Source: Lachnospiraceae bacterium (GTDB lineage: Bacteria; Bacillota; Clostridia; Lachnospirales; Lachnospiraceae). From it: a stretch of 62,214 nt of DNA. The notes beneath the pieces are model-generated. The model was not told the origin of the DNA and searched no databases. It saw nothing but the letters and a program-made list of their open reading frames with translations. This document shows, one piece after another, positions 1 to 62,214 of the stretch. The stretch lies in contig JAIKZD010000029.1 in the NCBI GenBank assembly GCA_024682555.1, positions 1 through 62,214 on the forward strand, written 5' to 3'. The position numbers and the translations under genes are program-made. The first letter of the stretch is position 1; every line of letters begins with the position of its first letter.

Positions 1-368
1 CTGGCGTAATTCTTCGGAAGCACGTTCTTAAGGGTTTTATTTTCATTCTCGATAGCTCTCATGGCGTTATCGATAACTGTTCCGATTTCGGGTGTATGAG
101 CTGCGGATGCAATAGTATTCCATCTTGCTTCCTCAGGTACGAAGAACACGTTCTCCATAGAATATGCGTCTCTGTCATCCTCGAAACCGTCTCCCTCTTT
201 CACGAGTTCATCATATCTTTTGTCAAAGGCGGCAGAAATATAACGGAGAAATATCAATCCGATTATGACCTTCCTGTACTCTGCCGCAGGAATATGCCCC
301 CACAATACGCAGGCCGCATCCCACAGCTGTTTTTCAAATCCTATATTAGCATTTGTCTTGTCGCCCAT
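1..368 (-). CDS. hsdM: Type I restriction-modification methyltransferase subunit HsdM, N-terminal fragment (cut by window edge)
   Basis: Only the first 122 codons are in the window; the gene continues past base 1. The ATG at 366-368 (minus strand) follows a GGAGG element 7-8 bases upstream. The translation shows the HsdM N-terminal helical domain: FEKQLWDAACVLWGH, then EYRKVIIGLIFLRYIS and an EDRDAYSMENVFFVPEEARW stretch typical of N6-adenine type I methylases. In the family this domain precedes the SAM-binding NPPF methylase domain and contacts HsdS and the DNA. The methylase domain, hsdS and hsdR would lie outside the window to the left, so whether the system is complete cannot be judged. 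Family assignment is confident; completeness is unknown. Confidence 0.88.
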   Translation of the reverse strand, partial: MGDKTNANIGFEKQLWDAACVLWGHIPAAEYRKVIIGLIFLRYISAAFDKRYDELVKEGDGFEDDRDAYSMENVFFVPEEARWNTIASAAHTPEIGTVIDNAMRAIENENKTLKNVLPKNYA

Positions 369-672
369 TACTTTTTCCTCCGATCTATCTTTGAGAGCCA
401 CGCCCCCTACTATCCATTATACTCGGGAACTGTCCCATATAAAGGACTTAAACCCTATGTCCGCCATCTTTTTTTACTTCTTGGCGGACTAATTTAATAC
501 AAATCTGCGCACATAATCGGCGCTATACTTCTTGGCGTATCCGGCAGATTGTCTGCCGATATGTTCTTGGGCTCATCTCCCAAGTATTACTCCCCTCCAA
601 AAGTACATATTTTATACCCCTATTTTCATCGATATATTTCCTTCAAAAATGCCTACAAAGCCCGTAAATACG
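369..672. other. Intergenic region upstream of hsdM with three short inverted repeats
   Basis: No convincing gene. The hsdM promoter probably lies here: a TATAAT on the minus strand at 416-421, with the small inverted repeat GGGACAGTTCCC just upstream of it (425-436) as a possible operator. Further out are three hairpins: an 8-bp stem GTCCGCCA at 459-466/482-489, a 7-bp stem CGGCAGA at 542-548/552-558, and a 6-bp stem CTTGGG at 566-571/579-584. None has a T-run that would make it an obvious terminator for rlmD. The function of the hairpins is unknown. Confidence 0.4.
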
Positions 673-2109
673 CTATTTCTGCTCGAGCAAACAGACAGTC
701 TCAACATGCACCGTATTCGGAAACTGATCTACGGCAGCCATCCTCTCCGGCCTGTATCCATGAGCCTTAAGGATTGCCAGATCCCTTGTCAAACTGGTGG
801 GTTTGCATGAAATATAGAGGATATGATCAGCCCCAAAGTCCATCACCTTTTTTATTGCCTTCGGATTGATCCCGTCCCTGGGAGGATCGAGGATTATAAG
901 ATCCGGTTTGTCTTCTATCGTATCAAGGGCCTTTAAAACATCCCCGCAGATAAAATCAACATTATGTAAACCGTTCAGTTCCGCATTCTCCCTTGCAGCT
1001 CCAACGGCCTCATCAACTATCTCCACACCCGTAACTTTTTCAGCAACCAGTGAGACTACCTGTGATATGGTTCCGGTCCCGGAATACAGATCAAATACCA
1101 CAGGCTTTTTTCCGGGCTTCATGGTTGACATAATATATTCCCTGGCCGTATTGTACAGAACTTCTGCCGACAGTGTATTTGTCTGGAAAAAAGAAAAGGG
1201 TGTTATCCTGAATCTGAGCCCGCATAGTTCTTCAAAGAAGAAATCCTTTCCGTACAGTATATCCGTCCTGTCATTCTTAACCGCATCCGCCGGGGAATCA
1301 TTTACGGTATTTAAGATCCCGGTTATCTTTCCCTCAAGCTTCAGTGCAAGCAGTGCATCCCTGTAATCCTCTAAAAGGCTCTTTTCGGTGCAGGGCGTTG
1401 AATACTTAAGGCTGCCTTCGGAGGTAGTGACAAGATCCACCAGTATCTCCCCGGTCCTTTCGGCCTTCCTTATCATCAGATGCCTGAGGTATCCGGTATG
1501 TTCCTTTTTCCGGTAATAGGGTGTACCCTTTCCCCTGAAATAATATAAGGTTTCCGCAAGGATCTTCCGGTAATCACCGTCAACTATACAGCACTTCGGC
1601 ACCGAAACGATATCATACATGCTTCCTTTTTTATGTAAACCAATCTCCAGCTCTCCTCCGATACAGGCATCTCCGAAGGAAAACTCCATTTTATTTCTGT
1701 ATTCAAACTGAACGGGACTGGGTTTTATCCCCTCCCAGATCCTTTCAAGGTCATCATTATCTTCAAACACCGGAGACAGCAGTTCCTTAACCTGTTCTTC
1801 CTTGAGTTTCAGCTGTTTATCATAGGGGAGGTTCTGCATGGTGCATCCGCCGCATGTCCCAAAATAAGGACACTTTGCAGTGATCTCGTCTTCTGATCTT
1901 TCAGTCACTTCAAGAAGCCTTCCCTCTGCTCTCCCGCCTTTCTTTTTGGTTACAAGGAATCTTATCTTCTGGCCCTTTACAACATCCTTTACCACTGCTT
2001 TTTCAGCCGGATCGTCATTCACCCTGCCCTCTTTTGTGATCCTTACTATCCCTTTATTCGGGAATCTGACTTTTTCAACTGTCCCGCAATACTCCTGTCC
2101 TTTTTTCAT
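673..2109 (-). CDS. rlmD: 23S rRNA (uracil-5-)-methyltransferase, RumA/RlmD family
   Basis: Class I SAM methyltransferase that makes 5-methyluridine in 23S rRNA (U1939 in E. coli; some Bacillota enzymes also do U747, then called RlmCD). The 478-aa length is normal. Visible in order: an N-terminal TRAM-like RNA-binding domain (about 1-70), [4Fe-4S] ligands C80, C86 and C89 with a later CC pair near 174, the SAM motif FDLYSGTGTISQ, LDPPRDG, and the catalytic nucleophile C435 in YISCKPTSLTRD. The start codon overlaps the stop of the upstream GH2 gene (ATGA), suggesting translational coupling. RlmD versus RlmCD cannot be decided by eye. Confidence 0.92.
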   Translation of the reverse strand: MKKGQEYCGTVEKVRFPNKGIVRITKEGRVNDDPAEKAVVKDVVKGQKIRFLVTKKKGGRAEGRLLEVTERSEDEITAKCPYFGTCGGCTMQNLPYDKQLKLKEEQVKELLSPVFEDNDDLERIWEGIKPSPVQFEYRNKMEFSFGDACIGGELEIGLHKKGSMYDIVSVPKCCIVDGDYRKILAETLYYFRGKGTPYYRKKEHTGYLRHLMIRKAERTGEILVDLVTTSEGSLKYSTPCTEKSLLEDYRDALLALKLEGKITGILNTVNDSPADAVKNDRTDILYGKDFFFEELCGLRFRITPFSFFQTNTLSAEVLYNTAREYIMSTMKPGKKPVVFDLYSGTGTISQVVSLVAEKVTGVEIVDEAVGAARENAELNGLHNVDFICGDVLKALDTIEDKPDLIILDPPRDGINPKAIKKVMDFGADHILYISCKPTSLTRDLAILKAHGYRPERMAAVDQFPNTVHVETVCLLEQK

Positions 2110-4082
2110 ACATCCTCCAGTTTGCAGATCTCCCGGTCATAGGTAAGAATACCGTTCACCTCTTCCTCAACATCGGAGAGCTGCGTATATACCGTTGCCG
2201 AAAGCCCCTGATCAATCTTTGGCTCTATGGTCCCGGACATCAGTCTTGAATATCTTGCCCTGAGTTCATCATGGTCCTTACAGTTATGATAACCGTATAT
2301 CTTATCATACATGGAATGGTCTTCTATTCTGAGCGGAAAACCGCCGAATTCGGATATCGCCGTTGCACGATGACGGCACCATTGAACTCTCAGTTTCAGG
2401 AAGTAATAATGCTGGCTTCTGATATCTCCGCACTCCTGGTCAAACCAGCCGCTTGTCGAATCCACGGGTCTGGTCCGGTCGATCATCTTCACTTCCTTAG
2501 TGAGCCGTTTTGCATCAAACTGTCCCCAGCCCTCGTTGAATATGACCCAGGTCACAATGCTTGGATGATCATATAAGAGCCTTACGGTCGCCTTCACCTC
2601 CCTTTCAAATTCCAGACGTCCTTTTTTGCTCCCACGGGCTAACAGCTTATAGCAGTTATCAAACAGACGGTATCTGAACATATTAAAAACCGTCGGAAGA
2701 TATGTCACCAGCCAGAATTTATACTGACCTCCTCCATTGACCATATCCTGCCATACAAGCATCCCCGTGCGGTCACAGTGATAATAATATCTCTCCGGCT
2801 CGATCTTTAAGTGCTTTCTGAGCATGTTAAAACCGAGCTCTTTCATCTTTAAAATGTCATATAAGAACGCCCTGTCAGACGGCGGAGTATAGAGTCCCTC
2901 CGGCCAGTAGCCCTGATCCAGAACACCTTTCTGGAAATACGGCGCATCATTTAAGCAGATCCTTGGATGAGCATCGGGCTCACCGTATTTTCTTCCGATG
3001 CTTATACTTCTGAAGGCAAAATATCCGCTCACCTCGTCCGAAAAAACTCTGAGCCTGAAATAATAAAGATTCGGTTCCGAAGGGCTCCAGAGCCTCCGGT
3101 CGGGCACATGAAGATCGATGAATATCCTGTTATTTCTGAAGCTGATCCTTTCAACGTTAAGCCTGATATCCGCTATCCCCATCCCGTCGAGTATCCAATA
3201 ATCCTTATCACCGAGGGCAGACAGGCACTCCTCGGTAAGATCCTTCTCAGAAGATCTGCATACGGAGGCATCAAGACCGGCTGCCGGATCCGTATAGGAC
3301 TGTTTAACGTAAAGCTTCACCTTTTTTTCCGAAGTAAACTTCATCCGGTTGGATATGCTCTCAAACTTATGCGATCTTGTAGTTTTTAATATATCTGCCG
3401 GATCAGCAACTTCGGATATACTTAAATTCATAAGTATCTCCATATGAACAGCGCCGGTCTCCGGATCGGGATCGATCCTGTATTTCTTAATGTATCTAAG
3501 AGGAGTGCATTCCATCCAGACACTCTGCCAGATCCCGCTCTGTGCGGTATAAAACATCCCGCCCCGGTTTAAAAGCTGCTTGCCTCTGGCATGATACGAT
3601 CTTTCGGTGCTGTCCCTCACAGCTAAGATTATCTCCACACTCTTATCGGAAGGATGTACAAGCTCCGTGAGATCCACGGTGAACGGAAGGTATCCTCCGG
3701 TATATCTTCCTGCCTTTCGTCTGTTTATGTAAACCAAACACCTCTGATCCACAGCTCCGAAATGCAATAACAGTCTGCTGTTGTCATTATAGCCGGATGG
3801 CAGCTCCACTGTCCTTCTGTACCACAGGATCTCATCGGGCTTTAACTGCCGCGATACACCCGACAGGAAGCTTTCCGGCGAATAAGGGACAATTATCTTT
3901 CCGTTCCAGAGAACATCATCAGGTCCTCCTATGTCATTTGGGGAAAAAGCATAATCCCATTCCCCGTTTAAGTTTACATAACTTTTCCTTTTCATCCGGG
4001 GCCGGGGATATTCCGTCAGAACCTTTTCCTTATCAAACTCCCTGCCCCACACGGTCAGGAGCTGTCTGCATTTTTCTGCCAT
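2106..4082 (-). CDS. Glycoside hydrolase family 2 protein (beta-galactosidase/beta-glucuronidase superfamily)
   Basis: A 658-residue retaining glycosidase of family GH2 with no signal peptide, so cytoplasmic. The N-terminal sugar-binding jelly-roll shows LNGEWDYAF and GAVDQRCLVYINRRKAGRYT (GGYLPF follows), then an immunoglobulin-like domain, then a C-terminal TIM barrel. The acid/base glutamate is visible in VTWVIFNEGWGQF and the nucleophile in ISEFGGFPL. It lacks the long C-terminal domains of LacZ, so it belongs to the short GH2 proteins of gut Clostridia. The substrate cannot be read from the sequence; galactoside, glucuronide or mannoside are all open. It is the first gene of a two-gene unit with rlmD and is divergent from the acyltransferase-like gene at 4237. 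Confidence 0.88.
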   Translation of the reverse strand: MAEKCRQLLTVWGREFDKEKVLTEYPRPRMKRKSYVNLNGEWDYAFSPNDIGGPDDVLWNGKIIVPYSPESFLSGVSRQLKPDEILWYRRTVELPSGYNDNSRLLLHFGAVDQRCLVYINRRKAGRYTGGYLPFTVDLTELVHPSDKSVEIILAVRDSTERSYHARGKQLLNRGGMFYTAQSGIWQSVWMECTPLRYIKKYRIDPDPETGAVHMEILMNLSISEVADPADILKTTRSHKFESISNRMKFTSEKKVKLYVKQSYTDPAAGLDASVCRSSEKDLTEECLSALGDKDYWILDGMGIADIRLNVERISFRNNRIFIDLHVPDRRLWSPSEPNLYYFRLRVFSDEVSGYFAFRSISIGRKYGEPDAHPRICLNDAPYFQKGVLDQGYWPEGLYTPPSDRAFLYDILKMKELGFNMLRKHLKIEPERYYYHCDRTGMLVWQDMVNGGGQYKFWLVTYLPTVFNMFRYRLFDNCYKLLARGSKKGRLEFEREVKATVRLLYDHPSIVTWVIFNEGWGQFDAKRLTKEVKMIDRTRPVDSTSGWFDQECGDIRSQHYYFLKLRVQWCRHRATAISEFGGFPLRIEDHSMYDKIYGYHNCKDHDELRARYSRLMSGTIEPKIDQGLSATVYTQLSDVEEEVNGILTYDREICKLEDV

Positions 4083-4236
4083 CTTTATTCCGCCTTTTTG
4101 CTATTTTGTTTCTGATGATATAAAATGATTATACTATTTTATCCGTCTTAAAGCGAACATTAAGAGACGGAAGTGATCTTTTCAGACGCGTGCGGCAGGC
4201 CTTTAAGATACCGCAGGACAGTAACAAGAGGACCTT

Positions 4237-5001
4237 ATGTCAGATAATACGGAAAACAAAACCATAACAGGCAGACTTCATCTTCTGGATGCCATCAGAG
4301 GTGCTGCCATGATCTCAATGATCGCCTATCACTTCTGCTTTGATCTTTTTGTAATGTATAAAGGCGTCCGCTACTGGTCGCAGAAGCCCCCTGTCTTTGC
4401 CTGGGAACAGATCACCTGCTTCTGCTTTATCATCCTTTCCGGTTTCGTATGGAATTACGGTAAGAAAAAGTGCATTAAAAGAGGCCTCTTTGTAAGCTTC
4501 TTAGGAATCGTTATCACCGTCGTTACGATGATAATGAGCCCTGAGCTTCCGATCTATTACGGCGTGCTGTTCTTTCTGGGCGCCGCAATGATCCTTATGT
4601 ATCCTCTTTCATTCATCCTTGATAAGATACCGGCTCTCCCCGTTCTTATCGCAAGTACCCTCATGTTTTTGCTGACCTTCAGTATCCGCGCAGGTTATAT
4701 CGGGATATATACGACAAAGCTGATAAAACTGCCGGAAAGCCTGTACAGATATGATCTGCTCACTCCCGTCGGTTTTCCGACGAAGGACTTTCTGTCCGGA
4801 GATTACTTCCCCCTCATTCCCTGGATCTTCATGTATACCGGCGGCTATGCTCTTTTTCGCCTTATCGCAAAAAAAGAGAGCTTTAAAAGGATCGCATCCC
4901 TTAAGCTCCCCGTTCTTTCTTTCATAGGCCGGAAAAGTCTCTGGTTCTATATGGTTCATCAGCCCGTGTGTCTCGGTATCCTGATGCTCATAATGCGGTA
5001 A
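4237..5001 (+). CDS. HGSNAT-like (DUF1624) multi-pass membrane protein
   Basis: A 254-aa integral membrane protein with about seven hydrophobic helices. The N-terminal motif LLDAIRGAAMISMIAYHFCFDL, and YMVHQPVCLGIL near the end, match the heparan-alpha-glucosaminide N-acetyltransferase catalytic family (also called DUF1624), related to acyltransferase-3 proteins. Such proteins move acetyl groups across the membrane onto sugars; the conserved histidine of AYHF fits this. The bacterial substrate is unknown. It is a single-gene unit, ending 7 bases before the convergent mnmA stop. Its ribosome binding site (AGAGGACC just before the ATG) is moderate. Confidence 0.8.
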   Translation: MSDNTENKTITGRLHLLDAIRGAAMISMIAYHFCFDLFVMYKGVRYWSQKPPVFAWEQITCFCFIILSGFVWNYGKKKCIKRGLFVSFLGIVITVVTMIMSPELPIYYGVLFFLGAAMILMYPLSFILDKIPALPVLIASTLMFLLTFSIRAGYIGIYTTKLIKLPESLYRYDLLTPVGFPTKDFLSGDYFPLIPWIFMYTGGYALFRLIAKKESFKRIASLKLPVLSFIGRKSLWFYMVHQPVCLGILMLIMR

Positions 5002-5008
5002 ACCGTGC

Positions 5009-6079
5009 TCATCCGATTATGGTTCCTCCGCCGACTACCGTATCCCCATCATAAAATACTGCCGCCTGTCCCTTTGTTATGGCTCTCTGGGGCTCATCAA
5101 AGGTGACCTTTATATGATCCTCATCCGTCATGATAACGGTGGCGGGCTGCTCGGTCTGGCGGTATCTGATCTTTGCCTTTACCCGCATCGGCTCATCTAT
5201 CCGGTCAACGGAAATAAGATTGATATTACCGGCGATAAGCTCATTTGAGAAAAGATCCTCGTTTTTTCCAAGAGTAACGGTATTGGATACCGGATCTATA
5301 TCTGTGACATAAAGCGGACACTCAGCAGATATTCCAAGACCCTTTCTCTGTCCTATGGTATATCTTACGTATCCCTTATGCCTTCCGAGTACCCGGCCCT
5401 CCTTATCCTTAAAATCTCCCTCAGGGTAGGTCGTCTTTCTGTATCTTTCAAGGAATTCTCCGTATTTTCCGTCAGGGACAAAGCAGATATCCTGACTGTC
5501 ATGCTTCTGTGCATTCACAAAACCGTTCTCTGCCGCGATCTTTCTTATCTCATCCTTGGTATATTCCCCGAGAGGGAAACATATCCTTGAAAGCATTTCC
5601 TGCGTAAGCATGTACAGCACATAGCTCTGGTCTTTTTTCGCATCCCTGGCCTTATGCAGCAGGTATCTCTTCTTCTCCTCATCATAGGTTATCATGGCAT
5701 AATGACCTGTCACCAGAACATCACAGCCGGCCTCATCCATCTTCGAATACAGATGATCAAATTTCAGGCATCTGTTGCATTCTATGCAGGGATTGGGCGT
5801 ATGTCCCCTCTCATAAGCAGCGGCGAAGGGTTCTATCACTTCTTCGGTGAACAGATTTTCAAAATGAAATATCTTATACGGTATACCTATCCTGTCACAG
5901 ACGCTCCTTGCATCCTGTGTGTTCTCGAGGGAACAGCAGGTGTCAAGAAGATCCTTCCCTATCATGTCGTTCTCATAGAGACGCATGGTACATCCGGTAC
6001 AGTCATATCCCTTTTTTTTCATAATAAAAGCGGCGACACTGCTGTCAACGCCGCCGCTCATTGCTATCAATGCCTTCAT
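5009..6079 (-). CDS. mnmA: tRNA-specific 2-thiouridylase MnmA
   Basis: Forms s2U34 in the tRNAs for Lys, Glu and Gln: it adenylates U34 and transfers a persulfide sulfur. The P-loop-like PP-motif SGGVDSS is at residues 8-14. The two catalytic cysteines are C101 (NPCIECN) and C199 (DSQDICFVPDG), spaced as in characterised enzymes, followed by the central domain with GLGISAECPLYVTDID and a C-terminal beta-barrel. The 356-aa length is normal. It starts 11 bases after the upstream small membrane-protein gene and probably shares its transcript. The sulfur donor would be a cysteine desulfurase; the one in this window (49857) appears specialised for a shell, so MnmA's donor is probably elsewhere. 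Confidence 0.96.
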   Translation of the reverse strand: MKALIAMSGGVDSSVAAFIMKKKGYDCTGCTMRLYENDMIGKDLLDTCCSLENTQDARSVCDRIGIPYKIFHFENLFTEEVIEPFAAAYERGHTPNPCIECNRCLKFDHLYSKMDEAGCDVLVTGHYAMITYDEEKKRYLLHKARDAKKDQSYVLYMLTQEMLSRICFPLGEYTKDEIRKIAAENGFVNAQKHDSQDICFVPDGKYGEFLERYRKTTYPEGDFKDKEGRVLGRHKGYVRYTIGQRKGLGISAECPLYVTDIDPVSNTVTLGKNEDLFSNELIAGNINLISVDRIDEPMRVKAKIRYRQTEQPATVIMTDEDHIKVTFDEPQRAITKGQAAVFYDGDTVVGGGTIIG

Positions 6080-6090
6080 TACGTAACCTG

Positions 6091-6477
6091 TCAGTTATCC
6101 TCTTCTTCGAAAAAATCGTCCTCAAACTCATCCTCGTCATCTATCTCGTCATCAAAATCATCGAGATAATCGGGGGTAAAATAATAATACAGACCGATCA
6201 CCACAGCGGCAAACACTGCGATAAACACGATGATGCTGACGATGATCCAGATGTTTGTCTTCTTTTTCTCTTCCTTCTCGATCTCGTTCTTTTTCTTGAG
6301 GATCTCTCCGACTTTTACCGCATTTATCACATCATTGGCTTTTTCAAGAGTTGCCTCCTCCTGAGCCTTTATCGTTTTTATAATGTCAGTCACCTTATCA
6401 AAATTCAGGTTGTCAAAATTCAGCCTGTCCATATTCAACTTGTCCAGATTGATATTTCCGAGATTCAATTTACTCAT
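6091..6477 (-). CDS. Small single-pass membrane protein with NxDxL pentapeptide repeats and an acidic tail
   Basis: Function not recognised. I start it at the ATG at 6475-6477, which has an AGGGAG element about 11 bases upstream; an in-frame ATG 51 bases earlier has no good site. The 128-aa product begins with a five-residue periodic segment (NINLDKL, NMDRL, NFDNL, NFDKV), then an amphipathic helix, a Lys/Glu-rich coil (KKKNEIEKEEKKK), one strong transmembrane helix (IWIIVSIIVFIAVFAAVVIG), and a C-terminal tail of almost only Asp, Glu and Phe. The acidic tail may face outside or the cytoplasm depending on topology. It sits between pcrA and mnmA, 11 bases before mnmA. Confidence 0.6.
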   Translation of the reverse strand: MSKLNLGNINLDKLNMDRLNFDNLNFDKVTDIIKTIKAQEEATLEKANDVINAVKVGEILKKKNEIEKEEKKKTNIWIIVSIIVFIAVFAAVVIGLYYYFTPDYLDDFDDEIDDEDEFEDDFFEEEDN

Positions 6478-6574
6478 AAGCTTATCTTCTCCCTTCCGGA
6501 TTGAATTAAATATTTCTGCCGATATCATTCCCCGGGAGCTGACTGATCAAAACTCCCGTCCTATCAGTTATAGT

Positions 6575-8863
6575 TTACTGTATTTTCTTCAGCTTTGCAA
6601 ATGCTGCGAACATTTTTTTGACTCCGGGTCCGTCAAATTCCACGGTCACCTCATAATCTCTTCCGCCGGTCTTTATATCGGTCACCGTACCCTCTCCGAA
6701 TTTTATATGCCTTACTCTGTCGCCTTTGCCATACTCAAGCTCATAAGAAGTTCCCGGATTTAACTGCGCCCCCTTTACCACGGCCTTGTCCGACAGCATG
6801 AAGGGCTTTGAGGCGGGCGGCGGATTTTTGGCGCTTAATCCGGCCGAAGCATAGGGTTTCTGCCTGAATACGGCCCTTTGCTCACTCATGCTCTTTGCCG
6901 AAGGTATATCATCCTCCCTCATTTTCGGGAGTCTCGGATTCATGTCAAAAAGCTCTGAAGGGATCTCGGTCAGAAATCTCGAGGGAGCGCTGTATCTCGT
7001 CTCACCCCGTACCATTCTCGATCTGGCCATCGTCAGGGTAAGATGTTCTTTTGCCCGTGTTATTCCCACATAGCAGAGTCTTCTTTCCTCCTCCAGCTCC
7101 GACTCATCCTCCGAATTGATGGACATATAGCCCGGAAACAGCCCTTCCTCCATACCCGTGATATACACATAGGGAAATTCGAGTCCCTTGGCTGCATGAA
7201 GAGTCATCAGAAGCACCTTGTCATCATTATCGGAAACGTTGTCTATATCCGCAACAAGGGCCACTTCCTGCAGAAAAGAGGACAGAGATCCTTCTTCATT
7301 TCCATCTTCATAGGCAATTATCTTGTTCAAAAGTTCTTCTATGTTCTCTACCCTTGTCTGGGCATCATATTCATCCTTCACATCCATGTTATCGATATAA
7401 TCCGTGTATTCAAGGATATGGCCCGTAAGGTCTTCGAGAGAGAACACCTCCGCCTTTTTTCTGAAATCCTCGATCATATCGATAAACTCATCGATCCTTT
7501 CCATCGTCTTTCCGGAAAGATAATTCCTGCCCCGCTTAAGAGCCTCGTAAAAGGAAAGCCCGTTTGCGGCGGCATAGGTATCCGCCTTATTGATGGTCGT
7601 AGCACCGATGCCTCTCTTCGGAACATTGATGATCCTCTTAACGGCAAGGTCATCCCTTCCGTTGTCGATGACCTTTAAATAGGACAGTATATCTTTTATC
7701 TCGCGTCTGGAATAGAAATTGACCCCGCCCACAACATTATAAGGGATCCCGGCCATTATCATCTTTTCCTCTATAAGTCTGGACTGGGCATTGGTCCTGT
7801 ATAAGATCGCGGTGTCCTTATATTCAAGATCCCCTTCTCTCTTGTTTTTCCTGATATCGCTCACAACATAATCTGCCTCGTCGTAAGCGCTTTCAAACTG
7901 CCTTAAGTGAAGCCTCTCCCCCGGACCTTTATCGGTCCACAGAGCCTTTGACTTTCTGCCTGCGTTGTTTTTTATAACTGCATTTGCGGCGTCAAGGATA
8001 TTCTGCGTCGATCTGTAGTTTTCCTCAAGCTTTATTACCGCGGCATCCCCGTAATGATCCTCAAACTCAAGGATATTTCTTATATTTGCTCCCCTGAATC
8101 TGTATATTGACTGGTCGTCATCACCCACCACACAGATATTCCTGTATTTTTCCGCAAGGAGCCTCACAAGTTCAAACTGCGCGGTATTGGTATCCTGATA
8201 TTCGTCCACCATTATATATCTGAAACGTTCCTGATAATTCGAAAGAACCTCGGGACTTACCCTGAATAACTCCACGGTCTTTACTATCAGGTCATCAAAA
8301 TCGAAAGCGTTGTTTTTTCTGAGGGTATTCTGATATTCCCTGTAAACCTTTGCCGTAAGGATAAGATCGCTGTCATACTGCGCGTCATGTTCCATATCCT
8401 CCACGGACATGAGCTCATCCTTGGCATGGGAAACGGCATGGAGGAAATGCCTCTCCGGATACATTTTCGTGTCGATGTTCAGTCTCCTGCAGACATCCTT
8501 CATCACGGTTTTCGAATCATCCGAGTCATAGATCGTAAAACCGGTATCAAATCCGAGTATATCCGCGTGTCTTCTCAGTATCCTCACACACATGGAATGA
8601 AAAGTGGAGACCCATATGCTCTCGGCACCGTATCCCACCATCCTGTCTATCCTGCTCCTCATCTCGGAGGCAGCCTTGTTCGTAAAGGTTATGGCCAGGA
8701 TATTCCAGGGATTGATGCCCTTTTCATCGATCATATAGGCGGTTCTGTTGGTGATGACCCTGGTCTTTCCGCTGCCCGCTCCCGCAAGTATCAGCAAAGG
8801 CCCTTCCGTATGTCTCACCGCTTTTATCTGTTCACTGTTAAGATTCTCTAATATTCTGCTCAT
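6575..8863 (-). CDS. pcrA: ATP-dependent DNA helicase PcrA (UvrD/Rep family)
   Basis: Superfamily 1A 3'-5' DNA helicase acting in nucleotide excision repair, replication restart and removal of RNA polymerase or RecA. The Walker A motif is LAGAGSGKTRV, motif II VDEYQDTN, motif III GDDDQSIYRFRGA, and motif VI VGITRAKEHLTL. I place the start at the ATG at 8861-8863 (MSRILENLNSEQ), which matches family N-termini and has GAGGGA just upstream; a longer frame begins with a TTG overlapping the yerC stop and would add 28 unconserved residues. With this start the protein is 762 aa. The C-terminus (GDRVRHIKFGEGTVTDI) is the Tudor-like RNAP-binding domain of PcrA. It lies directly downstream of yerC. Confidence 0.95.
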   Translation of the reverse strand: MSRILENLNSEQIKAVRHTEGPLLILAGAGSGKTRVITNRTAYMIDEKGINPWNILAITFTNKAASEMRSRIDRMVGYGAESIWVSTFHSMCVRILRRHADILGFDTGFTIYDSDDSKTVMKDVCRRLNIDTKMYPERHFLHAVSHAKDELMSVEDMEHDAQYDSDLILTAKVYREYQNTLRKNNAFDFDDLIVKTVELFRVSPEVLSNYQERFRYIMVDEYQDTNTAQFELVRLLAEKYRNICVVGDDDQSIYRFRGANIRNILEFEDHYGDAAVIKLEENYRSTQNILDAANAVIKNNAGRKSKALWTDKGPGERLHLRQFESAYDEADYVVSDIRKNKREGDLEYKDTAILYRTNAQSRLIEEKMIMAGIPYNVVGGVNFYSRREIKDILSYLKVIDNGRDDLAVKRIINVPKRGIGATTINKADTYAAANGLSFYEALKRGRNYLSGKTMERIDEFIDMIEDFRKKAEVFSLEDLTGHILEYTDYIDNMDVKDEYDAQTRVENIEELLNKIIAYEDGNEEGSLSSFLQEVALVADIDNVSDNDDKVLLMTLHAAKGLEFPYVYITGMEEGLFPGYMSINSEDESELEEERRLCYVGITRAKEHLTLTMARSRMVRGETRYSAPSRFLTEIPSELFDMNPRLPKMREDDIPSAKSMSEQRAVFRQKPYASAGLSAKNPPPASKPFMLSDKAVVKGAQLNPGTSYELEYGKGDRVRHIKFGEGTVTDIKTGGRDYEVTVEFDGPGVKKMFAAFAKLKKIQ

Positions 8864-8943
8864 CCGTCCCTCAAAACCGGATATACGATATCCCGCAGGC
8901 ATCCTGCCGTATACCCGTTTTTCTGTCATATCAAAAAATCCGG

Positions 8944-9240
8944 TCAAGGTTCCTGACCGGATAGTCTGTCAAATATAAGATTGTAACCGTCGCTTCCGTA
9001 ATTCAGCGCCCTGTTTACCCTGCTTATGGTTGCAGTTGAGGCTCCTGTTTTTTCGGCGATCTCCATGTAGGTCTTTTTATCTCTGAGCATCTTTGCGACC
9101 GTGGCTCTCTGTGCCAGAGCCAAAAGCTCGGTGACGGTACAGATATCCTCAAAGAACGCATAACACTCCTCTTTATCCCTGAGCTCAAGGATCGCCTCAA
9201 AAAGAAAATCAACTTCCCCGGACCTTAGTTTTGAAGTCAT
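8944..9240 (-). CDS. yerC: TrpR-like regulator, YerC/YecD family
   Basis: A 98-aa all-helical protein of the TrpR/YerC/YecD family. The helix-turn-helix is clear: TYMEIAEKTGASTATISRVNRALNYG. Despite the TrpR fold, characterised YerC proteins are not tryptophan repressors (YerC has been linked to histidine control in B. subtilis, from memory), so no role in the trp operon here is claimed. Two adjacent ATGs exist; the second (9238-9240) is better spaced from the GGGGGG element. The stop lies about 80 bases before the chosen pcrA start. The same yerC and pcrA neighbourhood occurs in Bacillus, which supports the assignment. Confidence 0.85.
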   Translation of the reverse strand: MTSKLRSGEVDFLFEAILELRDKEECYAFFEDICTVTELLALAQRATVAKMLRDKKTYMEIAEKTGASTATISRVNRALNYGSDGYNLIFDRLSGQEP

Positions 9241-9276
9241 CATATCCCCCCAAAGACAGTCAGTACACTATGATAT

Positions 9277-9894
9277 TTACACCGGCGGCATGCCGATCTT
9301 TTCAAAAAATTTATTCAGCGAGTCCCCGTCAAGGATCAGGAACATATGACTGCTAAGCTCCGTCCTCTCTACCTTGAACTCTTCATCGATCACCACAACC
9401 TTGCTTCCGTCAGCTCCGAAAGCATCCACCGGCATCTTGAGAAGCTCGCTAATGGTACAGGACTTCGGCTCGGGCGAGGTGATATCGACAACCATCCCCG
9501 AAAGAGTTGCCAGGGAATTGGCACAGGCACCGGAAGTGATATTCCCGAGCTCGCTCAGCACGGAAATGTCCATATCATTGAGCTCCGACAGGGAGGCAAA
9601 TTCCCTCGGATAATAAACATTTATGACCCTCTTGGCATATTCGCCGCTGATTATGTTTATTATCATCCCGGTCAGATCTTCCTTGATGCCGACCTTGATC
9701 CCCAGAACCACGCCCTTATCAACCTTGATAAGCTTCTCCACTGTCGATGAATCAAGGATCCTTATATTGGGAACCGTCATGTCGACCATGGTGCCTATGA
9801 AGGTCGCAAGAGCCGTGCAGGCATTGCCCGCGCCTATGTTTCCTATTTCCTTTAAAGCCGAAATGTGCATTTCGGTCAACGCATTTGTATCCAT
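9277..9894 (-). CDS. cheC: CheC-type CheY-P phosphatase
   Basis: Chemotaxis phosphatase that removes phosphate from CheY-P. The protein has 205 residues and the duplicated CheC active-site helix is complete in both halves: E16 and N19 in LKEIGNIGAGNA, and E115 and N118 in LSELGNITSGACANSLA. Both sites therefore look catalytic. There is no cheD or other chemotaxis gene in the window, so it is an orphan here, near yerC (36 bases downstream). It may act with chemotaxis genes elsewhere or on another response regulator. The assignment from the paired motifs is firm; the partner is unknown. Confidence 0.92.
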   Translation of the reverse strand: MDTNALTEMHISALKEIGNIGAGNACTALATFIGTMVDMTVPNIRILDSSTVEKLIKVDKGVVLGIKVGIKEDLTGMIINIISGEYAKRVINVYYPREFASLSELNDMDISVLSELGNITSGACANSLATLSGMVVDITSPEPKSCTISELLKMPVDAFGADGSKVVVIDEEFKVERTELSSHMFLILDGDSLNKFFEKIGMPPV

Positions 9895-9975
9895 CTGAAA
9901 TCCTGCTCAATAGTTATATCTGATGTGTCGGTAAAAATTATTATACCAAAAACGCCTATGTTTGTAAAAAAATAT

Positions 9976-11157
9976 TTACCCCTCCTTTATCGGATGCCTG
10001 ATAAAGAGAAATTTGAGCAAAAGCGGCGTGGCTATGGAGGAAACTATGATCAGAAGTATCACCGAGGTAAAATATACCGGTGACAGAAGTCCCACTGCCA
10101 GTCCCTTCTGGGATACGATCAGGGCTACCTCGCCTCTGGTCATCATACCTACGCCGATCTTAAGCGAATCCTGAAAGCTCGATCCCGCAATCTTTGCCAC
10201 AAGTCCGCAGCCGATGATCTTGCATAAAAGCCCCACAAGGACAAAAGCGATGGAAAACCAGAGTATGCTCAGGGAAAAATCGGAAAGATCGGTTTTCAGG
10301 CCTATGCTGGCAAAGAATATTGGGCCGAAAAACATATAAGAATTCACATCCATCTTTCTTGCGATATAATCCGAATCGTGCAGGGAACATAGTATTATTC
10401 CCGCAACATAGGCTCCCGTGATATCCGCTATGCCGAAAAACCTTTCGGCTATATAAGCAAAAGCAAAACAGAGGGCAAGTCCGGCTATGGGTATCCTTCT
10501 GGTATGCGGAAATCTGTTGTCTGCCCTGTTAAACAGCCTGTACAGAATAAATCCCACAACTATGGCAAATATGAAGAAAAGGATAGTGTTTATTATCACC
10601 TGGCTGACCTTTGTGTTATCCGAGCGGAAACCTATCACAAAGGTCAGGACAACGATACCTATAACATCATCTATAATGGCTGCCGCCAGTATGGTGGTAC
10701 CGATCTTGCTCTTTAAATGTCCCAGTTCCTTAAGGGTCTCCACGGTAATCGAAACACTTGTGGCCGTCAGTATGACACCTATAAAGAGTGACTTGTAAAA
10801 CTCCGGGGTCGGAGGGGCACTGAAGCCGTAAAAAGCCATATGCAGAAGAGTTCCGCCGAGAAGGGGAACAAAAACCCCCGCACAGGCTATAAGAAAGGCT
10901 AAGGGGCCGGTTTTAAGAAGCTGTCTCAGATCCGTGGTGACTCCTGCCTCAAACATAAGGATCACCACGCCTATCTCGGCAAGCTTTACAAGAAAATCAT
11001 TGGGTTCCACCCATCCGAGAAGACTCGGACCTATCAAAAGACCTGCGAGGATCTCCCCCACCACCTGAGGGGCCTTGCAGGCTCTTGCCAGGATACCCAT
11101 GAGCTTTGCGCAGATGATGATTATCGCCAGACTCCTGAATATCATATATGTTTCCAT
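9976..11157 (-). CDS. CPA2-family cation:proton antiporter
   Basis: A 393-aa membrane protein with about 11-12 hydrophobic helices and no cytoplasmic TrkA-N domain, so a short member of the monovalent cation:proton antiporter-2 family (NapA/GerN/KefB type). Landmarks are QVVGEILAGLLIGPSLLG near residues 31-48, the ion-binding DD pair at 163-164 (IIDDVIGIVVL) and GMMTRGEVALIVSQKG late in the protein. It would exchange Na+ or K+ for H+; which ion cannot be read. It follows the SARP-type regulator by 69 bases. That gap holds a hairpin (GCACCGG/CCGGTGC, 11174-11209 region) directly before the ribosome binding site CGGGAGGTG. Confidence 0.88.
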   Translation of the reverse strand: METYMIFRSLAIIIICAKLMGILARACKAPQVVGEILAGLLIGPSLLGWVEPNDFLVKLAEIGVVILMFEAGVTTDLRQLLKTGPLAFLIACAGVFVPLLGGTLLHMAFYGFSAPPTPEFYKSLFIGVILTATSVSITVETLKELGHLKSKIGTTILAAAIIDDVIGIVVLTFVIGFRSDNTKVSQVIINTILFFIFAIVVGFILYRLFNRADNRFPHTRRIPIAGLALCFAFAYIAERFFGIADITGAYVAGIILCSLHDSDYIARKMDVNSYMFFGPIFFASIGLKTDLSDFSLSILWFSIAFVLVGLLCKIIGCGLVAKIAGSSFQDSLKIGVGMMTRGEVALIVSQKGLAVGLLSPVYFTSVILLIIVSSIATPLLLKFLFIRHPIKEG

Positions 11158-11226
11158 TTTATATACACCTCCCGGGCACCGGTCTTATTTCGGGAAACCG
11201 CCGGTGCAAAAGATTCTGTGCGAGCT

Positions 11227-12351
11227 TTATTCTTTTGAATTATTAAGCGGTCTTACTTTATATACAAGGGCGTAGTCATCGATGCCCGAATTCACGAAGA
11301 ACCTTCCTTTTACACGTTCCATGACCTTTCTTGCATCCTCGTATGCATCCACGGGGTAGATGATCAGGAACTGATCCTCGGAATATCTGCAGATACTGTC
11401 ACCGAGTCTCAGCTCGTGACTTAAGCACCTCTGCAGGGCCTGCATCGCTCTTTCATCCTTAAGAGGATCCCTCTCCATTCCGAGACTTCTTAAGGTCACC
11501 ATGGATAAGAACATGGTCTCTCCCGTCCTTAACAGAAGCCTTCTCTGTAGCTTATAGACCTCTTTGAACATCTCGTAGTCACAGATGAAGGCCGTCTGCT
11601 CCATGCCGCCCTTTTCCATGTCATTCTGCAGATAGTCTATCTTTTTTTCCATGTCCCTGCAGGAAGCGGTGATCACCCTGTATTCATTTTCGAGCTCATC
11701 ATCCTCCGCGCCTTTAAGCTCCGCAAGCTTAAGCTCATTTCTTAGCAGAATGGTGTCGCCGCAAATGTCAATGGCCTTTTTGCAGATCTTTATCACATCA
11801 TCATATTTGCCGTCTTCCTTTAAAAGCTTCGCATAGGCTAAAACGGTATTTACGTACAGATCCCTGTAATATACCCCCTTCGGGACCTCCCAGTGCTCTC
11901 TTTCAAAATCGGGAAGGAGATTGCCCCTGTATATCTCTATGGCTCTCTTAAGGTATTCCTCACGCACGGATCTGTCGGCCATGCTGCTGATGCCTAAGTT
12001 GGAATAATCCTCAAAATCATAGATATCTATGTCTATGTTCTGCTTGTGATTCCACTGGTATGTGCCTCTCCTGCTGATTATGGAATCCGAGAGTTCTTCC
12101 ACGCCCACGGTATCTATAAGCGATCTGTATCTGTACAGAAGCGTACGCAAAGCCGTTCCCGGGTTGGAATAATCCTCCCCCGACCATAACAGTTCAAAAA
12201 GCTCCGAGTGCGGTATTGCCCTGCCCTTGTTCAATAAAAGGTATGACACTAAAAGCTTGGTCTTTCTCGTATGATTCAGGCTGTCAAGTATCTCCTCGCC
12301 GTCCCGTAATATTTTCAGACCTCCCAACAGCCTAATTGTTATCTGCGCCAT
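11227..12351 (-). CDS. SARP/BTAD-type transcriptional regulator with a degenerate GGDEF-like C-terminal domain
   Basis: Three parts in 374 residues. Residues ~1-95 are an OmpR-type winged helix (ITIRLLGGLKILRDGE, PHSELFELLWSGED, NPGTALRTLLYRYRS). Residues ~96-240 are the helical bacterial transcriptional activator domain (IDIYDFEDYSNL, RAIEIYRGNLLPDFEREHW). Residues ~250-374 resemble a GGDEF domain in GDSICRYSEDQFLIIYP, but the GGDEF signature reads SEDQF, so diguanylate cyclase activity is not expected; it may bind a nucleotide or partner. SARP regulators control secondary metabolism in actinobacteria, and related proteins occur in Clostridia. It is the last gene of the bactofilin/GspF operon, 3 bases after its neighbour. 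Confidence 0.75.
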   Translation of the reverse strand: MAQITIRLLGGLKILRDGEEILDSLNHTRKTKLLVSYLLLNKGRAIPHSELFELLWSGEDYSNPGTALRTLLYRYRSLIDTVGVEELSDSIISRRGTYQWNHKQNIDIDIYDFEDYSNLGISSMADRSVREEYLKRAIEIYRGNLLPDFEREHWEVPKGVYYRDLYVNTVLAYAKLLKEDGKYDDVIKICKKAIDICGDTILLRNELKLAELKGAEDDELENEYRVITASCRDMEKKIDYLQNDMEKGGMEQTAFICDYEMFKEVYKLQRRLLLRTGETMFLSMVTLRSLGMERDPLKDERAMQALQRCLSHELRLGDSICRYSEDQFLIIYPVDAYEDARKVMERVKGRFFVNSGIDDYALVYKVRPLNNSKE

Positions 12352-12354
12352 GTT

Positions 12355-13740
12355 TCATCCTCCATCCTGCATAAACAATCCCTGATACTGTATATTCTTT
12401 ATATAATCCATAATATCGTGCGATATTACCGCTTCATCCTCATATGTATCCGCCCGGACTTCGTTTTCGGCTCTGTTTCCGGCTTCATTTCCGGCTCCGT
12501 CTCTTTCATAGTCGATCAATGCGGCCGCTATGTCCCTGTTGGCCACCAGATTGTTATTTCCCCTGACATATATCCTGTCAAGTGCTATTATGCTCCCTTC
12601 CACGTTGGTATCCGGCTCGATTATCACGTTTCCGCTTGTGATGACCACTCCGGTGAAATCATCGGAGAGGATGACATCATAGTTGGAAAGTATCTTGCGG
12701 AAGGGACCCCCGTAATCACTGTCATTATCGGAATCATAATAATCATAAAGGCTTAAAAGACCTTCCGTATCCGACAGGATGCTCTGCTTTTCGCTTAACA
12801 GCTCTGCGTCCTTCAGATCATCCGAAAACTCTCCGTTCAGATTTACCACATTGTCCAGATTGTATCCTTCGATCTCATTTATTGCCTGGCCGAAGATCCT
12901 CACCGGCTCGCTTTCGGTCCCGAAGACCACATAAGAACTCTTTATGTTTATATCCGACAGAGATATCACCTTTTCAGAGTTGAAGGCTATCTGGGTGGAC
13001 AGGATATTTATGCCTCCGTATCTTCCGACCTCACCGTACATTCCCTCGGCTCCGCGCCTCTCGTCGCGGGAATGGGATCCTGCGTAAACATTTCCTATGA
13101 CGGAGGAAGTGTCGCCCATTATATACAGACCCTTCATGGCAACAAGGGAATAGTCAAACAGTCCGTCGCTTCCGCTCGTAAAATAGGCTCTGGGGTAATC
13201 TAAGTTACTGTCATACCTTGCGGCGGTTATCACCTCGCCGCCCTCCGCATATTCAAGCCTGAGCCTGTTGATGGAACACCCGGTGATACTCCCGTCCTTA
13301 TCATGCTTTATATCAAACACCGGGGTACCGTTTAAACGAATGTTCCCCACTGCTTCATCATCCCCCGAAAGGGTCTTCAGATATCCGGAAATGGTGGAAC
13401 CGATGTTATCTTCATCGAAGGATCCGTAAAGGGCCCTTGCGTATCTTTCGTAAAAAAGCGCGCAGGCTTCGGTATTGCCGTACAGTTCTTCCGAATTCCT
13501 CAACATATTAAGGATCGGTTCATATTCCTCTTCCGCCGTTTCCTTCAGTTCTGTATTGATAAGCCCGATCAGTTTTCCTTCGGTTTCCTTAAGGCACTCC
13601 GAAGCATCCAGTTTCTTATGTTTTTCCATAAGAAGCATTGAAAGGGCCCCGCCTCTTACGATCATAACCAGCATAAGAACGGATGAAAGGATCATGACCA
13701 GGAGATTCAATGCATAGAAATAACTTTTTGTCCTGCTCAT
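12355..13740 (-). CDS. Membrane-anchored protein with bactofilin/PilX-like repeats, function unknown
   Basis: A 461-aa protein with one N-terminal transmembrane helix (NLLVMILSSVLMLVMIV) after a short basic segment, as in minor pilins or PilX-like proteins but without a prepilin cleavage motif I can recognise. A helical part follows, then an extended beta-rich half. Two stretches resemble polymer-forming (bactofilin-like) or autotransporter turns: MKGLYIMGDTSSVIGNVYAG, and GVVITSGNVIIEPDTNVEGS followed by IIALDRIYVRGNN. The tail has Glu/Ala/Asn-rich low complexity. It begins 8 bases after the GspF gene and ends 3 bases before the SARP gene, so it belongs to the same operon and may be the extracytoplasmic partner of the GspF protein. 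Identity is not known. Confidence 0.6.
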   Translation of the reverse strand: MSRTKSYFYALNLLVMILSSVLMLVMIVRGGALSMLLMEKHKKLDASECLKETEGKLIGLINTELKETAEEEYEPILNMLRNSEELYGNTEACALFYERYARALYGSFDEDNIGSTISGYLKTLSGDDEAVGNIRLNGTPVFDIKHDKDGSITGCSINRLRLEYAEGGEVITAARYDSNLDYPRAYFTSGSDGLFDYSLVAMKGLYIMGDTSSVIGNVYAGSHSRDERRGAEGMYGEVGRYGGINILSTQIAFNSEKVISLSDINIKSSYVVFGTESEPVRIFGQAINEIEGYNLDNVVNLNGEFSDDLKDAELLSEKQSILSDTEGLLSLYDYYDSDNDSDYGGPFRKILSNYDVILSDDFTGVVITSGNVIIEPDTNVEGSIIALDRIYVRGNNNLVANRDIAAALIDYERDGAGNEAGNRAENEVRADTYEDEAVISHDIMDYIKNIQYQGLFMQDGG

Positions 13741-13748
13741 TCTGGCTC

Positions 13749-14798
13749 CTAAATGCTGCTTACCGCATCAAACATGCTGATCAGCGGCTGTATCATCGAC
13801 AGGATCACCGTTATTAGAACCGCCGCCATTATGAAGAACATTAAGGGTTCTTTTATGTTCAGATTCCTTTCGGCAAGCCTTTGTGCTTCATCGAGGTTCA
13901 GCCTGTGCTCATTATCAAGGCACTCGCTCAGATTCCCCATCTCTTCCCCAAGGGATACAAGCTCTAAATATACATCCGAGAAAAACCCCGAATCCTCAAG
14001 GGCCTTAGACAACAGAACATTGTCATCGCATTCCCCGGCAGCTCTTTCAAGCAGGGTCGAAAAGAAAAGATCATTCTTAAACACACCGGAAAGTATCCTT
14101 AACGCCTCGGATCTTGTATGGTCGTATTTCAGAAGCTGTGCCATATACTCGGAAAACCTTGAATACAGTATTTTTTTCCTTATCTTTCCATATACCGTAT
14201 TCTTAAACAGTCCCCCGGAAAGCCTCTTTCCGCCAAATCCGCTGCATCCTATGATGATAAGAACGGCAAGGAGCGCCGTAAAGATCAGCAGGATTATCAG
14301 CATGTTGTCCGACAGAAATCCGCATATCATGAATATTCTCCGGGTGAACACGGGTATTTCGATATCTATCCCGGAAAACATGGCGATAAAATGCGGATAT
14401 ATTACTGCCATGAGCAGAAAAACAAATACTGGCACAAATACCGTCATCATCATGGGATACCGGATCCCCCTGTTCAAAAGACGGTTTCTCCTGTCTTCGT
14501 TTTTATATATCGTTTCAAATTCCCTGAGACATTCCGACAGTCTGTTTCTCTCATCGGCTTTTTTCACACAGGCCGTAAAGCATTCATCGAAGGCCCCGGA
14601 AAGGATCAGCGCATCGGAGATATTCTCCCCTTCCTCTATTGAATCTATAACGGTTTCCGCAGCTGCTTTCAAAGATCTGTTTTCCAGCTGCCCGTGCAGG
14701 ATCTTTAACGCGTTCAGGTATCCGACTCCGGCCTTTAAGGTCCCGGCAAACTGGCCGCAGAACAATGCGGTGTCTGACGCTTCTATCTTTGAGCCCAT
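13749..14798 (-). CDS. GspF/PilC family inner-membrane assembly protein (orphan)
   Basis: The 349-aa protein has the duplicated GspF (T2SSF) architecture: FCGQFAGTLKAGVGYLNALK at ~14-33, a first membrane helix with the basic loop RLLNRGIRYPMMMTVFVPVF, hydrophobic segments near 105-135 and 155-185, a second copy beginning FSEYMAQLLKYDHTRSEALR, and a final membrane helix. Such proteins form the inner-membrane platform of type IV pili and type II secretion systems. No secretion ATPase, prepilin peptidase or pilin gene lies in the window. Ribosome binding site AAGGAG precedes the ATG. Its neighbours (muramidase, bactofilin, 461-aa protein) suggest an envelope-spanning machine that borrows ATPase functions from elsewhere. 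Confidence 0.85.
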   Translation of the reverse strand: MGSKIEASDTALFCGQFAGTLKAGVGYLNALKILHGQLENRSLKAAAETVIDSIEEGENISDALILSGAFDECFTACVKKADERNRLSECLREFETIYKNEDRRNRLLNRGIRYPMMMTVFVPVFVFLLMAVIYPHFIAMFSGIDIEIPVFTRRIFMICGFLSDNMLIILLIFTALLAVLIIIGCSGFGGKRLSGGLFKNTVYGKIRKKILYSRFSEYMAQLLKYDHTRSEALRILSGVFKNDLFFSTLLERAAGECDDNVLLSKALEDSGFFSDVYLELVSLGEEMGNLSECLDNEHRLNLDEAQRLAERNLNIKEPLMFFIMAAVLITVILSMIQPLISMFDAVSSI

Positions 14799-14834
14799 TA
14801 CACACTCCTTTGCAAGCTCATTTTCTGTTCTGTA

Positions 14835-15863
14835 TCACTCTTCAGCCGGAAGCTCCCCGTCTTCCTCTATCACCACACTGTCGGCAGAAGGGCTGACATT
14901 CTTTATCCTGTCCTCTAAGGCGGCAGCCCTTAATTCCGGAACAAAGCTCGGATAGTCCACCATACAGATATTAAGATCCACCTCGGTATCTATTCCCGGT
15001 ATATACCCCGAATCGGTGTACTGCCATATGGTAAAATCAAACATAAAATCATTTTTTTCCAGATACTGGGGTGCCCAGAAGTCATACTCCTGAAGAGTCT
15101 CGAGATTTAACTCTCTCCTCATCCAGTTCTCCGAGGCGTATATCATGGGATAATAGCCTTCCTCCCTGATCCTCTCGCAGAAGGCTCTTGCCATATCGGC
15201 CCTTAGGTCCTTCGATATCTCGGTGATCCGGGTCCTTGCGGATGCGTCCGATACATATTCCGTATCGTAGGCAACGGGATAGGATATGTCAAAACCCTCT
15301 ATAGTCCTTATGACAAATTCAGCCTCGGCAACAGCCTCCTCAACGGTTATCGACTGGGTGTAAAAATATACTCCGAGAGGTATTCCTCTTTTATTGCATT
15401 CGGAAGCATACTGGCGGAATTTCTCATCCTCTACAAGACCGCCTTCGGAATATCCTCTGTATCCGCATCTTAAGATCACAAAGTCCACTGCCTTTTCAAG
15501 CTCATCCCAGTTAACATACTGCTGGTGATAACTCAGATCCACCCCGAGTTTTGATATCTTTTTCCCGTTCTCGTCGTAATAGGCCATAAACCCGTCTTCG
15601 ATGACGAAATTATCCTGAATATAGGAATTAATGGGAATCTTTCCGTATACCCTCTTCCTCTCCGGCACATGGATATAGGTTATATCATCCCTGGTGGCCT
15701 CTAAGCGCTTTAATTCCTCTTCATGGGCGGAGTTGATCGCCGCGATCCTCTCCTGATCCTTAACATGGACGGTTACCATGCCCGATACAAATCCCAGCAC
15801 GAACATGGTGATCACCAGAAATATGATTATCAGTATTAATCCTGTTTGTCCCTTTTTCTTCAC
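14835..15863 (-). CDS. Membrane-anchored GH25 muramidase (lysozyme)
   Basis: Starts with GTG at 15861-15863, preceded by GGGGAGA. An N-terminal transmembrane helix (GLILIIIFLVITMFVLGFVSG) anchors the protein with the rest outside. A linker of ~90 residues is followed by the GH25 (Cellosyl/LytC-type) barrel: KLGVDLSYHQQYVNW carries the first catalytic Asp, VDFVILRCGYRGYSEGG, PLGVYFYTQS, and YPVAYDTEYVS carries the Asp-x-Glu pair, ending in WQYTDSGYIPGIDTEVDLN. It would hydrolyse the MurNAc-GlcNAc bond of peptidoglycan. It lies third in the operon, which suggests it opens the wall locally for an apparatus. Confidence in the family is high. Confidence 0.9.
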   Translation of the reverse strand: MKKKGQTGLILIIIFLVITMFVLGFVSGMVTVHVKDQERIAAINSAHEEELKRLEATRDDITYIHVPERKRVYGKIPINSYIQDNFVIEDGFMAYYDENGKKISKLGVDLSYHQQYVNWDELEKAVDFVILRCGYRGYSEGGLVEDEKFRQYASECNKRGIPLGVYFYTQSITVEEAVAEAEFVIRTIEGFDISYPVAYDTEYVSDASARTRITEISKDLRADMARAFCERIREEGYYPMIYASENWMRRELNLETLQEYDFWAPQYLEKNDFMFDFTIWQYTDSGYIPGIDTEVDLNICMVDYPSFVPELRAAALEDRIKNVSPSADSVVIEEDGELPAEE

Positions 15864-15907
15864 TTCTCTCCCCTGCAGACTTCACCCTTCTATGCCGTAT
15901 CCGGTCA

Positions 15908-16432
15908 TCATTTAGGTCTTTTTTCCGGGCTTTCTTCCTTTTCGGAAGTATCACTGCCCTTATCCTTTTCGTCGGACGGCGCGGCATTTTCAAGACTTTT
16001 TTTCTTCACCATTTCCTTTGCATTCTTCCTTGCGACCGCCGCCTTTTTTTTGTTAATCTCCGCAAGCTTTGCCTTATTCTCCCTTTTCATTATGCAGTTT
16101 CCGAAGAATACGGATTCCTCATCTATTAAGAGCCTGTCGGTCTCCACGTCACCGTAAAGCTCGCCAGTTGCCTCTATGTTGGTCTTATTGTCAATGGTAA
16201 GGTTTCCCTGTACCACCCCCGCAAGTATGATACTCTCGGCCTTAATGTTTCCATGCACCTCTGCATTTTTCCCGACAACAACGGCCTCCTTGGTGGAGAT
16301 GTCACCGTATACCTTTCCGTCGACCCTTATGGCGCTTTCCGATTCTATACCTCCGTGAACTACCGTGTCCGCCGAAACAACGGTGGATATGGCATTCACA
16401 TTTATCCTTACCTTATCTTCATTAAAAAACAT
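15908..16432 (-). CDS. Bactofilin (polymer-forming cytoskeletal protein)
   Basis: A 174-aa bactofilin. The core consists of short beta-helix turns of the usual kind: TVVSADTVVHGGIESESAIR, VDGKVYGDISTKEAVVVGKN, AEVHGNIKAESIILAGVVQG and so on to FFGNCIMKRENK, followed by a highly charged Lys/Glu/Ser C-terminal tail of ~55 residues. Bactofilins polymerise without nucleotide and localise cell-wall enzymes. I choose the ATG at 16430-16432, 5 bases after GGGAGG; a GTG two codons earlier overlaps that site. It follows the degenerate LytM gene by about 20 bases, repeating the well-known bactofilin/M23 pairing, and precedes the muramidase gene. Confidence 0.92.
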   Translation of the reverse strand: MFFNEDKVRINVNAISTVVSADTVVHGGIESESAIRVDGKVYGDISTKEAVVVGKNAEVHGNIKAESIILAGVVQGNLTIDNKTNIEATGELYGDVETDRLLIDEESVFFGNCIMKRENKAKLAEINKKKAAVARKNAKEMVKKKSLENAAPSDEKDKGSDTSEKEESPEKRPK

Positions 16433-16458
16433 AGACACCTCCCGCTTCTTACGGATAA

Positions 16459-17184
16459 CTAATCTATCTGTGAGGGATCCACAGGGTCGCCGCCGAATAT
16501 GATCTCGTAACCCGAAAGAAAATCCTCATCCTCGGAAACAAAGAGCTTATCACCCTGTTTAACCTCGCTTCCTTCCGTGACTAAAGGCGTCCCGTCAAAA
16601 GCGTATACCGATCTGTATCCGTTTTTATGGTCTATGGTCACGGTGTAAGCCAGGGTTCCGTCCTCCGATATTTCCTGGACCGTGCCGTCGGCAGTGACGA
16701 TGACACTGCTGCCCGCAAGGCTCATAAATACCAGCCTTTCTTTGTGTTCGTCCGCATCATCAAAGGGGTCTTTTACTATGGTGGCCTTTCCGTCAATGGG
16801 CAGAACACCCGGCACGTCGGTACGTACTCTTCTTTCCTGTTTCTTATCCGATGTCACGCTCCGGGTTTCCACGCTCTCCCCGGATACAGGTGCCTCGGAT
16901 CTTCCAAGCTCTGCCTTGAGTTCCCTGTTCTCGGCCTCAAGGGTTTCGATCCTTGTTATGAACCCGTCTTCGGAATAAATGCTCTTATGGCTCTTAAGCA
17001 GCAGGGACAGAAAAAGGCAGATAACGATGACCACTACCGCAGTGATGGTCACGACCCATCTCGCCACCGTATCCAGACTCAGTTCAAAGGATCTGGCATT
17101 GTCGGTAGTATCGGGGATGAACATCACCGTATAGCTGCTTATAAGGCTTCTCTTCCTTTTTTTCTTTTCCTTTTTTGCTTTCAC
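16459..17184 (-). CDS. Membrane-anchored degenerate LytM/M23-like protein
   Basis: I start it at the GTG at 17182-17184, which has GGGAG 4-5 bases upstream; a TTG 14 codons earlier lacks support. It has a basic cytoplasmic N-terminus (KAKKEKKKRKR), a transmembrane helix (VVTITAVVVIVICLFLSLLL), a short coiled coil (FITRIETLEAENRELKAELG), a linker, and a C-terminal LytM-like barrel (GTVQEISEDGTLAYTVTIDH, GYRSVYAFDGTPLVTEGSEV, KQGDKLF). The usual catalytic His of the YxHL motif is Phe (YAFDG), and no HxH is present, so peptidase activity is not expected. It may act as a scaffold for the bactofilin, as non-catalytic LytM proteins such as B. subtilis SpoIIQ do. It is the first gene of the operon. 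Confidence 0.78.
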   Translation of the reverse strand: MKAKKEKKKRKRSLISSYTVMFIPDTTDNARSFELSLDTVARWVVTITAVVVIVICLFLSLLLKSHKSIYSEDGFITRIETLEAENRELKAELGRSEAPVSGESVETRSVTSDKKQERRVRTDVPGVLPIDGKATIVKDPFDDADEHKERLVFMSLAGSSVIVTADGTVQEISEDGTLAYTVTIDHKNGYRSVYAFDGTPLVTEGSEVKQGDKLFVSEDEDFLSGYEIIFGGDPVDPSQID

Positions 17185-17355
17185 CGGTCTCCCAACACAG
17201 ATACCCCGTATACATAATTGTTTCAAAGTTACGCACGGGGGCGAATAACAGTTACAAAGAATAAAAAAATATCACTTACAAACCTAAATGATACTATAAC
17301 AACCTTTTTTTTTCAACAAAAGTTATGATTTCCGGGTAAGTGTCCGCCGTATGAC

Positions 17356-17431
17356 ACCGACAGGGGTATTTACTTTCGATAATTCCTATGATAATATAAC
17401 CTTGATGCTTGGCATCAATATTGATTGGAGG
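17356..17431 (+). promoter_or_regulatory. Cold-shock gene promoter and 5' UTR hairpin
   Basis: An AT-rich promoter (TATGATAATATAAC near 17388-17400) precedes a perfect 7-bp hairpin, TTGATGC at 17402-17408 and GCATCAA at 17412-17418 with a 3-base loop. The ribosome binding site GGAGG follows at 17427-17431. The hairpin sits where a temperature-sensitive element could act, but that role is only an inference. Confidence 0.5.
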
Positions 17432-17439
17432 TATCTGTG

Positions 17440-17637
17440 ATGAAGGGTACAGTAAAATGGTTCAGCAACCAGAAGGGATACGGTTTCATATCCACTGAAG
17501 ATGGTCAGGATGTGTTTGTACACTATTCAGGACTTAACATGGAAGGCTTTAAGTCTCTTGACGAAGGACAGGCTGTTGAATTCGACGTTGTCGACGGCGA
17601 AAAGGGACGTCAGGCAACAAACGTAACAAAGATTTAA
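17440..17637 (+). CDS. Cold-shock domain protein (CspA/CspB family)
   Basis: A 65-aa single-stranded nucleic-acid chaperone. It shows the complete cold-shock domain with RNP1 (KGYGFIS) and RNP2 (VFVHYS), starting [11 protein letters not shown]. The ATG at 17440 has GGAGG 8 bases upstream; an in-frame TTG five codons earlier lies before this site and is not the start. The gene stands alone on the plus strand, with a hairpin in its 5' UTR and a bidirectional terminator shared with the convergent HD-GYP gene. Its role would be melting RNA secondary structure in translation at low temperature or as a constitutive chaperone. Confidence 0.97.
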
Positions 17638-17737
17638 TCTTAATCTAAGAGTTTTATTAAGACGTTTCTGCTATATATTTCAGTGATATTGTTAGGGGAA
17701 TTGGTTCGTAGTAAAATAATCCGGATTAGAAAAGATC

Positions 17738-17769
17738 AAAAAAAGAGATGTTTCGACATCTCTTTTTTA
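17738..17769. terminator. Bidirectional intrinsic terminator between csp and the HD-GYP gene
   Basis: A perfect stem of 13 bp (17739-17751 with 17756-17768) closed by a TTCG tetraloop (17752-17755). The stem ends in runs of A on one side and T on the other, so it can stop transcription in both directions. Confidence 0.93.
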
Positions 17770-17774
17770 TTTGA

Positions 17775-18935
17775 TCAGTTATCACCGTTCATCTGTTTTG
17801 ACTTAAGCTCCATGCTCTTGTGAAGCTCCGACTGATCCTGCTGCCCTGCCTGCATGGCAAGAGACTGTGCCTGCAGCTGTCTGGAAGCCTCGAAGATATC
17901 GGCCTGGGCTCTCTGGAAGGCAGACACCACCTGGGGATCGAACTGAACGCCGGCCCCCTGACTTATGATATTATATGCCTGTTCATGAGTGATGGGCTGC
18001 TTGTAGGATCTCTTTGATATAAGCGCATCATATACATCTGCAACGGCAAGGACCCTTGCAAGGAAGGGGATGTTCTGGCCGGCAAGTCCGTCGGGATATC
18101 CGTTTCCGTCAAACCTCTCATGATGATACCTTGCCATCTGATAGGTATAGATGATGAATTTATTGTTCGGAAGAAGGTAGGCATATCTCTCTATGGCATT
18201 CGAGGCATAAACGGTATGGTTCTTCATCTGAATGAATTCCTCATCCGTGTATTTGCCTTCCTTTCTCAGGACGCTGTCGGGCACCCCGATCTTTCCCATA
18301 TCATGGAGCTGTGCGGAGAGCAGTATGAGTTCAAAATCCTCCGCAGCGATCCCGTAGTTTATACCTGACATCATCATATCCTTAAGGATGATGCCCATAT
18401 ATCTGGAAACAGCGATGGAATGCATCCCGGTAAATCCGTCCTTGACGGAGATCATATCCGTGATGATGCCTATCAGAAAGTATTCAAGCCTCAGTGAATT
18501 CTGCGCATGAAAACTTGCGTTCTGCGCAAGCTGCGTCATGTGCGTATGCACCTGTTTCTTATAGCCTAAAACCTCAAGCTGCAGATCCACCCGTTTTTTA
18601 AGAAGTGTGACATTGACCGGTTTATGGATAAAGTCGGAAGCTCCAAGCCTGTATGCCTCAAGTTCCGTTGCCGTATCCTTGTCTCCCGAAATGATAACAA
18701 GGGATATCTCCTTGAACTTATCGTTGCTCTTTAACCTTCCCATGAACTCAAAGGCGGGGATACCCACTATCTCAAGGTCTATTATCATAAGGTCAGGCAA
18801 AACCGTTGTTTTATTGAGTCTTCCCAGTGCAGCCTTTGCATTGCTCATGGTAACAACGGAGCAGCTCTGCTCGAATGCCCTCTGCATTGCCATAAGTTCG
18901 GTATCGTTACTGTCCACTATCATTATTGAGTGCAA
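17775..18935 (-). CDS. Response regulator with REC and HD-GYP domains (c-di-GMP phosphodiesterase)
   Basis: Residues 1-125 are a receiver domain with phosphoacceptor D53 (MIIDLE) and K105 (FIHKPVN). After a linker helix, residues ~150-340 form the HD-GYP domain: HDMGKIG at 211-217 and HHERFDGNGYPDGL at 271-284 carry the metal ligands and the GYP motif. It should hydrolyse c-di-GMP under control of a histidine kinase not in the window. The C-terminal 45 residues are Gln-rich. The start is a TTG at 18933-18935 that sits 7 bases after GGAGGTGATC, an exceptionally long match to the anti-Shine-Dalgarno; an ATG four codons later is far from any site. It overlaps the hisA end by 13 bases. Confidence 0.93.
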   Translation of the reverse strand: MHSIMIVDSNDTELMAMQRAFEQSCSVVTMSNAKAALGRLNKTTVLPDLMIIDLEIVGIPAFEFMGRLKSNDKFKEISLVIISGDKDTATELEAYRLGASDFIHKPVNVTLLKKRVDLQLEVLGYKKQVHTHMTQLAQNASFHAQNSLRLEYFLIGIITDMISVKDGFTGMHSIAVSRYMGIILKDMMMSGINYGIAAEDFELILLSAQLHDMGKIGVPDSVLRKEGKYTDEEFIQMKNHTVYASNAIERYAYLLPNNKFIIYTYQMARYHHERFDGNGYPDGLAGQNIPFLARVLAVADVYDALISKRSYKQPITHEQAYNIISQGAGVQFDPQVVSAFQRAQADIFEASRQLQAQSLAMQAGQQDQSELHKSMELKSKQMNGDN

Positions 18936-19696
18936 GCGATCACCTCCGGGAGCTTTAAGCTCCCCCCGAATATATCAAGGGCACTGCCGACCGTAAAGTT
19001 CACCCTTGAAGACCCGAGTTCCTTTATTTTCAGGATGTCCGAAAGGGAAGCGATCCCTCCCGCATAGGTGGATACATAGGGAAGTCTTCCGAGAAGCGCC
19101 ACGATGTTTTCGTCTATCCCCGCTCTCTTACCCTCTATATCCGCAGCATGTATCAGAAATTCATCACAATAATCCGAAAGTACGGAAAAAAGATCCTCCG
19201 TGACCTTAGCATCCGTAAAGGTCTGCCATCTGTCGGTCACCACATAATAGCTTTCGTCTTTTCTTCTGCAGCTTAAGTCGATCACCACATGTTCCTTCCC
19301 CACAGAAGCCCTGAGCCTTGAAAGCTTTTTCATATCCAGCTCTTTTTTGGTAAAAATATAAGAAGTGACTATAACATGAGAAGCCCCGTCCTCTATGAAT
19401 CTTAAGGCACTCTCGTCCGTGATGCCGCCTCCGATCTGCATTCCGCCCCTGTATGCCTTAAGGGCTTTTCCGGCCTCCCTTATGTCATCCTCATATTCCA
19501 TTGTACCCCGTTTATTCAAAAGAGCAATATGACCGCCCTTCAGACCATGATCGCGATAGAGTGCGGCATAACTGTCCGCTCCCCTGTCGGAGATAAAATT
19601 GGATTGAAGGCTCTCCTTATCGTCATCCCTAAGGGTTGCACCCACGATCTGTTTCACCTTGCCGTTATGAATGTCTATACAGGGTCTGAATTCCAA
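18923..19696 (-). CDS. hisA: Phosphoribosylformimino-5-aminoimidazole carboxamide ribotide isomerase, eukaryotic (His6) type
   Basis: Fourth step of histidine synthesis (ProFAR to PRFAR). The 257-aa sequence matches the yeast His6 subtype rather than ordinary bacterial HisA: RPCIDIHNGKVKQIVGATL at the start (catalytic D8), QIGGGITDESALRFIEDGAS, VIVTSYIFTKKELDMKKLSR, VVIDLSCRRKDESYYVVTDR WQTFTD, EFLIHAADIEGKRAGID, and FTVGSALDIFGG. Length and motif order are those of the fungal/plant family. No other his gene is nearby; it lies 2 bases after fbp and overlaps the HD-GYP gene. The fold and reaction are confident. That its history involves transfer between domains of life is an inference. Confidence 0.9.
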   Translation of the reverse strand: MEFRPCIDIHNGKVKQIVGATLRDDDKESLQSNFISDRGADSYAALYRDHGLKGGHIALLNKRGTMEYEDDIREAGKALKAYRGGMQIGGGITDESALRFIEDGASHVIVTSYIFTKKELDMKKLSRLRASVGKEHVVIDLSCRRKDESYYVVTDRWQTFTDAKVTEDLFSVLSDYCDEFLIHAADIEGKRAGIDENIVALLGRLPYVSTYAGGIASLSDILKIKELGSSRVNFTVGSALDIFGGSLKLPEVIACTQ

Positions 19697-19698
19697 TT

Positions 19699-21690
19699 CT
19701 AAGCCTCTTTTTCCATGATGATACCGTCCCTGTAGGCTTCCAGAAGATCCTCAAGCTGGGATATCTGTTCCTTTAATTCGCAGCCGGTATCCGTATCCGA
19801 AACCCTGAGTCTGTAGCTTACGGTCTCAACGTTCAGCGAATCGGAATAAACATCTGTCTCGTTCCTGATGGCGGATTCCTTGGATTCAAAGGGTTCATGG
19901 GCTGCAAGCCACAGTCCGTGGGAATTATAGATCAGGGTATAGCCCGCTATACCTGTTTTTCCCTGATAAGCCTTTGAAAACCCTCCGTCTATGATGAGCA
20001 GCTTTCCTCCGCATTTCACGGGAGATTCACCATTCTTCTGCTCAACGGGGACATGCCCGTTTATTATATGGGAATTTGCTTCATCAAGCCCGAATTCCCG
20101 CAGTATCTTTCCTATTACCGCTTCATCGTTTAAGAGTTCGTAATAACTGTTCTTCTTTTCGGTATGGGTATTTTTATCCGCAATGAAATAGCGTTCAAAG
20201 GTGGCCAGCTTGTCCTTTCCGAAGACGGGTGATCCGGGATTTGCCCAGATAAACCACAGGATGTCCCGTCCCTTTTCCCTTTCGGCATGATCCTTGGCAT
20301 AATAGCCCTTCCTCGCATATTCCTCCAGAACATCATACAGGGCTTTTCCGCTGTATTTTTTTCCGAAGACATCAACCTTTAGGAACTCTCCGTTTTCGTC
20401 AAGAGGCATGCAGCCGTGATACAGCAGATTGGAATTGTAGATCTTATAAAGGCTCCCCTTTGCAAAAAGAAAACGCACATGCTTCTGAAGCTTCTCACAC
20501 CTTCTGAAAGCATGCTCAAGCCTCTCCATAACAAGCTCTTCCTCATCGGAAAGCTTATAGGGATCCTCCCCGTCTATCGTGGGAAAATCAACATCCAGCA
20601 TGGGATAGATGCTGCCGTCAAGGGTAACGGTCCTGTTTTCAAAATCGATCTTGTCAAGAAGGAGCCTGTCCTCCATGTTAAAGGACGGATTCCTCTTTAT
20701 GAGCTGCCCCTCCAGCTTGAACTGTAATATCGTCGATGCCTTGTGTATCTTCTTGTCAAGCTCCAGATCTTCCTTATTGTAGTCTTTGTTATATTTTATG
20801 CCAAAGAGCTCGCAGTCCGTGTCCTTGTATGTTTCAAGCGCAAAAGTGGCCAGAGGAACGAGATTGATCCCGTAGCCTTCCTCAAGGGTATCCAGGTTCC
20901 CGTATCTTGCCGCCATTCTTATGACGGTGGCGATACATGCCCTGCTGCCTGCCGCCGCACCCATCCATACAACGTCATGATTGCCCCACTGAAAATCGAC
21001 GGAATGATAATTCCTGATGGCATCCATCACGATATGAGGCCCGGGCCCCCTGTCAAAAACATCGCCGATTATATGCAGATGGTCTATCACCAGCACCCTG
21101 ATAAGATCGCAGATCGCGATGATGAATTCCTGGGCGCGCCCTGTCCTTATTATCGTATGTATTATCTCGTTGTAATAGGCTTCCTTGTCCTCGACCTCTA
21201 CCTTTTCGGTGATAAGCTCCTCGATAACATAGGCAAAATCCTTTGGCAGGGCCTTCCTGACCTTGGATCTGGTGTATTTGGAAGCAACTCTCTTTGTGAT
21301 CCTCACTAACCTGTGCAGCGTGATCTTGTACCAGTCGAGAAGATATTCGTCTTCATATTCTCCGGAATGCCCCGTGGCCTCCATCTCATCCCTGATCACC
21401 ATTTCAAGCTTCTCTCCCGGATAATAGATGAGAGTCGCAAGGCTCTTCTTATCCTTAATGCTCAGGGTATTTCCGAATTCTTCATCGATCTTTCTCTTTA
21501 TGGATCCGGAACCGTTTTTGAGAACATGGATGAACTGTTCATATTCACCGTGTATATCGGTCATGAAATGCTCGGTGGGTTTGGGCAGGTTAAGTATGGA
21601 CTGGAGATTTATTATCTCAGTCGATGCTGCGGCAATGGTAGGATACTGTTCTGCAAGCATTTTCAGATATTTAAGTTCCGTATAGTCCAT
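19699..21690 (-). CDS. fbp: Fructose-1,6-bisphosphatase, class III
   Basis: Gluconeogenic phosphatase converting fructose-1,6-bisphosphate to fructose-6-phosphate. It is the Firmicute-specific class III enzyme of the calcineurin-like phosphatase fold, with the expected ~660-aa length. Metal-site motifs are visible: TDIHGEYEQF near residue 44, GDVFDRGPGPH, WGNHDVVWMG, and INGHVPVEQKNGESP near the C-terminus. A GAGGAAGAG ribosome binding site precedes the ATG. It heads a three-gene run with hisA and the HD-GYP response regulator; there is no evident metabolic reason for this grouping. Confidence 0.97.
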   Translation of the reverse strand: MDYTELKYLKMLAEQYPTIAAASTEIINLQSILNLPKPTEHFMTDIHGEYEQFIHVLKNGSGSIKRKIDEEFGNTLSIKDKKSLATLIYYPGEKLEMVIRDEMEATGHSGEYEDEYLLDWYKITLHRLVRITKRVASKYTRSKVRKALPKDFAYVIEELITEKVEVEDKEAYYNEIIHTIIRTGRAQEFIIAICDLIRVLVIDHLHIIGDVFDRGPGPHIVMDAIRNYHSVDFQWGNHDVVWMGAAAGSRACIATVIRMAARYGNLDTLEEGYGINLVPLATFALETYKDTDCELFGIKYNKDYNKEDLELDKKIHKASTILQFKLEGQLIKRNPSFNMEDRLLLDKIDFENRTVTLDGSIYPMLDVDFPTIDGEDPYKLSDEEELVMERLEHAFRRCEKLQKHVRFLFAKGSLYKIYNSNLLYHGCMPLDENGEFLKVDVFGKKYSGKALYDVLEEYARKGYYAKDHAEREKGRDILWFIWANPGSPVFGKDKLATFERYFIADKNTHTEKKNSYYELLNDEAVIGKILREFGLDEANSHIINGHVPVEQKNGESPVKCGGKLLIIDGGFSKAYQGKTGIAGYTLIYNSHGLWLAAHEPFESKESAIRNETDVYSDSLNVETVSYRLRVSDTDTGCELKEQISQLEDLLEAYRDGIIMEKEA

Positions 21691-21765
21691 CTCTTCCTCA
21701 CTGCCCTGATATTATCCCAAAGGAAAATATCCCGGTTTCACCAAAACTGTAATGTCTCAGGTATC

Positions 21766-21797
21766 AAAAGCCTGCAGGCCTATAAATCCCGCAGGCT
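21766..21797 (-). terminator. Intrinsic terminator of dapAB
   Basis: Stem AGCCTGC (21769-21775) with GCAGGCT (21791-21797); on the minus strand the hairpin is followed by four T. It lies directly after the dapB stop. Confidence 0.75.
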
Positions 21798-21804
21798 GTG
21801 TTTT

Positions 21805-22560
21805 CTATCCTATGACGTCGGACATGTCATAATATCCGGGTCCTTTATCCTTCAGAAACTTTGCGGCAAGAACCGCTCCCTTGGCAAACACTCCTCTGGA
21901 ATAGGCCCTGTGGGACAGGGTAATAACTTCGTCATGCCCCGCAAAGATCACATCATGGTCTCCAACAATGGTCCCGCCTCTCACTGCGGATATCCCGATC
22001 TCACCATGATCCCTCTTCTGTCTCACCTGGCTTCTGTCATATACATATTCCATCTTGTCATTAAGGGAATCCCTGATGGTATCCGCAAGAGCCAGTGCCG
22101 TCCCGCTGGGGGCATCGACCTTGGTCCTGTGGTGTTTTTCAACGATCTCTATATCGAACCCCGCCTCATAGAGGACTCCGCTTATCTGTTTCAGAACCTT
22201 CTGCAGGATATTTATCCCGAGAGACATATTGGCCGATTTGAGCAGAGGGATCCTTTCCGATACATCCTTAAGGCTCTTAAGCTGTTCATCGGACAGGCCC
22301 GTTGTGCATTCAACCAGGGGAAGATCCTTTGAAAGACAGTAAGCAGCCACCTTATCCACCGCCGGTGCCGCTCCGAAATCGATCACGCAGTCGGCACTCA
22401 CATCACATTCCGAGATGTCACGAAAAACCGGAAATCCTCCGCTGCCTTCCCCGGCGATATCCACACCTGCCGCAATCACGGCATCCGGATCGTCATTGAC
22501 TATATCGGTCACCATTCTTCCCATACGGCCGTTGCAGCCGTGTAATATTATTTTTACCAT
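21805..22560 (-). CDS. dapB: 4-hydroxy-tetrahydrodipicolinate reductase
   Basis: Second enzyme of the diaminopimelate/lysine branch; reduces the DapA product with NAD(P)H. The N-terminal nucleotide-binding motif is HGCNGRMGRMV, the substrate-binding motif is IVEKHHRTKVDAPSGTAL (catalytic His pair and Lys), then GEIGISAVRGGTIVGDHDVIFA. I start it at the ATG at 22558-22560, one base after the dapA stop; this gives 251 aa, while an upstream in-frame start would add 16 residues that overlap dapA. It is co-transcribed with dapA and under the same lysine riboswitch. Confidence 0.96.
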   Translation of the reverse strand: MVKIILHGCNGRMGRMVTDIVNDDPDAVIAAGVDIAGEGSGGFPVFRDISECDVSADCVIDFGAAPAVDKVAAYCLSKDLPLVECTTGLSDEQLKSLKDVSERIPLLKSANMSLGINILQKVLKQISGVLYEAGFDIEIVEKHHRTKVDAPSGTALALADTIRDSLNDKMEYVYDRSQVRQKRDHGEIGISAVRGGTIVGDHDVIFAGHDEVITLSHRAYSRGVFAKGAVLAAKFLKDKGPGYYDMSDVIG

Positions 22561-22561
22561 A

Positions 22562-23446
22562 TTATAATACCCCGTACTCCTGCATTGCTTTCTTAAGAAG
22601 CTCTTCATGATCCTTCTCTATCTCGCAGAGAGGTCTCCTTAAGATTCCTCTGTCCCTTCCCTGAAGCTGCATAGCCTTCTTGACGGGTATGGGATTTACC
22701 TCACAGAAAAGGGCATTGCATAACGGAATGGCATCTAACTGAAGCTTTGCGCTCCTTGCCGTATCCCCTTCGAGATAGCTTGCAACGATATCGTGGGTCT
22801 GTCTGGGTGCAACATTTGAAAGTACAGAGATAACTCCTATTCCGCCAAGGGAAAGTATGGGAGTGATCTGGTCATCATTTCCGGAATAAAGCTCCACGTC
22901 ACCGTCTGTCAGATGCATGAGCTTTGCGATCTGTGAAAAGTTTCCGCTTGCTTCCTTTACGCCCACTATATTGTCAACGGTTTTGCAGAGAGTTGCCGCC
23001 GTCTTTGCTTCAATGTTCGTTCCGGTACGGCTCGGTACGTTATAGAGGATGATGGGAATATCAACGCTCTTTGCTATCATTGTATAGTGCTCTATAAGAC
23101 CCTTCTGGGTAGCCTTATTGTAATAAGGGGTCACAAGGAGAAGTCCGTCGGCCCCTGCTGCCTGTGCTTCCTTTGAAATATCCACAGCCGTATGGGTGCA
23201 GTTTGAACCCGCGCCCGCAACAACGGGGATCCTCCCGTTAACCTTGTCCACACAGTATTTGATCACTTCCAGATGCTCATCGATATCAAGACAGGCGGAT
23301 TCACCGGTGGTCCCGCATACGATGATGGCATCCGTTCCGTTCTCGATCTGGTATTCGATCTGTTTGCCGAAAAGATCGTAGTCTACCGAAAAATCCTCCT
23401 TAAAGGGTGTACAAATTGCTACTCCTGCTCCTTTAAAAACTGCCAT
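22562..23446 (-). CDS. dapA: 4-hydroxy-tetrahydrodipicolinate synthase
   Basis: First committed step of lysine/diaminopimelate synthesis: condenses pyruvate with aspartate semialdehyde. A 294-aa TIM-barrel aldolase with GTTGESACLD near residue 46, the catalytic Tyr in ILYNVPSRTG, and the Schiff-base lysine in IVGVKEASGNFSQI. The ATG follows AGGAGGTATAAGA. It is first in the dapA-dapB operon and is preceded by a lysine riboswitch with its own terminator. dapB follows one base after its stop. Confidence 0.97.
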   Translation of the reverse strand: MAVFKGAGVAICTPFKEDFSVDYDLFGKQIEYQIENGTDAIIVCGTTGESACLDIDEHLEVIKYCVDKVNGRIPVVAGAGSNCTHTAVDISKEAQAAGADGLLLVTPYYNKATQKGLIEHYTMIAKSVDIPIILYNVPSRTGTNIEAKTAATLCKTVDNIVGVKEASGNFSQIAKLMHLTDGDVELYSGNDDQITPILSLGGIGVISVLSNVAPRQTHDIVASYLEGDTARSAKLQLDAIPLCNALFCEVNPIPVKKAMQLQGRDRGILRRPLCEIEKDHEELLKKAMQEYGVL

Positions 23447-23463
23447 TTCTTATACCTCCTAAT

Positions 23464-23488
23464 AAAAAATCGACCTCCCGATGGCCGA
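23464..23488 (-). terminator. Riboswitch-controlled terminator upstream of dapA
   Basis: Minus-strand stem TCGGCC/GGTCGA (one G-U pair) with a 7-base loop at 23470-23488, followed by six T (23464-23469). It lies between the lysine aptamer and the dapA ribosome binding site and would be the expression platform. Confidence 0.85.
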
Positions 23489-23520
23489 CCCAAATCACAA
23501 TATCAAATAAACCCAAATAT

Positions 23521-23714
23521 TGTTGATCAGATAGCTCTCCATCCGGGAAAGCGGCTTATATGCCGCATTGCTCTGATGACAGTCATGCATCTCTTAAATG
23601 CATGCCCAGGGATAAACTGCTTACCTTCATCCCTTCGGCGCCGTTTCCTTTTACATCCTTTCCACCGGCTAAGCTCCGTCCGGGATGCTACTTATAAAAA
23701 GCGCGACCTCTACC
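23521..23714 (-). promoter_or_regulatory. Lysine riboswitch (L-box)
   Basis: Conserved L-box blocks are visible on the minus strand in the right order: GGTAGAGGTCGCGC at 23701-23714, GGCGCCGAAGGGATGAAGG around 23630, GGGCATGCA followed by GACTGTCATCAGAGC around 23575-23610, and GGAGAGCTATCTGATC at 23525-23540. The helix GATCAG...CTGATC is consistent with the core. High lysine would stabilise the aptamer and allow the terminator at 23464-23488, turning off dapA and dapB. A promoter lies upstream at 23792-23821. Confidence 0.93.
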
Positions 23715-23791
23715 TTTACGTAAATTTCCGGAGAAATCCTCCGGTGCCGGAAACATCTCAAAGAGATCCTTCCGTATCCTTTATCATATCG

Positions 23792-23821
23792 ATGATAACA
23801 CCCTGTTATTATCCGTGTCAA
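23792..23821 (-). promoter_or_regulatory. dapAB promoter
   Basis: Minus-strand -35 TTGACA (23816-23821) and -10 TATCAT (23792-23797), spaced 18 bases, upstream of the lysine riboswitch. This implies a leader of about 340 bases. Confidence 0.7.
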
Positions 23822-23882
23822 GGAAAACACGGCTGCAGCTCACGCCCCTTCGTTCTCACCCGCAGGCCGGGTTCCCCCGGTT

Positions 23883-25847
23883 TTAACGGTCCGGGGCTTT
23901 CATATCTTTATCGGATCTGCCGTCATGATCGTCTCTTTTTGTGTTGTACTCCATACAGAATCTTACAAACTTTTCTTTTTCAAGGGGTCTGGCATAATAG
24001 AAGCCCTGATGGTATTTCACATTTTTGTCCTTTAAATACCTGACCTGTTCCTCGCTTTCCACACCTTCCGCAACTATATCAAGAGACAGACCGTGGATCA
24101 TGTTTATGATGCTGTCTAAGATCAGTTTGGACTTCTCATCGAACCTTGCATTCCACAGGATGGTCCTGTCTATCTTTATAATGGAAAAATCAAGCTCATA
24201 AAGCGAGGATATGTTCGAAATACCCGTGCCGTAATCATCAAGCGAGAACTTAAAGCCCGCTTTCTTTAAGTTTCTTATGTTCTCCTTCGAAAGCGCGGAA
24301 CCCATATCCGAAGCGGATTCGGTGATCTCAAGATTGATCCTGTCAATATCGGTTCCGTATTTTTTCATTACCGCAAGAAAATCGGCATCCAGATCCTTCT
24401 TAAGACACTGTACCGGGGAGACGTTAAGCTCTATGAACTCTATTCCGGCGCGGTCAAGGGAACCGTCCGAAAGATCCCTGCATACCGTTTCAAACACACT
24501 GAGTCCTATATCCGGGATAAGTCCCGCTTTTTCAGCCACCGATACAAACTCCTCGGGAGCGATAAATCCAAGCAGCGGGTCCGTATACCTTGCCAGTGCC
24601 TCCGCGGAATTAATCTTTTTGTTTTTGGCATCATATATGGGCTGGTAGAATACCTTAAATGCCTTGTTTTTCAGGCCTCTTCTGATGGCCGCCTCAACCT
24701 CGTAGCCTCTCTTTGTGACCTTCAGATTATCGCCGGATAAAACAAATCCGCCTTCCTGCCTGGATACATAATCGGTTTCGCAGATGGCTATCATCGCATC
24801 CAGAGTGTCTGCATCCCTGGGGATACGGATCACAAAGATCTCCGGGACCAGAGATACGGATATGCCGTTATGCTGTACATAGGTGTTGTATTTCTCATGG
24901 ATCCTGTTGGCGAGATAATTAAGCGTCCCGTCTTTTTTCATCCTGGTGACAACAAATTCACCGTTGCCGATATGATACAGATAATCACGTCTGCCCGCAT
25001 AGGTCATGATCCATGTGGCAACTTCCTTCAGGATATCGTTAGTGTTGTTGATCCCGATGGTCGTCATTACGTGATTGTAATTTGCAAACCTGAAAACAAT
25101 GGCGCTGAACTCGACGGATGCATTTATGAGTCTTCCGCAGTCTTCCTCAAAGGCATTTCTGTTATAAAGTCCCGTAACGCTGTCCTTTAAGTCCGACTCA
25201 TTTTCCGAGGTGGCCAGAATACCGAGGAAACCGAGAGACTCGGTAAACAGTTCAACCGTAAGGCCCTGAAAAGCAAACTGCAAAAGGACTCCGACGGCAT
25301 TTGCCGCGATGAAAAAGACAAGGCCCACCAGATATTTGTTTCCTATGGCCTTTCGGTATCTTATGATTATCCCGAGGATCATAAAGAGATAAATGACCGC
25401 CACTCCGTACTCGAAGAGTATTCCCGTACCCCTGACATAAGCGTGGTCTTCTACCCTGAACACAAATCCGGTTACGGGATTAAATATGAGCAGGGCGTAA
25501 AAGAATAACATCGGCAGCAGACAGAGTGTCTGCCATCTTTTCGTGATATGGCTCCGAAGTCCCGCAAGATGCACCACATACAAAAATACAAGCCAGGGAA
25601 GCGAACAGTGAAGTCCGTGATAAAAATAGTTCGAAACCCAGATCATCCCGTCGCCCATGGAAGAAAAGAACAGTTTTGCAACCTGTTTGTTTCCCGTGAA
25701 GGAAACGAGAGTGCACAACAGACAGTTGATGACCATCAAGAGCATAACAAGATTTTTCCGCCTGTTAAAGCTCTTGCCCTTCATCAGCACAAAGCACAGT
25801 ATGTAATTGGCTATGGCGCAGATATAAAAGAAATAGGTGTTTGTCAT
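23883..25847 (-). CDS. Membrane GGDEF-EAL protein, probable c-di-GMP phosphodiesterase
   Basis: A 654-aa protein. Residues ~1-215 hold six or seven hydrophobic helices, a 7TM-type sensor. The GGDEF domain (~215-370) is degenerate: the signature reads GNGEF, so cyclase activity is unlikely. The EAL domain (~380-640) keeps the catalytic residues: SAEALARY, ELNVSPVQCL, INLEITES, SLDDYGTG, IIKIDRTIL, VAEGVESEEQ and HQGFYYARPL. It is therefore expected to hydrolyse c-di-GMP in response to a membrane or small-molecule signal. It is the last gene of a unit that begins with typA and the two ABC half-transporters, 29 bases after the nearer ABC gene. Confidence 0.92.
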   Translation of the reverse strand: MTNTYFFYICAIANYILCFVLMKGKSFNRRKNLVMLLMVINCLLCTLVSFTGNKQVAKLFFSSMGDGMIWVSNYFYHGLHCSLPWLVFLYVVHLAGLRSHITKRWQTLCLLPMLFFYALLIFNPVTGFVFRVEDHAYVRGTGILFEYGVAVIYLFMILGIIIRYRKAIGNKYLVGLVFFIAANAVGVLLQFAFQGLTVELFTESLGFLGILATSENESDLKDSVTGLYNRNAFEEDCGRLINASVEFSAIVFRFANYNHVMTTIGINNTNDILKEVATWIMTYAGRRDYLYHIGNGEFVVTRMKKDGTLNYLANRIHEKYNTYVQHNGISVSLVPEIFVIRIPRDADTLDAMIAICETDYVSRQEGGFVLSGDNLKVTKRGYEVEAAIRRGLKNKAFKVFYQPIYDAKNKKINSAEALARYTDPLLGFIAPEEFVSVAEKAGLIPDIGLSVFETVCRDLSDGSLDRAGIEFIELNVSPVQCLKKDLDADFLAVMKKYGTDIDRINLEITESASDMGSALSKENIRNLKKAGFKFSLDDYGTGISNISSLYELDFSIIKIDRTILWNARFDEKSKLILDSIINMIHGLSLDIVAEGVESEEQVRYLKDKNVKYHQGFYYARPLEKEKFVRFCMEYNTKRDDHDGRSDKDMKAPDR

Positions 25848-25876
25848 TCCGTTACCATGTCGGACCGCACTGCGGA

Positions 25877-27826
25877 TCAGGCGGTATCTCCCTGACTGCT
25901 GTCCGATCTGCCCGTATACAGGCTGTAATACTTTCCTTTAAGTTCCAGAAGGTCATCATGGGTGCCCCTCTCAATTATACGCCCTTTTTCAAGGACCATT
26001 ATGCAGTCGCTGTTTTTGATGGTGGAAAGCCTGTGGGCAATAACGAAGGTGGTTCTGCCCTTCATCAGAGAATCCATGCCCTTCTGCACAAGCTTCTCCG
26101 TTCGTGTGTCAATGGATGAAGTGGCTTCATCCAGTATAAGTACCGGCGGATCGGCAATGGCTGCCCTTGCTATGGACAAAAGCTGCCTCTGTCCCTGTGA
26201 CAGGCTGGCACCGTCTGCGGTGAGCATTGTGTCATACCCGTCGGGAAGCCTTGAGATAAATCCGTGGGCATTAGCAAGCTTTGCGGCCTGTATCACTTCT
26301 TCATCCGTGGCATCAAGCCTTCCGTATCTTATGTTTTCCATGACGGTTCCCGTGAACAGATGCACATCCTGGAGCACCATCCCTAAGGATCTTCTTAAGT
26401 CCGCCTTTTTGATCTTATTGATATTTATGCCGTCATATCTTATCTTGCCGTCCTGTATATCATAGAAACGGTTGATAAGGTTTGTTATCGTTGTTTTTCC
26501 GGCACCCGTTGATCCCACAAAGGCGATCTTCTGTCCGGGGGTAGCAAACATCTCGATGTTATGAAGCACCGGATTATCGTCGTTATATCCGAAATCCACA
26601 TCATCGAACACCACATCGCCCTTAAGCTCCGTATAGGTGGTGGTGCCGTTGTCCTTATGATAATGCTTCCAGGCCCAGATATCCGTACGATCCTCACATT
26701 CTATGAGCTCATCTCCCTCACGTCTCACATTGACTAAGGTCACATATCCCTCATCGGGCTCGGGCTTCTCATCCATGAGCTTAAATACCCTCTCCGCTCC
26801 CGCCAGGGCCATAACAATGCTGTTAAACTGCTGGCTTATCTGATTTATCGGCATCGTGAAGCTTTTATTTAAGGTGAGAAAACTGGCAAGGGATCCAAGG
26901 GTAAAACCGTGAAATCCGCTCAGGGCAAGCAGTCCTCCCACGATCGCACACAGCACATATCCTACGTTTGACAGCTGTGAATTGATGGGGCCTAAGATAT
27001 TTACAAACCGGTTGGCATTTTTAGCGCTCTCATAAAGAGATTCGTTCAGCTCATCAAATCTTTCGATGCTCTCGGCTTCATGACAGAATACCTTTACGAC
27101 CTTCTGCCCGTTCATCATCTCCTCGATATGACCGTTAAGTTCTCCGAGGGCCTTCTGCTGGGCTATGAAGTTCTCACCGCTCTTTCCCGCAACCTTTCCC
27201 GTAACAAAAAGCATCAGAGCCACCATTAAGAGGTTTAGGAGAGTCAGGGGAAGGCTCAGGGTAAACATGCTGTAGAGAACGCTCACCACGGTTATAAGAC
27301 TGCTCAGAAACTGCGGCATGGCCTGGGATATCATCTGCCTTAAGGTGTCCACGTCATTTGTATATACGGACATTATATCACCGTGGGATTTGGTATCAAA
27401 ATACCTGACCGGCAGCTTCTCCATTTTTGCAAAGAGCGTGTTCCGGATGCTTTTTAAGGTTCCCTGGGTAACATATATCATGAGCTTCGAATATACGAAG
27501 CTGCAGGTCATCCCGGCAAGGTATATAAGCGCCATCTTTGCTATGGCAGAGAGTAAAGGTGCAAAATCGGGGTTTTTAACGCCTATCATCGGAGTGATAT
27601 AGACATCCACAAGGGTCTTTGTGAACATCATGCCCTTTACGCTTGCCAGCACATTTCCGACGATACCGATAACAACCAGTATCAGATGGATCTTATAATT
27701 CTTAAACACATATCCGATAAGTCTTATAAAGGTTCCTTTGGGATCCTCTATCTTCGGACGCTTCCCCATCACTCTCCTGCCGGGACCGCCCATCTTCACT
27801 TCGCGGACTTTTCCGTTATCAGCCAT
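25877..27826 (-). CDS. ABC exporter half-transporter A (permease-ATPase fusion, consensus ATP site)
   Basis: A 649-aa type IV ABC exporter subunit: an N-terminal membrane domain with six helices, then the ATPase with Walker A GSTGAGKTT, signature LSQGQRQLL, Walker B VLILDEATSSID with the catalytic Glu present, and H-loop VIAHRLST. The non-standard signature (LSQGQ) faces the partner's degenerate site. It lies 100 bases after the second half-transporter gene on the same strand and would form a heterodimer with it. An unusual extra segment of ~50 residues lies between the membrane domain and the ATPase (LIECEDRTDIWAWKHYHKDN). The substrate is unknown; drugs, lipids or peptides are typical for the family. 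Confidence 0.93.
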   Translation of the reverse strand: MADNGKVREVKMGGPGRRVMGKRPKIEDPKGTFIRLIGYVFKNYKIHLILVVIGIVGNVLASVKGMMFTKTLVDVYITPMIGVKNPDFAPLLSAIAKMALIYLAGMTCSFVYSKLMIYVTQGTLKSIRNTLFAKMEKLPVRYFDTKSHGDIMSVYTNDVDTLRQMISQAMPQFLSSLITVVSVLYSMFTLSLPLTLLNLLMVALMLFVTGKVAGKSGENFIAQQKALGELNGHIEEMMNGQKVVKVFCHEAESIERFDELNESLYESAKNANRFVNILGPINSQLSNVGYVLCAIVGGLLALSGFHGFTLGSLASFLTLNKSFTMPINQISQQFNSIVMALAGAERVFKLMDEKPEPDEGYVTLVNVRREGDELIECEDRTDIWAWKHYHKDNGTTTYTELKGDVVFDDVDFGYNDDNPVLHNIEMFATPGQKIAFVGSTGAGKTTITNLINRFYDIQDGKIRYDGININKIKKADLRRSLGMVLQDVHLFTGTVMENIRYGRLDATDEEVIQAAKLANAHGFISRLPDGYDTMLTADGASLSQGQRQLLSIARAAIADPPVLILDEATSSIDTRTEKLVQKGMDSLMKGRTTFVIAHRLSTIKNSDCIMVLEKGRIIERGTHDDLLELKGKYYSLYTGRSDSSQGDTA

Positions 27827-27926
27827 GTTTTATCCTTTTCTTATGCGCAGCTTAATATCTGTATATCTGACTTTTCACCCTTTATTTCCGCAGGCTTCGC
27901 TGTCCCCGGTCTTTTTTCGGGTTTCA

Positions 27927-29672
27927 CTATCCCGCCTGGTCGAAGTCTGCATCGTTTCCGTTCTGGGATTCATATACTTCCCTGTATATCTCATTATCCT
28001 TAAGAAGATTTTCGTGGGTATCAAAACCGCACACCCTGCCTTCATCAAGCACCAGGATCCTGTCGGCGCTTTCAACCGAAGAAATACGCTGGGCAATGAT
28101 AAGCTTGGTAACATCGGGGATGTTTTCAAGAAAAGCTTTTCTTATCTTTGCATCCGTAGCCGTATCAACCGCAGAAGTCGAATCATCAAGGATCAGGACT
28201 TTTGGATCCTTGAGCAGAGCCCTTGCAATGCAGAGTCTCTGCTTCTGTCCTCCGGATACATTCGTCCCGCCCTGTTCAATATATGTGTCGTATTTATCGG
28301 ACATATTCTCGATAAACTCATCGGCCTGACTCAGCCTGCAGGCGTTTTTGCACTCTTCAAGGGTTGCCTCGCTGTTTCCCCATCTCAGATTATCGAGGAT
28401 GGTTCCCGAAAAAAGAACATTGCTCTGAAGCACCACTGCCACCTTTGTCCTGAGTGTTTCAAGATCATAATCCCTCACATCTCTTCCGCCGACATAAACC
28501 GTCCCCTGGGACACGTCATAGAGACGGCTTATGAGATTTACCAGAGAAGATTTGCCCGATCCGGTGGATCCGATGATCCCAATCGTCTCCCCGGAATGTA
28601 TGTCAAGGTTAATGTCCTTAAGTACCGGTGCCCCGCTTCCGCTCTTATTGTATGCAAAATCCACATCATCAAATCTGATGCTTCCGTCCTTTACTTCCTT
28701 TACAGGGTTCCCGGGATTGACTATGTCGGGCTTTTCATTGAGCACCTCACACACCCTTTCACCGGAGGCAACGGACATGGAGATCATCACAAAGATCATG
28801 GAAAGCATCATAAGGTTCATCAGTATGTTCATGCAGTAGGCAAGAAGTGCCATAAGATCGCCTGTGGTCAGCTCGCCTCCTACTATCATCCTTGCTCCCA
28901 TCCAGGCTATCACAAGTATGCAGGTGTTGATGGCAAGCTGCATTATGGGGCCGTTGAGAACAACGATGCTCTCAGCCTTTACGAACAGCTTATAGATGTT
29001 CTCCACGGCCTTTTCCATCCTGCTTATCTCATAATCCTCACGGACGAAAGACTTTACGACCCTTATGGATCTCACGTTTTCCTGAATGGTGGAATTTAAG
29101 TCGTCATATCTTTCAAAGACCCTCCTGAAGGATCCCATTGCCGCCCTTACTATCATCGAAAGGATGACCGCAAGGATCAGGATCGCCACAAGGTACACGC
29201 TGGCCACCCGGGAGGATACTATGAAAGCCGCCGTCATCGCAAATATCAGTGAAAAAGGTGCACGGATGCACATCCTTAGGATCATCTGAAATGCATTCTG
29301 GATATTAGTCACATCCGTTGTCAGTCTTGTCACTAGACCTGCCGTTGAGAATCTGTCGATATTGGAAAAAGAAAAGGTCTGGATATTGTCGTTCATGGCC
29401 TTTCTGAGATTTTTTGCAAATCCCGTGGAGGCCTTAGCAGCCGTTACACCCGCGGCCATTCCGGACAGAAGTCCCAGAACGGCACAGACAAGCATCAGAA
29501 AACCTATCCTGTATATATAGGACATGTTTCCGGCCTCGACTCCCTTATCCACAAGCTCCGCCATGAGGAGAGGTGTTATCATCTCAAAGAATGCCTCAAG
29601 AACCATGAAAACCGGGGTTATGAGAGCCGCTCCCTTATATTCTTTTATATGTGCTCCGAGAGTTTTTAACAT
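27927..29672 (-). CDS. ABC exporter half-transporter B (permease-ATPase fusion, degenerate ATP site)
   Basis: A 581-aa partner of the neighbouring ABC gene. It has six membrane helices, Walker A GSTGSGKSS and a canonical signature VSGGQKQRL. The catalytic Glu after Walker B is Asp (LILDDSTSAVD) and the H-loop His is Gln (IIAQRISS). These are the hallmarks of the non-hydrolysing site of heterodimeric exporters such as TM287/288 and BmrCD: Walker A/B of this subunit with the signature of the partner forms the degenerate site, and the reverse pairing forms the active site. It lies 27 bases after typA. Confidence 0.93.
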   Translation of the reverse strand: MLKTLGAHIKEYKGAALITPVFMVLEAFFEMITPLLMAELVDKGVEAGNMSYIYRIGFLMLVCAVLGLLSGMAAGVTAAKASTGFAKNLRKAMNDNIQTFSFSNIDRFSTAGLVTRLTTDVTNIQNAFQMILRMCIRAPFSLIFAMTAAFIVSSRVASVYLVAILILAVILSMIVRAAMGSFRRVFERYDDLNSTIQENVRSIRVVKSFVREDYEISRMEKAVENIYKLFVKAESIVVLNGPIMQLAINTCILVIAWMGARMIVGGELTTGDLMALLAYCMNILMNLMMLSMIFVMISMSVASGERVCEVLNEKPDIVNPGNPVKEVKDGSIRFDDVDFAYNKSGSGAPVLKDINLDIHSGETIGIIGSTGSGKSSLVNLISRLYDVSQGTVYVGGRDVRDYDLETLRTKVAVVLQSNVLFSGTILDNLRWGNSEATLEECKNACRLSQADEFIENMSDKYDTYIEQGGTNVSGGQKQRLCIARALLKDPKVLILDDSTSAVDTATDAKIRKAFLENIPDVTKLIIAQRISSVESADRILVLDEGRVCGFDTHENLLKDNEIYREVYESQNGNDADFDQAG

Positions 29673-29699
29673 TTTTACAAACCTGTTCTTTCCTGAAGC

Positions 29700-31532
29700 C
29701 TATTCTTTCCTGAAGCCCGCCCTCTTTCTGAGGGTGGGATCAAGGATCTTTTTTCTGATCCTCAGGTTTTCGGGAGTCACTTCCAGAAGCTCATCCGAAT
29801 CTATGAATTCAAGCGCCTGTTCAAGGCTTAAGATCTTCGGAGGCGTCAGCCTTAAAGCTTCATCGGATCCTGATGCCCTTGTATTTGTGAGCTGCTTTTT
29901 CTTGCAGACATTTATTTCCACATCTTCGGGTTTTCCGTTCTGTCCTATGACCATTCCCGAATAAACCTGCTGTCCGGGGCCTATGAAGAGAGTTCCCCTT
30001 TCCTGGGCGTTGAAGAGCCCGTAGGTAACGGATTCCCCGCTTTCAAAGGCTATCAGGGATCCCTGTTTTCTGTACTGTATGTCACCCTTATAGGGAGCAT
30101 ATTCGTCAAATACGGTGTTTATGATGCCGTTTCCCTTGGTATCGGTCATAAACTCGCCTCTGTAGCCGATGAGGCCTCTTGCGGGTATTGAAAACTCCAT
30201 TCTGGTATATCCGCCGGTTATGGGATACATGTTCTGGAGCTCGCCCTTTCGGCTTCCCAGCTTTTCTATCACTATTCCGGTAAACTCCTCGGGAACATCA
30301 ACATAGGCAAGCTCCATGGGCTCGGTCTTTCTGCCCTTTGAATCCTCCCTGTACAGCACCTCGGCCTTGCTCACCGCAAACTCATAGCCCTCTCTCCTCA
30401 TATTCTCTATGAGAACGGACAGATGCAGTTCGCCTCTTCCGGAAACCTTGAAACACTCGGTGGAATCCGTTTCCTCCACCCTTAAGGAAACATCGGTATT
30501 GAGTTCCTTGAAAAGCCTGTCCCTTATATGTCTGGAAGTAACATATTTTCCCTCTTTGCCTGCCAGGGGTGAATCATTTACCATGAACTGCATGGCTATG
30601 GTAGGCTCGGAGATCTTCTGGAATTCGATGGGTTTCGGGTCGGCAGGATCGCAGATGGTATCTCCTATATGAATGTCAGATATGCCCGATATCGCAACTA
30701 TGGCACCGATTGTCGCTTCCCTTACGTTTACCTTGTTAAGTCCGTCATATTCATAAAGCGCGGATACCTTGACCTTACGAAGCTTATCGGGATCATGGGC
30801 ATTTACGATGACTGCCTCCTGATTGACGGAAATCTTTCCGTTTGACACCTTTCCGACTCCGATACGGCCCACATAGTCATTGTAGTCTATGGTGCTGATA
30901 AGGACCTGGGTCCCTGCTTCCGGATCACCCTTGGGTGCGGGTATGAAATCAAGGATAGCCTCAAAGAGAGGAACAAGATCCGGTCCTATGTTATCCGGTG
31001 AAGTCCCCGATCTTCCGAGCTTGGCGGATGCAAAGATAAACGGACAGTCAAGCTGCCTGTCATCGGCATCAAGATCCATAAATAGCTCCAGCACCTCATC
31101 CACTACTTCATCGCATCTCGCTTCTTCCCTGTCCACCTTGTTGACGCAGACGATCACCGGAAGCTTCAGGGCAAGCGCTTTTTTTAACACAAACTTTGTC
31201 TGGGGCATGGTTCCCTCAAAGGCATCAACCACCAAAACGGCGCCGTCCACCATCTTGAGCACGCGCTCAACCTCGCCGCCGAAATCGGCATGCCCCGGGG
31301 TATCAACGATATTGATCTTTGTTCCTTTATAGGTAACTGCCGTATTTTTGGAAAGGATGGTGATCCCCCTTTCCCTTTCTATGTCGTTGGAGTCCATGAC
31401 GCGTTCCGCCACTTCCTGATTGTCACGGAATACTCCGCTCTGTTTTAAAAGTTCATCAACCAACGTTGTCTTGCCATGATCGACGTGGGCGATTATGGCT
31501 ATATTTCTTATGTCTTTCCTCTCCTGTAACAT
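29700..31532 (-). CDS. typA: Translational GTPase TypA/BipA
   Basis: Ribosome-associated GTPase of the EF-G family, involved in 50S assembly and stress or cold growth. G1 is AHVDHGKTTL, G2 includes RERGITILSKN, G3 DTPGHADFGGE, G4 VNKVDR. The C-terminal TypA-specific domain follows (PARGLIGYRGEFMTDTKG). I start it at the ATG at 31530-31532, 7 bases after AGGAG, giving 610 aa; a longer frame begins 12 codons upstream without a site. It appears first in a unit with the two ABC genes and the EAL gene. Confidence 0.97.
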   Translation of the reverse strand: MLQERKDIRNIAIIAHVDHGKTTLVDELLKQSGVFRDNQEVAERVMDSNDIERERGITILSKNTAVTYKGTKINIVDTPGHADFGGEVERVLKMVDGAVLVVDAFEGTMPQTKFVLKKALALKLPVIVCVNKVDREEARCDEVVDEVLELFMDLDADDRQLDCPFIFASAKLGRSGTSPDNIGPDLVPLFEAILDFIPAPKGDPEAGTQVLISTIDYNDYVGRIGVGKVSNGKISVNQEAVIVNAHDPDKLRKVKVSALYEYDGLNKVNVREATIGAIVAISGISDIHIGDTICDPADPKPIEFQKISEPTIAMQFMVNDSPLAGKEGKYVTSRHIRDRLFKELNTDVSLRVEETDSTECFKVSGRGELHLSVLIENMRREGYEFAVSKAEVLYREDSKGRKTEPMELAYVDVPEEFTGIVIEKLGSRKGELQNMYPITGGYTRMEFSIPARGLIGYRGEFMTDTKGNGIINTVFDEYAPYKGDIQYRKQGSLIAFESGESVTYGLFNAQERGTLFIGPGQQVYSGMVIGQNGKPEDVEINVCKKKQLTNTRASGSDEALRLTPPKILSLEQALEFIDSDELLEVTPENLRIRKKILDPTLRKRAGFRKE

Positions 31533-31820
31533 TGGAAATCTCCTGTAAAGTCGAATATTAGCGTACAAAACCCGGCCCGTCCAAAGGTATAAGAAACTTA
31601 AGGGTTCCGTTCGCCCGATACATTATATCAGCCTTCGTTCCTGTTTTCCATGTATACTTGTATTTTTTTATCATTTATACTACCATAAGCATACACGGGT
31701 CCCGTGATATACGGGTGGGAACAGGGTCTTTTCCGGGACGGATACGACAGGAAGACCGTAAAGGGAAGCCCCGGCGGCAGGGATCTGCGGACAACAATAA
31801 TACGGAAAAGGATGAAAAAA
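31533..31820. other. Divergent intergenic region between typA and glmM
   Basis: No gene seen. Both genes must start transcription here. Recognisable elements are AT-rich stretches around 31665-31690 (TATACTTGTATTTTTTTATC) and a small palindrome CACGGGTCCCGTG at 31695-31707 upstream of glmM. I did not recognise a riboswitch in the ~110-base G-rich leader before glmM. Confidence 0.35.
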
Positions 31821-33155
31821 ATGAAATATTTCGGTACTGACGGCTTCAGAGGTAAGGCAAACGAGAGTTTAAGAGTTGAACATGCATTAAAGATCGGCCA
31901 GTTTCTCGGCTGGTATTTCGGAACGAAGCTTGGCAGAAAGCCCTGCTGCGTTATAGGAAAAGACACAAGGCGTTCAAGCTATATGTTCGAGTACGGTCTC
32001 TCGGCGGGTCTTGCATCCACGGGAGCGGATGTTCATCTTCTCCATGTAACGACCACCCCGAGCGTATCCTATGTGACCAGAACGGGTAAATTCGACTTCG
32101 GCATCATGATCACCGCAAGCCACAATCCCTACCACGACAATGGCATCAAGGTCATCGATTCGGACGGATACAAGATGGATGATTCGGTTCTTGCCGAGAT
32201 AGAAAAATACATAGACGGCGAGATCGAGATCCCCTTCAGCGCCGATAACGTGGGAAGATGCACGGACTTTCTGCAGGGCAGAAACCAGTATATAAGCTAT
32301 CTTTCACAGGTTCCTCTTCATTCCCTGAGGGGCTACAGGATCGGACTCGACTGCGCAAACGGATCCGCATTCACCATCGCCAAAACCGTATTTGACATGC
32401 TCGGCGCCGACACCTATGTCATGGGAAACGAACCTGACGGAACAAATATAAACGTTAACTGCGGTTCCACCCACATAGCTTCTCTTCAGGAATTTGTAAA
32501 GGCAAATAATCTGGATGCAGGCTTCGCCTTCGACGGTGATGCGGACAGATGCTTCGGCGTGGATGAAAAAGGAAATGTGGTGGACGGCGATGCGATAATC
32601 TACATAGGAGCGGGATATCTCAAGGAAAAAGGCAACCTTGTGGATGACACCGCGGTCGTTACCGTCATGAGCAACCTAGGTCTCTTAAATGCCCTTAAGG
32701 ATCTCGGAATCAAGACCGTGATCACCGATGTCGGAGACAAATATATCTCAAAGGAGATACAGGAACACGGCTACAGCATCGGCGGCGAACAGTCCGGACA
32801 CGTTATCTTTGACAGATATGCAACTACCGGAGACGGTATCCTTACCGCGATCATAATGTGCGACATCATGGTGGCCAAAAAGACCATGTTCTCAAACCTC
32901 ACCAGAGGTCTTACCATACTGCCCCAGAAGCTTAAAAACCTTGCGGTTCCCGATAAGGATGCGGTCATGAAAGATCCCGAAGTCCTTAAGTATGCCGAAG
33001 AACTCAACAAAAAGCTTAATGGTACGGGAAGGCTCTTGCTCAGAAAGAGCGGCACCGAGCCCGTGGTACGTATCATGGTGGAAGCCCAGAGCGATGCGGA
33101 CTGTGAGAAATATGTACGGGAGACCGAGGAATTTATAAAGAACAGATTTTATTGA
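31821..33155 (+). CDS. glmM: Phosphoglucosamine mutase
   Basis: Converts glucosamine-6-phosphate to glucosamine-1-phosphate for UDP-GlcNAc and peptidoglycan synthesis. The N-terminus KYFGTDGFRG, the phosphoserine loop MITASHNPYHDNG (S100 with this start), the metal loop AFDGDADR, the sugar loop GGEQSGH and the phosphate-binding RKSGTEPVVRIMVEA are all present. I choose the ATG at 31821, 8 bases after AAGGA, giving 444 aa; an ATG three codons upstream is possible. It is a single-gene plus-strand unit with its own terminator. Confidence 0.96.
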   Translation: MKYFGTDGFRGKANESLRVEHALKIGQFLGWYFGTKLGRKPCCVIGKDTRRSSYMFEYGLSAGLASTGADVHLLHVTTTPSVSYVTRTGKFDFGIMITASHNPYHDNGIKVIDSDGYKMDDSVLAEIEKYIDGEIEIPFSADNVGRCTDFLQGRNQYISYLSQVPLHSLRGYRIGLDCANGSAFTIAKTVFDMLGADTYVMGNEPDGTNINVNCGSTHIASLQEFVKANNLDAGFAFDGDADRCFGVDEKGNVVDGDAIIYIGAGYLKEKGNLVDDTAVVTVMSNLGLLNALKDLGIKTVITDVGDKYISKEIQEHGYSIGGEQSGHVIFDRYATTGDGILTAIIMCDIMVAKKTMFSNLTRGLTILPQKLKNLAVPDKDAVMKDPEVLKYAEELNKKLNGTGRLLLRKSGTEPVVRIMVEAQSDADCEKYVRETEEFIKNRFY

Positions 33156-33169
33156 TCATATCGTTATTT

Positions 33170-33201
33170 AAAACGGGAGCCTGAAAAGCTCCCGTTTTTT
33201 T
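33170..33201 (+). terminator. Intrinsic terminator of glmM
   Basis: An 11-bp stem AAAACGGGAGC (33170-33180) with GCTCCCGTTTT (33188-33198), a 7-base loop, and a run of seven T. The A-run on the other side means it may also act for mgtE in the minus direction. Confidence 0.93.
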
Positions 33202-33237
33202 ATCCTCATATTCCGGCGGATCAAAAGCATTTCAATG

Positions 33238-34587
33238 TCATATCCCGAGAATATGAGTCGCAAATGAAAAATAGATCATAAGTGACAGCGCATCCACAAT
33301 GGTCGTGATGAAAGGGCTTGCCATAACGGCCGGGTCAAAGCCCACCTTCTTTGCCAGCATGGGAAGGGTGCAGCCTACCACCTTTGCGATGGTGACCTCA
33401 ACCACAAGAGTGGAACAGATGACCGCTGCCACGGACATGCTCACATGATCCACTATCATCATCTTGATAAAATTTGTTACGGAAAGCGTGATGCCGCACA
33501 GAACCGCCACACGTATCTCCTTCCAGATAACCTTTACGATATCGGAAAACTCTATCTCATTAAGCGAAAGTCCACGGATTATCGTAACGGAGGCCTGTCC
33601 TCCCGCATTTCCTCCGGTATCCATTAACATTGGGATAAAGGATGTAAGAACCACATAGGTTCCAAGGGCATTTTCATAATGAGTGATGATACCGCCGGTC
33701 ACGGTTGCGGAGATCATCAGCAGTAAGAGCCAGGGTATCCTTTTCTTGAAGGTTTCCACGATCCCCGTCTTCATATAAGGCTTGTCGGTAGGCACGATAG
33801 CTGCCATCTTTTCGATATCCTCCGTAGCCTCTTCCTGCAGGATGTCGACTACATCATCGATGGTGATGATACCGACGAGTCTGTTCTCATTGTCAACAAC
33901 GGGCATCGTTGTAAAATCGTATTTCTGGAAAAGTCTTGCAACCTCTTCCTGGTCGGTAAGGGTGTTCACGGAGATGATATTGTCATTCATTATATCCCCG
34001 ATTATCTCATTATCCTCTTTTAAAAGGAGATATCTCAGAGCCACCGTTCCCAGAAGATGTCTCTCATTGTCAAGAACGTAGCAGATGTTGATGGTCTCCT
34101 TGTCAACACCGACCTTTCTGATCCTTTCTATGGCTTCTTTGACGGTAAGGTGAACCTTTAAGTCCACAAACTCCACCGTCATGATGCTTCCGGCCGAATC
34201 CTCGGGATACCTGAGAAGATGGTTTATGTCTCTTCTGGTCTCGGAATTGGCATTTGCAAGAAGCTTCTTGACCACTCCTGCCGGCATTTCCTCCATAAGG
34301 TCCGTAGCATCATCGGCCATAAGATTGTTTATGATATCTGCGGCTTCACGGTCGTTTACCGAGGTGATTATCGTCTGCTCGGTATCGATATCCAGATAGG
34401 CAAAAACATCCGCTGCCATGGTTTTCGGAAGTATCCTGAATATCTTGATCTTGTCCTCATTGGGAAGCTCTTCAATGATCGCGGCAATATCAGCCTCGTT
34501 CCACTCCATAAGCTCGGAACGGAGCTTCGTATACTGTCTTGTATCGATCAGTTCACGGATCTCTTCCATCGAGTATTCTTTAGACAT
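33238..34587 (-). CDS. mgtE: Magnesium transporter MgtE
   Basis: Mg2+ channel of the MgtE family. The N-terminal superhelical domain (~1-130) is followed by two CBS domains (~135-255; GSIMTVEFVDLKVHLTVKEA and VVDNENRLVGIITIDDVVDI), a plug helix, and five membrane helices at the C-terminus containing PMLMDTGGNAGGQASVTIIR, the pore signature of the family. The ATG at 34585-34587 has GGAGGG 7 bases upstream; a TTG seven codons earlier overlaps that site. The 449-aa length is normal. It has a long leader with a terminator-like hairpin, described separately. Confidence 0.96.
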   Translation of the reverse strand: MSKEYSMEEIRELIDTRQYTKLRSELMEWNEADIAAIIEELPNEDKIKIFRILPKTMAADVFAYLDIDTEQTIITSVNDREAADIINNLMADDATDLMEEMPAGVVKKLLANANSETRRDINHLLRYPEDSAGSIMTVEFVDLKVHLTVKEAIERIRKVGVDKETINICYVLDNERHLLGTVALRYLLLKEDNEIIGDIMNDNIISVNTLTDQEEVARLFQKYDFTTMPVVDNENRLVGIITIDDVVDILQEEATEDIEKMAAIVPTDKPYMKTGIVETFKKRIPWLLLLMISATVTGGIITHYENALGTYVVLTSFIPMLMDTGGNAGGQASVTIIRGLSLNEIEFSDIVKVIWKEIRVAVLCGITLSVTNFIKMMIVDHVSMSVAAVICSTLVVEVTIAKVVGCTLPMLAKKVGFDPAVMASPFITTIVDALSLMIYFSFATHILGI

Positions 34588-34622
34588 AGTAACGCCCTCC
34601 TTTTGCAAAGATCATTACAGGC

Positions 34623-34644
34623 AAAAAAACCGCCTGCGGGCGAC
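34623..34644 (-). terminator. Terminator-like hairpin in the mgtE leader
   Basis: On the minus strand GTCGCC, loop CGCA, GGCGGT (two G-U pairs) followed by seven T, at 34623-34644. It ends about 35 bases before the mgtE start, the usual place for an attenuator. Confidence 0.6.
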
Positions 34645-34807
34645 GCATCCCTGGCCGGGCTGCGATCGCATACATCTCACCGGCGTCACCGCGTATTATA
34701 TTGGACAAACGAAAATACAGGATCATCTCCGTTTAAGATCGGTCTTTTATCTGCTGGAGATCATAAAGATCAGTTCTTCATATGAAAGCATTCAAAAGCA
34801 TTCACGA

Positions 34808-34891
34808 TCAGATATGATAAGCGGCGGCCATATGATTCAAGCAAGATCGACCCGGAACATCAGATGATGTCTGAGCTGTCATCTTCTTCAT
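34808..34891 (-). CDS. Possible 27-aa leader peptide of mgtE
   Basis: An open frame of 27 codons plus stop begins with ATG at 34889-34891, preceded by AAGGTGG about 9 bases upstream (one mismatch to AAGGAGG). The peptide starts MKKMTAQTSS and ends AAAYHI. It lies inside the mgtE leader, about 220 bases before mgtE. It could be a regulatory peptide or chance; the ribosome binding site is the only support. Confidence 0.35.
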   Translation of the reverse strand: MKKMTAQTSSDVPGRSCLNHMAAAYHI

Positions 34892-34960
34892 TAATAACCA
34901 CCACCTTTCTAATGTTGTATATTATGGATCACCGGATTCCCGGATCACCGTTACCTGTAT

Positions 34961-34988
34961 AGTTTAGCAAACAGATATTTTTTGTCAA
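34961..34988 (-). promoter_or_regulatory. mgtE promoter overlapping the trpA stop codon
   Basis: Minus-strand -35 TTGACA (34983-34988) uses the TGA stop of trpA as part of the hexamer; a -10 TAAACT (34961-34966) lies 16 bases on. No separate trp terminator was seen here, so some read-through into the mgtE leader is possible. Confidence 0.6.
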
Positions 34989-35758
34989 CCGTTCAGACCT
35001 TTCTTCATCTCTTTCACAAACTCTCCCACTTTTTCAGGGGCTTCTTTTCCGTATTTACCGACGATACGTACAATGGCGGAGCCGACTATGGCACCGTCCG
35101 AGATCTCAGCCATCTTACGTGCCTGTTCGGGATTTGAGATACCGAATCCTACGGCACAGGGAATGTCCGTATTCTGTCTCACCGCATCTATTATGGAAGC
35201 AAGATCCGTTGTGATCTCTGTCCTTGTTCCCGTGACCCCGAGGCTTGATACGATATAGAGGAAGCCTGCCGCCTCCTTTGCTATCATTGAGACCCTCTCC
35301 CTTGATGTGGGAGCTATCAGTGAGATGAGGTCAATACCATATTTTTCACAGACCGGCTGAAACTCTTCTTTTTCCTCAAAGGGCAGATCCGGAAGTATTA
35401 TCCCGTCGATCCCCGTATCCCTGCAGGCTGACATGAATCTTTCCGCACCGTATGAAAAAACCACGTTTGCATAGGTCATGAACACAAGGGGGATCTTAAC
35501 CTTTAAGCGCAGGGACCCTGCCATATCAAATATCTTATCCGTGGTCACACCGCCCTTTAATGCTCTTTCATTTGCTTCCTGTATTACAGGCCCTTCTGCC
35601 GTCGGATCGGAAAAAGGGATGCCGAGCTCAATAAGATCCGCCCCGTTTTCAACCATCCGAAGCACACATTCCTTTGTGGTCTCAAGATCCGGATCACCGC
35701 AGGTAATAAAGGGTATAAATGCCTTTCCGTTTTCAAATGCCTTATAAATGTTACTCAT
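34985..35758 (-). CDS. trpA: Tryptophan synthase alpha subunit
   Basis: Cleaves indole-3-glycerol phosphate to indole, which passes to TrpB. A TIM barrel of 257 aa with this start. Motifs: [13 protein letters not shown] near the N-terminus, the catalytic Glu in [19 protein letters not shown], the catalytic Asp in [14 protein letters not shown], and [11 protein letters not shown] with GAIVGSAIV at the phosphate site. The ATG (35756-35758) lies inside the end of trpB with an 8-base overlap (ATGAGTAA), which suggests coupled translation. It is the last gene of the trp operon. Confidence 0.97.
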
Positions 35759-36935
35759 GGATATCCTCCCCTCTGTATCTTGCAATGGCCGCGCAGTCCT
35801 TATCGCCTCTTCCCGATATGGTTATGACTATGATCTTTCCCTTCATTTCGGGTGCGATCTTAATTGCATGAGCAACCGCATGGGCTGATTCTATTGCGGG
35901 GATTATCCCTTCCGTTTTTGCAAGATATTCAAAAGCATCAACCGCTTCCTCATCCGTGACCGGAACATATTCTGCCCTGCCGATGTCATGAAGGTAGGCA
36001 TGCTCCGGTCCGACGCCCGGATAATCAAGGCCTGCGGATATCGAATAAACCGGTGCTATCTGTCCGAACTCATCCTGGCAGAAATATGATTTCATGCCGT
36101 GAAAGATCCCTGTTTTTCCCGTTGCTATGGTAGCCGCTGTCTCGAAGGTATCAACTCCCCTTCCCGCAGCTTCGCAGCCTATGAGCCTTACCTCTTTGTC
36201 ATCGATAAAATGATAAAAGCTTCCGATGGCATTGGATCCGCCTCCGACACAGGCAAGTACCGCATCGGGAAGCCTGCCCTCCTTTTTTAGCATCTGGGAT
36301 TTTATCTCCTTGGATATCACAGCCTGAAAATCCCTTACGATTGTGGGAAAAGGATGGGGACCCATTACCGATCCGAGACAGTAATGTGTGTCATCTATCC
36401 TCTTTGTCCACTCTCTCATTGCCTCGGATACCGCATCCTTAAGTGTAGCGGTCCCTGTCTTTACGGGGATCACCTCGGCACCAAGAAGCCGCATCCTGTA
36501 TACATTCAGAGCCTGCCTCTTTGTATCCTCCTCACCCATGAATACCACACATTCCATATCCATGAGAGCCGCTGCCGTTGCTGTGGCAACACCGTGCTGC
36601 CCTGCCCCGGTTTCCGCTATCAGGCGTTTCTTTCCCATTTTTTTTGCAAGAAGAGCCTGACCTAAGACATTATTTATCTTATGGGCACCTGTATGGTTTA
36701 AATCCTCTCTCTTTAAATAGATCTTTGCACCGCCAAGATCCTCCGTCATCCGTTTTGCAAAATAGAGTCTTGAAGGGCGTCCGGCATACTCGTTAAAAAG
36801 CTCTGTAAGCTCTTCGTTAAATGAAGGGTCATCCTTAAACCTGTCATAGGCATTTTCAAGCTCTATAACGGCATTCATCAGTGTCTCGGGGATATACTGT
36901 CCGCCGTGTATCCCGAATCTTCCTTTGTTATCCAT
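35751..36935 (-). CDS. trpB: Tryptophan synthase beta subunit
   Basis: PLP enzyme joining indole and serine. 394 aa. The Schiff-base Lys is in HTGAHKINN near residue 85, the gating Glu in ETGAGQHG, and the PLP phosphate loop in [10 protein letters not shown]. It is the TrpB1 type that pairs with TrpA. The start codon follows GGAGAGGAAAGGA and overlaps the end of trpF by 8 bases; the stop overlaps trpA. Confidence 0.98.
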
Positions 36936-37539
36936 TTTCCTTTCCTCTCCTTACGGCATTTACAAATGCTTTCATCTTAACGGGATCCTTGATCCCGTCT
37001 GTCTCCACACCGGAACTCACATCCACCGCAAAAGGATCAAGGCTTATTACGGCCCCGGAGACGTTCTGCGGATTCAGCCCGCCCGCAAGAAAATACGGTC
37101 TCTTTATGTCCTTTAAGATGCTCCAGTCAAAGGTCTTTCCATCACCTTTTCCCGCATCAAGCAGGATATGATCCGAGGTGCATGTCTCTGCTTTTTTCAG
37201 ATCATTGTCATCATGTATCAAAAAAGCCTTAATGATCTGTGCATCCGTAAAATGCCTGAGTGTCTCAATATACTTATCATCTTCAAAACCATGAAGCTGT
37301 ATCATATCAATGATGCCTTCCGACACAAGATCCGCGATCATCCCGGGATCATCATCAACAAACACCCCCACCGCCCTGATCTTTGCAGACAGTGCCCGCC
37401 TCAGCGCTGCCGCCTGTTTTCCGCCCACGTAACGTCTGCTCTTTTTGTAAAAAACAAAGCCGGCGTATTCAGGCATCAGAAGGTTGACGTTGTTTATGTC
37501 CTCGAGCCGTGTAAGGCCGCAGATCTTTATTTCCGTCAT
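36928..37539 (-). CDS. trpF: Phosphoribosylanthranilate isomerase
   Basis: Third step of the tryptophan branch. 203 aa from the ATG at 37537-37539, which has GGAGG 8 bases upstream. Catalytic Cys in [11 protein letters not shown], then [31 protein letters not shown], the catalytic Asp in [25 protein letters not shown] and [14 protein letters not shown]. An upstream in-frame ATG would add 15 residues derived from a local duplication and is not preferred. It overlaps trpB by 8 bases. Confidence 0.96.
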
Positions 37540-37559
37540 ATGGTACGCCTCCGTCTCTT

Positions 37560-37627
37560 TGGCATTTCCGTCATGCCATGCCACCCTTTAACATTCATGG
37601 CATTTCCGTCATGCCATGCCGCCCTTC
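37560..37627 (-). repeat. 28-bp direct repeat between trpC and trpF
   Basis: Two copies (37560-37587 and 37600-37627) with one mismatch and a 12-base spacer. One copy covers the last codons and stop of trpC; the other lies in the gap before trpF. Both contain ATGACGGAAAT, which is also the first 11 bases of trpF. This looks like a tandem duplication of an ancestral trpC-stop/trpF-start overlap. Confidence 0.85.
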
Positions 37628-38394
37628 AGGCGCTTCAGGGCCGCCGTCTTATCCTCTGCCCTCATCATGGTCTCGCCTATAAGAACGGCATCGGCACCGA
37701 AGCTTATTATATCCCTTATATCCTTTTCATCCTTCACGCCGCTTTCCGACACAAAAAGGACTTCCGGAGGTATCAGGTCTTTAAGCCTTGCGGCATTTTT
37801 CGTATCAACTGAAAAATCTTTCAGGTTCCTGTTATTTACTCCGATGATCTCAGCTCCTGTCATCACGGCCCTCTCTGCCTCTGCCTCATCGTGGGCCTCC
37901 ACAAGGGCTGAAATCCCCAGCTCTTCACAGATTCCAAGATACTCTTCGATCTGTCCCTTTGAGAGGATGGATACGATAAGTAACACTGCCTTTGCGCCGA
38001 GAAGCTTTGCCTCATACAGCATATATTCATCCACCGTAAAGTCCTTTCGAAGAACGGGCAGCCTTACCGAAGCCGCGATCTCCTTTAAGTATTCGTTTCT
38101 TCCCAGAAACCACTTCGGTTCCGTCAGCACTGATATTGCATCGGCACCTGCTGCCTCATAGGCTTTTGCGATGGACAGCCAGTCATATTTTTCGGCTATG
38201 ATCCCTTTCGACGGGGAAGCTTTCTTGCACTCAAGTATAAATGAAAGTCCCGGTTTTTTCAGTGCCTCAAAAAAAGCAAAGTCTCCTTTTTCCTCATCAA
38301 AAGCCATTCTTTTGAGCTCTGAAAGAGGTATCCTTTCCTTTGCCAGAGCCACACGTTCTTTTGCATGTTCCGCGATCTTATCGAGTATGGTCAT
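37609..38394 (-). CDS. trpC: Indole-3-glycerol phosphate synthase
   Basis: Ring closure of carboxyphenylaminodeoxyribulose phosphate. 261 aa, separate from trpF (not fused as in E. coli). Motifs: ILECKKASPSKGII, AISVLTEPKWFLG, LPVLRKDFTVDEYM with catalytic Lys, LVEAHDEAEAERA, IIGVNNRNLKDF, VSESGVKDEKD and AVLIGETMM. It starts 16 bases after trpD. Its 3' end is duplicated in the following gap. Confidence 0.97.
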   Translation of the reverse strand: MTILDKIAEHAKERVALAKERIPLSELKRMAFDEEKGDFAFFEALKKPGLSFILECKKASPSKGIIAEKYDWLSIAKAYEAAGADAISVLTEPKWFLGRNEYLKEIAASVRLPVLRKDFTVDEYMLYEAKLLGAKAVLLIVSILSKGQIEEYLGICEELGISALVEAHDEAEAERAVMTGAEIIGVNNRNLKDFSVDTKNAARLKDLIPPEVLFVSESGVKDEKDIRDIISFGADAVLIGETMMRAEDKTAALKRLKGGMA

Positions 38395-38410
38395 GTCTCT
38401 CCTTTGCGAT

Positions 38411-39427
38411 TTACGAATTGCTTATCCTTATCATTTTTTCAAGAGTCTCGTTTGCTTTCCCCGAATCAATTATCTCTGCGGCAAGCTTTATGCCCTCCTT
38501 CATATCCTCTGCCCTGCCCGCTATCTTTAATGCGGCACCGGCATTTAAAAGAACGGCATTCCTCTTGTGACCTTTCTTACCGTTTAATATCTCCCTGGTC
38601 AGGGCTGCATTTTCCTCAGGGGATCCGCCCTTAAGATCTTCTTTTGTGCATCTTTCAAAACCGAACTCCTCGGGTGTTATGATCCTAGTCTTATACCATC
38701 CGTCCATGATCTCGCAGAGCTTTGTGGGGGCGGATAAGGAAATCTCGTCAAGCTTATCCATTCCGTATACCACCATTCCCCGCTTTACACCAAGGCTTGA
38801 GAGCACCTGGGCAAGAGGCTCCACAAGATAATCATCATACACGCCGAGAAGCTGCATGGAAGGAGATGCCGGATTTGTAAGGGGCCCCAGTATATTAAAG
38901 ACCGTCCGAAATCCGAGTTCTTTCCTGATAGGGCCCACATACTTCATTGAAGAATGATATTTCTGTGCAAAAAAGAAGCACATTCCGGCTTCTTTCAATA
39001 GCTCAATGCATTTTTCCGGATCCTGCTGTATATTGACTCCCAGAGCCTCAAGACAGTCGGCGGTACCGCATAAAGAGGAAGCGGCACGGTTTCCGTGCTT
39101 TGCAACCTTCACACCGCCTGCCGCACAGACTATGGCAGCGGTTGTGGAAATATTAAAACTCTTTGCGTTATCTCCGCCCGTTCCCACGATCTCAAGAACA
39201 TCCATGCCCGTATCTACCTTCAGGGCATGGGAACGCATTGCGGCCGCGCACCCGGCGATCTCATCCGTGGTCTCCGCTCTGGCACTCTTTGTGGACAGGG
39301 CGGCAAGGAAAGCCGCATTCTGGGTGGGGGTGGTCTCTCCGCTCATGATCTCGTTCATGACGGTATAGGCCTCGTCATAGCTTAAGTCCTCTTTGTTTAC
39401 GATCTTCACGATTGCTTCTTTGATCAT
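38411..39427 (-). CDS. trpD: Anthranilate phosphoribosyltransferase
   Basis: Second step: transfers phosphoribose from PRPP to anthranilate. The ATG at 39425-39427 has AGGAGG 8 bases upstream, giving 338 aa; a longer frame into the leader is not credible. Motifs: [20 protein letters not shown] (PRPP loop), [40 protein letters not shown], and [14 protein letters not shown]. It is the first gene of the operon. No trpE or trpG is in the window, so anthranilate must come from genes elsewhere. Confidence 0.97.
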
Positions 39428-39482
39428 CTGTTTTTCCTCCTCTTTAATCAGCAAACCGTTTGAGATCTTCGGCCGGAGAATC

Positions 39483-39561
39483 GAGCAGGAAAGATGAGAT
39501 CGCACCCTGCTCGCCCGCGAGCCGCCGGTCAGCCTTGCTGACATCTTCATATCGGCGGCTC
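39483..39561 (-). other. Two extra hairpins between the T-box terminator and trpD
   Basis: A 7-bp stem GAGCAGG (39483-39489/39506-39512) and a nested structure: outer 8-bp stem GAGCCGCC (39519-39526/39554-39561) enclosing a 6-bp hairpin GTCAGC/GCTGAC (39528-39533/39537-39542). Neither has a T-run. They would fold in the trpD 5' UTR once the T-box reads through. Confidence 0.55.
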
Positions 39562-39567
39562 TGCGAT

Positions 39568-39900
39568 AAAAAACCCCTGACAGAAGATCCTAGCTTCTGT
39601 CAGGGGCGAATTGTTACAGTCCGCGGTGCCACCCTGATTCATGGAACGACCCATGCACTTAGCGAGATACCATCATATCTCCGGCAATTAACGCTTGCCT
39701 CACGTCACGGATACTTGGTTGATATGCTTCCGTTACACACATTCACATGCTCATTCCGTTCCCCATGCCCTCAACGGCCCATATAAGAGGTTCCCCTCAC
39801 GCATTCCTCATACCATCCGGCTCTCACCGTCCCGGACTCGCTCCGTGATCCTTTGATCATCCGGCGATAAAATGCTTTTTCTTCCGCTTCACAGGTTTGT
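39568..39900 (-). promoter_or_regulatory. T-box leader of the trp operon with its terminator
   Basis: The T-box sequence AGGGTGGCACCGCGG is exact on the minus strand at 39621-39635. It is followed by a terminator: a 13-bp stem CCCCTGACAGAAG (39574-39586/39594-39606) and six T (39568-39573). Upstream there is an apical element with GACGGTGAGAG closed by TCCGG/CCGGA, consistent with Stem I. Uncharged tRNA binding would favour the antiterminator. From the genes it controls the tRNA should be tRNA-Trp; several TGG triplets are present but I could not fix which is the specifier. Confidence 0.92.
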
Positions 39901-39920
39901 TTCGATATTTTGACAATAGC

Positions 39921-39949
39921 ACAATAGCATACTATATCTTCACGGTCAA
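39921..39949 (-). promoter_or_regulatory. trp operon promoter
   Basis: Minus-strand -35 TTGACC (39944-39949) and -10 TATTGT (39921-39926) with a 17-base spacer. The -35 lies at the very end of the upstream AraC-type gene. Confidence 0.65.
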
Positions 39950-40860
39950 GAAATAATTACCTGACGCTTTTTTAACGGGATCCATATCTCGCAGCGGTAA
40001 TCGATATCATCACGTCTCCCCTGTCTGTTATATCTTTCTATGATACAGCTGCCGCCAAGCTCATATTCGGGATTTTCCGGCAGCCACTCAAACCAGATGA
40101 CCCTGTTTAGGTTATTCATGGCGGTGGGCAAAGGACCGGCACAGAAAAACTTTGCCCATAACGATCCGGGGATCTTCCACACTTCCATCCCTTTTAGAAC
40201 CTCCCCGCCTTCATATTCACCTGCAATAAGATAACGGCATCCCCCGTTTACCTCACAGACATCCGTAAATACACCAATGTTTCCTATGCCCTTATCATAT
40301 ATGAATCTTTCCGTGCTTCCTGATGCAAGGGAAGGATCCTCTGCCTTTAAGAGCTTTTCATATTTTTTCAGATACTCATCCCAGAATTTCGGAATATCCG
40401 TTAAATGTGTCTCAAACATGAAATCCCCTGCAAATCCCACAAGCTCAAAGCTTTCAAGTTCTTCAAGCTTCATGTCAATTGTGTTTCCGCCCTTTACCTC
40501 TATCGTGACACGCATTGGAAGGAATATCTTCGGAGCTTTTTCTTTTTTTCTGATCTGTGAAGGCGAAGCATCATGAAATCTTCCAAAGGCCTTCGTAAAG
40601 CTTTCCGGTGTTTCGTAACCGTATCTGTATGCGATGTCTATGATCTTTTCATCTGTTGATACAAGCTCCATGGCAGCAAGATAGAGTCTGCGGTTACGCA
40701 CATATTCTCCGAGAGAGCATCCTGTGAGTATCTGAAAACCTCTCTGTAAATACATTTCTGAGATATTCACATGATCCGCCACCTCTTCAGGCCCGGTAAC
40801 CGTCATGATATTTTCTTCCATGTACCTGATACTTTCACGTATCGCGATCATCCATTCCAT
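39946..40860 (-). CDS. AraC-family regulator with a GyrI-like effector-binding domain
   Basis: Residues ~1-105 form the AraC double helix-turn-helix placed at the N-terminus (EEVADHVNISEMYLQRGFQI and DIAYRYGYETPESFTKAFGR FHDASPSQIRK). Residues ~120-300 form the SOUL/GyrI-like effector-binding domain (LESFELVGFAGDFMFE, WFEWLPENPEYELGG, EIWIPLK), as in SbmC/Rob-type regulators that sense small lipophilic compounds. The ATG at 40858-40860 has AAGG 8 bases upstream; a GTG 11 codons earlier overlaps the upstream gene. Its target may be the secreted protein gene before it. Ligand unknown. Confidence 0.88.
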   Translation of the reverse strand: MEWMIAIRESIRYMEENIMTVTGPEEVADHVNISEMYLQRGFQILTGCSLGEYVRNRRLYLAAMELVSTDEKIIDIAYRYGYETPESFTKAFGRFHDASPSQIRKKEKAPKIFLPMRVTIEVKGGNTIDMKLEELESFELVGFAGDFMFETHLTDIPKFWDEYLKKYEKLLKAEDPSLASGSTERFIYDKGIGNIGVFTDVCEVNGGCRYLIAGEYEGGEVLKGMEVWKIPGSLWAKFFCAGPLPTAMNNLNRVIWFEWLPENPEYELGGSCIIERYNRQGRRDDIDYRCEIWIPLKKRQVIIS

Positions 40861-40874
40861 ACTGACTGCCTTTT

Positions 40875-41309
40875 TTAATAATAACTGCTCCACCTAAGCA
40901 AAACAGAATCGTACTTCATACTGAGTATGCCGTTATCATCCATTGTTAATACCACGGTATATTCGTCGTTCTCCATTATATCCGATACCCTGGCGGTCAG
41001 CTGATTGCCGTATTCCTCATAGGTTCCGGCTGCTCCTCTTGCACCTACATGCCAGTTTATCCTTCCGTCAGGCATTATCTCCATTTCGCATCCGAAGGCA
41101 AATACATCGGGAAATGCATTATCCAGTTCATCAAGATCCGTATCATCCGTAAGATACCAGGTACCTGCAAACTTTGAAGCAGGTTCATTAATATCCGTCC
41201 GGATCTTTGTCCCTTCGTCCGCGGAAACCATGTTTTTCCCGATACCAAAACCCGTGATGGTCATGGCTGCGATAAGGCCGATCAATAAAAACATCTTTTT
41301 TTCCTTCAT
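40875..41309 (-). CDS. Small secreted protein of unknown function
   Basis: 144 aa from the second ATG (41307-41309), which is best spaced from GGAGG. An N-terminal signal peptide (KEKKMFLLIGLIAAMTITGF) with likely cleavage near VSA-DEG makes it exported. The mature part is about 110 residues with two Trp-containing strands (FAGTWYLTDDTD, ILSMKYDSVLLRW) that resemble a small lipocalin-like or stress-type beta barrel. I do not recognise a family. Its stop lies 14 bases before the AraC start, so the pair is probably co-transcribed. Confidence 0.65.
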   Translation of the reverse strand: MKEKKMFLLIGLIAAMTITGFGIGKNMVSADEGTKIRTDINEPASKFAGTWYLTDDTDLDELDNAFPDVFAFGCEMEIMPDGRINWHVGARGAAGTYEEYGNQLTARVSDIMENDEYTVVLTMDDNGILSMKYDSVLLRWSSYY

Positions 41310-41423
41310 TTTCATGTCCTCCTTCTGTATGATCCTTTAATCTCTTAAGCCGATCATACTTTCAGTACGGACATTATTCCTGTCAATTGGAAAAAAGATG
41401 TGTCAGGTCTGTTAAATATCCCC

Positions 41424-42554
41424 CTACCCGAACACGATGTCCCTGAGCGCAGGGTGGATAACATCATATGCTCTGCCGCAGTTTCTTACGTGCATGGCAA
41501 ACACGAAACTTCTTTTTGAGGCCGTATCCATCTGGACGCAGCTTCCTGCTGCCCCGTCCCAGCCGAAAATACCGGCCGGTGCATTCGAACCTGTCTTTTC
41601 GGGATGCAGAAATACCTGCATGCCGCAGCCGTATCCGTATCCTTTTCTTCCCATGTTCTCTTCTATTTCTTTAAGACCTGTTTCGCTTAAAAGATTTTTC
41701 TTGATGATCTCCACTGTCTCCGGTTTAAGGATCCGTCCTCCGGCTGCGGTCTCACCGCCGCATGCAAGTGCATCCGCAAGCTTCGCATAATCTTCCGTGC
41801 AGCTTATAAGTCCCGCTCCGCCGCTTTCATAACCATCGGACAGCTGGTAATCACAGCTCTGATCCATGGGAAGGATCCCGCTTTCACCATCGGTAAACTG
41901 CTGTGCCAGACGCTTTAGTCCTTCATTATGCTTTTTAGCAAAAAAGGTATCCTGCATGCCGAGCACATCCCAGATATTCTTTTTTAAATAATTTCCGAAG
42001 CTCATCCCGGATACCGTCTCAATAACGGCAGCCGCAACATCATGGCTTAAGCTGTACAGAAAATGCGTACCGGGTTCAAACTCAAGAGGTGATTCCGCAA
42101 AGGCATCCACAAGTTCTCTTGTGGTGGCGTTCTGTCCTTTTTCCTTTAATACCCTGAGGATACCCGGCCGCTCAAGATCATAATCAAGCCCCGACTGCAT
42201 GGACAGAAGATGCCATATCCTCATGGGTTCCTTTGACTCCCTGACAGTATCACCGTCCTTTACCGACAGCTTATTATATGCAGGCAGGTATTTTCCCACC
42301 TCATCCTCCATGGATATCCTGCCCTGTTCAATAAGCTGCATCATGGCAGTCATGGTCTGCACCTTGGTCATGGAAAACATCAGGTACCGTTCATCGGCCG
42401 CAACCGGCTTTTTCTTTTCAACGTCCACGGTTCCCTTCATATGCCTGTAGATCTGTTTATGATCCTCAAACACGATACAGTCAACCGACGGGATCCCCGT
42501 TTCAGGCAGACTGTCCAGATATTCGGTCAGTTTTTCTTCATTTAAAGCTCTCAT
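41424..42554 (-). CDS. Serine hydrolase of the beta-lactamase / class C superfamily (EstB-like)
   Basis: 376 aa without a signal peptide. The SxxK motif is SMTK (LMFSMTKVQTMTAMMQLIEQ), the second motif is Tyr-Ser-Leu (FLYSLSHD) where many have YxN, and a GWDG stretch (PAGIFGWDGAAGS) stands near the C-terminus. Such cytosolic members act as esterases or peptidases rather than beta-lactamases. The ATG at 42552-42554 is 10 bases after GGAGG. It overlaps nothing; thiN ends 5 bases upstream, so the two are likely in one transcript. Confidence 0.85.
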   Translation of the reverse strand: MRALNEEKLTEYLDSLPETGIPSVDCIVFEDHKQIYRHMKGTVDVEKKKPVAADERYLMFSMTKVQTMTAMMQLIEQGRISMEDEVGKYLPAYNKLSVKDGDTVRESKEPMRIWHLLSMQSGLDYDLERPGILRVLKEKGQNATTRELVDAFAESPLEFEPGTHFLYSLSHDVAAAVIETVSGMSFGNYLKKNIWDVLGMQDTFFAKKHNEGLKRLAQQFTDGESGILPMDQSCDYQLSDGYESGGAGLISCTEDYAKLADALACGGETAAGGRILKPETVEIIKKNLLSETGLKEIEENMGRKGYGYGCGMQVFLHPEKTGSNAPAGIFGWDGAAGSCVQMDTASKRSFVFAMHVRNCGRAYDVIHPALRDIVFG

Positions 42555-42559
42555 AAATC

Positions 42560-43213
42560 TCAATCCTCCGATTCAAACAAAAACACACATTCCCCGCTCT
42601 CTATCTCAGCCTCATCCTCCAGGATCTCATTGCTGACACCCATGGATGAAATCTTCTTGAGAATTATATTCTCCCCGCTGTATTTAAAACCTTTCAATGA
42701 CACTTTTACCGGCCGGTCACCATAAGGAATCAGTGACACATATTTGTATCTGTCCCTTTTAATACTCACTTTTCCCTCTATAAGCCTTATCCTGTTGTGG
42801 CTGTCATACAGAAAAGCGGTTCGGCCTTTGTCATGTATCAGCTTTAAAAGGTGAAGTGCGGAAAAGGTCTGATCAAGTCTTGTACCCGTTGCTCCCAGAA
42901 TATGGATCGTTCCGCCGGGAATGCCGAGAGCATGTTTTACAGCATACTCCAGATCCGTTTCATCTTTTTCCCGCGGCAGTGTTTCCACCTTAAAGGAGTT
43001 CTCATATATCCTGTCAAGTCCTGTCTTCGTAACGGAGTCAAAATCACCTGCGGCAAGATCGGCCTTATAACCGTTGTCGGCAAGATACAGCGCTCCCCTG
43101 TCGGCTCCGATAAGGTATGCATCCTTCAGGATATCCCTGTACAGGGAGAGATCACAGGTTCCCCCTGCTACTATAACAATTTTTCCCTTATTCATACAGT
43201 TATTTTGTTCCAT
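42560..43213 (-). CDS. thiN: Thiamine diphosphokinase
   Basis: Transfers pyrophosphate from ATP to thiamine, giving thiamine diphosphate. The motifs VIVAGGTCDLSLY, LIGADRGALYLADNG, AAGDFDSV and LPREKDETDLEYAV are those of the bacterial TPK family, followed by the small C-terminal beta-sandwich with ATGTRLDQTFSALHLL. The 217-aa length is normal. The ribosome binding site is weak; an ATG six codons later is an alternative start. Upstream lies the repeat-rich gap. Confidence 0.93.
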   Translation of the reverse strand: MEQNNCMNKGKIVIVAGGTCDLSLYRDILKDAYLIGADRGALYLADNGYKADLAAGDFDSVTKTGLDRIYENSFKVETLPREKDETDLEYAVKHALGIPGGTIHILGATGTRLDQTFSALHLLKLIHDKGRTAFLYDSHNRIRLIEGKVSIKRDRYKYVSLIPYGDRPVKVSLKGFKYSGENIILKKISSMGVSNEILEDEAEIESGECVFLFESED

Positions 43214-43262
43214 TTCGGATTGCCCGTTTTGGCTTGGTTATTTCAGATCGGATCTGATAAAT

Positions 43263-43410
43263 ACGTCCGGTGATTTCTGATCTGCTTTTTCTCTCCGCAG
43301 TATCTGTCCCGATAGGATCTGATCTGCATTTCTACGTGATATCTGCCTGAGCGGATCTGGTCTTTATCTTTCCGCGATATATGTCCCGATAGGATCTGAT
43401 CTGCAGGATC
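43263..43410. repeat. Degenerate ~40-bp tandem repeat, about four copies
   Basis: Units start near 43263, 43302, 43341 and 43381. The best pair shares GTCCCGATAGGATCTGATCT exactly, 79 bases apart; the middle units are more diverged. It lies just upstream of thiN. Confidence 0.7.
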
Positions 43411-43638
43411 GTGTCAGCTCCGTCTTTATCAGTGTATAGACTGTCCTGTCATAATTCAAGCGGTCTGAAATCTTTTTTCAGGCTTTTTTCAATTCCTAAA
43501 ATGTTATTCGAAATCCTACTTCTGAATTCCATTTTTTCATTGATGCTGTTCATGATGGAAGTATTCCATTCCGATGTTTCCCGTGGCAATACCATTCTGT
43601 TCTGTGTATCAACGTTTACAATACCGTTTTGTGAGGAG

Positions 43639-43934
43639 GCATGCATCCCTATACGGCGTTTTAGCTATTTGGGATGTATGGTTCAGGCATGCCATGTTGC
43701 AGCATGCATCCCCAAATGTCATTTTAGCTATTTGGCATGCACATTTCAGGTTAACCCATGTTGCAGCATGCATCCCTATACGGCATTTTAGCTATTTGGC
43801 ATGCACATTTCAGGTTAACCCAAGTTGCAGCATGCATCCCTATACGGCGTTTTAGATCTTTGGGATGCATGGTTCGGGCATGCCGAGAGGAGGCATGCAT
43901 CCCTAAATGAAATTTTAGTTATTTGGTATGCATG
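43639..43934. repeat. 63/64-bp tandem repeat, five copies, each a palindrome
   Basis: Units start at 43639, 43702, 43766, 43830 and 43893 with GCATGCATCCC and contain TTTTAG(C/A)TATTTGG. In unit 4 CATGCATCCC pairs perfectly with GGGATGCATG across a 21-base loop; the others form similar but weaker hairpins. The linkers share CAGG(C/TT) and GTTGCA. The 63/64 spacing does not keep a reading frame, so it is not protein-coding. Confidence 0.92.
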
Positions 43935-44036
43935 TAAATATGAAGTTTGATCAAAAATACCGAAAAATACAGGCAGACCTTTCGGATTGCCTGTATCCTT
44001 ATCACATTTTAATCGTCCGACCACTTTCCTGTATAG

Positions 44037-44180
44037 CAGTCCAATCATCTCCCGGTCTTCCTGCTTAACTGCATAACAGTCTAACAATTTTCCTGCTTTA
44101 CCGCCAAGCAGTCCAACAGTCTTCCTGCTTGACAGTCCAACAATCTTCCTGCACGACAGTCCAACGGTCTTCCTGCTTGA
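44037..44180. repeat. 24-bp tandem repeat downstream of cysK
   Basis: Three abutting 24-base units (44109, 44133, 44157) of the form CAGTCCAACnnTCTTCCTGC, plus a fourth at 44077-44100 and a degenerate one at 44037. They end about 25 bases from the cysK stop. Confidence 0.9.
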
Positions 44181-44203
44181 CCCGGTTACGGTTTTATCCG
44201 GTT

Positions 44204-45136
44204 TTATTCGGTGAACAGTGCGGTTGAATAATATCTGTCGCCGCTGTCGGGAAGGAGGGCAACTATTACCTTTCCTTTGTTCTCCGGCTTCTTTGCAAGC
44301 TGAATGGCACCAAAGAGAGCTGCGCCCGATGAGATGCCGACGGAGATACCTTCCTTCTTTGCCAGAAGTTTTGCCGTATCAAAAGCATCCTGATTGGCGG
44401 CCTTGAAGACCTCATCATAGATCTTTGTATTGAGCACATCGGGAACAAATCCTGCGCCTATACCCTGGATCTTATGGGCACCTGCCCTGCCCTCGGAAAG
44501 AACCGGTGAATCCTCGGGTTCAAGTGCAACAACCTTTATATTAGGGTTCTGCTCCTTAAGATACTCACCTGTTCCCGTTACCGTACCGCCTGTTCCTACA
44601 CCTGCGATAAAGATGTCAACCTTTCCGTCCGTATCATTCCAGATCTCGGGACCGGTTGTAGCCTTATGTATTGCGGGATTTGCGGGATTAACAAACTGCC
44701 CGGGAATAAAGCTGGCAGGAAGCTCCTTCGCAAGCTCTTCAGCCTTTTCGATGGCACCTTTCATGCCCTTTGATCCTTCGGTAAGAACGATCTCGGCACC
44801 GTAACTCTTAAGTATGCTTCTGCGCTCTACGCTCATTGTCTCGGGCATGGTGAGGATGATCCTGTAGCCCTTGGAAGCAGCGATGGCTGCAAGGCCGATA
44901 CCCGTATTACCGGAGGTTGGCTCTATGATTACGGAGCCTTCCTTAAGAAGTCCCTTCTCCTCAGCGTCCTCGATCATTGCCTTTGCAATACGATCCTTTA
45001 CGCTCCCTGCGGGATTGAAGTACTCAAGCTTTACCAGAACGGTAGCCTCAAGACCCAGCTCCTTTTCAATATTTACCACCTCAACGAGCGGTGTGTTTCC
45101 AACAAGTCCCAATGTTCCTTTGTAAATGTTTGCCAT
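44204..45136 (-). CDS. cysK: Cysteine synthase A (O-acetylserine sulfhydrylase)
   Basis: PLP enzyme making cysteine from O-acetylserine and sulfide. 310 aa. The Schiff-base Lys is in NPAGSVKDRIA, the substrate loop in PTSGNTGIGL, the phosphate loop in GVGTGGTVTGTGEYLK, then GAGFVPDVLN and GISSGAAL. The ATG follows AAGGAAAA. It is the last gene of the MetY1-CysK unit. In B. subtilis CysK is also the co-repressor partner of the Rrf2 regulator CymR, which may be relevant because an Rrf2 gene heads this island; that link is inference. Confidence 0.97.
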   Translation of the reverse strand: MANIYKGTLGLVGNTPLVEVVNIEKELGLEATVLVKLEYFNPAGSVKDRIAKAMIEDAEEKGLLKEGSVIIEPTSGNTGIGLAAIAASKGYRIILTMPETMSVERRSILKSYGAEIVLTEGSKGMKGAIEKAEELAKELPASFIPGQFVNPANPAIHKATTGPEIWNDTDGKVDIFIAGVGTGGTVTGTGEYLKEQNPNIKVVALEPEDSPVLSEGRAGAHKIQGIGAGFVPDVLNTKIYDEVFKAANQDAFDTAKLLAKKEGISVGISSGAALFGAIQLAKKPENKGKVIVALLPDSGDRYYSTALFTE

Positions 45137-45264
45137 GATATTTTCCTTCTTTCTTTATTATTGATCATTCTTTGTATTCCGGTCTTATACGATCCGGATT
45201 TTTATGGTCATATCTAATGTATCCTATCCTCTGCGGTTTTACTCCGAATATTCTGCCCGGGTTA

Positions 45265-46548
45265 TCACCCTATAGCGGAAAAACCGTTCTCAAGATCCGC
45301 GATTATGTCATCGATGTGCTCTGTACCGATGGACAGGCGGATGGTGTTGGGATAGATGTCCTGCTCCGATAGTTCCTCATTCGAAAGCTGTGAATGAGTG
45401 GTGCTTGCGGGATGTATCACGAGACTCTTAACGTCCGCAACATTTGCAAGCAGGGAGAAGATCTTCAGGTTATCGATAAACTTCCAGGCTTCGTCCTGTC
45501 CGCCCTTTATCTCAAAGGTGAATATGGAAGCTCCTCCATTGGGGAAATACTTCTGATAAAGCGCATGATCCGGATGATCGGGAAGCGAGGGATGATTAAC
45601 CTTTACTACCTTCGGATGATTCTGTAAGTATTCTACCACCTTTTTGGTGTTCTCAGCATGCCTTTCCAGTCTTAAGGAAAGTGTTTCCACACCCTGTAAC
45701 AGGAGGAATGCCGAAAACGGTGCAATCGTTGCGCCTGTATCACGTAACAGAATGGCACGGATAAAGGTTACAAACGCAGCCGGTCCAACAACATCATAGA
45801 AGGATACGCCGTGATAGCTGGGATTGGGGGCTGCGATACCCGGATACTTTCCGCTTGCCTTCCAGTCAAACCTGCCGGACTCAACGATTATACCGCCAAG
45901 GGTTGTTCCGTGTCCGCCGATGAACTTGGTTGCGGAATGAACCACGATATCCGCACCGTGCTCGATGGGACGGAACAGATAAGGAGTTCCGAAGGTATTG
46001 TCAACCACAAGGGGAAGTCCGTGCTTATGTGCTATCTCCGCGATGGCATCAACATCCGGTATATCGCTGTTGGGATTGCCGAGGGTCTCAAGATAAACGG
46101 CCCTTGTATTATCCTTTATTGCATCTTCCACTTCCTTAAGATTGTGAGCATCGACAAAAGTCGTCTCTATCCCGTACTGGGGAAGTGTATGGGCAAGAAG
46201 ATTGTAGCTGCCGCCGTAGATCGTCTTCTGGGCTACAATATGCCCGCCGTTTGCGGCAAGTGCCTCGATGGTATAGGTTATGGCAGCCGCCCCTGATGCC
46301 AGGGCAAGGGCTGCGCTTCCCCCCTCCAGAGCCGCAAGCCTCTTTTCAAGTACCTCCTGTGTGGAATTTGTCAGTCTTCCGTAGATATTGCCCGCATCGG
46401 CCAGACCGAAGCGGTCTGCGGCATGCCTGCTGTTATGAAATACATAAGAAGTGGTCTGGTAAATGGGTACTGCTCTTGCATCGGTTGCGGGATCTGCTTC
46501 TTCCTGTCCCACGTGTAACTGTAAGGTTTCAAATCTGTAATCGCTCAT
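45265..46548 (-). CDS. metY: O-acetylhomoserine sulfhydrylase MetY (copy 1)
   Basis: PLP enzyme of the Cys/Met metabolism family that makes homocysteine from O-acetylhomoserine and a sulfur donor. 427 aa, full length. Family motifs: VPIYQTTSYVF, NIYGRLTNSTQEVLEKRLAA, ALASGAAAITY, the PLP Lys in VVHSATKFIGGHGTT, SLRLERHAENT, and LVIHPASTTHSQL. Sulfur could be free sulfide or a carrier thiocarboxylate; in Wolinella a MetY uses the carrier HcyS. It lies behind a Cys/Met-rich leader peptide and attenuator and is followed by cysK. Confidence 0.95.
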   Translation of the reverse strand: MSDYRFETLQLHVGQEEADPATDARAVPIYQTTSYVFHNSRHAADRFGLADAGNIYGRLTNSTQEVLEKRLAALEGGSAALALASGAAAITYTIEALAANGGHIVAQKTIYGGSYNLLAHTLPQYGIETTFVDAHNLKEVEDAIKDNTRAVYLETLGNPNSDIPDVDAIAEIAHKHGLPLVVDNTFGTPYLFRPIEHGADIVVHSATKFIGGHGTTLGGIIVESGRFDWKASGKYPGIAAPNPSYHGVSFYDVVGPAAFVTFIRAILLRDTGATIAPFSAFLLLQGVETLSLRLERHAENTKKVVEYLQNHPKVVKVNHPSLPDHPDHALYQKYFPNGGASIFTFEIKGGQDEAWKFIDNLKIFSLLANVADVKSLVIHPASTTHSQLSNEELSEQDIYPNTIRLSIGTEHIDDIIADLENGFSAIG

Positions 46549-46596
46549 GATAAATTTCTCCTATGCTCTTAAAGTCTTTGTTTATATCTGATCCGT

Positions 46597-46631
46597 AAAA
46601 AATGCCCGAAAGCTTTCATACTCCCGGACAT
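46597..46631 (-). terminator. Attenuator terminator of the metY-cysK unit
   Basis: Minus-strand stem ATGTCCG/CGGGCAT (one G-U pair; 46602-46608 with 46625-46631) followed by six T (46597-46602 on this strand). Bases 46620-46627 on its 5' arm are exactly complementary to 46706-46713 in the leader peptide gene (8 bp), which gives a competing antiterminator. Confidence 0.85.
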
Positions 46632-46654
46632 CTGGCTTAAGTGTTCTCTTTCAC

Positions 46655-46774
46655 TTATTCGGAGGCGCAACATCGGCATGCAGTCGCCCAAACCATATTA
46701 CCTGCCCGGGAGTTAAACATTCGCATACACCAACACATGATGTCTTTCTGATCATAGATAGCTTCTATTGACAT
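46655..46774 (-). CDS. 39-aa Cys/Met-rich leader peptide of metY-cysK
   Basis: An open frame with ATG at 46772-46774 and AAAGGAG about 10 bases upstream. The peptide has five Cys and five Met in 39 residues: MCWCMRM at 13-19, M27, and CRCC at 33-36, three residues before the stop. It sits between an Rrf2-type operator/promoter and an intrinsic terminator, upstream of genes for homocysteine and cysteine synthesis. The codons for N21-S22-R23 (AACTCCCGG) contain the antiterminator strand. The design is that of an amino-acid attenuator: slow decoding of Cys or Met codons should change the RNA fold. Not a family I know. Confidence 0.8.
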   Translation of the reverse strand: MSIEAIYDQKDIMCWCMRMFNSRAGNMVWATACRCCASE

Positions 46775-46807
46775 TATCTGCGCTCTCCTTTCCTCAAATC
46801 TGAATGT

Positions 46808-46844
46808 AGCTTATCATCATTTACCTACTATGTCAATAGGTATT
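46808..46844 (-). promoter_or_regulatory. metY-cysK promoter with overlapping Rrf2-type operator (copy 1)
   Basis: Minus-strand -35 TTGACA (46831-46836), 17-base spacer, -10 TAAGCT (46808-46813). The -35 is inside the imperfect palindrome ACCTACTATGTCAATAGGT (46823-46841, plus-strand reading). The 27 bases 46818-46844 are identical to those upstream of the Rrf2 gene at 56364-56390. Confidence 0.85.
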
Positions 46845-46918
46845 TTGATATTTTTTAAATTTTCTTTTCCGGCCTGATTATTTAACCCGTACTATAAGGA
46901 TCTGTTCTTTTTTCTCAT

Positions 46919-46990
46919 AAAAAACCCGGGACTCCTTTCAGCCCCGGGGATTTCTTTCAGACCCGGGACTCCTTTCAGCCCCGGGGATTT
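46919..46990 (-). terminator. Duplicated GC-rich terminator after tusA
   Basis: A 29-bp element with stem CCCGGG...CCCGGGG occurs twice (46925-46953 and 46962-46990); the second hairpin on the minus strand runs into six T (46919-46924). It ends the long sulfur operon before the metY-cysK promoter. Confidence 0.85.
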
Positions 46991-47011
46991 TCATCTTCGG
47001 TAACATTTATC

Positions 47012-47263
47012 TCAGTCACCTACTTTTTTTATATACAGCTCATAGGTTCCGTCGCCGTTTTCATCAAATCTTAAGATCTCATGACCCTCTTCCTTAACGC
47101 TCCTGGGAACGTTTTTTGCAGGCTCCCCGCTGTTTAGATGAACCTGCAGGATCTCGCCTTCTTCAAGTTCTTCAAGGGCAACCTTGGTCTTTACAAAGGT
47201 TATGGGGCATGTCACATCGGTTATGTCTATCCTGTCATTTACCGTAAATCCGGGTTCTGCCAT
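47012..47263 (-). CDS. TusA-family sulfur carrier
   Basis: 83 aa, the small alpha/beta TusA/SirA/YedF fold. The persulfide-carrying Cys is in DVTCPITFVKTKVALEEL, followed by EILQVHLNSGEPAKNVPRSV, the normal family layout; the second residue of the usual CPxP motif is kept but the second Pro is Thr. TusA proteins take a persulfide from a cysteine desulfurase and pass it on. It is the last gene of the long operon, 12 bases after JAMM peptidase 2, and may link the desulfurase to the E1/carrier system. Confidence 0.9.
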   Translation of the reverse strand: MAEPGFTVNDRIDITDVTCPITFVKTKVALEELEEGEILQVHLNSGEPAKNVPRSVKEEGHEILRFDENGDGTYELYIKKVGD

Positions 47264-47275
47264 TTATCTTTCCTC

Positions 47276-47704
47276 CTAAATTATTATCAGTTCCTCTTTG
47301 CGGACGCTCCTGTTATCCTGTTCCCCTTCCACATGGAAAGCATTCAGTACCGGAGCTTCCTTATGTTCGAGTGAAAGTATCAGATAACTTGCCTTACTGT
47401 CATTTGCAAGCCGTTTGTCCTCTTCCGACGGTCTTGACGGGGTCCCGGGATGGGAATGCCAGTTGCCCAGAGGCTTTAATCCCTTTGAGCGCATGTCTTT
47501 TATGGCTGCAAGCTGTTCCTTCGGATCTATGGAAAAATGCTCGTTTGTATGATCCGTATTTGTAAGCAGGTAAACATCCCTGATCTCCCTTGTGCCGTCT
47601 TCACTGTCAATGCCGGCGATCAGCCCGCAGGCTTCATCGGGCATTTCGGAGAGTGCATGCTTTAAGATCCTGTCAAAGTCCGATTTTTTTATGGTGATCC
47701 TCAT
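47276..47704 (-). CDS. JAMM/M67 metallopeptidase (copy 2)
   Basis: 142-aa zinc peptidase of the Mov34/MPN+ family. The zinc motif is complete: E24 (MPDEACGLIAG), H83 and H85 (NWHSHPGTPSRPS) and D96, in the HxHx10D spacing, with S93. Bacterial relatives next to carrier/E1 genes remove residues or amino acids from the carrier C-terminus (Mec+ on CysO; HcyD on HcyS). The adjacent carrier ends GGG-R, so removing that Arg is a plausible job. The start overlaps the E1 stop (ATGA). Confidence 0.92.
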   Translation of the reverse strand: MRITIKKSDFDRILKHALSEMPDEACGLIAGIDSEDGTREIRDVYLLTNTDHTNEHFSIDPKEQLAAIKDMRSKGLKPLGNWHSHPGTPSRPSEEDKRLANDSKASYLILSLEHKEAPVLNAFHVEGEQDNRSVRKEELIII

Positions 47705-48522
47705 GACGGACCTCCTGGCTTAAGATCACAGGCAGCCTGTTCGTAATCTATAAGCTCCGTGATGGTCGGCGTATCCGAACATACCGCACATCCTTTTCCC
47801 CTGGGGGGCAGTTTTATCTTATGAAACTCCATCTTCAGCGCATCATAAGTCAGCAGATATCCCGCAAGCAGCTCGCCGACACCGGTTATGTATTTCACGG
47901 CTTCCATGGCCTGAAGAGATCCGATCACTCCGCCCATAGCTCCGATCACACCGGCCTGTTTGCAGGTGGGAACCGCATCCTTCGGCGGGGGATTCTTAAA
48001 GATACATCGGTAACAGGGACTTTCCCCCGGTATTATGGTCGTAAGCTGTCCCTTAAACCGGATGATACCTGCATGGGACAGAGGTTTTTTTGCCATTACA
48101 CAGGCATCGTTGATCAGAAACTTTGCCGGAAAATTGTCCGTACCGTCTAAAATAAAATCATAATCCTTTATCAGATCCATGATATTGTCGCTGCTCACGA
48201 ATTCGTGATATGTGTTTACGGTCACGTCCGGATTAATGGCATTCATGGTCTCCGCGGCCGACTCGACTTTTTTCTTTCCGATATCGTTTGTTGTATGGAT
48301 CACCTGTCTCTGAAGGTTTGAAAGATCCACAATATCAGCATCGACGATCCCTATCGTCCCCACTCCTGCCGCCGCAAGATACAGGGCTGCGGGAGCACCG
48401 AGTCCGCCGGCACCGATTATTAAGACCTTCGCATTAAGCAGTTTTTTCTGACCCTTTGCCCCGATCTCCTTCAGTATTATATGTCTTGAATAACGTTCAA
48501 GCTGCTCGCCTGTAAAAGCCAT
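47701..48522 (-). CDS. E1-like adenylyltransferase (ThiF/MoeB/HesA family)
   Basis: 273 aa. It would adenylate the C-terminal Gly of a ubiquitin-like sulfur carrier and help convert it to a thiocarboxylate. Motifs: nucleotide loop VLIIGAGGLGAPAALYLAAA, SNLQRQVIHTTNDIG, FILDGTDNFPAKFLINDAC, zinc Cys pairs CYRC and CAVC, and the possible catalytic Cys in VPTCKQAGVIGAMGG. The start overlaps the stop of the small carrier gene (TAATG) and its stop overlaps the JAMM start, so the three are tightly coupled. The partner is the small carrier directly upstream. Confidence 0.94.
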   Translation of the reverse strand: MAFTGEQLERYSRHIILKEIGAKGQKKLLNAKVLIIGAGGLGAPAALYLAAAGVGTIGIVDADIVDLSNLQRQVIHTTNDIGKKKVESAAETMNAINPDVTVNTYHEFVSSDNIMDLIKDYDFILDGTDNFPAKFLINDACVMAKKPLSHAGIIRFKGQLTTIIPGESPCYRCIFKNPPPKDAVPTCKQAGVIGAMGGVIGSLQAMEAVKYITGVGELLAGYLLTYDALKMEFHKIKLPPRGKGCAVCSDTPTITELIDYEQAACDLKPGGPS

Positions 48523-48728
48523 TATCTGCCTCCTCCCATAAAATACAGGAACTCCACCTCATCCCCTTCCCTGAGTTCATGGGAATCAAATGCGGAAGCA
48601 TCTATAAACTCTTCGTTTACGGAAACCGTGACGTACTGCGGTGTTTCAACCTGCTCCTTCTCAATGAGGGCTGCTACGGTAATACCCTCCGGAACTTCCC
48701 TTGTCTCGCCCGCAACTGTTATCTTCAT
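48522..48728 (-). CDS. ThiS/MoaD-like sulfur carrier with a one-residue C-terminal extension
   Basis: 68 aa from the ATG at 48726-48728, 9 bases after AAGGAGG (an ATG two codons earlier is too close to it). Ubiquitin-like fold: KITVAGETREVPEGITVAAL, then VTVSVNEEFID, ELREGDEVEFLYFMGGGR. Ordinary ThiS ends in Gly-Gly; here an Arg follows GGG (residues 65-67, R68). It must be trimmed to expose Gly before adenylation, which fits the JAMM peptidase gene two genes downstream. It starts 14 bases after epsC. Confidence 0.88.
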   Translation of the reverse strand: MKITVAGETREVPEGITVAALIEKEQVETPQYVTVSVNEEFIDASAFDSHELREGDEVEFLYFMGGGR

Positions 48729-48742
48729 CTTCATAAACCTCC

Positions 48743-49702
48743 TTATATCATATAGAACCACTCTTCGCTCTGTTTCACTTCTTCCGTGACTATCTTATTG
48801 TCTCTCGTACGGTATTCCATTTCGGGGTTCTTCATGCTCACTCTGGTATTCTCCGGGACGGATCCCGTAATGAATGTGTTACCGCCTATAACCGAATTTG
48901 CGCCTATCACGGTGTCTCCCCCGAGTATTGAGGCCCCTGCGTAAATAGTAACGTTGTCTCCTATGGTGGGGTGACGTTTTCTCCCGGAGAGCTTCTGACC
49001 TCCTCTTGTCGAAAGCGCTCCAAGAGTAACGCCCTGATAGATCTTTACATTTTTTCCTATGACGGCTGTCTCGCCAATGACTATTCCTGTTCCGTGATCG
49101 ATAAAAAACGATCGGTCTATCGTTGCACCCGGATGTATATCAATACCGGTTTCCGAATGCGCATACTCGGTCATCAGTCTGGGTATCACGGGCACCCTGA
49201 GCAGATAAAGCTCGTGGGCCATTCTGTATACGGTGACTGCCATGAGCCCGGGATAGGCTAAGATTATCTCTTCCACACAATAGGCGGCCGGATCTCCGTC
49301 AAGGGCAGCCAAAAGATCCGTTTCGATAAGCTCCCTGATAACAGGGATCCTTTCAAAGAAAACATTGCAGATACGGTAGCTTTCGGCCCTTCTCTCTTCT
49401 TCGGTAAGGGTTCCCCTGAGCCTGCAGAAATCAAGAGCCATGAACACCTGCTTGTTTAAATGATAATAAATATCCTCAAGAGTAACGGCAGCGGTGTTTT
49501 TCGGATTATATATCTTGAACGCTCTTTCCCTGTAATAACCCGGATAGACAACCCTGAAGAGATTGTCGACTACCTCTCTTACCTCCGCCTTGTCCGGCCT
49601 GTTATAGATATTGAAAGCATCTATGTTCTTTCCGCCCTCATAATCCTTTAACACCTTCCGGACAAGTGTATCCACTTCTGTTTCCCTGATAGTCTCTTCC
49701 AT
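48743..49702 (-). CDS. epsC: Serine O-acetyltransferase, EpsC type
   Basis: Makes O-acetylserine, the CysK substrate. 319 aa: a helical N-terminal domain (~1-170) and a left-handed beta helix of hexapeptide repeats (IDIHPGATIDRSFFIDHGTG, VIGETAVIGKNVKIYQGVTL, RHPTIGDNVTIYAGASILGG). Catalytic His in DIHPGA and DHGTG. The long N-terminus is that of EpsC rather than CysE. Start after GGAGGG. EpsC-type acetyltransferases are known neighbours of family 2A encapsulin and cysteine desulfurase genes, in line with the present context. Confidence 0.95.
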   Translation of the reverse strand: MEETIRETEVDTLVRKVLKDYEGGKNIDAFNIYNRPDKAEVREVVDNLFRVVYPGYYRERAFKIYNPKNTAAVTLEDIYYHLNKQVFMALDFCRLRGTLTEEERRAESYRICNVFFERIPVIRELIETDLLAALDGDPAAYCVEEIILAYPGLMAVTVYRMAHELYLLRVPVIPRLMTEYAHSETGIDIHPGATIDRSFFIDHGTGIVIGETAVIGKNVKIYQGVTLGALSTRGGQKLSGRKRHPTIGDNVTIYAGASILGGDTVIGANSVIGGNTFITGSVPENTRVSMKNPEMEYRTRDNKIVTEEVKQSEEWFYMI

Positions 49703-49737
49703 CTGATCTCACCCTCCTGATCCCGGCCATTTTGCGG

Positions 49738-49835
49738 ATCCACACCCCGTTTGGGTCTTTTTCTGAAATCTCTGCCCCGCTCAGGTCTTTTGTATATCCA
49801 CACCCCGTTCAGATCTTTTTCTGAAATCTCTGCCC
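49738..49835. repeat. 58-bp tandem duplication between the desulfurase and epsC
   Basis: Two ~40-base copies starting ATCCACACCCCGTT and ending TTTTTCTGAAATCTCTGCCC (49738-49778 and 49796-49835), with a related spacer. A hairpin GCCCG(GAAAC)..(GTTTC)GGGC follows just after the desulfurase stop (about 49831-49852). Confidence 0.85.
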
Positions 49836-49856
49836 GAAACGGTTTCCGGGCAGCCC

Positions 49857-51467
49857 TCACGCAAAGGTTCTAAGTACTTTTACCAGCGCATCGATGTCAT
49901 CCGGCGAATTATAAAGTGCAAGCGTGGGTCTGACCGAACTTTCATATCCGAACCGCCTGAGTACCGGCTGGGCACAATGATGGCCCGTGCGAACCGCTAT
50001 ACCGTAACTGTCAAGGCGTTTTCCGACTTCCTCATCGGAATAACCGTCCAATTTAAAGGACAGTACCGAAGCCTTGTCAAGGGCTGTGCCGATAAGGGTG
50101 AGACCCGGGATCGCTTTCATCTCTTTTATTGCATACTGTAAGAGCTCATGTTCCCATCTGTATACGCAGGGCATTCCGATCTCCGACAGATATTTAAGGG
50201 CGGCTCCGAGTCCGACTGCATCCGCGATGCTTCCCGTTCCCGCTTCGAATTTGTTGGGAATATCGTTATATATCGTTCTTTCAAATGTCACATCCGCGAT
50301 CATATTGCCGCCGCCGTGATAAGGCTCTGCTGCCTCCAGAAGCTCCCTCTTTCCGTACAGAACACCGATACCCGTAGGTGCGAAGATCTTATGTCCGGAA
50401 AAAACAAAGAAGTCTGCATCAAGTGCGGATACATTCACGGGAATATGCGCAACGGACTGCGCCCCGTCGATCATTATCCTTACTCCGTGTCTGTGGGCAA
50501 TGGCTATGAGTTCTTCAACCGGGGTTACCGTTCCCAGAACATTTGAAACATGGGTCACGGCAACAAATTTAGTACGCTTCGTAAACAGTTTTTCATATTC
50601 CGAAAGGATCAGCTGGCCGGTCTCATCACAGGGGATCACCTTTATGACCGCACCCGTCTTTTCGGCTATCAGCTGCCAGGGAACAATGTTTGCATGATGT
50701 TCAAGGATCGACACGATGATCTCATCCCCGGGTGTCAGCATGGGCTTAACGCAGGCGTTTGCAACAAGGTTTATGCCCTCCGTGGTCCCCCGGACAAATA
50801 TGATCTGTGAGGAATCCGGAGCACCTATAAATTCTCTTACCGTATTTCTGGCATCCTCGTAAGCGTCTGTGGATCTTGCGGCAAGAGTATGCGCACCCCT
50901 GTGGACATTTGAATTTTCATGTTCGTAATAATAGGACAGCCGGTCTATGACAGCCCGGGGTCTCTGGGTTGTTGCACCGTTATCAAGCCACACCAGAGGG
51001 TTTCCGTTTATCCTCTCGGAAAGGATCGGAAAATCTTTTCTGATCTGTGCAAGAGTTTTTGAACCTATCCGGATGGAATCATCTCTTGTGGTTTTCTCTT
51101 CCTCTTTTGATGACGATACCCCGTCTCCCTGAAGATAAGTAGGTACATCGATCCTTCTGTCACTCTCTGCGGCCGCTGTTTTGGACTGTACTTTCGGAGA
51201 GTAGGACCGGACAGCTTCACTTTCCCCATAGGCAAAGGGATGCTCCCAGTCAAAAATATCCGCATACGAAGTTCCCGCTTCCGTTACATAGGACTCTGAA
51301 ATACCCGCGTCCGCAGGATACAGTCCGGTTACGGCTGCCTCTGAAGGTTCGGACACGGCACTGTCCGAAAGATCCGGAAACATTTCATTTGCTAAGATCG
51401 TTAACATATCCGCTCCCGGAAGCCCCAACGCTTCCTCGGATACGGCATAGGGATCAGTCATAGTCAT
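49857..51467 (-). CDS. SufS-type cysteine desulfurase with a long N-terminal extension, probable encapsulin cargo
   Basis: About 536 aa, against ~405 for ordinary SufS. The first ~130 residues are low-complexity, Ser/Glu/Ala-rich and without a fold I recognise (EEALGLPGADMLTILANEMF, then DWEHPFAYG and SSSKEEEK). The catalytic part then starts KTLAQIRKDFPILSERINGN. It has HH in SILEHHANIVPW, the PLP Lys in FVFSGHKIFAPTGIGVL, and the nucleophile C498 in RTGHHCAQPVLRRFG. Family 2A encapsulins load such desulfurases through the disordered N-terminus. The ATG (51465-51467, or one two codons later) lies inside the shell gene, overlapping its end by 14 (or 8) bases, which points to coupled synthesis. 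Confidence 0.93.
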   Translation of the reverse strand: MTMTDPYAVSEEALGLPGADMLTILANEMFPDLSDSAVSEPSEAAVTGLYPADAGISESYVTEAGTSYADIFDWEHPFAYGESEAVRSYSPKVQSKTAAAESDRRIDVPTYLQGDGVSSSKEEEKTTRDDSIRIGSKTLAQIRKDFPILSERINGNPLVWLDNGATTQRPRAVIDRLSYYYEHENSNVHRGAHTLAARSTDAYEDARNTVREFIGAPDSSQIIFVRGTTEGINLVANACVKPMLTPGDEIIVSILEHHANIVPWQLIAEKTGAVIKVIPCDETGQLILSEYEKLFTKRTKFVAVTHVSNVLGTVTPVEELIAIAHRHGVRIMIDGAQSVAHIPVNVSALDADFFVFSGHKIFAPTGIGVLYGKRELLEAAEPYHGGGNMIADVTFERTIYNDIPNKFEAGTGSIADAVGLGAALKYLSEIGMPCVYRWEHELLQYAIKEMKAIPGLTLIGTALDKASVLSFKLDGYSDEEVGKRLDSYGIAVRTGHHCAQPVLRRFGYESSVRPTLALYNSPDDIDALVKVLRTFA

Positions 51468-52413
51468 AGTATTCACCCACTTCCACATCTTCCAGAACCG
51501 CTATGGCATCATCCGCAAGAATCGCAGCCGAGCAGTACAGAGACAGAAGATAGGAAGCAACACCCTTATCGTCTATTCCGCGGAAACGAACGGAAAGGCC
51601 TCTTGAATGCTCATTCTTGAGTCCTGCCTGGAACAGTCCGATAACACCTCTCTTTGCTTCGCCTGTACGGATCAGAAGGATATTGGTCTTTCCGCTCTGT
51701 GACTCGGGATTCTTGAGTCCGTCAACAAGAAGCTTGTCGGTGGGAATAACGGGGATACCTCTCCAGGTTAAGAAGGTTCCGCCGGCAAGGTTTACAACTA
51801 CGGGAGGAACACCCCTCTTTGTGCATTCTCTCTCAAAAGCTGCGATGGCTCTGGGATGTGCAAGGAAGAAGGAAGGCTCCTTCCATACCTTCGAGATAAG
51901 CTCATCCAGATCATCAGGCGTGGGGGCCCCGTTTCTGGTCTGTATACGCTGGGAATCCGCAATATTCTTTAAAAGGCCGTAGTCATCATTGTTGATGAGC
52001 TGGCTCTCCTGACGTTCCCTTAAGGATTCGATGGCAAGACCGAGCTGCTCCTGTACCTGATCGTAGGGTGAACTGTAAACATCCTCCACCGCCGTATTAA
52101 CGTTGATTATCGTTGAAATGGAATTAAGTACATATTCCCTGGGTTCTGTCTCATACTCCACATAACCGTCCGGGATTATATCCGATTTTTTGGTCTGGCT
52201 GCAGAGCACATCAAGGGGTGTTTCACCCTCCACCACCTTATTGACACGAAAGATTCCGGTCTCAAGGCCCTTGAATTCCAGGAATTTCGTCAGCCACTTG
52301 GGTGTCAGCGCACCGTACTGGGGTTTTGTCTTTGTGACATTTGCGAGATTATATGCAGCTTTAGCCGAAAGCGCATTGATCCCTGTGTTCTTTGCTTCTG
52401 TTTCCTTTGCCAT
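51454..52413 (-). CDS. Family 2A encapsulin shell protein (SrpI-like)
   Basis: 319 aa, the length of family 2A encapsulins without the cNMP-binding insertion of family 2B. The HK97-type fold is indicated by the conserved end GLSVRFRGIDDKGVASYLLS, LYCSAAILADDAIAVLEDVE, and by the earlier LNSISTIINVNTAVEDVYSS, ESLRERQESQLINNDDYGLL and FLTWRGIPVIPTDKL. The protein should self-assemble into an icosahedral shell in the cytoplasm. The following gene is the cysteine desulfurase expected as cargo. Start after GGAGG with 10-base spacing; the fusion gene lies 62 bases upstream. Identified from remembered family motifs, not by search. Confidence 0.93.
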   Translation of the reverse strand: MAKETEAKNTGINALSAKAAYNLANVTKTKPQYGALTPKWLTKFLEFKGLETGIFRVNKVVEGETPLDVLCSQTKKSDIIPDGYVEYETEPREYVLNSISTIINVNTAVEDVYSSPYDQVQEQLGLAIESLRERQESQLINNDDYGLLKNIADSQRIQTRNGAPTPDDLDELISKVWKEPSFFLAHPRAIAAFERECTKRGVPPVVVNLAGGTFLTWRGIPVIPTDKLLVDGLKNPESQSGKTNILLIRTGEAKRGVIGLFQAGLKNEHSRGLSVRFRGIDDKGVASYLLSLYCSAAILADDAIAVLEDVEVGEYYDYD

Positions 52414-52475
52414 TTTTTCTTTTCCTCCTTGTGTAAAACTGTGTATCGTTCAGACTGTCAAAGGTTTTTTGATAT

Positions 52476-53933
52476 CTATAGTCTTCCTCCCTCGTTAGAG
52501 AAGATGATATCCTTCATAGCATCTATCCCGCCCTTTAAGTTATACATAGGGCCTTTAAATCCTGCTTCTCGAAGCGTATTTATCGCAAGTATGCTACGTT
52601 TGCCTTCCTTGCAGACAAAGATCGTATCATGCTCCGGATCCAGTTCCTTCTGCCTCCTTACAAGCTGTCCTATGGGGATGACTATGGCATTCGGGAAGTG
52701 CAGTATCGCTCTCTCATGGGGTTCCCTGACGTCGACTATTGTGATCTTATCCCCTTTCTCTATCCTTTCCGCCAGTTCCTCGGGAGTAAATCCTTCCACG
52801 GGTACCTCATTTGCATCTTCCCTGAGGCCGCAGAATTCCTCATAATCAAAATCGGTCAGTTCGGTGATCGTCGGTTCATCCCCGCACAGTAAACAGCGGC
52901 AGTTTCTTTTTACCGTCAGAATATCCGGGGAAAGCCCCAGGGTATCCACGTGCAGCAGTTTACCGCTTAAGTGTTCCCCGATACCTATGATCAGTTTCAG
53001 GGCTTCATTAGCCTGAATACTGCCTACTATCCCCGCAAGAGGGCTGATGGTCCCGCCTTCCGCACAGGTTGGAACAAGTCCCGGTTTGGGGGGCTCCGGA
53101 AACAGACACCTGAGGCAGGGTCCGCCCTTATATCCGAACACGCTTACTTCGCCTTCATACTGATAGACGGACCCGAACACAAGCGGGATCCCGCTTAATA
53201 CGCAGGCGTCATTTATCAGATATCTGGCCTTATAATTGTCGGTACAGTCGATCACCAGATCAAAGCCTTCAATGAGTGAAAGTGCATTACCCGCATCAAT
53301 CTTCACATTTTCCTCGATGACCCGGATGCTTCTGTCAGTATTCCTGATCTTATCCCTCGCCGAGGCGACCTTAGGCCTTTTAATATCTCTTGAGGTATGT
53401 ATCACCTGGCTCTGAAGGTTTTCAACGGATACGGTATCGAAATCAATGACCTTTATCGTACCCACGCCCGCCGCGGCAAGGTACTGTATCACCGGTGATC
53501 CCAGGGCTCCCGCCCCGACGATGACCACCTTTGCGGCCTTTATCCTTTTCTGTCCCCTGACGCCGATCTCTCTTAACAGAAGGTGTTTATTGAATCTCTC
53601 CACCTCTTTGTCGTCAAGGCTCACTTCTTTTCTTCTCTCATCGGAAATAATGCTTTCCTGTCCGGATCCTCCCGCCACAAAAGGAAGCAGGAGTATCTCG
53701 GATATCCCGTCAAGAGGCTTTAAGCGGGCCGTTTCATCCGTCAGATCCTGTCCTTTTGCGAAGATCCTTATAAAACTCCTGAGCTTTCCGTTTTCATCGT
53801 AAAGTCCTTTTTTTGCCTCCGGAAATCTTTCCGTAAGATCTTTCAGTATCTCATTTACGGTATTTCCTTCCGCCGTAAGCTCCGTATTTCTTTCAAAAAA
53901 AGATCTCAGGGTCGCGGATATCACAACTTTCAA
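52476..53933 (-). CDS. Sulfur carrier - E1 - rhodanese fusion protein
   Basis: 485 aa with three domains. Residues 1-92 are a MoaD/ThiS-like ubiquitin fold ending in an internal Gly-Gly (LLLPFVAGGSGQE, G88-G89). Residues ~108-345 are an E1 adenylyltransferase (VVIVGAGALGSPVIQYLAAA, NLQSQVIHTSRDIK, DCTDNYKARYLINDAC, zinc CLRC and CRCLLC). Residues ~375-485 are a rhodanese with C441 in IFVCKEGKRS. The internal GG could be exposed by the JAMM peptidase encoded just upstream. The start is a TTG at 53931-53933, 9 bases after AAGGAG, inside the JAMM gene (41-base overlap). The C-terminus reads GGRL. Confidence 0.92.
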   Translation of the reverse strand: MKVVISATLRSFFERNTELTAEGNTVNEILKDLTERFPEAKKGLYDENGKLRSFIRIFAKGQDLTDETARLKPLDGISEILLLPFVAGGSGQESIISDERRKEVSLDDKEVERFNKHLLLREIGVRGQKRIKAAKVVIVGAGALGSPVIQYLAAAGVGTIKVIDFDTVSVENLQSQVIHTSRDIKRPKVASARDKIRNTDRSIRVIEENVKIDAGNALSLIEGFDLVIDCTDNYKARYLINDACVLSGIPLVFGSVYQYEGEVSVFGYKGGPCLRCLFPEPPKPGLVPTCAEGGTISPLAGIVGSIQANEALKLIIGIGEHLSGKLLHVDTLGLSPDILTVKRNCRCLLCGDEPTITELTDFDYEEFCGLREDANEVPVEGFTPEELAERIEKGDKITIVDVREPHERAILHFPNAIVIPIGQLVRRQKELDPEHDTIFVCKEGKRSILAINTLREAGFKGPMYNLKGGIDAMKDIIFSNEGGRL

Positions 53934-54357
53934 TGTTCCGGTCTCCTTCCGTATTTTTTACCCATGCTCTGATCACGGGCTTTTTTTCACTCATAAGGGA
54001 AACGATCATATATATAAAACCGGGTATCATGTCTCCCTTATCCTCAGCAGAGGGCTCGGCCGCAGCATTTGGATGGGAATGGTAAAAACCGATCAGTTCA
54101 AGTCCCTTTTTTTCAAACAGCTGCTCCTTTCGGAAAAGCTCAAGGGGATCGATGCCGTAATGGGAACCTCTATGTCCCGGAAGGACCCGGTTTCGCATGC
54201 TCACCGATTGTGTTATCCTTGCACTCCCGTCTTCCGAAACACTTCCGAATAACAGGCCGCAGCATTCCTCCGGATAACGGATCACTGCATCTTTTAGCGT
54301 CTCCCTGTATATTTCTTCCGAAAGCTCCGCTCTCTCCGGCATTACTGTTTTCTCCAT
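53893..54357 (-). CDS. JAMM/M67 metallopeptidase (copy 1)
   Basis: 154 aa. Zinc motif complete: E31 (YPEECCGLLFG), H93, H95 (FYHSHPNAAAEPSAEDKGDM) and D106, with S103. Only moderately similar to copy 2 of this island. Its 3' end overlaps the start of the carrier-E1-rhodanese fusion by 41 bases, so the likely substrate is the carrier part of that fusion, cleaved after Gly-Gly, or a carrier-amino acid product. It follows the MetY2 gene by 134 bases that contain a tandem repeat. Confidence 0.92.
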   Translation of the reverse strand: MEKTVMPERAELSEEIYRETLKDAVIRYPEECCGLLFGSVSEDGSARITQSVSMRNRVLPGHRGSHYGIDPLELFRKEQLFEKKGLELIGFYHSHPNAAAEPSAEDKGDMIPGFIYMIVSLMSEKKPVIRAWVKNTEGDRNIESCDIRDPEIFF

Positions 54358-54390
54358 TTATCTCTTCCCGGGGCACTGCGGGACCCTACT

Positions 54391-54533
54391 GATCTCCATA
54401 CTTCTCACCGGGCCTCTTACGTTCCCGTATTTCTTACCGGACCTCATACGTTCCCGTATTTCTTACCGGATCTCCCACGTTTCCGCGTTCCTTACCTGAC
54501 ATCATCCGTTTCCGTATTCCTGACCGCGTTCAG
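54391..54533. repeat. 29-bp tandem repeat overlapping the 3' end of the second MetY-like gene
   Basis: Units at 54418, 54447, 54476 and 54505 (29 bases each), with a degenerate one before them at about 54391. Two units share TACGTTCCCGTATTTCTTAC exactly. The unit at 54505-54533 encodes the last residues of the MetY-like protein, so the array seems to have grown out of the gene's end. Confidence 0.9.
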
Positions 54534-55748
54534 AAAATCCTCCGTCAGGTCATTTATATCCTCGATCCCCACGCTGACCCTTACCGTATCCTCATAAACC
54601 CCGGCGGCCTCTCTTTCTTCCTCACTCAGACGCGCATAAAGTGTTGATGAGGGGTGTATCACCAGTGTCCTCAGATCTCCGATATTGCTTGCTATCAAAG
54701 AATATTTAAGACTGTTTACGATCTTAAAAGCTCTTTCTTTTGAGCCGGCCCTGAAGGTTAAGATCCCTCCTCCGTATCCGTTAAGCTGCCTGTTTACATA
54801 CTCACGGAAGGGATGATCTTTAAGGGTCAGGTAATTTACCGTGATATCCTTCTCTTTATCCAGAGCATGTGCAAGTGCATCAGCATTTTTACAGATCCTT
54901 TCCATCCGAAGGCCCAGTGTTTCGACTCCTATATAGGAAAGATAAGCATTCACCGGAGACATACACCCGCCCAGGTTTTCCCACAGATCCGTACGAAGTC
55001 TTAGGAGAAAAGCCATTTTCCCGTATTTTTTATATTCCGAAAGGGCCTTGTGTTTCGTGAAATCCCAGGGGAATTTTCCGCCGTCAACGATCATCCCGCC
55101 TATTGAGTTGCCGCCCCCGTTTATATATTTGGAAGTCGAATGGATCACCACATCGGCACCCAGAGATAAGGGAGTTACAAGAAAAGGCGTTGCGGTCGTG
55201 GCGTCGACAAAAAGCGGTATTCCGGCCTCATGCGCCGCTTCCGAGGCCTCCTTTATATCAAGCACATTCAGTGAGGGATTGCTGATTACCTCCCCGAAAA
55301 CAGCCTTTGTCCTTTCATTTGCAAGTTCCCTTATGGTCTTCCCGTTAAGAACATCCGCAAAAACCGTATGTATGCCGAGTTTTTCAAGATCATGAAACAG
55401 ATCCAGGGTCCCGCCGTAGAGGCCTTTCCCCGCTATTATCTCATCTCCGCTTTCACAGACATTGAAGATTGTGGAAGATATTGCAGCCATTCCGCTGCTG
55501 CAGCTTATGGCCCCTATGCCGCCTTCTAGGATATTGATCTTCTGCTCAAAGGCGCTTAGGGTGGGATTTCCGATCCTCGTATACGCAAACCCCATGCTTT
55601 TATGGGAAAAGACTTTTTCAAGCTCTTCCATGCTCTCATAGGAAAATGCGCTGACCTGTGATATGGCGGGCAGGATTTCCCCCTGTCCCTTTAGATTTTT
55701 CAGCCCTTTATGTAAAAGTCCGGTAGTAAATCCGCAGTCCTGTTTCAT
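54492..55748 (-). CDS. MetY-like O-acetylhomoserine sulfhydrylase family enzyme (copy 2)
   Basis: 418 aa PLP enzyme of the Cys/Met metabolism family. Motifs: LPAISQVSAFSYESMEELE, FAYTRIGNPTLSAFEQKINI, SCSSGMAAIS, the PLP Lys in VVIHSTSKYINGGGNSIGGM, VETLGLRMERICKNADALA and LVIHPSSTLYARL. It differs clearly from copy 1 (for example GGGNS in place of GGHGTT), so a different sulfur donor or acceptor is possible. It is the first enzyme gene of the long operon, downstream of the Rrf2 gene. Its last codons lie in a tandem repeat. Confidence 0.9.
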   Translation of the reverse strand: MKQDCGFTTGLLHKGLKNLKGQGEILPAISQVSAFSYESMEELEKVFSHKSMGFAYTRIGNPTLSAFEQKINILEGGIGAISCSSGMAAISSTIFNVCESGDEIIAGKGLYGGTLDLFHDLEKLGIHTVFADVLNGKTIRELANERTKAVFGEVISNPSLNVLDIKEASEAAHEAGIPLFVDATTATPFLVTPLSLGADVVIHSTSKYINGGGNSIGGMIVDGGKFPWDFTKHKALSEYKKYGKMAFLLRLRTDLWENLGGCMSPVNAYLSYIGVETLGLRMERICKNADALAHALDKEKDITVNYLTLKDHPFREYVNRQLNGYGGGILTFRAGSKERAFKIVNSLKYSLIASNIGDLRTLVIHPSSTLYARLSEEEREAAGVYEDTVRVSVGIEDINDLTEDFLNAVRNTETDDVR

Positions 55749-55870
55749 TTTTCTCCCTGTAAATGATCCCTTACTCCCTGTAAAAGCTTCCTGTTTCCTT
55801 CCCGGATTACAATCTTTCTTTCCACCGGGAAAAGCTTCTTCTCATGCTGCCTGACGCAGACCACATCCCT

Positions 55871-56311
55871 TCAGATCACATAAAGATCCCAGTTTTTCGA
55901 TGACCTGTTGCGGCATTCGTTGGCAAATTCGCTGAGTTTTAACCCCTGCACATACCGGTTCAGACTTTGATTTATTTTTCCCCAGAAGCAGTCATTTATC
56001 ACAAAACCAAGGGCTTCCGGATCCTCGACTGTATCCATGTCCGCAAGGATATTCTGGTCAAGGGCGTTCAAAACATCGGAAAGCGTGATCTTATCCGGCG
56101 AACAGGCTAATACGTATCCGCCCTTCAAACCCTTCTGGGCACTTATGAAACCTGCCTGTCTTAACAACAGAAGAATATGTTCGAGGTATTTGTGCGAAAT
56201 GTTCTGCCTTTTGGCAATATCCGGTGCGGACACGCTCTCCCCGTTCTCACTGTTGATCACGATATCCGTTAAGGCTATAAGACCGTATTCCACTCTTGTC
56301 GATACTCTCAT
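55871..56311 (-). CDS. Rrf2-family regulator, CymR-like, first gene of the sulfur operon
   Basis: 146 aa. Winged helix typical of Rrf2: MRVSTRVEYGLIALTDIVIN, SAPDIAKRQNISHKYLEHIL LLLRQAGFISAQKGLKGGYVLA. It lacks the Cys triad of Fe-S Rrf2 proteins such as IscR, as CymR does. I use the ATG at 56309-56311, 6 bases after AGGAAGGA. Its own promoter contains the same 27-bp sequence as that of metY-cysK, so it probably represses itself, the long operon and metY-cysK in response to sulfur status. Confidence 0.88.
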   Translation of the reverse strand: MRVSTRVEYGLIALTDIVINSENGESVSAPDIAKRQNISHKYLEHILLLLRQAGFISAQKGLKGGYVLACSPDKITLSDVLNALDQNILADMDTVEDPEALGFVINDCFWGKINQSLNRYVQGLKLSEFANECRNRSSKNWDLYVI

Positions 56312-56353
56312 CTTCATTCCTTCCTGTCTTGTTTTGGTTTGCTTACTGGATAC

Positions 56354-56390
56354 TTTATATCACCATTTACCTACTATGTCAATAGGTATT
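56354..56390 (-). promoter_or_regulatory. Sulfur operon promoter with Rrf2-type operator (copy 2)
   Basis: Minus-strand -35 TTGACA (56377-56382), 17-base spacer, -10 TATAAA (56354-56359). The -35 lies within ACCTACTATGTCAATAGGT (56369-56387). Bases 56364-56390 match 46818-46844 exactly, and the promoter spacing is also the same. Confidence 0.88.
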
Positions 56391-56447
56391 ATGCAGGCAG
56401 TCTCCACACTCGCTTGATTTGCCTGTTTACCTTGCGGTATACTATGT

Positions 56448-56549
56448 CGGTATAAGGATCAAAAAAAAGTATAATGCCGGTATAAGAATCCATGAATTAT
56501 AATACCGGTTTAAAGATCCGGACAAATTTATAATACCGGTATAAGGATC
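56448..56549 (+). promoter_or_regulatory. Four ~30-bp direct repeats upstream of the second Rrf2 gene
   Basis: The core CGGTATAAGGATC occurs at 56448, 56478 (one change), 56506 (two changes) and 56537, spacing 30, 28 and 31 bases. Units 2-4 are preceded by TATAAT(A/G)C, and the last holds the perfect palindrome ATACCGGTAT. They end 35 bases before the gene start and look like operator sites of the gene's own product. Confidence 0.8.
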
Positions 56550-56583
56550 CGGAATATTAAACCGACAGCAGGAGGATGATCCC

Positions 56584-56982
56584 ATGATCTCAACCAGAGG
56601 ACGATATGCGCTTCGTGTCATGATCGATCTCGCAAAACAGGAACCCGGACAGGCCGTTCCGTTAAAGGATATTGCAGAGAGACAGGAGATTTCAAAAAAA
56701 TATCTGGAGATCATAGTAAAAGACATGGTAAAGGGAAACCTTATCGCGGGCTCAAGCGGAAGAGGCGGCGGTTATAAGCTCTTAAGGAAGCCCGAAGAAT
56801 ACACCGTGGGCGAGATCCTTGAGCTGATGGAAGGTACCCTCTCATCCGTTGCCTGTCTTGCATCGGATGATTATGACTGTCCGAGGCGAAGTGTCTGTGA
56901 AACCCTTCCAATGTGGATGGAATTTGATAAAACCGTTCATGATTTTTTCTACGGAAGAAAACTCAGTGACCTTATCAAATAA
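56584..56982 (+). CDS. Rrf2-family regulator with a cysteine triad (IscR/NsrR-like)
   Basis: 132 aa. Rrf2 winged helix: MISTRGRYALRVMIDLAKQE, PLKDIAERQEISKKYLEIIV, SGRGGGYKLLRKP. Three cysteines, C91, C99 and C105 (ACLASDDYDCPRRSVC), sit where IscR and NsrR bind an Fe-S cluster, although the first spacing is two residues longer. It probably senses redox, iron-sulfur status or NO. Start after AGGAGG. It is divergent from the sulfur operon and followed by the EIIC-like gene on the same strand; four direct repeats upstream are its likely sites. Confidence 0.9.
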   Translation: MISTRGRYALRVMIDLAKQEPGQAVPLKDIAERQEISKKYLEIIVKDMVKGNLIAGSSGRGGGYKLLRKPEEYTVGEILELMEGTLSSVACLASDDYDCPRRSVCETLPMWMEFDKTVHDFFYGRKLSDLIK

Positions 56983-57062
56983 GAAAAATCCGTGATCTCG
57001 CAATCTCATCAAATGAGAAAACATAGCTGTCTTACATCATAACTAAGAGGAGGATCCATGAT

Positions 57063-58130
57063 TTGAAAAAGCTGACGGATATCCTGAATGAGATTTTTAT
57101 AGAAGGATTGAGCGGAATGGCCACGGGGCTTTTCTCAACCCTGATAATAGGAACGATAATCGTACAGATCGGAACTCTTATTCCCGGAAGCATAGGCGGG
57201 AATATCGTAATGATGGGAAAGATCGCACAGGCCCTTACCGGTGCCGGGATAGGCGCGGGCTGTGCCACAAGACTTAAGGCAATGCCCCTTACCATAGTAT
57301 CCGCTTCCGTATCCGGAATGTTCGGAGCCTTTGCGGCAAAAATAATCGCCGGAACGGTTTTCTCGGATGGTTCCGTAGTGCTTGCGGGTCCGGGTGAACC
57401 TCTGGGAGCCTTTATCGCGGCAATGGTCACCGTATACATGGGAAGACTGATAGCAGGAAAAACAAAAGTGGATATCCTGATAACCCCTTTCTGCTGCATC
57501 CTTACGGGATCGGCTGTGGGACTTATCTTAGGCCCTCCGATCTCCTCCTTCATGACCTGGCTCGGAAGCCTGATCAACTGGGGTACGGAACAGGCTCCTT
57601 TTATCATGGGTATAGTAGTGTCCGTTTTAATGGGCATGATCCTTACCCTTCCCATAAGCTCTGCTGCCCTTGGCATAATACTTGGCTTAAACGGGCTTGC
57701 AGCCGGTGCTGCCACTGTCGGCTGCTGTGCAAATATGATAGGCTTCGCAGTGGCTTCCTATAAAGAAAACAGGCTGAACGGGCTTCTTGCCCAGGGGCTT
57801 GGAACCAGCATGCTCCAGATAAGCAATATCGTAAAAAAACCGGTCATATGGCTTCCCGCCATCATCACAAGTGCCATACTCGGCCCCGTGTCCACCCTTG
57901 TGGTGCATATGACCAATAATCCTACAGGCTCGGGAATGGGAACCGCCGGCCTCGTGGGGCAGATAAACGCATATCAGACAATGACGGCCGAAGGTGTCCC
58001 CTCAGCCGTTGTTCTCATAGAAATACTGCTGATGCATTTTGTGATCCCGGCCATCCTTTCTCTTTCGATCTCCAATTTCATGAGAAGAAAAGGGCTGATA
58101 CAGGACGGTGACATGAAGCTTGACGCATGA
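57063..58130 (+). CDS. PTS EIIC-like membrane protein (EIIC_2 family)
   Basis: 355 aa with about ten hydrophobic helices and Gly-rich motifs (GNIVMMGKIAQALTGAGIGA, GAATVGCCANMIGFAVASYK, GLGTSMLQISNIVKKPVIWL) typical of the EIIC_2 group. No EIIA or EIIB gene or domain is nearby, so transport by the phosphotransferase system is not shown; many members are orphans. The start is TTG at 57063, 10 bases after GAGGAGG; an ATG 4 bases after the same site begins a two-codon frame (ATG ATT TGA) that overlaps it. It is probably co-transcribed with the Rrf2 gene, 80 bases upstream. Substrate unknown. Confidence 0.82.
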   Translation: MKKLTDILNEIFIEGLSGMATGLFSTLIIGTIIVQIGTLIPGSIGGNIVMMGKIAQALTGAGIGAGCATRLKAMPLTIVSASVSGMFGAFAAKIIAGTVFSDGSVVLAGPGEPLGAFIAAMVTVYMGRLIAGKTKVDILITPFCCILTGSAVGLILGPPISSFMTWLGSLINWGTEQAPFIMGIVVSVLMGMILTLPISSAALGIILGLNGLAAGAATVGCCANMIGFAVASYKENRLNGLLAQGLGTSMLQISNIVKKPVIWLPAIITSAILGPVSTLVVHMTNNPTGSGMGTAGLVGQINAYQTMTAEGVPSAVVLIEILLMHFVIPAILSLSISNFMRRKGLIQDGDMKLDA

Positions 58131-58195
58131 GCATCCCGCAGAAACGAAGCAGCGCGCATCCCCGGAAGCAATACCCTGACACATGAACATTCCAC

Positions 58196-58225
58196 AAAAA
58201 AACAGAGGCCGAAGCCTCTGTTTTT
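58196..58225. terminator. Bidirectional terminator between the EIIC-like and zinc-ribbon genes
   Basis: A 12-bp stem (58198-58209 with 58214-58225) with loop CGAA; A-run on one side and T-run on the other. Confidence 0.92.
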
Positions 58226-58256
58226 AATTTCTGTATCCTGTACTGCAGGGATCTGT

Positions 58257-58730
58257 TTATTTAAGGAAATTGAAGCCCCTGATGATCGCAACTTCCTTGG
58301 ATTCATTCTTTGCACACTGAACAAAGGCAATGATCCTTACTACGCAAAGGATGAGCTCGCATATCACACCTGCGATGGGAACGATTATGGTCCAGCATAA
58401 CAGCAGGGATATGAGTACAACCAGCGTCTCAACAAGAGAAAGCTTGAAGTTCTCCTTTACATGGAAGGCAAGATAATCGGATTTGCTCTTTCCTATAAGC
58501 CACAGGATGGCAAAGTATAAAAGCGCACCCGTAAGACCGGTAAGGTACATGAGCATTGCAACAACCTTATTATCGGAAACATCCTTCGCATCAAACTCAT
58601 CGGTATGATCCCAGTCAGGCTTGTAAATCGCAGCCGGTGTCTGTGCGGGATTATCGATATTGGTTCCGCATACAGGACAAAAAACATGGCTGTCATCAAC
58701 TTCGGTATGACAATTAGGACAACTCTTCAT
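58257..58730 (-). CDS. Zinc-ribbon membrane protein (DUF4870/Tic20-like)
   Basis: 157 aa. An N-terminal zinc ribbon with two CxxC pairs (CPNCHTEVDDSHVFCPVCGT), a linker, then three or four hydrophobic helices with the DUF4870-type pattern (VAMLMYLTGLTGALLYFAIL, SDYLAFHVKENFKLSLVETL). Such proteins are common in Bacillota and their function is not established. Start after AAAGGAGG. A hairpin CCGGACG/CGTCCGG lies in the 5' region (58754-58776). Confidence 0.85.
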   Translation of the reverse strand: MKSCPNCHTEVDDSHVFCPVCGTNIDNPAQTPAAIYKPDWDHTDEFDAKDVSDNKVVAMLMYLTGLTGALLYFAILWLIGKSKSDYLAFHVKENFKLSLVETLVVLISLLLCWTIIVPIAGVICELILCVVRIIAFVQCAKNESKEVAIIRGFNFLK

Positions 58731-58985
58731 AATAAAATCCTCCTTTTATATACCGGACGAAGCAATTCCGTCCGGAACTTATCCACGGCTGAAATATGAT
58801 TTCATCTGCCGTAAATAGCCTTCATTACTGTATTTTATAGATTATAAACCACAAAACCTTATAATTCAATAGACACCGCGGGCCGAGATAATAAACATTT
58901 TATTAAAACAGGCCGGCAGATCGTATTTACGGATATAGGTTTTCTGTACAAGCCTGAGTCTGTAATCATGCATACAGTATTCTTT

Positions 58986-59618
58986 TTAATGTATACTTAC
59001 GGTACAGTATTCTTTACCCCTGATCTCAAGGTTTTCTTTTCCGTTGACCGCTTCGGTCACTATCTCTTTTGCCCTTTCTATCTCGTCACAGGGGATCATC
59101 AGACTGTATTTTACGGTATCCTCATATATTATATCCTTAAGGATAAAGGGTTCCTGCTCAAAGAGGCGCTTTAATTTCTGTAAAAGGGTATAATCCGAAC
59201 ACAGCTCGCAGAGGAAGCACTCCCTGCTTGCCACGATCTCCGCATTTGACAGACCGTCTTTTACCGCCGCCTGATAAGCGCGCACAAGTCCCCCCGTTCC
59301 TAACAGCACTCCGCCGAAATACCTTGTCACCACGGCACACACATAGGTGAGACCCTCGTTTGTAAGGATCTCAAGCATCGGCCTTCCCGCGGTGCCCGAA
59401 GGTTCTCCGTCATCGGAACATCTGGTGAGCTCACCCCTGTCACCGATCACAAAAGCCGAGCAGTTGTGCCTTGCATCCCAGTATTTCTTTTTCATTTCAT
59501 TTATAAAGGAAACGGCCTCTTCCTCGGACGATACGGGCCGGATAGTTGCAATAAACCTGGATTTTTTTTCCTCATATTCTCCCGGGACCTCACCGGCGAT
59601 GGATCTGTATTCCGACAT
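58986..59618 (-). CDS. YigZ/IMPACT family protein
   Basis: 210 aa. The conserved N-terminal half (KKSRFIATIRPVSSEEEAVS, WDARHNCSAFVIGDRGELTR, CSDDGEPSGTAGRPMLEIL, VVTRYFGGVLLGTGGLVRAY) is the UPF0029/IMPACT domain; the C-terminal part is a small ferredoxin-like domain (DUF1949). Relatives in eukaryotes regulate Gcn2; the bacterial role is not settled. Single gene, divergent from the PBP gene. Domain assignment is confident. Confidence 0.95.
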   Translation of the reverse strand: MSEYRSIAGEVPGEYEEKKSRFIATIRPVSSEEEAVSFINEMKKKYWDARHNCSAFVIGDRGELTRCSDDGEPSGTAGRPMLEILTNEGLTYVCAVVTRYFGGVLLGTGGLVRAYQAAVKDGLSNAEIVASRECFLCELCSDYTLLQKLKRLFEQEPFILKDIIYEDTVKYSLMIPCDEIERAKEIVTEAVNGKENLEIRGKEYCTVSIH

Positions 59619-59712
59619 GTTTATTCTCCGTATTTATATATATTTTAAGCTCTGCTCATTCTTTTTTTGGCTCTGCACATTATTTCCTCTTTTAATATAA
59701 CACAATATTTGG

Positions 59713-59718
59713 TATAAT
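59713..59718 (+). promoter_or_regulatory. Extended -10 promoter element upstream of the PBP gene
   Basis: TATAAT preceded by TG one base before it (TTTGGTATAAT), 125 bases upstream of the PBP start. No clear -35, as expected for an extended -10 promoter. Confidence 0.55.
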
Positions 59719-59842
59719 TACATGAATTGCACCGCAATAATATCTGCCGGTGCAGGGTAACCCGATACAGATTTCCTTCGGTCATCATGACCGGCCGAAA
59801 CCGCCCGAATAATCGATATACACAAAAAGGAGGCCGTCTCAT

Positions 59843-62214
59843 ATGAATTATGGGCGTCATGGGATAATAAAAAGGAAACGCAGCCTGAATCCTTTTACCG
59901 CAAGAGTCGGTAATTTTCTTTCGGTATCTGCTTTCAAGATAGTGGTTTTAGTGGTCATCGCCGCCGGTGCCGCGGGACTGAGTGCGGCAGTCGGAGCATT
60001 TATGGGTGTTATCGCCACCGCTCCGGACGTATCAAACGTCGATGTTGCTCCCGCCGGATATTCCACCACGGTGTATGATTCCGAAGGAAACCAGCTTACC
60101 AAGCTGATAGCCGAGAATTCAAACAGGATCTATGTCACCCTCGATAAGATACCCGAGCATACACAGAATGCCTTTATCGCCATCGAGGATGAGCGTTTCA
60201 GATCACATAACGGAATCGATATCTACGGTATTTTCCGAGCAGGTGTGGTTGCGGTCACTTCCGGAGATTTTTCCCAGGGTGCTTCCACCATCACCCAGCA
60301 GCTTTTAAAGAATAACGTTTTTACCGACTGGACCGAGGAATCCTCACTTATCGAGAAGTTCAGGAGAAAATTCCAGGAACAGTACTGTGCTGTCCAGCTG
60401 GAAAAATACATGGACAAGGATTCGATCCTTGAAAACTACTTAAATACCATCAACCTCGGACAGGGTACTCTCGGTATCCAGGCCGCTTCCAACAGATATT
60501 TCGGAAAACCGGCAAGATCACTTACCATATCCGAATCCGCTGTAATAGCCAGCATCACCCAGAACCCCTCCCGATGGAATCCCATCTCCCACCCGGACAA
60601 CAATGCCCTCAGGCGTGCCGAGGTTCTTAGAAAGATGCTTAATCAGGGCTATATCACTCAGGCCGAGTATGATGAGGCAATGGCCGATAACGTTTATGAC
60701 CGTATCAAGAAGATCGATGAGACCATCGAAAAAGAAACCATCTACTCCTATTTCGTGGATGAGCTTACCGAGCAGGTTATCGTCGATCTGCAGGAACAGC
60801 TGGGTTATTCCTATGCTCAGGCTTATAACTCTCTCTACAGCGGCGGTCTCAGCATTTTTACCACCCAGAACCCCGAGATACAGAGGATCTGTGATGAGGA
60901 ATTCGCAAATACAGAGAATTATCCTTCCAATACAAGACTTTATCTTGATATCAGGCTTTCCTATCTGGATGCAAACGGAGACCCGGTCAATTTCAGTACC
61001 CAGGCCTTCGAAAAATATTTCAAGGAACAGCGCGGCAAGAGCTTTAACATGATCTTCTCATCAGAGGAGGAGGCAAATGCGGCGATCGAAGAATATAAGG
61101 CCTATGTGGAACAGCCCGGGTATGAGCTTGCGGCAGAGAGCATTTCCCTGACACCCCAGCCCCAGACCTCCATCACCGTGATCGAACAGTCCACCGGACA
61201 GGTCATGGCTCTGGTGGGCGGCCGCGGATCCAAGGCAGCCAGTCTTACTCTTAACCGTGCAACCGATACCAAGCGTCAGCCCGGATCCACCTTCAAGGTC
61301 GTAGCCGCCTACGCTCCGGCCATAGATCATGAAGGCTACGGACTTGCATCAACCCATATAGACGAACCCTTCAGCTATGAGAACGGAAGACCCGTAAAGA
61401 ACTGGTACAAAGGCTACAAGGGCCTCTGCACCTACAGATACGGAATAGAACAGTCCCTTAATATAATAGCAGTTAAGGTCATCACTGACATCACGCCGGC
61501 TCTGGCCTACGATTACCTGTTAAACTTCGGCTTTACGACTCTTGTTAAGAAAAGGACAGAAAGCAACGGCATGGTAAGCTCGGACATCACTCAGGCCCTT
61601 GCTCTCGGCGGTCTTACCGACGGTGTTACCAATCTTGAACTGACAAATGCCTATGCGACAATAGCAAACGGCGGTATATATACGAAACCGCTCTTTTATA
61701 CAAAGATCCTCGATCATGACGGAAACATACTGATCGAAAACACACCCAAACAGAGGCGTGTTCTCAAGGAAACCTCGGCTTATCTGCTGACAAGCGCCAT
61801 GCAGGACGTTGTTACAAAGGGAACGGGTGCAAGGGTTAACTTCGGAAACATGGCAATAGCCGGTAAGACGGGTACCACCACCAGCAACGTCGATGTATGG
61901 TTCTGCGGTTTCACCCCTTATTACACGGCAGCAACCTGGGCCGGTTATGATAATAACGTACACTTAAACAGCGGCTGGGGCGAGACCAATATAGCAAAGA
62001 CCCTCTGGAAAGCCGTAATGTCAAGGATACACAAGGATCTCGAATATAAGGACTTTGTTCAGCCCCCCGGGATCATAAGGGCCAGCGTATGTTCTCTCTC
62101 GGGAATGAAGCCCGGAGCCTGCGGCGGCGGATCAAAAACCGAACTTGTAGATGAAGAAATGTACAATTCCATGGGACCCTGCGACGGATCGAGACATCCT
62201 CACGGTGCTTCCGT
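59843..62214 (+). CDS. Class A penicillin-binding protein (transglycosylase/transpeptidase), C-terminus cut by window edge
   Basis: 790 codons are in the window and the frame is still open at base 62214. ATG at 59843 after AAGGAGG. A short basic N-terminus and one transmembrane helix (FKIVVLVVIAAGAAGLSAAV) precede the GT51 glycosyltransferase: catalytic Glu in AIEDERFRSHNG, then GASTITQQLLKN and ILENYLNTINLGQG. The transpeptidase domain shows SxxK as STFK in RQPGSTFKVV, SxN as SLN in YGIEQSLNIIAV, and KTGT in AGKTGTTT. Polymerises and cross-links peptidoglycan outside the membrane; the glmM product feeds the same pathway. PBP1a/PBP1b naming is not attempted. Confidence 0.95.
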   Translation, partial: MNYGRHGIIKRKRSLNPFTARVGNFLSVSAFKIVVLVVIAAGAAGLSAAVGAFMGVIATAPDVSNVDVAPAGYSTTVYDSEGNQLTKLIAENSNRIYVTLDKIPEHTQNAFIAIEDERFRSHNGIDIYGIFRAGVVAVTSGDFSQGASTITQQLLKNNVFTDWTEESSLIEKFRRKFQEQYCAVQLEKYMDKDSILENYLNTINLGQGTLGIQAASNRYFGKPARSLTISESAVIASITQNPSRWNPISHPDNNALRRAEVLRKMLNQGYITQAEYDEAMADNVYDRIKKIDETIEKETIYSYFVDELTEQVIVDLQEQLGYSYAQAYNSLYSGGLSIFTTQNPEIQRICDEEFANTENYPSNTRLYLDIRLSYLDANGDPVNFSTQAFEKYFKEQRGKSFNMIFSSEEEANAAIEEYKAYVEQPGYELAAESISLTPQPQTSITVIEQSTGQVMALVGGRGSKAASLTLNRATDTKRQPGSTFKVVAAYAPAIDHEGYGLASTHIDEPFSYENGRPVKNWYKGYKGLCTYRYGIEQSLNIIAVKVITDITPALAYDYLLNFGFTTLVKKRTESNGMVSSDITQALALGGLTDGVTNLELTNAYATIANGGIYTKPLFYTKILDHDGNILIENTPKQRRVLKETSAYLLTSAMQDVVTKGTGARVNFGNMAIAGKTGTTTSNVDVWFCGFTPYYTAATWAGYDNNVHLNSGWGETNIAKTLWKAVMSRIHKDLEYKDFVQPPGIIRASVCSLSGMKPGACGGGSKTELVDEEMYNSMGPCDGSRHPHGAS

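What the first reader, a model, noticed from the sequence alone, without database searches (positions are those of the whole stretch)
44204..56390. An encapsulin sulfur island: shell, desulfurase cargo, two carrier/E1/JAMM modules, two MetY enzymes, CysK and TusA under one operator
Seen: on one strand, in order, Rrf2, MetY2, JAMM1, carrier-E1-rhodanese fusion, family 2A encapsulin, cysteine desulfurase with disordered N-terminus, EpsC, ThiS-like carrier, E1, JAMM2, TusA, then MetY1 and CysK. Known: family 2A encapsulins package cysteine desulfurases and often sit with EpsC; carrier/E1/JAMM/MetY sets make homocysteine in Wolinella (HcyS/HcyD/HcyF), and CysO/Mec+ make cysteine in mycobacteria. 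Inference: here the shell feeds persulfide sulfur to protein thiocarboxylate carriers for both Cys and Met synthesis. I do not know of a described system joining all these parts, and the two modules flank the shell-cargo core.
Basis: partly seen in the sequence, partly recalled or inferred. Interest (0 to 1): 0.93.

Follow-up and report, generated by a model that had tools for sequence, protein, structure and literature searches.

The report
Encapsulin-coupled double sulfur-carrier assembly line
Many rumen-type Lachnospiraceae carry one conserved gene cluster that joins a virus-like protein shell, its predicted sulfur-releasing cargo enzyme and two ubiquitin-like sulfur-carrier pathways, which together likely build cysteine and the precursor of methionine without letting sulfur escape as free sulfide.

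Summary
In detail: all 13 genes are there, in the stated order. The set is conserved. Of 54 distinct encapsulin loci with enough flanking sequence, 46 have the carrier-E1-rhodanese gene and 38 both carrier modules; in the window's genus encapsulin and JAMM genes are both present (23) or both absent (14) in 37 of 37 genomes. Rearrangements sort the genes into a shell module (JAMM1, carrier-E1-rhodanese, shell, desulfurase, EpsC; cysteine synthase beside it in some relatives) and a MetY2 module (MetY2, TusA, ThiS-like carrier, E1, JAMM2) that also exists without encapsulin. They match two operon types described in 2006. New here are their union with a family 2A encapsulin and a carrier fused to its own E1. 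The fused carrier keeps an internal Ala-Gly-Gly in 203 of 203 rows, in a low-confidence, probably flexible linker; two unfused relatives end in Gly-Gly plus two residues. JAMM1 is the likely releasing peptidase. A shared operator and a Cys-codon leader point to induction by cysteine shortage. Genome content argues against thiamine or molybdopterin use. That sulfur passes from the packaged desulfurase to the carriers is inferred. Verdict: real, a new variant of known kinds.

The parts
55871..56317 (-). Rrf2-family regulator (Rrf2a), CymR/IscR-like, first gene of the operon
   Evidence: PF02082 92.0 bits; NF047409 CymR 74.2 bits, below cut-off 195
54492..55748 (-). MetY2, O-acetylhomoserine sulfhydrylase-like; belongs to module 2
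   Evidence: TIGR01326 393 bits, below cut-off 495; moves with ThiS/E1/JAMM2/TusA in rearranged loci; 3ri6 (Wolinella MetY, organism recalled) third-best PDB match at 299.5 bits
53893..54357 (-). JAMM1 peptidase of module 1
   Evidence: PF14464 71.5 bits; H-S/T-H...S..D motif in 78 of 78 distinct JAMM1 frames of relatives
52476..53933 (-). Carrier (residues 1-89) - E1 - rhodanese fusion; TTG start overlaps JAMM1
   Evidence: PF02597, PF00899, PF00581; AGG at residues 87-89 in 203 of 203 rows
53667..53672 (-). Codons of Gly88-Gly89, predicted JAMM cleavage point before Ser90
   Evidence: Coordinates; invariant; pLDDT under 50 at residues 84-98 of P0001 = 87-101 here
51454..52413 (-). Family 2A encapsulin shell protein
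   Evidence: NF041162 491.6 bits, cut-off 380; PF19307 320.2
49857..51488 (-). Cargo cysteine desulfurase with a low-complexity N-terminal loading segment
   Evidence: NF041166 784.4 bits; N-terminal ILANEMFPDL resembles the SrpI cargo motif LARLANEFFS (PMC8049743 passages)
48743..49702 (-). EpsC-type serine O-acetyltransferase
   Evidence: NF041874 157.8 bits, over cut-off 150
48522..48731 (-). ThiS-like carrier of module 2 (ATG start used; a GTG start at 48761 is possible), ending FLYFMGGGR
   Evidence: TIGR01683 68.0 bits, cut-off 37.45; LYFMGGG followed by at least one residue in 77 of 77 distinct frames of relatives
47701..48522 (-). E1-like adenylyltransferase of module 2, no rhodanese
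   Evidence: PF00899 299.4 bits; crossover Cys 59 of 59 aligned rows
47276..47704 (-). JAMM2 peptidase of module 2
   Evidence: PF14464 92.8 bits; motif in 78 of 78 distinct JAMM2 frames of relatives
47012..47263 (-). TusA-like persulfide carrier
   Evidence: PF01206 72.5 bits; Cys 54 of 54 aligned rows
56369..56387 (-). Operator ACCTATTGACATAGTAGGT holding the -35 TTGACA, upstream of Rrf2a
46823..46841 (-). Same operator upstream of MetY1-CysK
46925..46948 (-). Terminator-like hairpin with T run after TusA
   Evidence: scan total not above shuffles
46655..46774 (-). Leader peptide ORF MSIEAIYDQKDIMCWCMRMFNSRAGNMVWATACRCCASE upstream of MetY1
46600..46713 (-). Predicted attenuator: arm A 46713-46703 (SRA codons), arm B 46630-46620, terminator arm C 46613-46600 plus U tract
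45265..46548 (-). MetY1, O-acetylhomoserine sulfhydrylase; probably separate transcript, same operator
   Evidence: TIGR01326 622.6 bits over cut-off
44204..45136 (-). CysK cysteine synthase, downstream of MetY1
   Evidence: TIGR01139 451 bits over cut-off

Best explanation
The cluster encodes a family 2A encapsulin, a cysteine desulfurase that is its likely cargo, and two complete sulfur-carrier modules that are predicted to carry the desulfurase's sulfur as protein thiocarboxylates into cysteine (module 1) and homocysteine (module 2). Steps: (1) cysteine shortage would open the promoters through the shared operator and, at MetY1-CysK, the Cys-codon attenuator (sequence shown; regulation inferred). 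(2) The desulfurase would load through its N-terminal segment, with its sulfur kept on the enzyme or in the lumen (inferred from SrpI work). (3) JAMM1 is predicted to cut the carrier-E1-rhodanese precursor after Gly89, giving a free carrier with a Gly-Gly end and an active E1-rhodanese; JAMM2 would trim the residue after GGG of the ThiS-like carrier. (4) The rhodanese (module 1) and TusA (module 2) would take persulfide sulfur and the two E1s would make the thiocarboxylates. (5) EpsC would supply O-acetylserine for CysK (CysM-type in some relatives); MetA would supply acyl-homoserine for MetY2. (6) JAMM1 would also release cysteine from the carrier, as Mec+ does with CysO.
For: Gene set and families. 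Co-conservation: of 54 distinct loci with at least 5.5 kb on both sides, 38 have both modules, 8 module 1 only, 8 neither. In the genus, 23 encapsulin-positive genomes all have JAMM and 14 negative ones have none (Fisher 1.6e-10, kinship not corrected), and 36 of 42 over-cut-off JAMM hits in these 23 lie within 8 kb of the shell gene, the other 6 on other contigs (3 weaker hits left out). Module membership by rearrangement, and CysK-family genes directly before JAMM1 in G123, G127 and G188; the two of these three that I classified are CysM-like. Fused carrier: P84 and AGG 87-89 in 203 of 203 rows (186 distinct), in a linker of pLDDT under 50 between folded domains; unfused carriers in G123 and G127 end AGGCL and AGGRV. 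Precedent: MoaX must be cut after its GG (PMC4326299, abstract) and a JAMM protease cuts a MoaD-MoaE fusion (PMC8832034, passages). Module types match Iyer 2006 rows 4c and 4e, including that the E1 without rhodanese always goes with SirA (PMC1779556, passages). No full ThiG and no MoaE in the 18 encapsulin-positive genomes tested. No sulfite reductase domain in G000 and in 35 of 37 genus members; MetA-type HTS present. The third operator site in the genome precedes a MetQ/NlpA-SBP transporter operon.
Against: No transfer step is shown. A cysteine-consuming enzyme in what looks like a cysteine-shortage regulon is a paradox unless its sulfur is recovered or stored. JAMM1 is missing in 4 of 76 loci that have the fusion and at least 3.5 kb upstream (L204, L061, L069, L225); JAMM2 or another peptidase must act there. 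Module 2 is missing near the shell in 8 of 46, and stands alone in 6 of the 11 genomes fetched that have strong JAMM hits but no encapsulin (G038, G044, G107, G139, G152, G166), so it does not need the shell. Twelve fetched shell loci have the desulfurase but no fusion module. G000 has two CysK-type and no CysM-type synthase, so the partner of carrier 1 in the window is a guess. The two genus members that do have a sulfite reductase domain, G018 and G024, are encapsulin-positive. The attenuator is in front of MetY1-CysK in the window, not in front of the encapsulin operon.
Confidence: 0.6

Rival explanations
1. Sulfur bank: the packaged desulfurase fills the shell with sulfur when cysteine is plentiful, and the carrier modules mainly serve to withdraw it later.
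For: Desulfurase encapsulins are called sulfur storage systems (PMC12407261 passage); rhodaneses are enriched accessories (PMC8346489 passages). It removes the paradox of a desulfurase in a cysteine regulon.
Against: Shared operator with cysteine/methionine synthesis and a MetQ/NlpA-type uptake operon, and Cys-codon leaders before the encapsulin operon in seven relatives, point to expression when cysteine is short, not when it is in excess. No sequence feature that I saw speaks for a solid sulfur core.
Confidence: 0.2
2. Neighbours only: encapsulin-desulfurase and carrier modules are independent cysteine-shortage genes that share regulation; the carriers get sulfur from sulfide or from a free desulfurase, not from the shell.
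For: Module 2 alone and shell-desulfurase alone both exist; another desulfurase-type gene, IscS-like by eye in the five proteins printed, follows the same operator in some relatives.
Against: The fusion was not seen in the stretches fetched around JAMM genes of 11 genomes without shell (G129 had only weak E1 and JAMM1 matches); order JAMM1-fusion(or split carrier and E1)-shell-desulfurase is kept in every locus where JAMM1 is present and the contig runs on.
Confidence: 0.17
3. Ubiquitin-like conjugation: carriers are attached to proteins and JAMMs remove them, as with archaeal SAMPs.
For: Best NCBIfam match of both JAMMs is desampylase, below its cut-off (76.4 and 65.7 of 130 bits); carrier 1 matches SAMP1 at 40.5 of 60 bits.
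Against: The operon's other genes match sulfur-metabolism or regulator families and none an E2 or E3; GG plus short tails fit carrier trimming.
Confidence: 0.02
4. Thiamine or molybdopterin synthesis.
For: ThiS and MoeB/ThiF family matches; a thiamine diphosphokinase gene lies nearby at 42560-43213.
Against: No ThiG match in G000 and no full-length one in 36 of 37 genomes; the one exception, G129, has no encapsulin match. MoaE in 2 of 37, G006 and G011, both without encapsulin.
Confidence: 0.01

Closest known systems
Family 2A encapsulin with cysteine desulfurase cargo (SrpI type; PMC8049743, PMC8346489)
   Same: SrpI-like shell, SufS-type cargo with disordered N-terminus and LANEFF-like motif, serine acetyltransferase and a rhodanese domain nearby
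   Different: Rhodanese is fused to a carrier and an E1; two JAMMs, a second carrier and E1, TusA and MetY are in the operon. The passages I read name only acetyltransferases and rhodaneses as enriched accessories, and 'ThiF' occurs in neither main text; their supplementary tables were not seen
CysO-MoeZ-CysM-Mec+ cysteine pathway (PMC3227635, passages); Iyer type 4c operon (PMC1779556, passages)
   Same: Carrier with GG, E1 fused to rhodanese, JAMM, cysteine synthase (CysM-like next door in some relatives)
   Different: Carrier fused to its E1; packaged desulfurase in the operon; in the window the synthase is CysK in a probable second transcript
   Same: ThiS-like carrier, E1 without rhodanese, JAMM, SirA/TusA, MetY
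   Different: No sulfate-reduction genes among the 13; joined to an encapsulin module
Cut carrier fusions (MoaX, protease unidentified; DR MoaD-MoaE, cut by a JAMM; PMC4326299 abstract, PMC8832034 passages)
   Same: Internal GG between a carrier and a fused partner, cut to expose Gly
   Different: There the fused partner is MoaE; here it is the carrier's own E1 plus rhodanese

Membership tests
Family 2A encapsulin | SrpI-like HK97 shell without cNMP-binding domain | tested here: met
   NF041162 491.6 (cut-off 380); 319 aa, one Pfam match PF19307; NF041163 (2B) 379.4 under its cut-off of 400
Family 2A encapsulin | Cysteine desulfurase cargo with N-terminal loading segment encoded next to the shell | tested here: met
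   Overlapping gene; NF041166 784.4, slightly below cut-off 800; AN..FP motif conserved in the N-terminal segment
Family 2A encapsulin | Shell assembly and cargo loading | not testable with these tools
   Needs purification
CysO-type cysteine synthesis | Carrier with GG made available at its C-terminus | tested here: inconclusive
   GG internal in the fusion (203 of 203); split relatives end GG+2; cleavage not shown
CysO-type cysteine synthesis | E1-rhodanese and JAMM partner | tested here: met
CysO-type cysteine synthesis | CysM-type synthase acting on the carrier thiocarboxylate | tested here: inconclusive
   CysM-like genes beside JAMM1 in the two relatives classified; in G000 only CysK types
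HcyS/MetY homocysteine synthesis | ThiS-like carrier, E1, JAMM and MetY in one module | tested here: met
HcyS/MetY homocysteine synthesis | MetY of the thiocarboxylate-using kind | tested here: inconclusive
   3ri6 is third-best match for MetY2 (299.5 bits) and 29th for MetY1 (272.0); that 3ri6 is the Wolinella enzyme is recalled; no tree made
HcyS/MetY homocysteine synthesis | Thiocarboxylate-dependent homocysteine formation | not testable with these tools
   Needs enzymology
Thiamine thiazole synthesis | ThiG present | tested here: not met
   none in G000; only full-length match in 37 genomes is G129, no encapsulin
Molybdopterin synthesis | MoaE present | tested here: not met
   none in G000; 2 of 37, both encapsulin-negative
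Bacterial ubiquitin-like conjugation | E2-like enzyme and conjugated targets | not tested
   No E2-like family among the operon's matches; no dedicated search made; targets not testable

The most novel reading that the evidence does not exclude
A closed sulfur economy: a protein shell captures cysteine sulfur as persulfide or stored sulfur and pays it out only through two self-maturing ubiquitin-like carriers, one born fused to its own E1-rhodanese and freed by a JAMM peptidase, so that a sulfide-poor anaerobe can move sulfur between cysteine and methionine with no free sulfide at any step. This would supply a dedicated sulfur donor for CysO-type chemistry.
Probability: 0.4. Interest if true: 0.88.

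Novelty: new variant of a known kind. Interest (0 to 1): 0.76.

Why it matters
Two open questions meet here. What desulfurase encapsulins are for beyond housing the enzyme is unsettled, and for the mycobacterial CysO pathway the sulfur source was still called unknown in the 2011 paper whose passages I read (PMC3227635). A conserved operon that puts a packaged desulfurase, rhodanese, carriers and the Cys/Hcy-forming enzymes together makes both directly testable with purified parts. It would also be the first encapsulin tied to ubiquitin-like chemistry that I could find: no held paper has encapsulin together with cysteine desulfurase and JAMM, none with encapsulin, sulfur metabolism and Lachnospiraceae, and none of the 20 papers listed (of 42) holds the word encapsulin. 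Subscription papers and preprints were not searched.

Tried and rejected
Thiamine/molybdopterin use: rejected on ThiG and MoaE. A single 13-gene operon: rejected as unlikely, a strong hairpin after TusA and a second operator-promoter separate MetY1-CysK, though the scans as a whole do not beat shuffled sequence. MetY2 as partner of JAMM1: rejected on gene orders. Rfam scan of 44000-57000 at the gathering threshold found nothing. A simple Cys-codon ORF count alone was weak (33 of 76 leaders against 13 of 76 shuffled); the shared peptide motif and arm pairing are the better evidence, but the motif pattern was written after seeing examples, and the arm script failed in 3 of 15 (L048 and L070 no A:B pairing above shuffles, L088 no U run). 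CCCGGG in arms A and B is self-complementary, which inflates the pairing. My first context count dropped three loci with a split shell match (L216, L224, L226); it was redone and the neither class rose from 6 to 8. Encapsulin tree: quick method, 43 rows (36 fusion-bearing including the window, 7 of the 12 carrier-free shells) thinned from 90, long branches; fusion-bearing shells cluster but G123/G127 are unresolved against the carrier-free G167. Papers on the Wolinella pathway itself did not come up; that HcyD trims HcyS, and a 2024 report of elemental sulfur in such shells, are recalled, not read. A wider control among other bacterial classes was not made (one search failed).


Full report
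WHAT IS THERE. On the minus strand from 56317 to 47012 run Rrf2a, MetY2, JAMM1, a carrier-E1-rhodanese fusion, a family 2A encapsulin shell, a cysteine desulfurase with a long N-terminal segment, EpsC, a ThiS-like carrier, an E1, JAMM2 and TusA; then, after 463 bases, MetY1 and CysK. Several genes overlap (JAMM1/fusion 41 bases, shell/desulfurase 35, carrier/E1 1, E1/JAMM2 4, by the coordinates used here). Catalytic residues are intact: the JAMM H-S/T-H...S..D motif in 78 of 78 distinct JAMM1 and 78 of 78 JAMM2 frames of relatives; in the rows used for profiles, E1 crossover Cys 59 of 59 and 77 of 77, rhodanese Cys 78 of 78, desulfurase Cys 79 of 79, TusA Cys 54 of 54. The genome (G000, 3.1 Mb in 159 contigs, completeness 95.7, contamination 5.8) has no Prok-JAB match outside this locus.

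HOW WIDELY. Among 195 genomes (G000 and relatives), 30 match the shell model, 29 over its cut-off. In the window's genus (37 genomes) 23 have the shell and all 23 have JAMM matches; 14 have neither (Fisher 1.6e-10, not corrected for kinship). In samples of the class and phylum, 7 of 391 and 7 of 398 genomes match, G000 included in both. A scan of one genome per species gave 517 confirmed relatives, of which the best 80 were kept. I annotated fetched loci with profiles built from these. Of 121 loci with a shell gene, 100 remain after removing identical ones, and 54 of those have at least 5.5 kb on both sides (the other 46 and the window itself were left out of this count). Of the 54: both modules 38, module 1 only 8, neither 8. 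In the 46 with module 1: desulfurase 46, JAMM1 45, EpsC 42, MetY2 40, ThiS-like/E1/JAMM2/TusA 38 each, CysK 9, MetY1 5 (which replaces). The kept loci are mostly close kin of the window, so these are not independent events. Two MAGs named Fibrobacter succinogenes and two named Ruminobacter carry the set with shells 89-94 percent identical to the window's, which suggests transfer in the rumen, though misbinned contigs are not excluded.

TWO MODULES. Gene order is the cleanest evidence. The commonest order is MetY2-JAMM1-fusion-shell-desulfurase-EpsC-carrier2-E1-JAMM2-TusA (20 loci exactly, and more with small changes). In rearranged loci the block JAMM1-fusion-shell-desulfurase(-EpsC) stays together and MetY2 goes with TusA, carrier 2, E1 and JAMM2 (for example L035, L086, L093, L105, L110). 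In 8 of 46 only the first block is near the shell; for G123 the second block, without a MetY in the stretch fetched, lies on another contig (L179). Eleven genomes had a strong JAMM hit and no encapsulin: in 6 the second block stands alone (G038, G044, G107) or with CysK (G139, G152, G166), G124 shows part of it at a contig end, G050, G119 and G178 show a JAMM2-like gene only in the stretch fetched, and G129 only weak matches. Next to the first block G123, G127 and G188 carry CysK-family genes; of the two I classified, L180's scores best as CysM (350.9 bits, cut-off 394) and L183's as CysK/M (344.4, over 344.15) with CysM next (334.5). L105 has a CysK between the blocks. So module 1 looks like a cysteine branch and module 2 a homocysteine branch. 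Iyer and colleagues described both operon types in 2006: 4c with carrier, E1-rhodanese, JAB and cysteine synthase, and 4e with carrier, JAB, E1 without rhodanese, SirA and O-acetylhomoserine sulfhydrylase (PMC1779556, passages). The passages I read do not mention encapsulins.

THE FUSED CARRIER. A thiocarboxylate carrier must end in a free Gly-Gly, yet here it is followed by its own E1. Across 203 aligned rows (the best 120 of 7957 database hits plus 83 proteins from loci; 186 distinct), Pro84 and Ala87-Gly88-Gly89 never vary, while the residues just behind vary in letters and length (Arg100, near the start of the E1, is invariant too). In the AlphaFold model (mean pLDDT 76.6) residues 87-101 (84-98 of P0001) fall below 50 between a folded carrier and a folded E1; the top solved folds are Uba4 and MoeB-MoaD. 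In G123 and G127 the carrier is a separate gene and ends AGGCL and AGGRV. The plain reading is that JAMM1 cuts after the second Gly in both forms. MoaX, a MoaD-MoaE fusion, is cut after its Gly-Gly by an unidentified protease and needs this for activity (PMC4326299, abstract), and a Deinococcus JAMM cuts such a fusion (PMC8832034, passages). The ThiS-like carrier ends LYFMGGG plus at least one further residue in 77 of 77 distinct frames, 48 of them with exactly one, which would need JAMM2. Against a strict pairing, 4 of 76 loci with the fusion and at least 3.5 kb upstream lack JAMM1.

REGULATION. An identical operator, ACCTATTGACATAGTAGGT with the -35 box TTGACA inside it, precedes Rrf2a and MetY1. 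In all of G000 there are three sites at up to 3 mismatches (two exact, one with 1) against two for the reversed control; the third lies just before a MetQ/NlpA-SBP_bac_3 binding protein with two permeases and an ATPase. In fetched relatives 95 sites (not deduplicated) lie before MetY2 (40), Rrf2 (20), a desulfurase-type gene (10), MetY1 (7), a rhodanese match (4), CysK (3), JAMM1 (3) or E1 (1); 7 have no recognised gene. Between operator and MetY1 lies a leader peptide with Cys codons (46774-46655) whose SRA codons can pair with the 5' arm of a terminator before MetY1. Fifteen distinct leaders share the motif, 14 of them within 220 bases below an operator; seven precede the encapsulin operon in relatives (L040, L048, L063, L065, L079, L089, L090), seven precede MetY1 or CysK (the window's included), and L064 had no recognised gene. 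Arms and terminator were found in 12 of 15. This is the layout of a cysteine-responsive attenuator (attenuation logic from general knowledge; not shown here).

MECHANISM. The likely flow is cysteine to packaged desulfurase persulfide, then to rhodanese or TusA, then to carrier thiocarboxylate by the E1s, then to O-acetylserine (EpsC, CysK or CysM) and acyl-homoserine (MetA, MetY2). G000 has a MetA-type enzyme and no sulfite reductase domain (absent in 35 of 37 in the genus, and the two exceptions G018 and G024 are encapsulin-positive), so its sulfur probably comes as sulfide or organic sulfur. The paradox of consuming cysteine when it is short is solved if the sulfur is conserved on proteins, or was stored before; SrpI is itself raised by sulfur starvation, although its knockout showed no growth defect, and encapsulation raised desulfurase turnover about sevenfold (PMC8049743, passages). 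Shown: genes, orders, motifs, conservation, absence of ThiG/MoaE/sulfite reductase matches. Inferred: loading, cleavage, sulfur transfer, attenuation.

VERDICT. Each module is a known kind and the shell is a clear family 2A member. Their stable union and the self-fused, predicted JAMM-matured carrier are new to me; the held-paper searches that bear on it returned no paper joining encapsulin with JAMM or, among those listed, with ThiF or sulfur carrier proteins. I file it as a new variant of known kinds.

Noticed in passing
46774-46600 (-): Cys-codon leader peptide and terminator/antiterminator arms before MetY1-CysK; the same leader motif (CCRM..SRA..MAGA) occurs in 15 distinct places in fetched loci and the window, seven of them before the encapsulin operon. 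No Rfam family matched.
   Followed up: partly
G000:C75:11240-11258 (-), L230: Third copy of the operator, one mismatch, just upstream of a fused MetQ/NlpA-SBP_bac_3 binding protein with two permeases and an ATPase.
   Followed up: yes
about 46987-46925 (-): The hairpin CCCGGGGCTGAAAGGAGTCCCGGG occurs twice in tandem after TusA; only the second has a T run.
   Followed up: no
56584-58130 (+): A second Rrf2 regulator and a PTS_EIIC_2 membrane protein run divergently from the operon.
   Followed up: no
L058, L071, L074, L077: JAMM2 and TusA lie in one open frame without a stop, apparently fused.
   Followed up: no
L056, L081, L187, L191, L194: A desulfurase-type gene, IscS-like by eye, follows the same operator in some relatives.
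   Followed up: partly
L086, L110, L106, L109: MAGs named Fibrobacter succinogenes and Ruminobacter carry the set with shells 89-94 percent identical to the window's: transfer between phyla in the rumen, or misbinning.
   Followed up: partly
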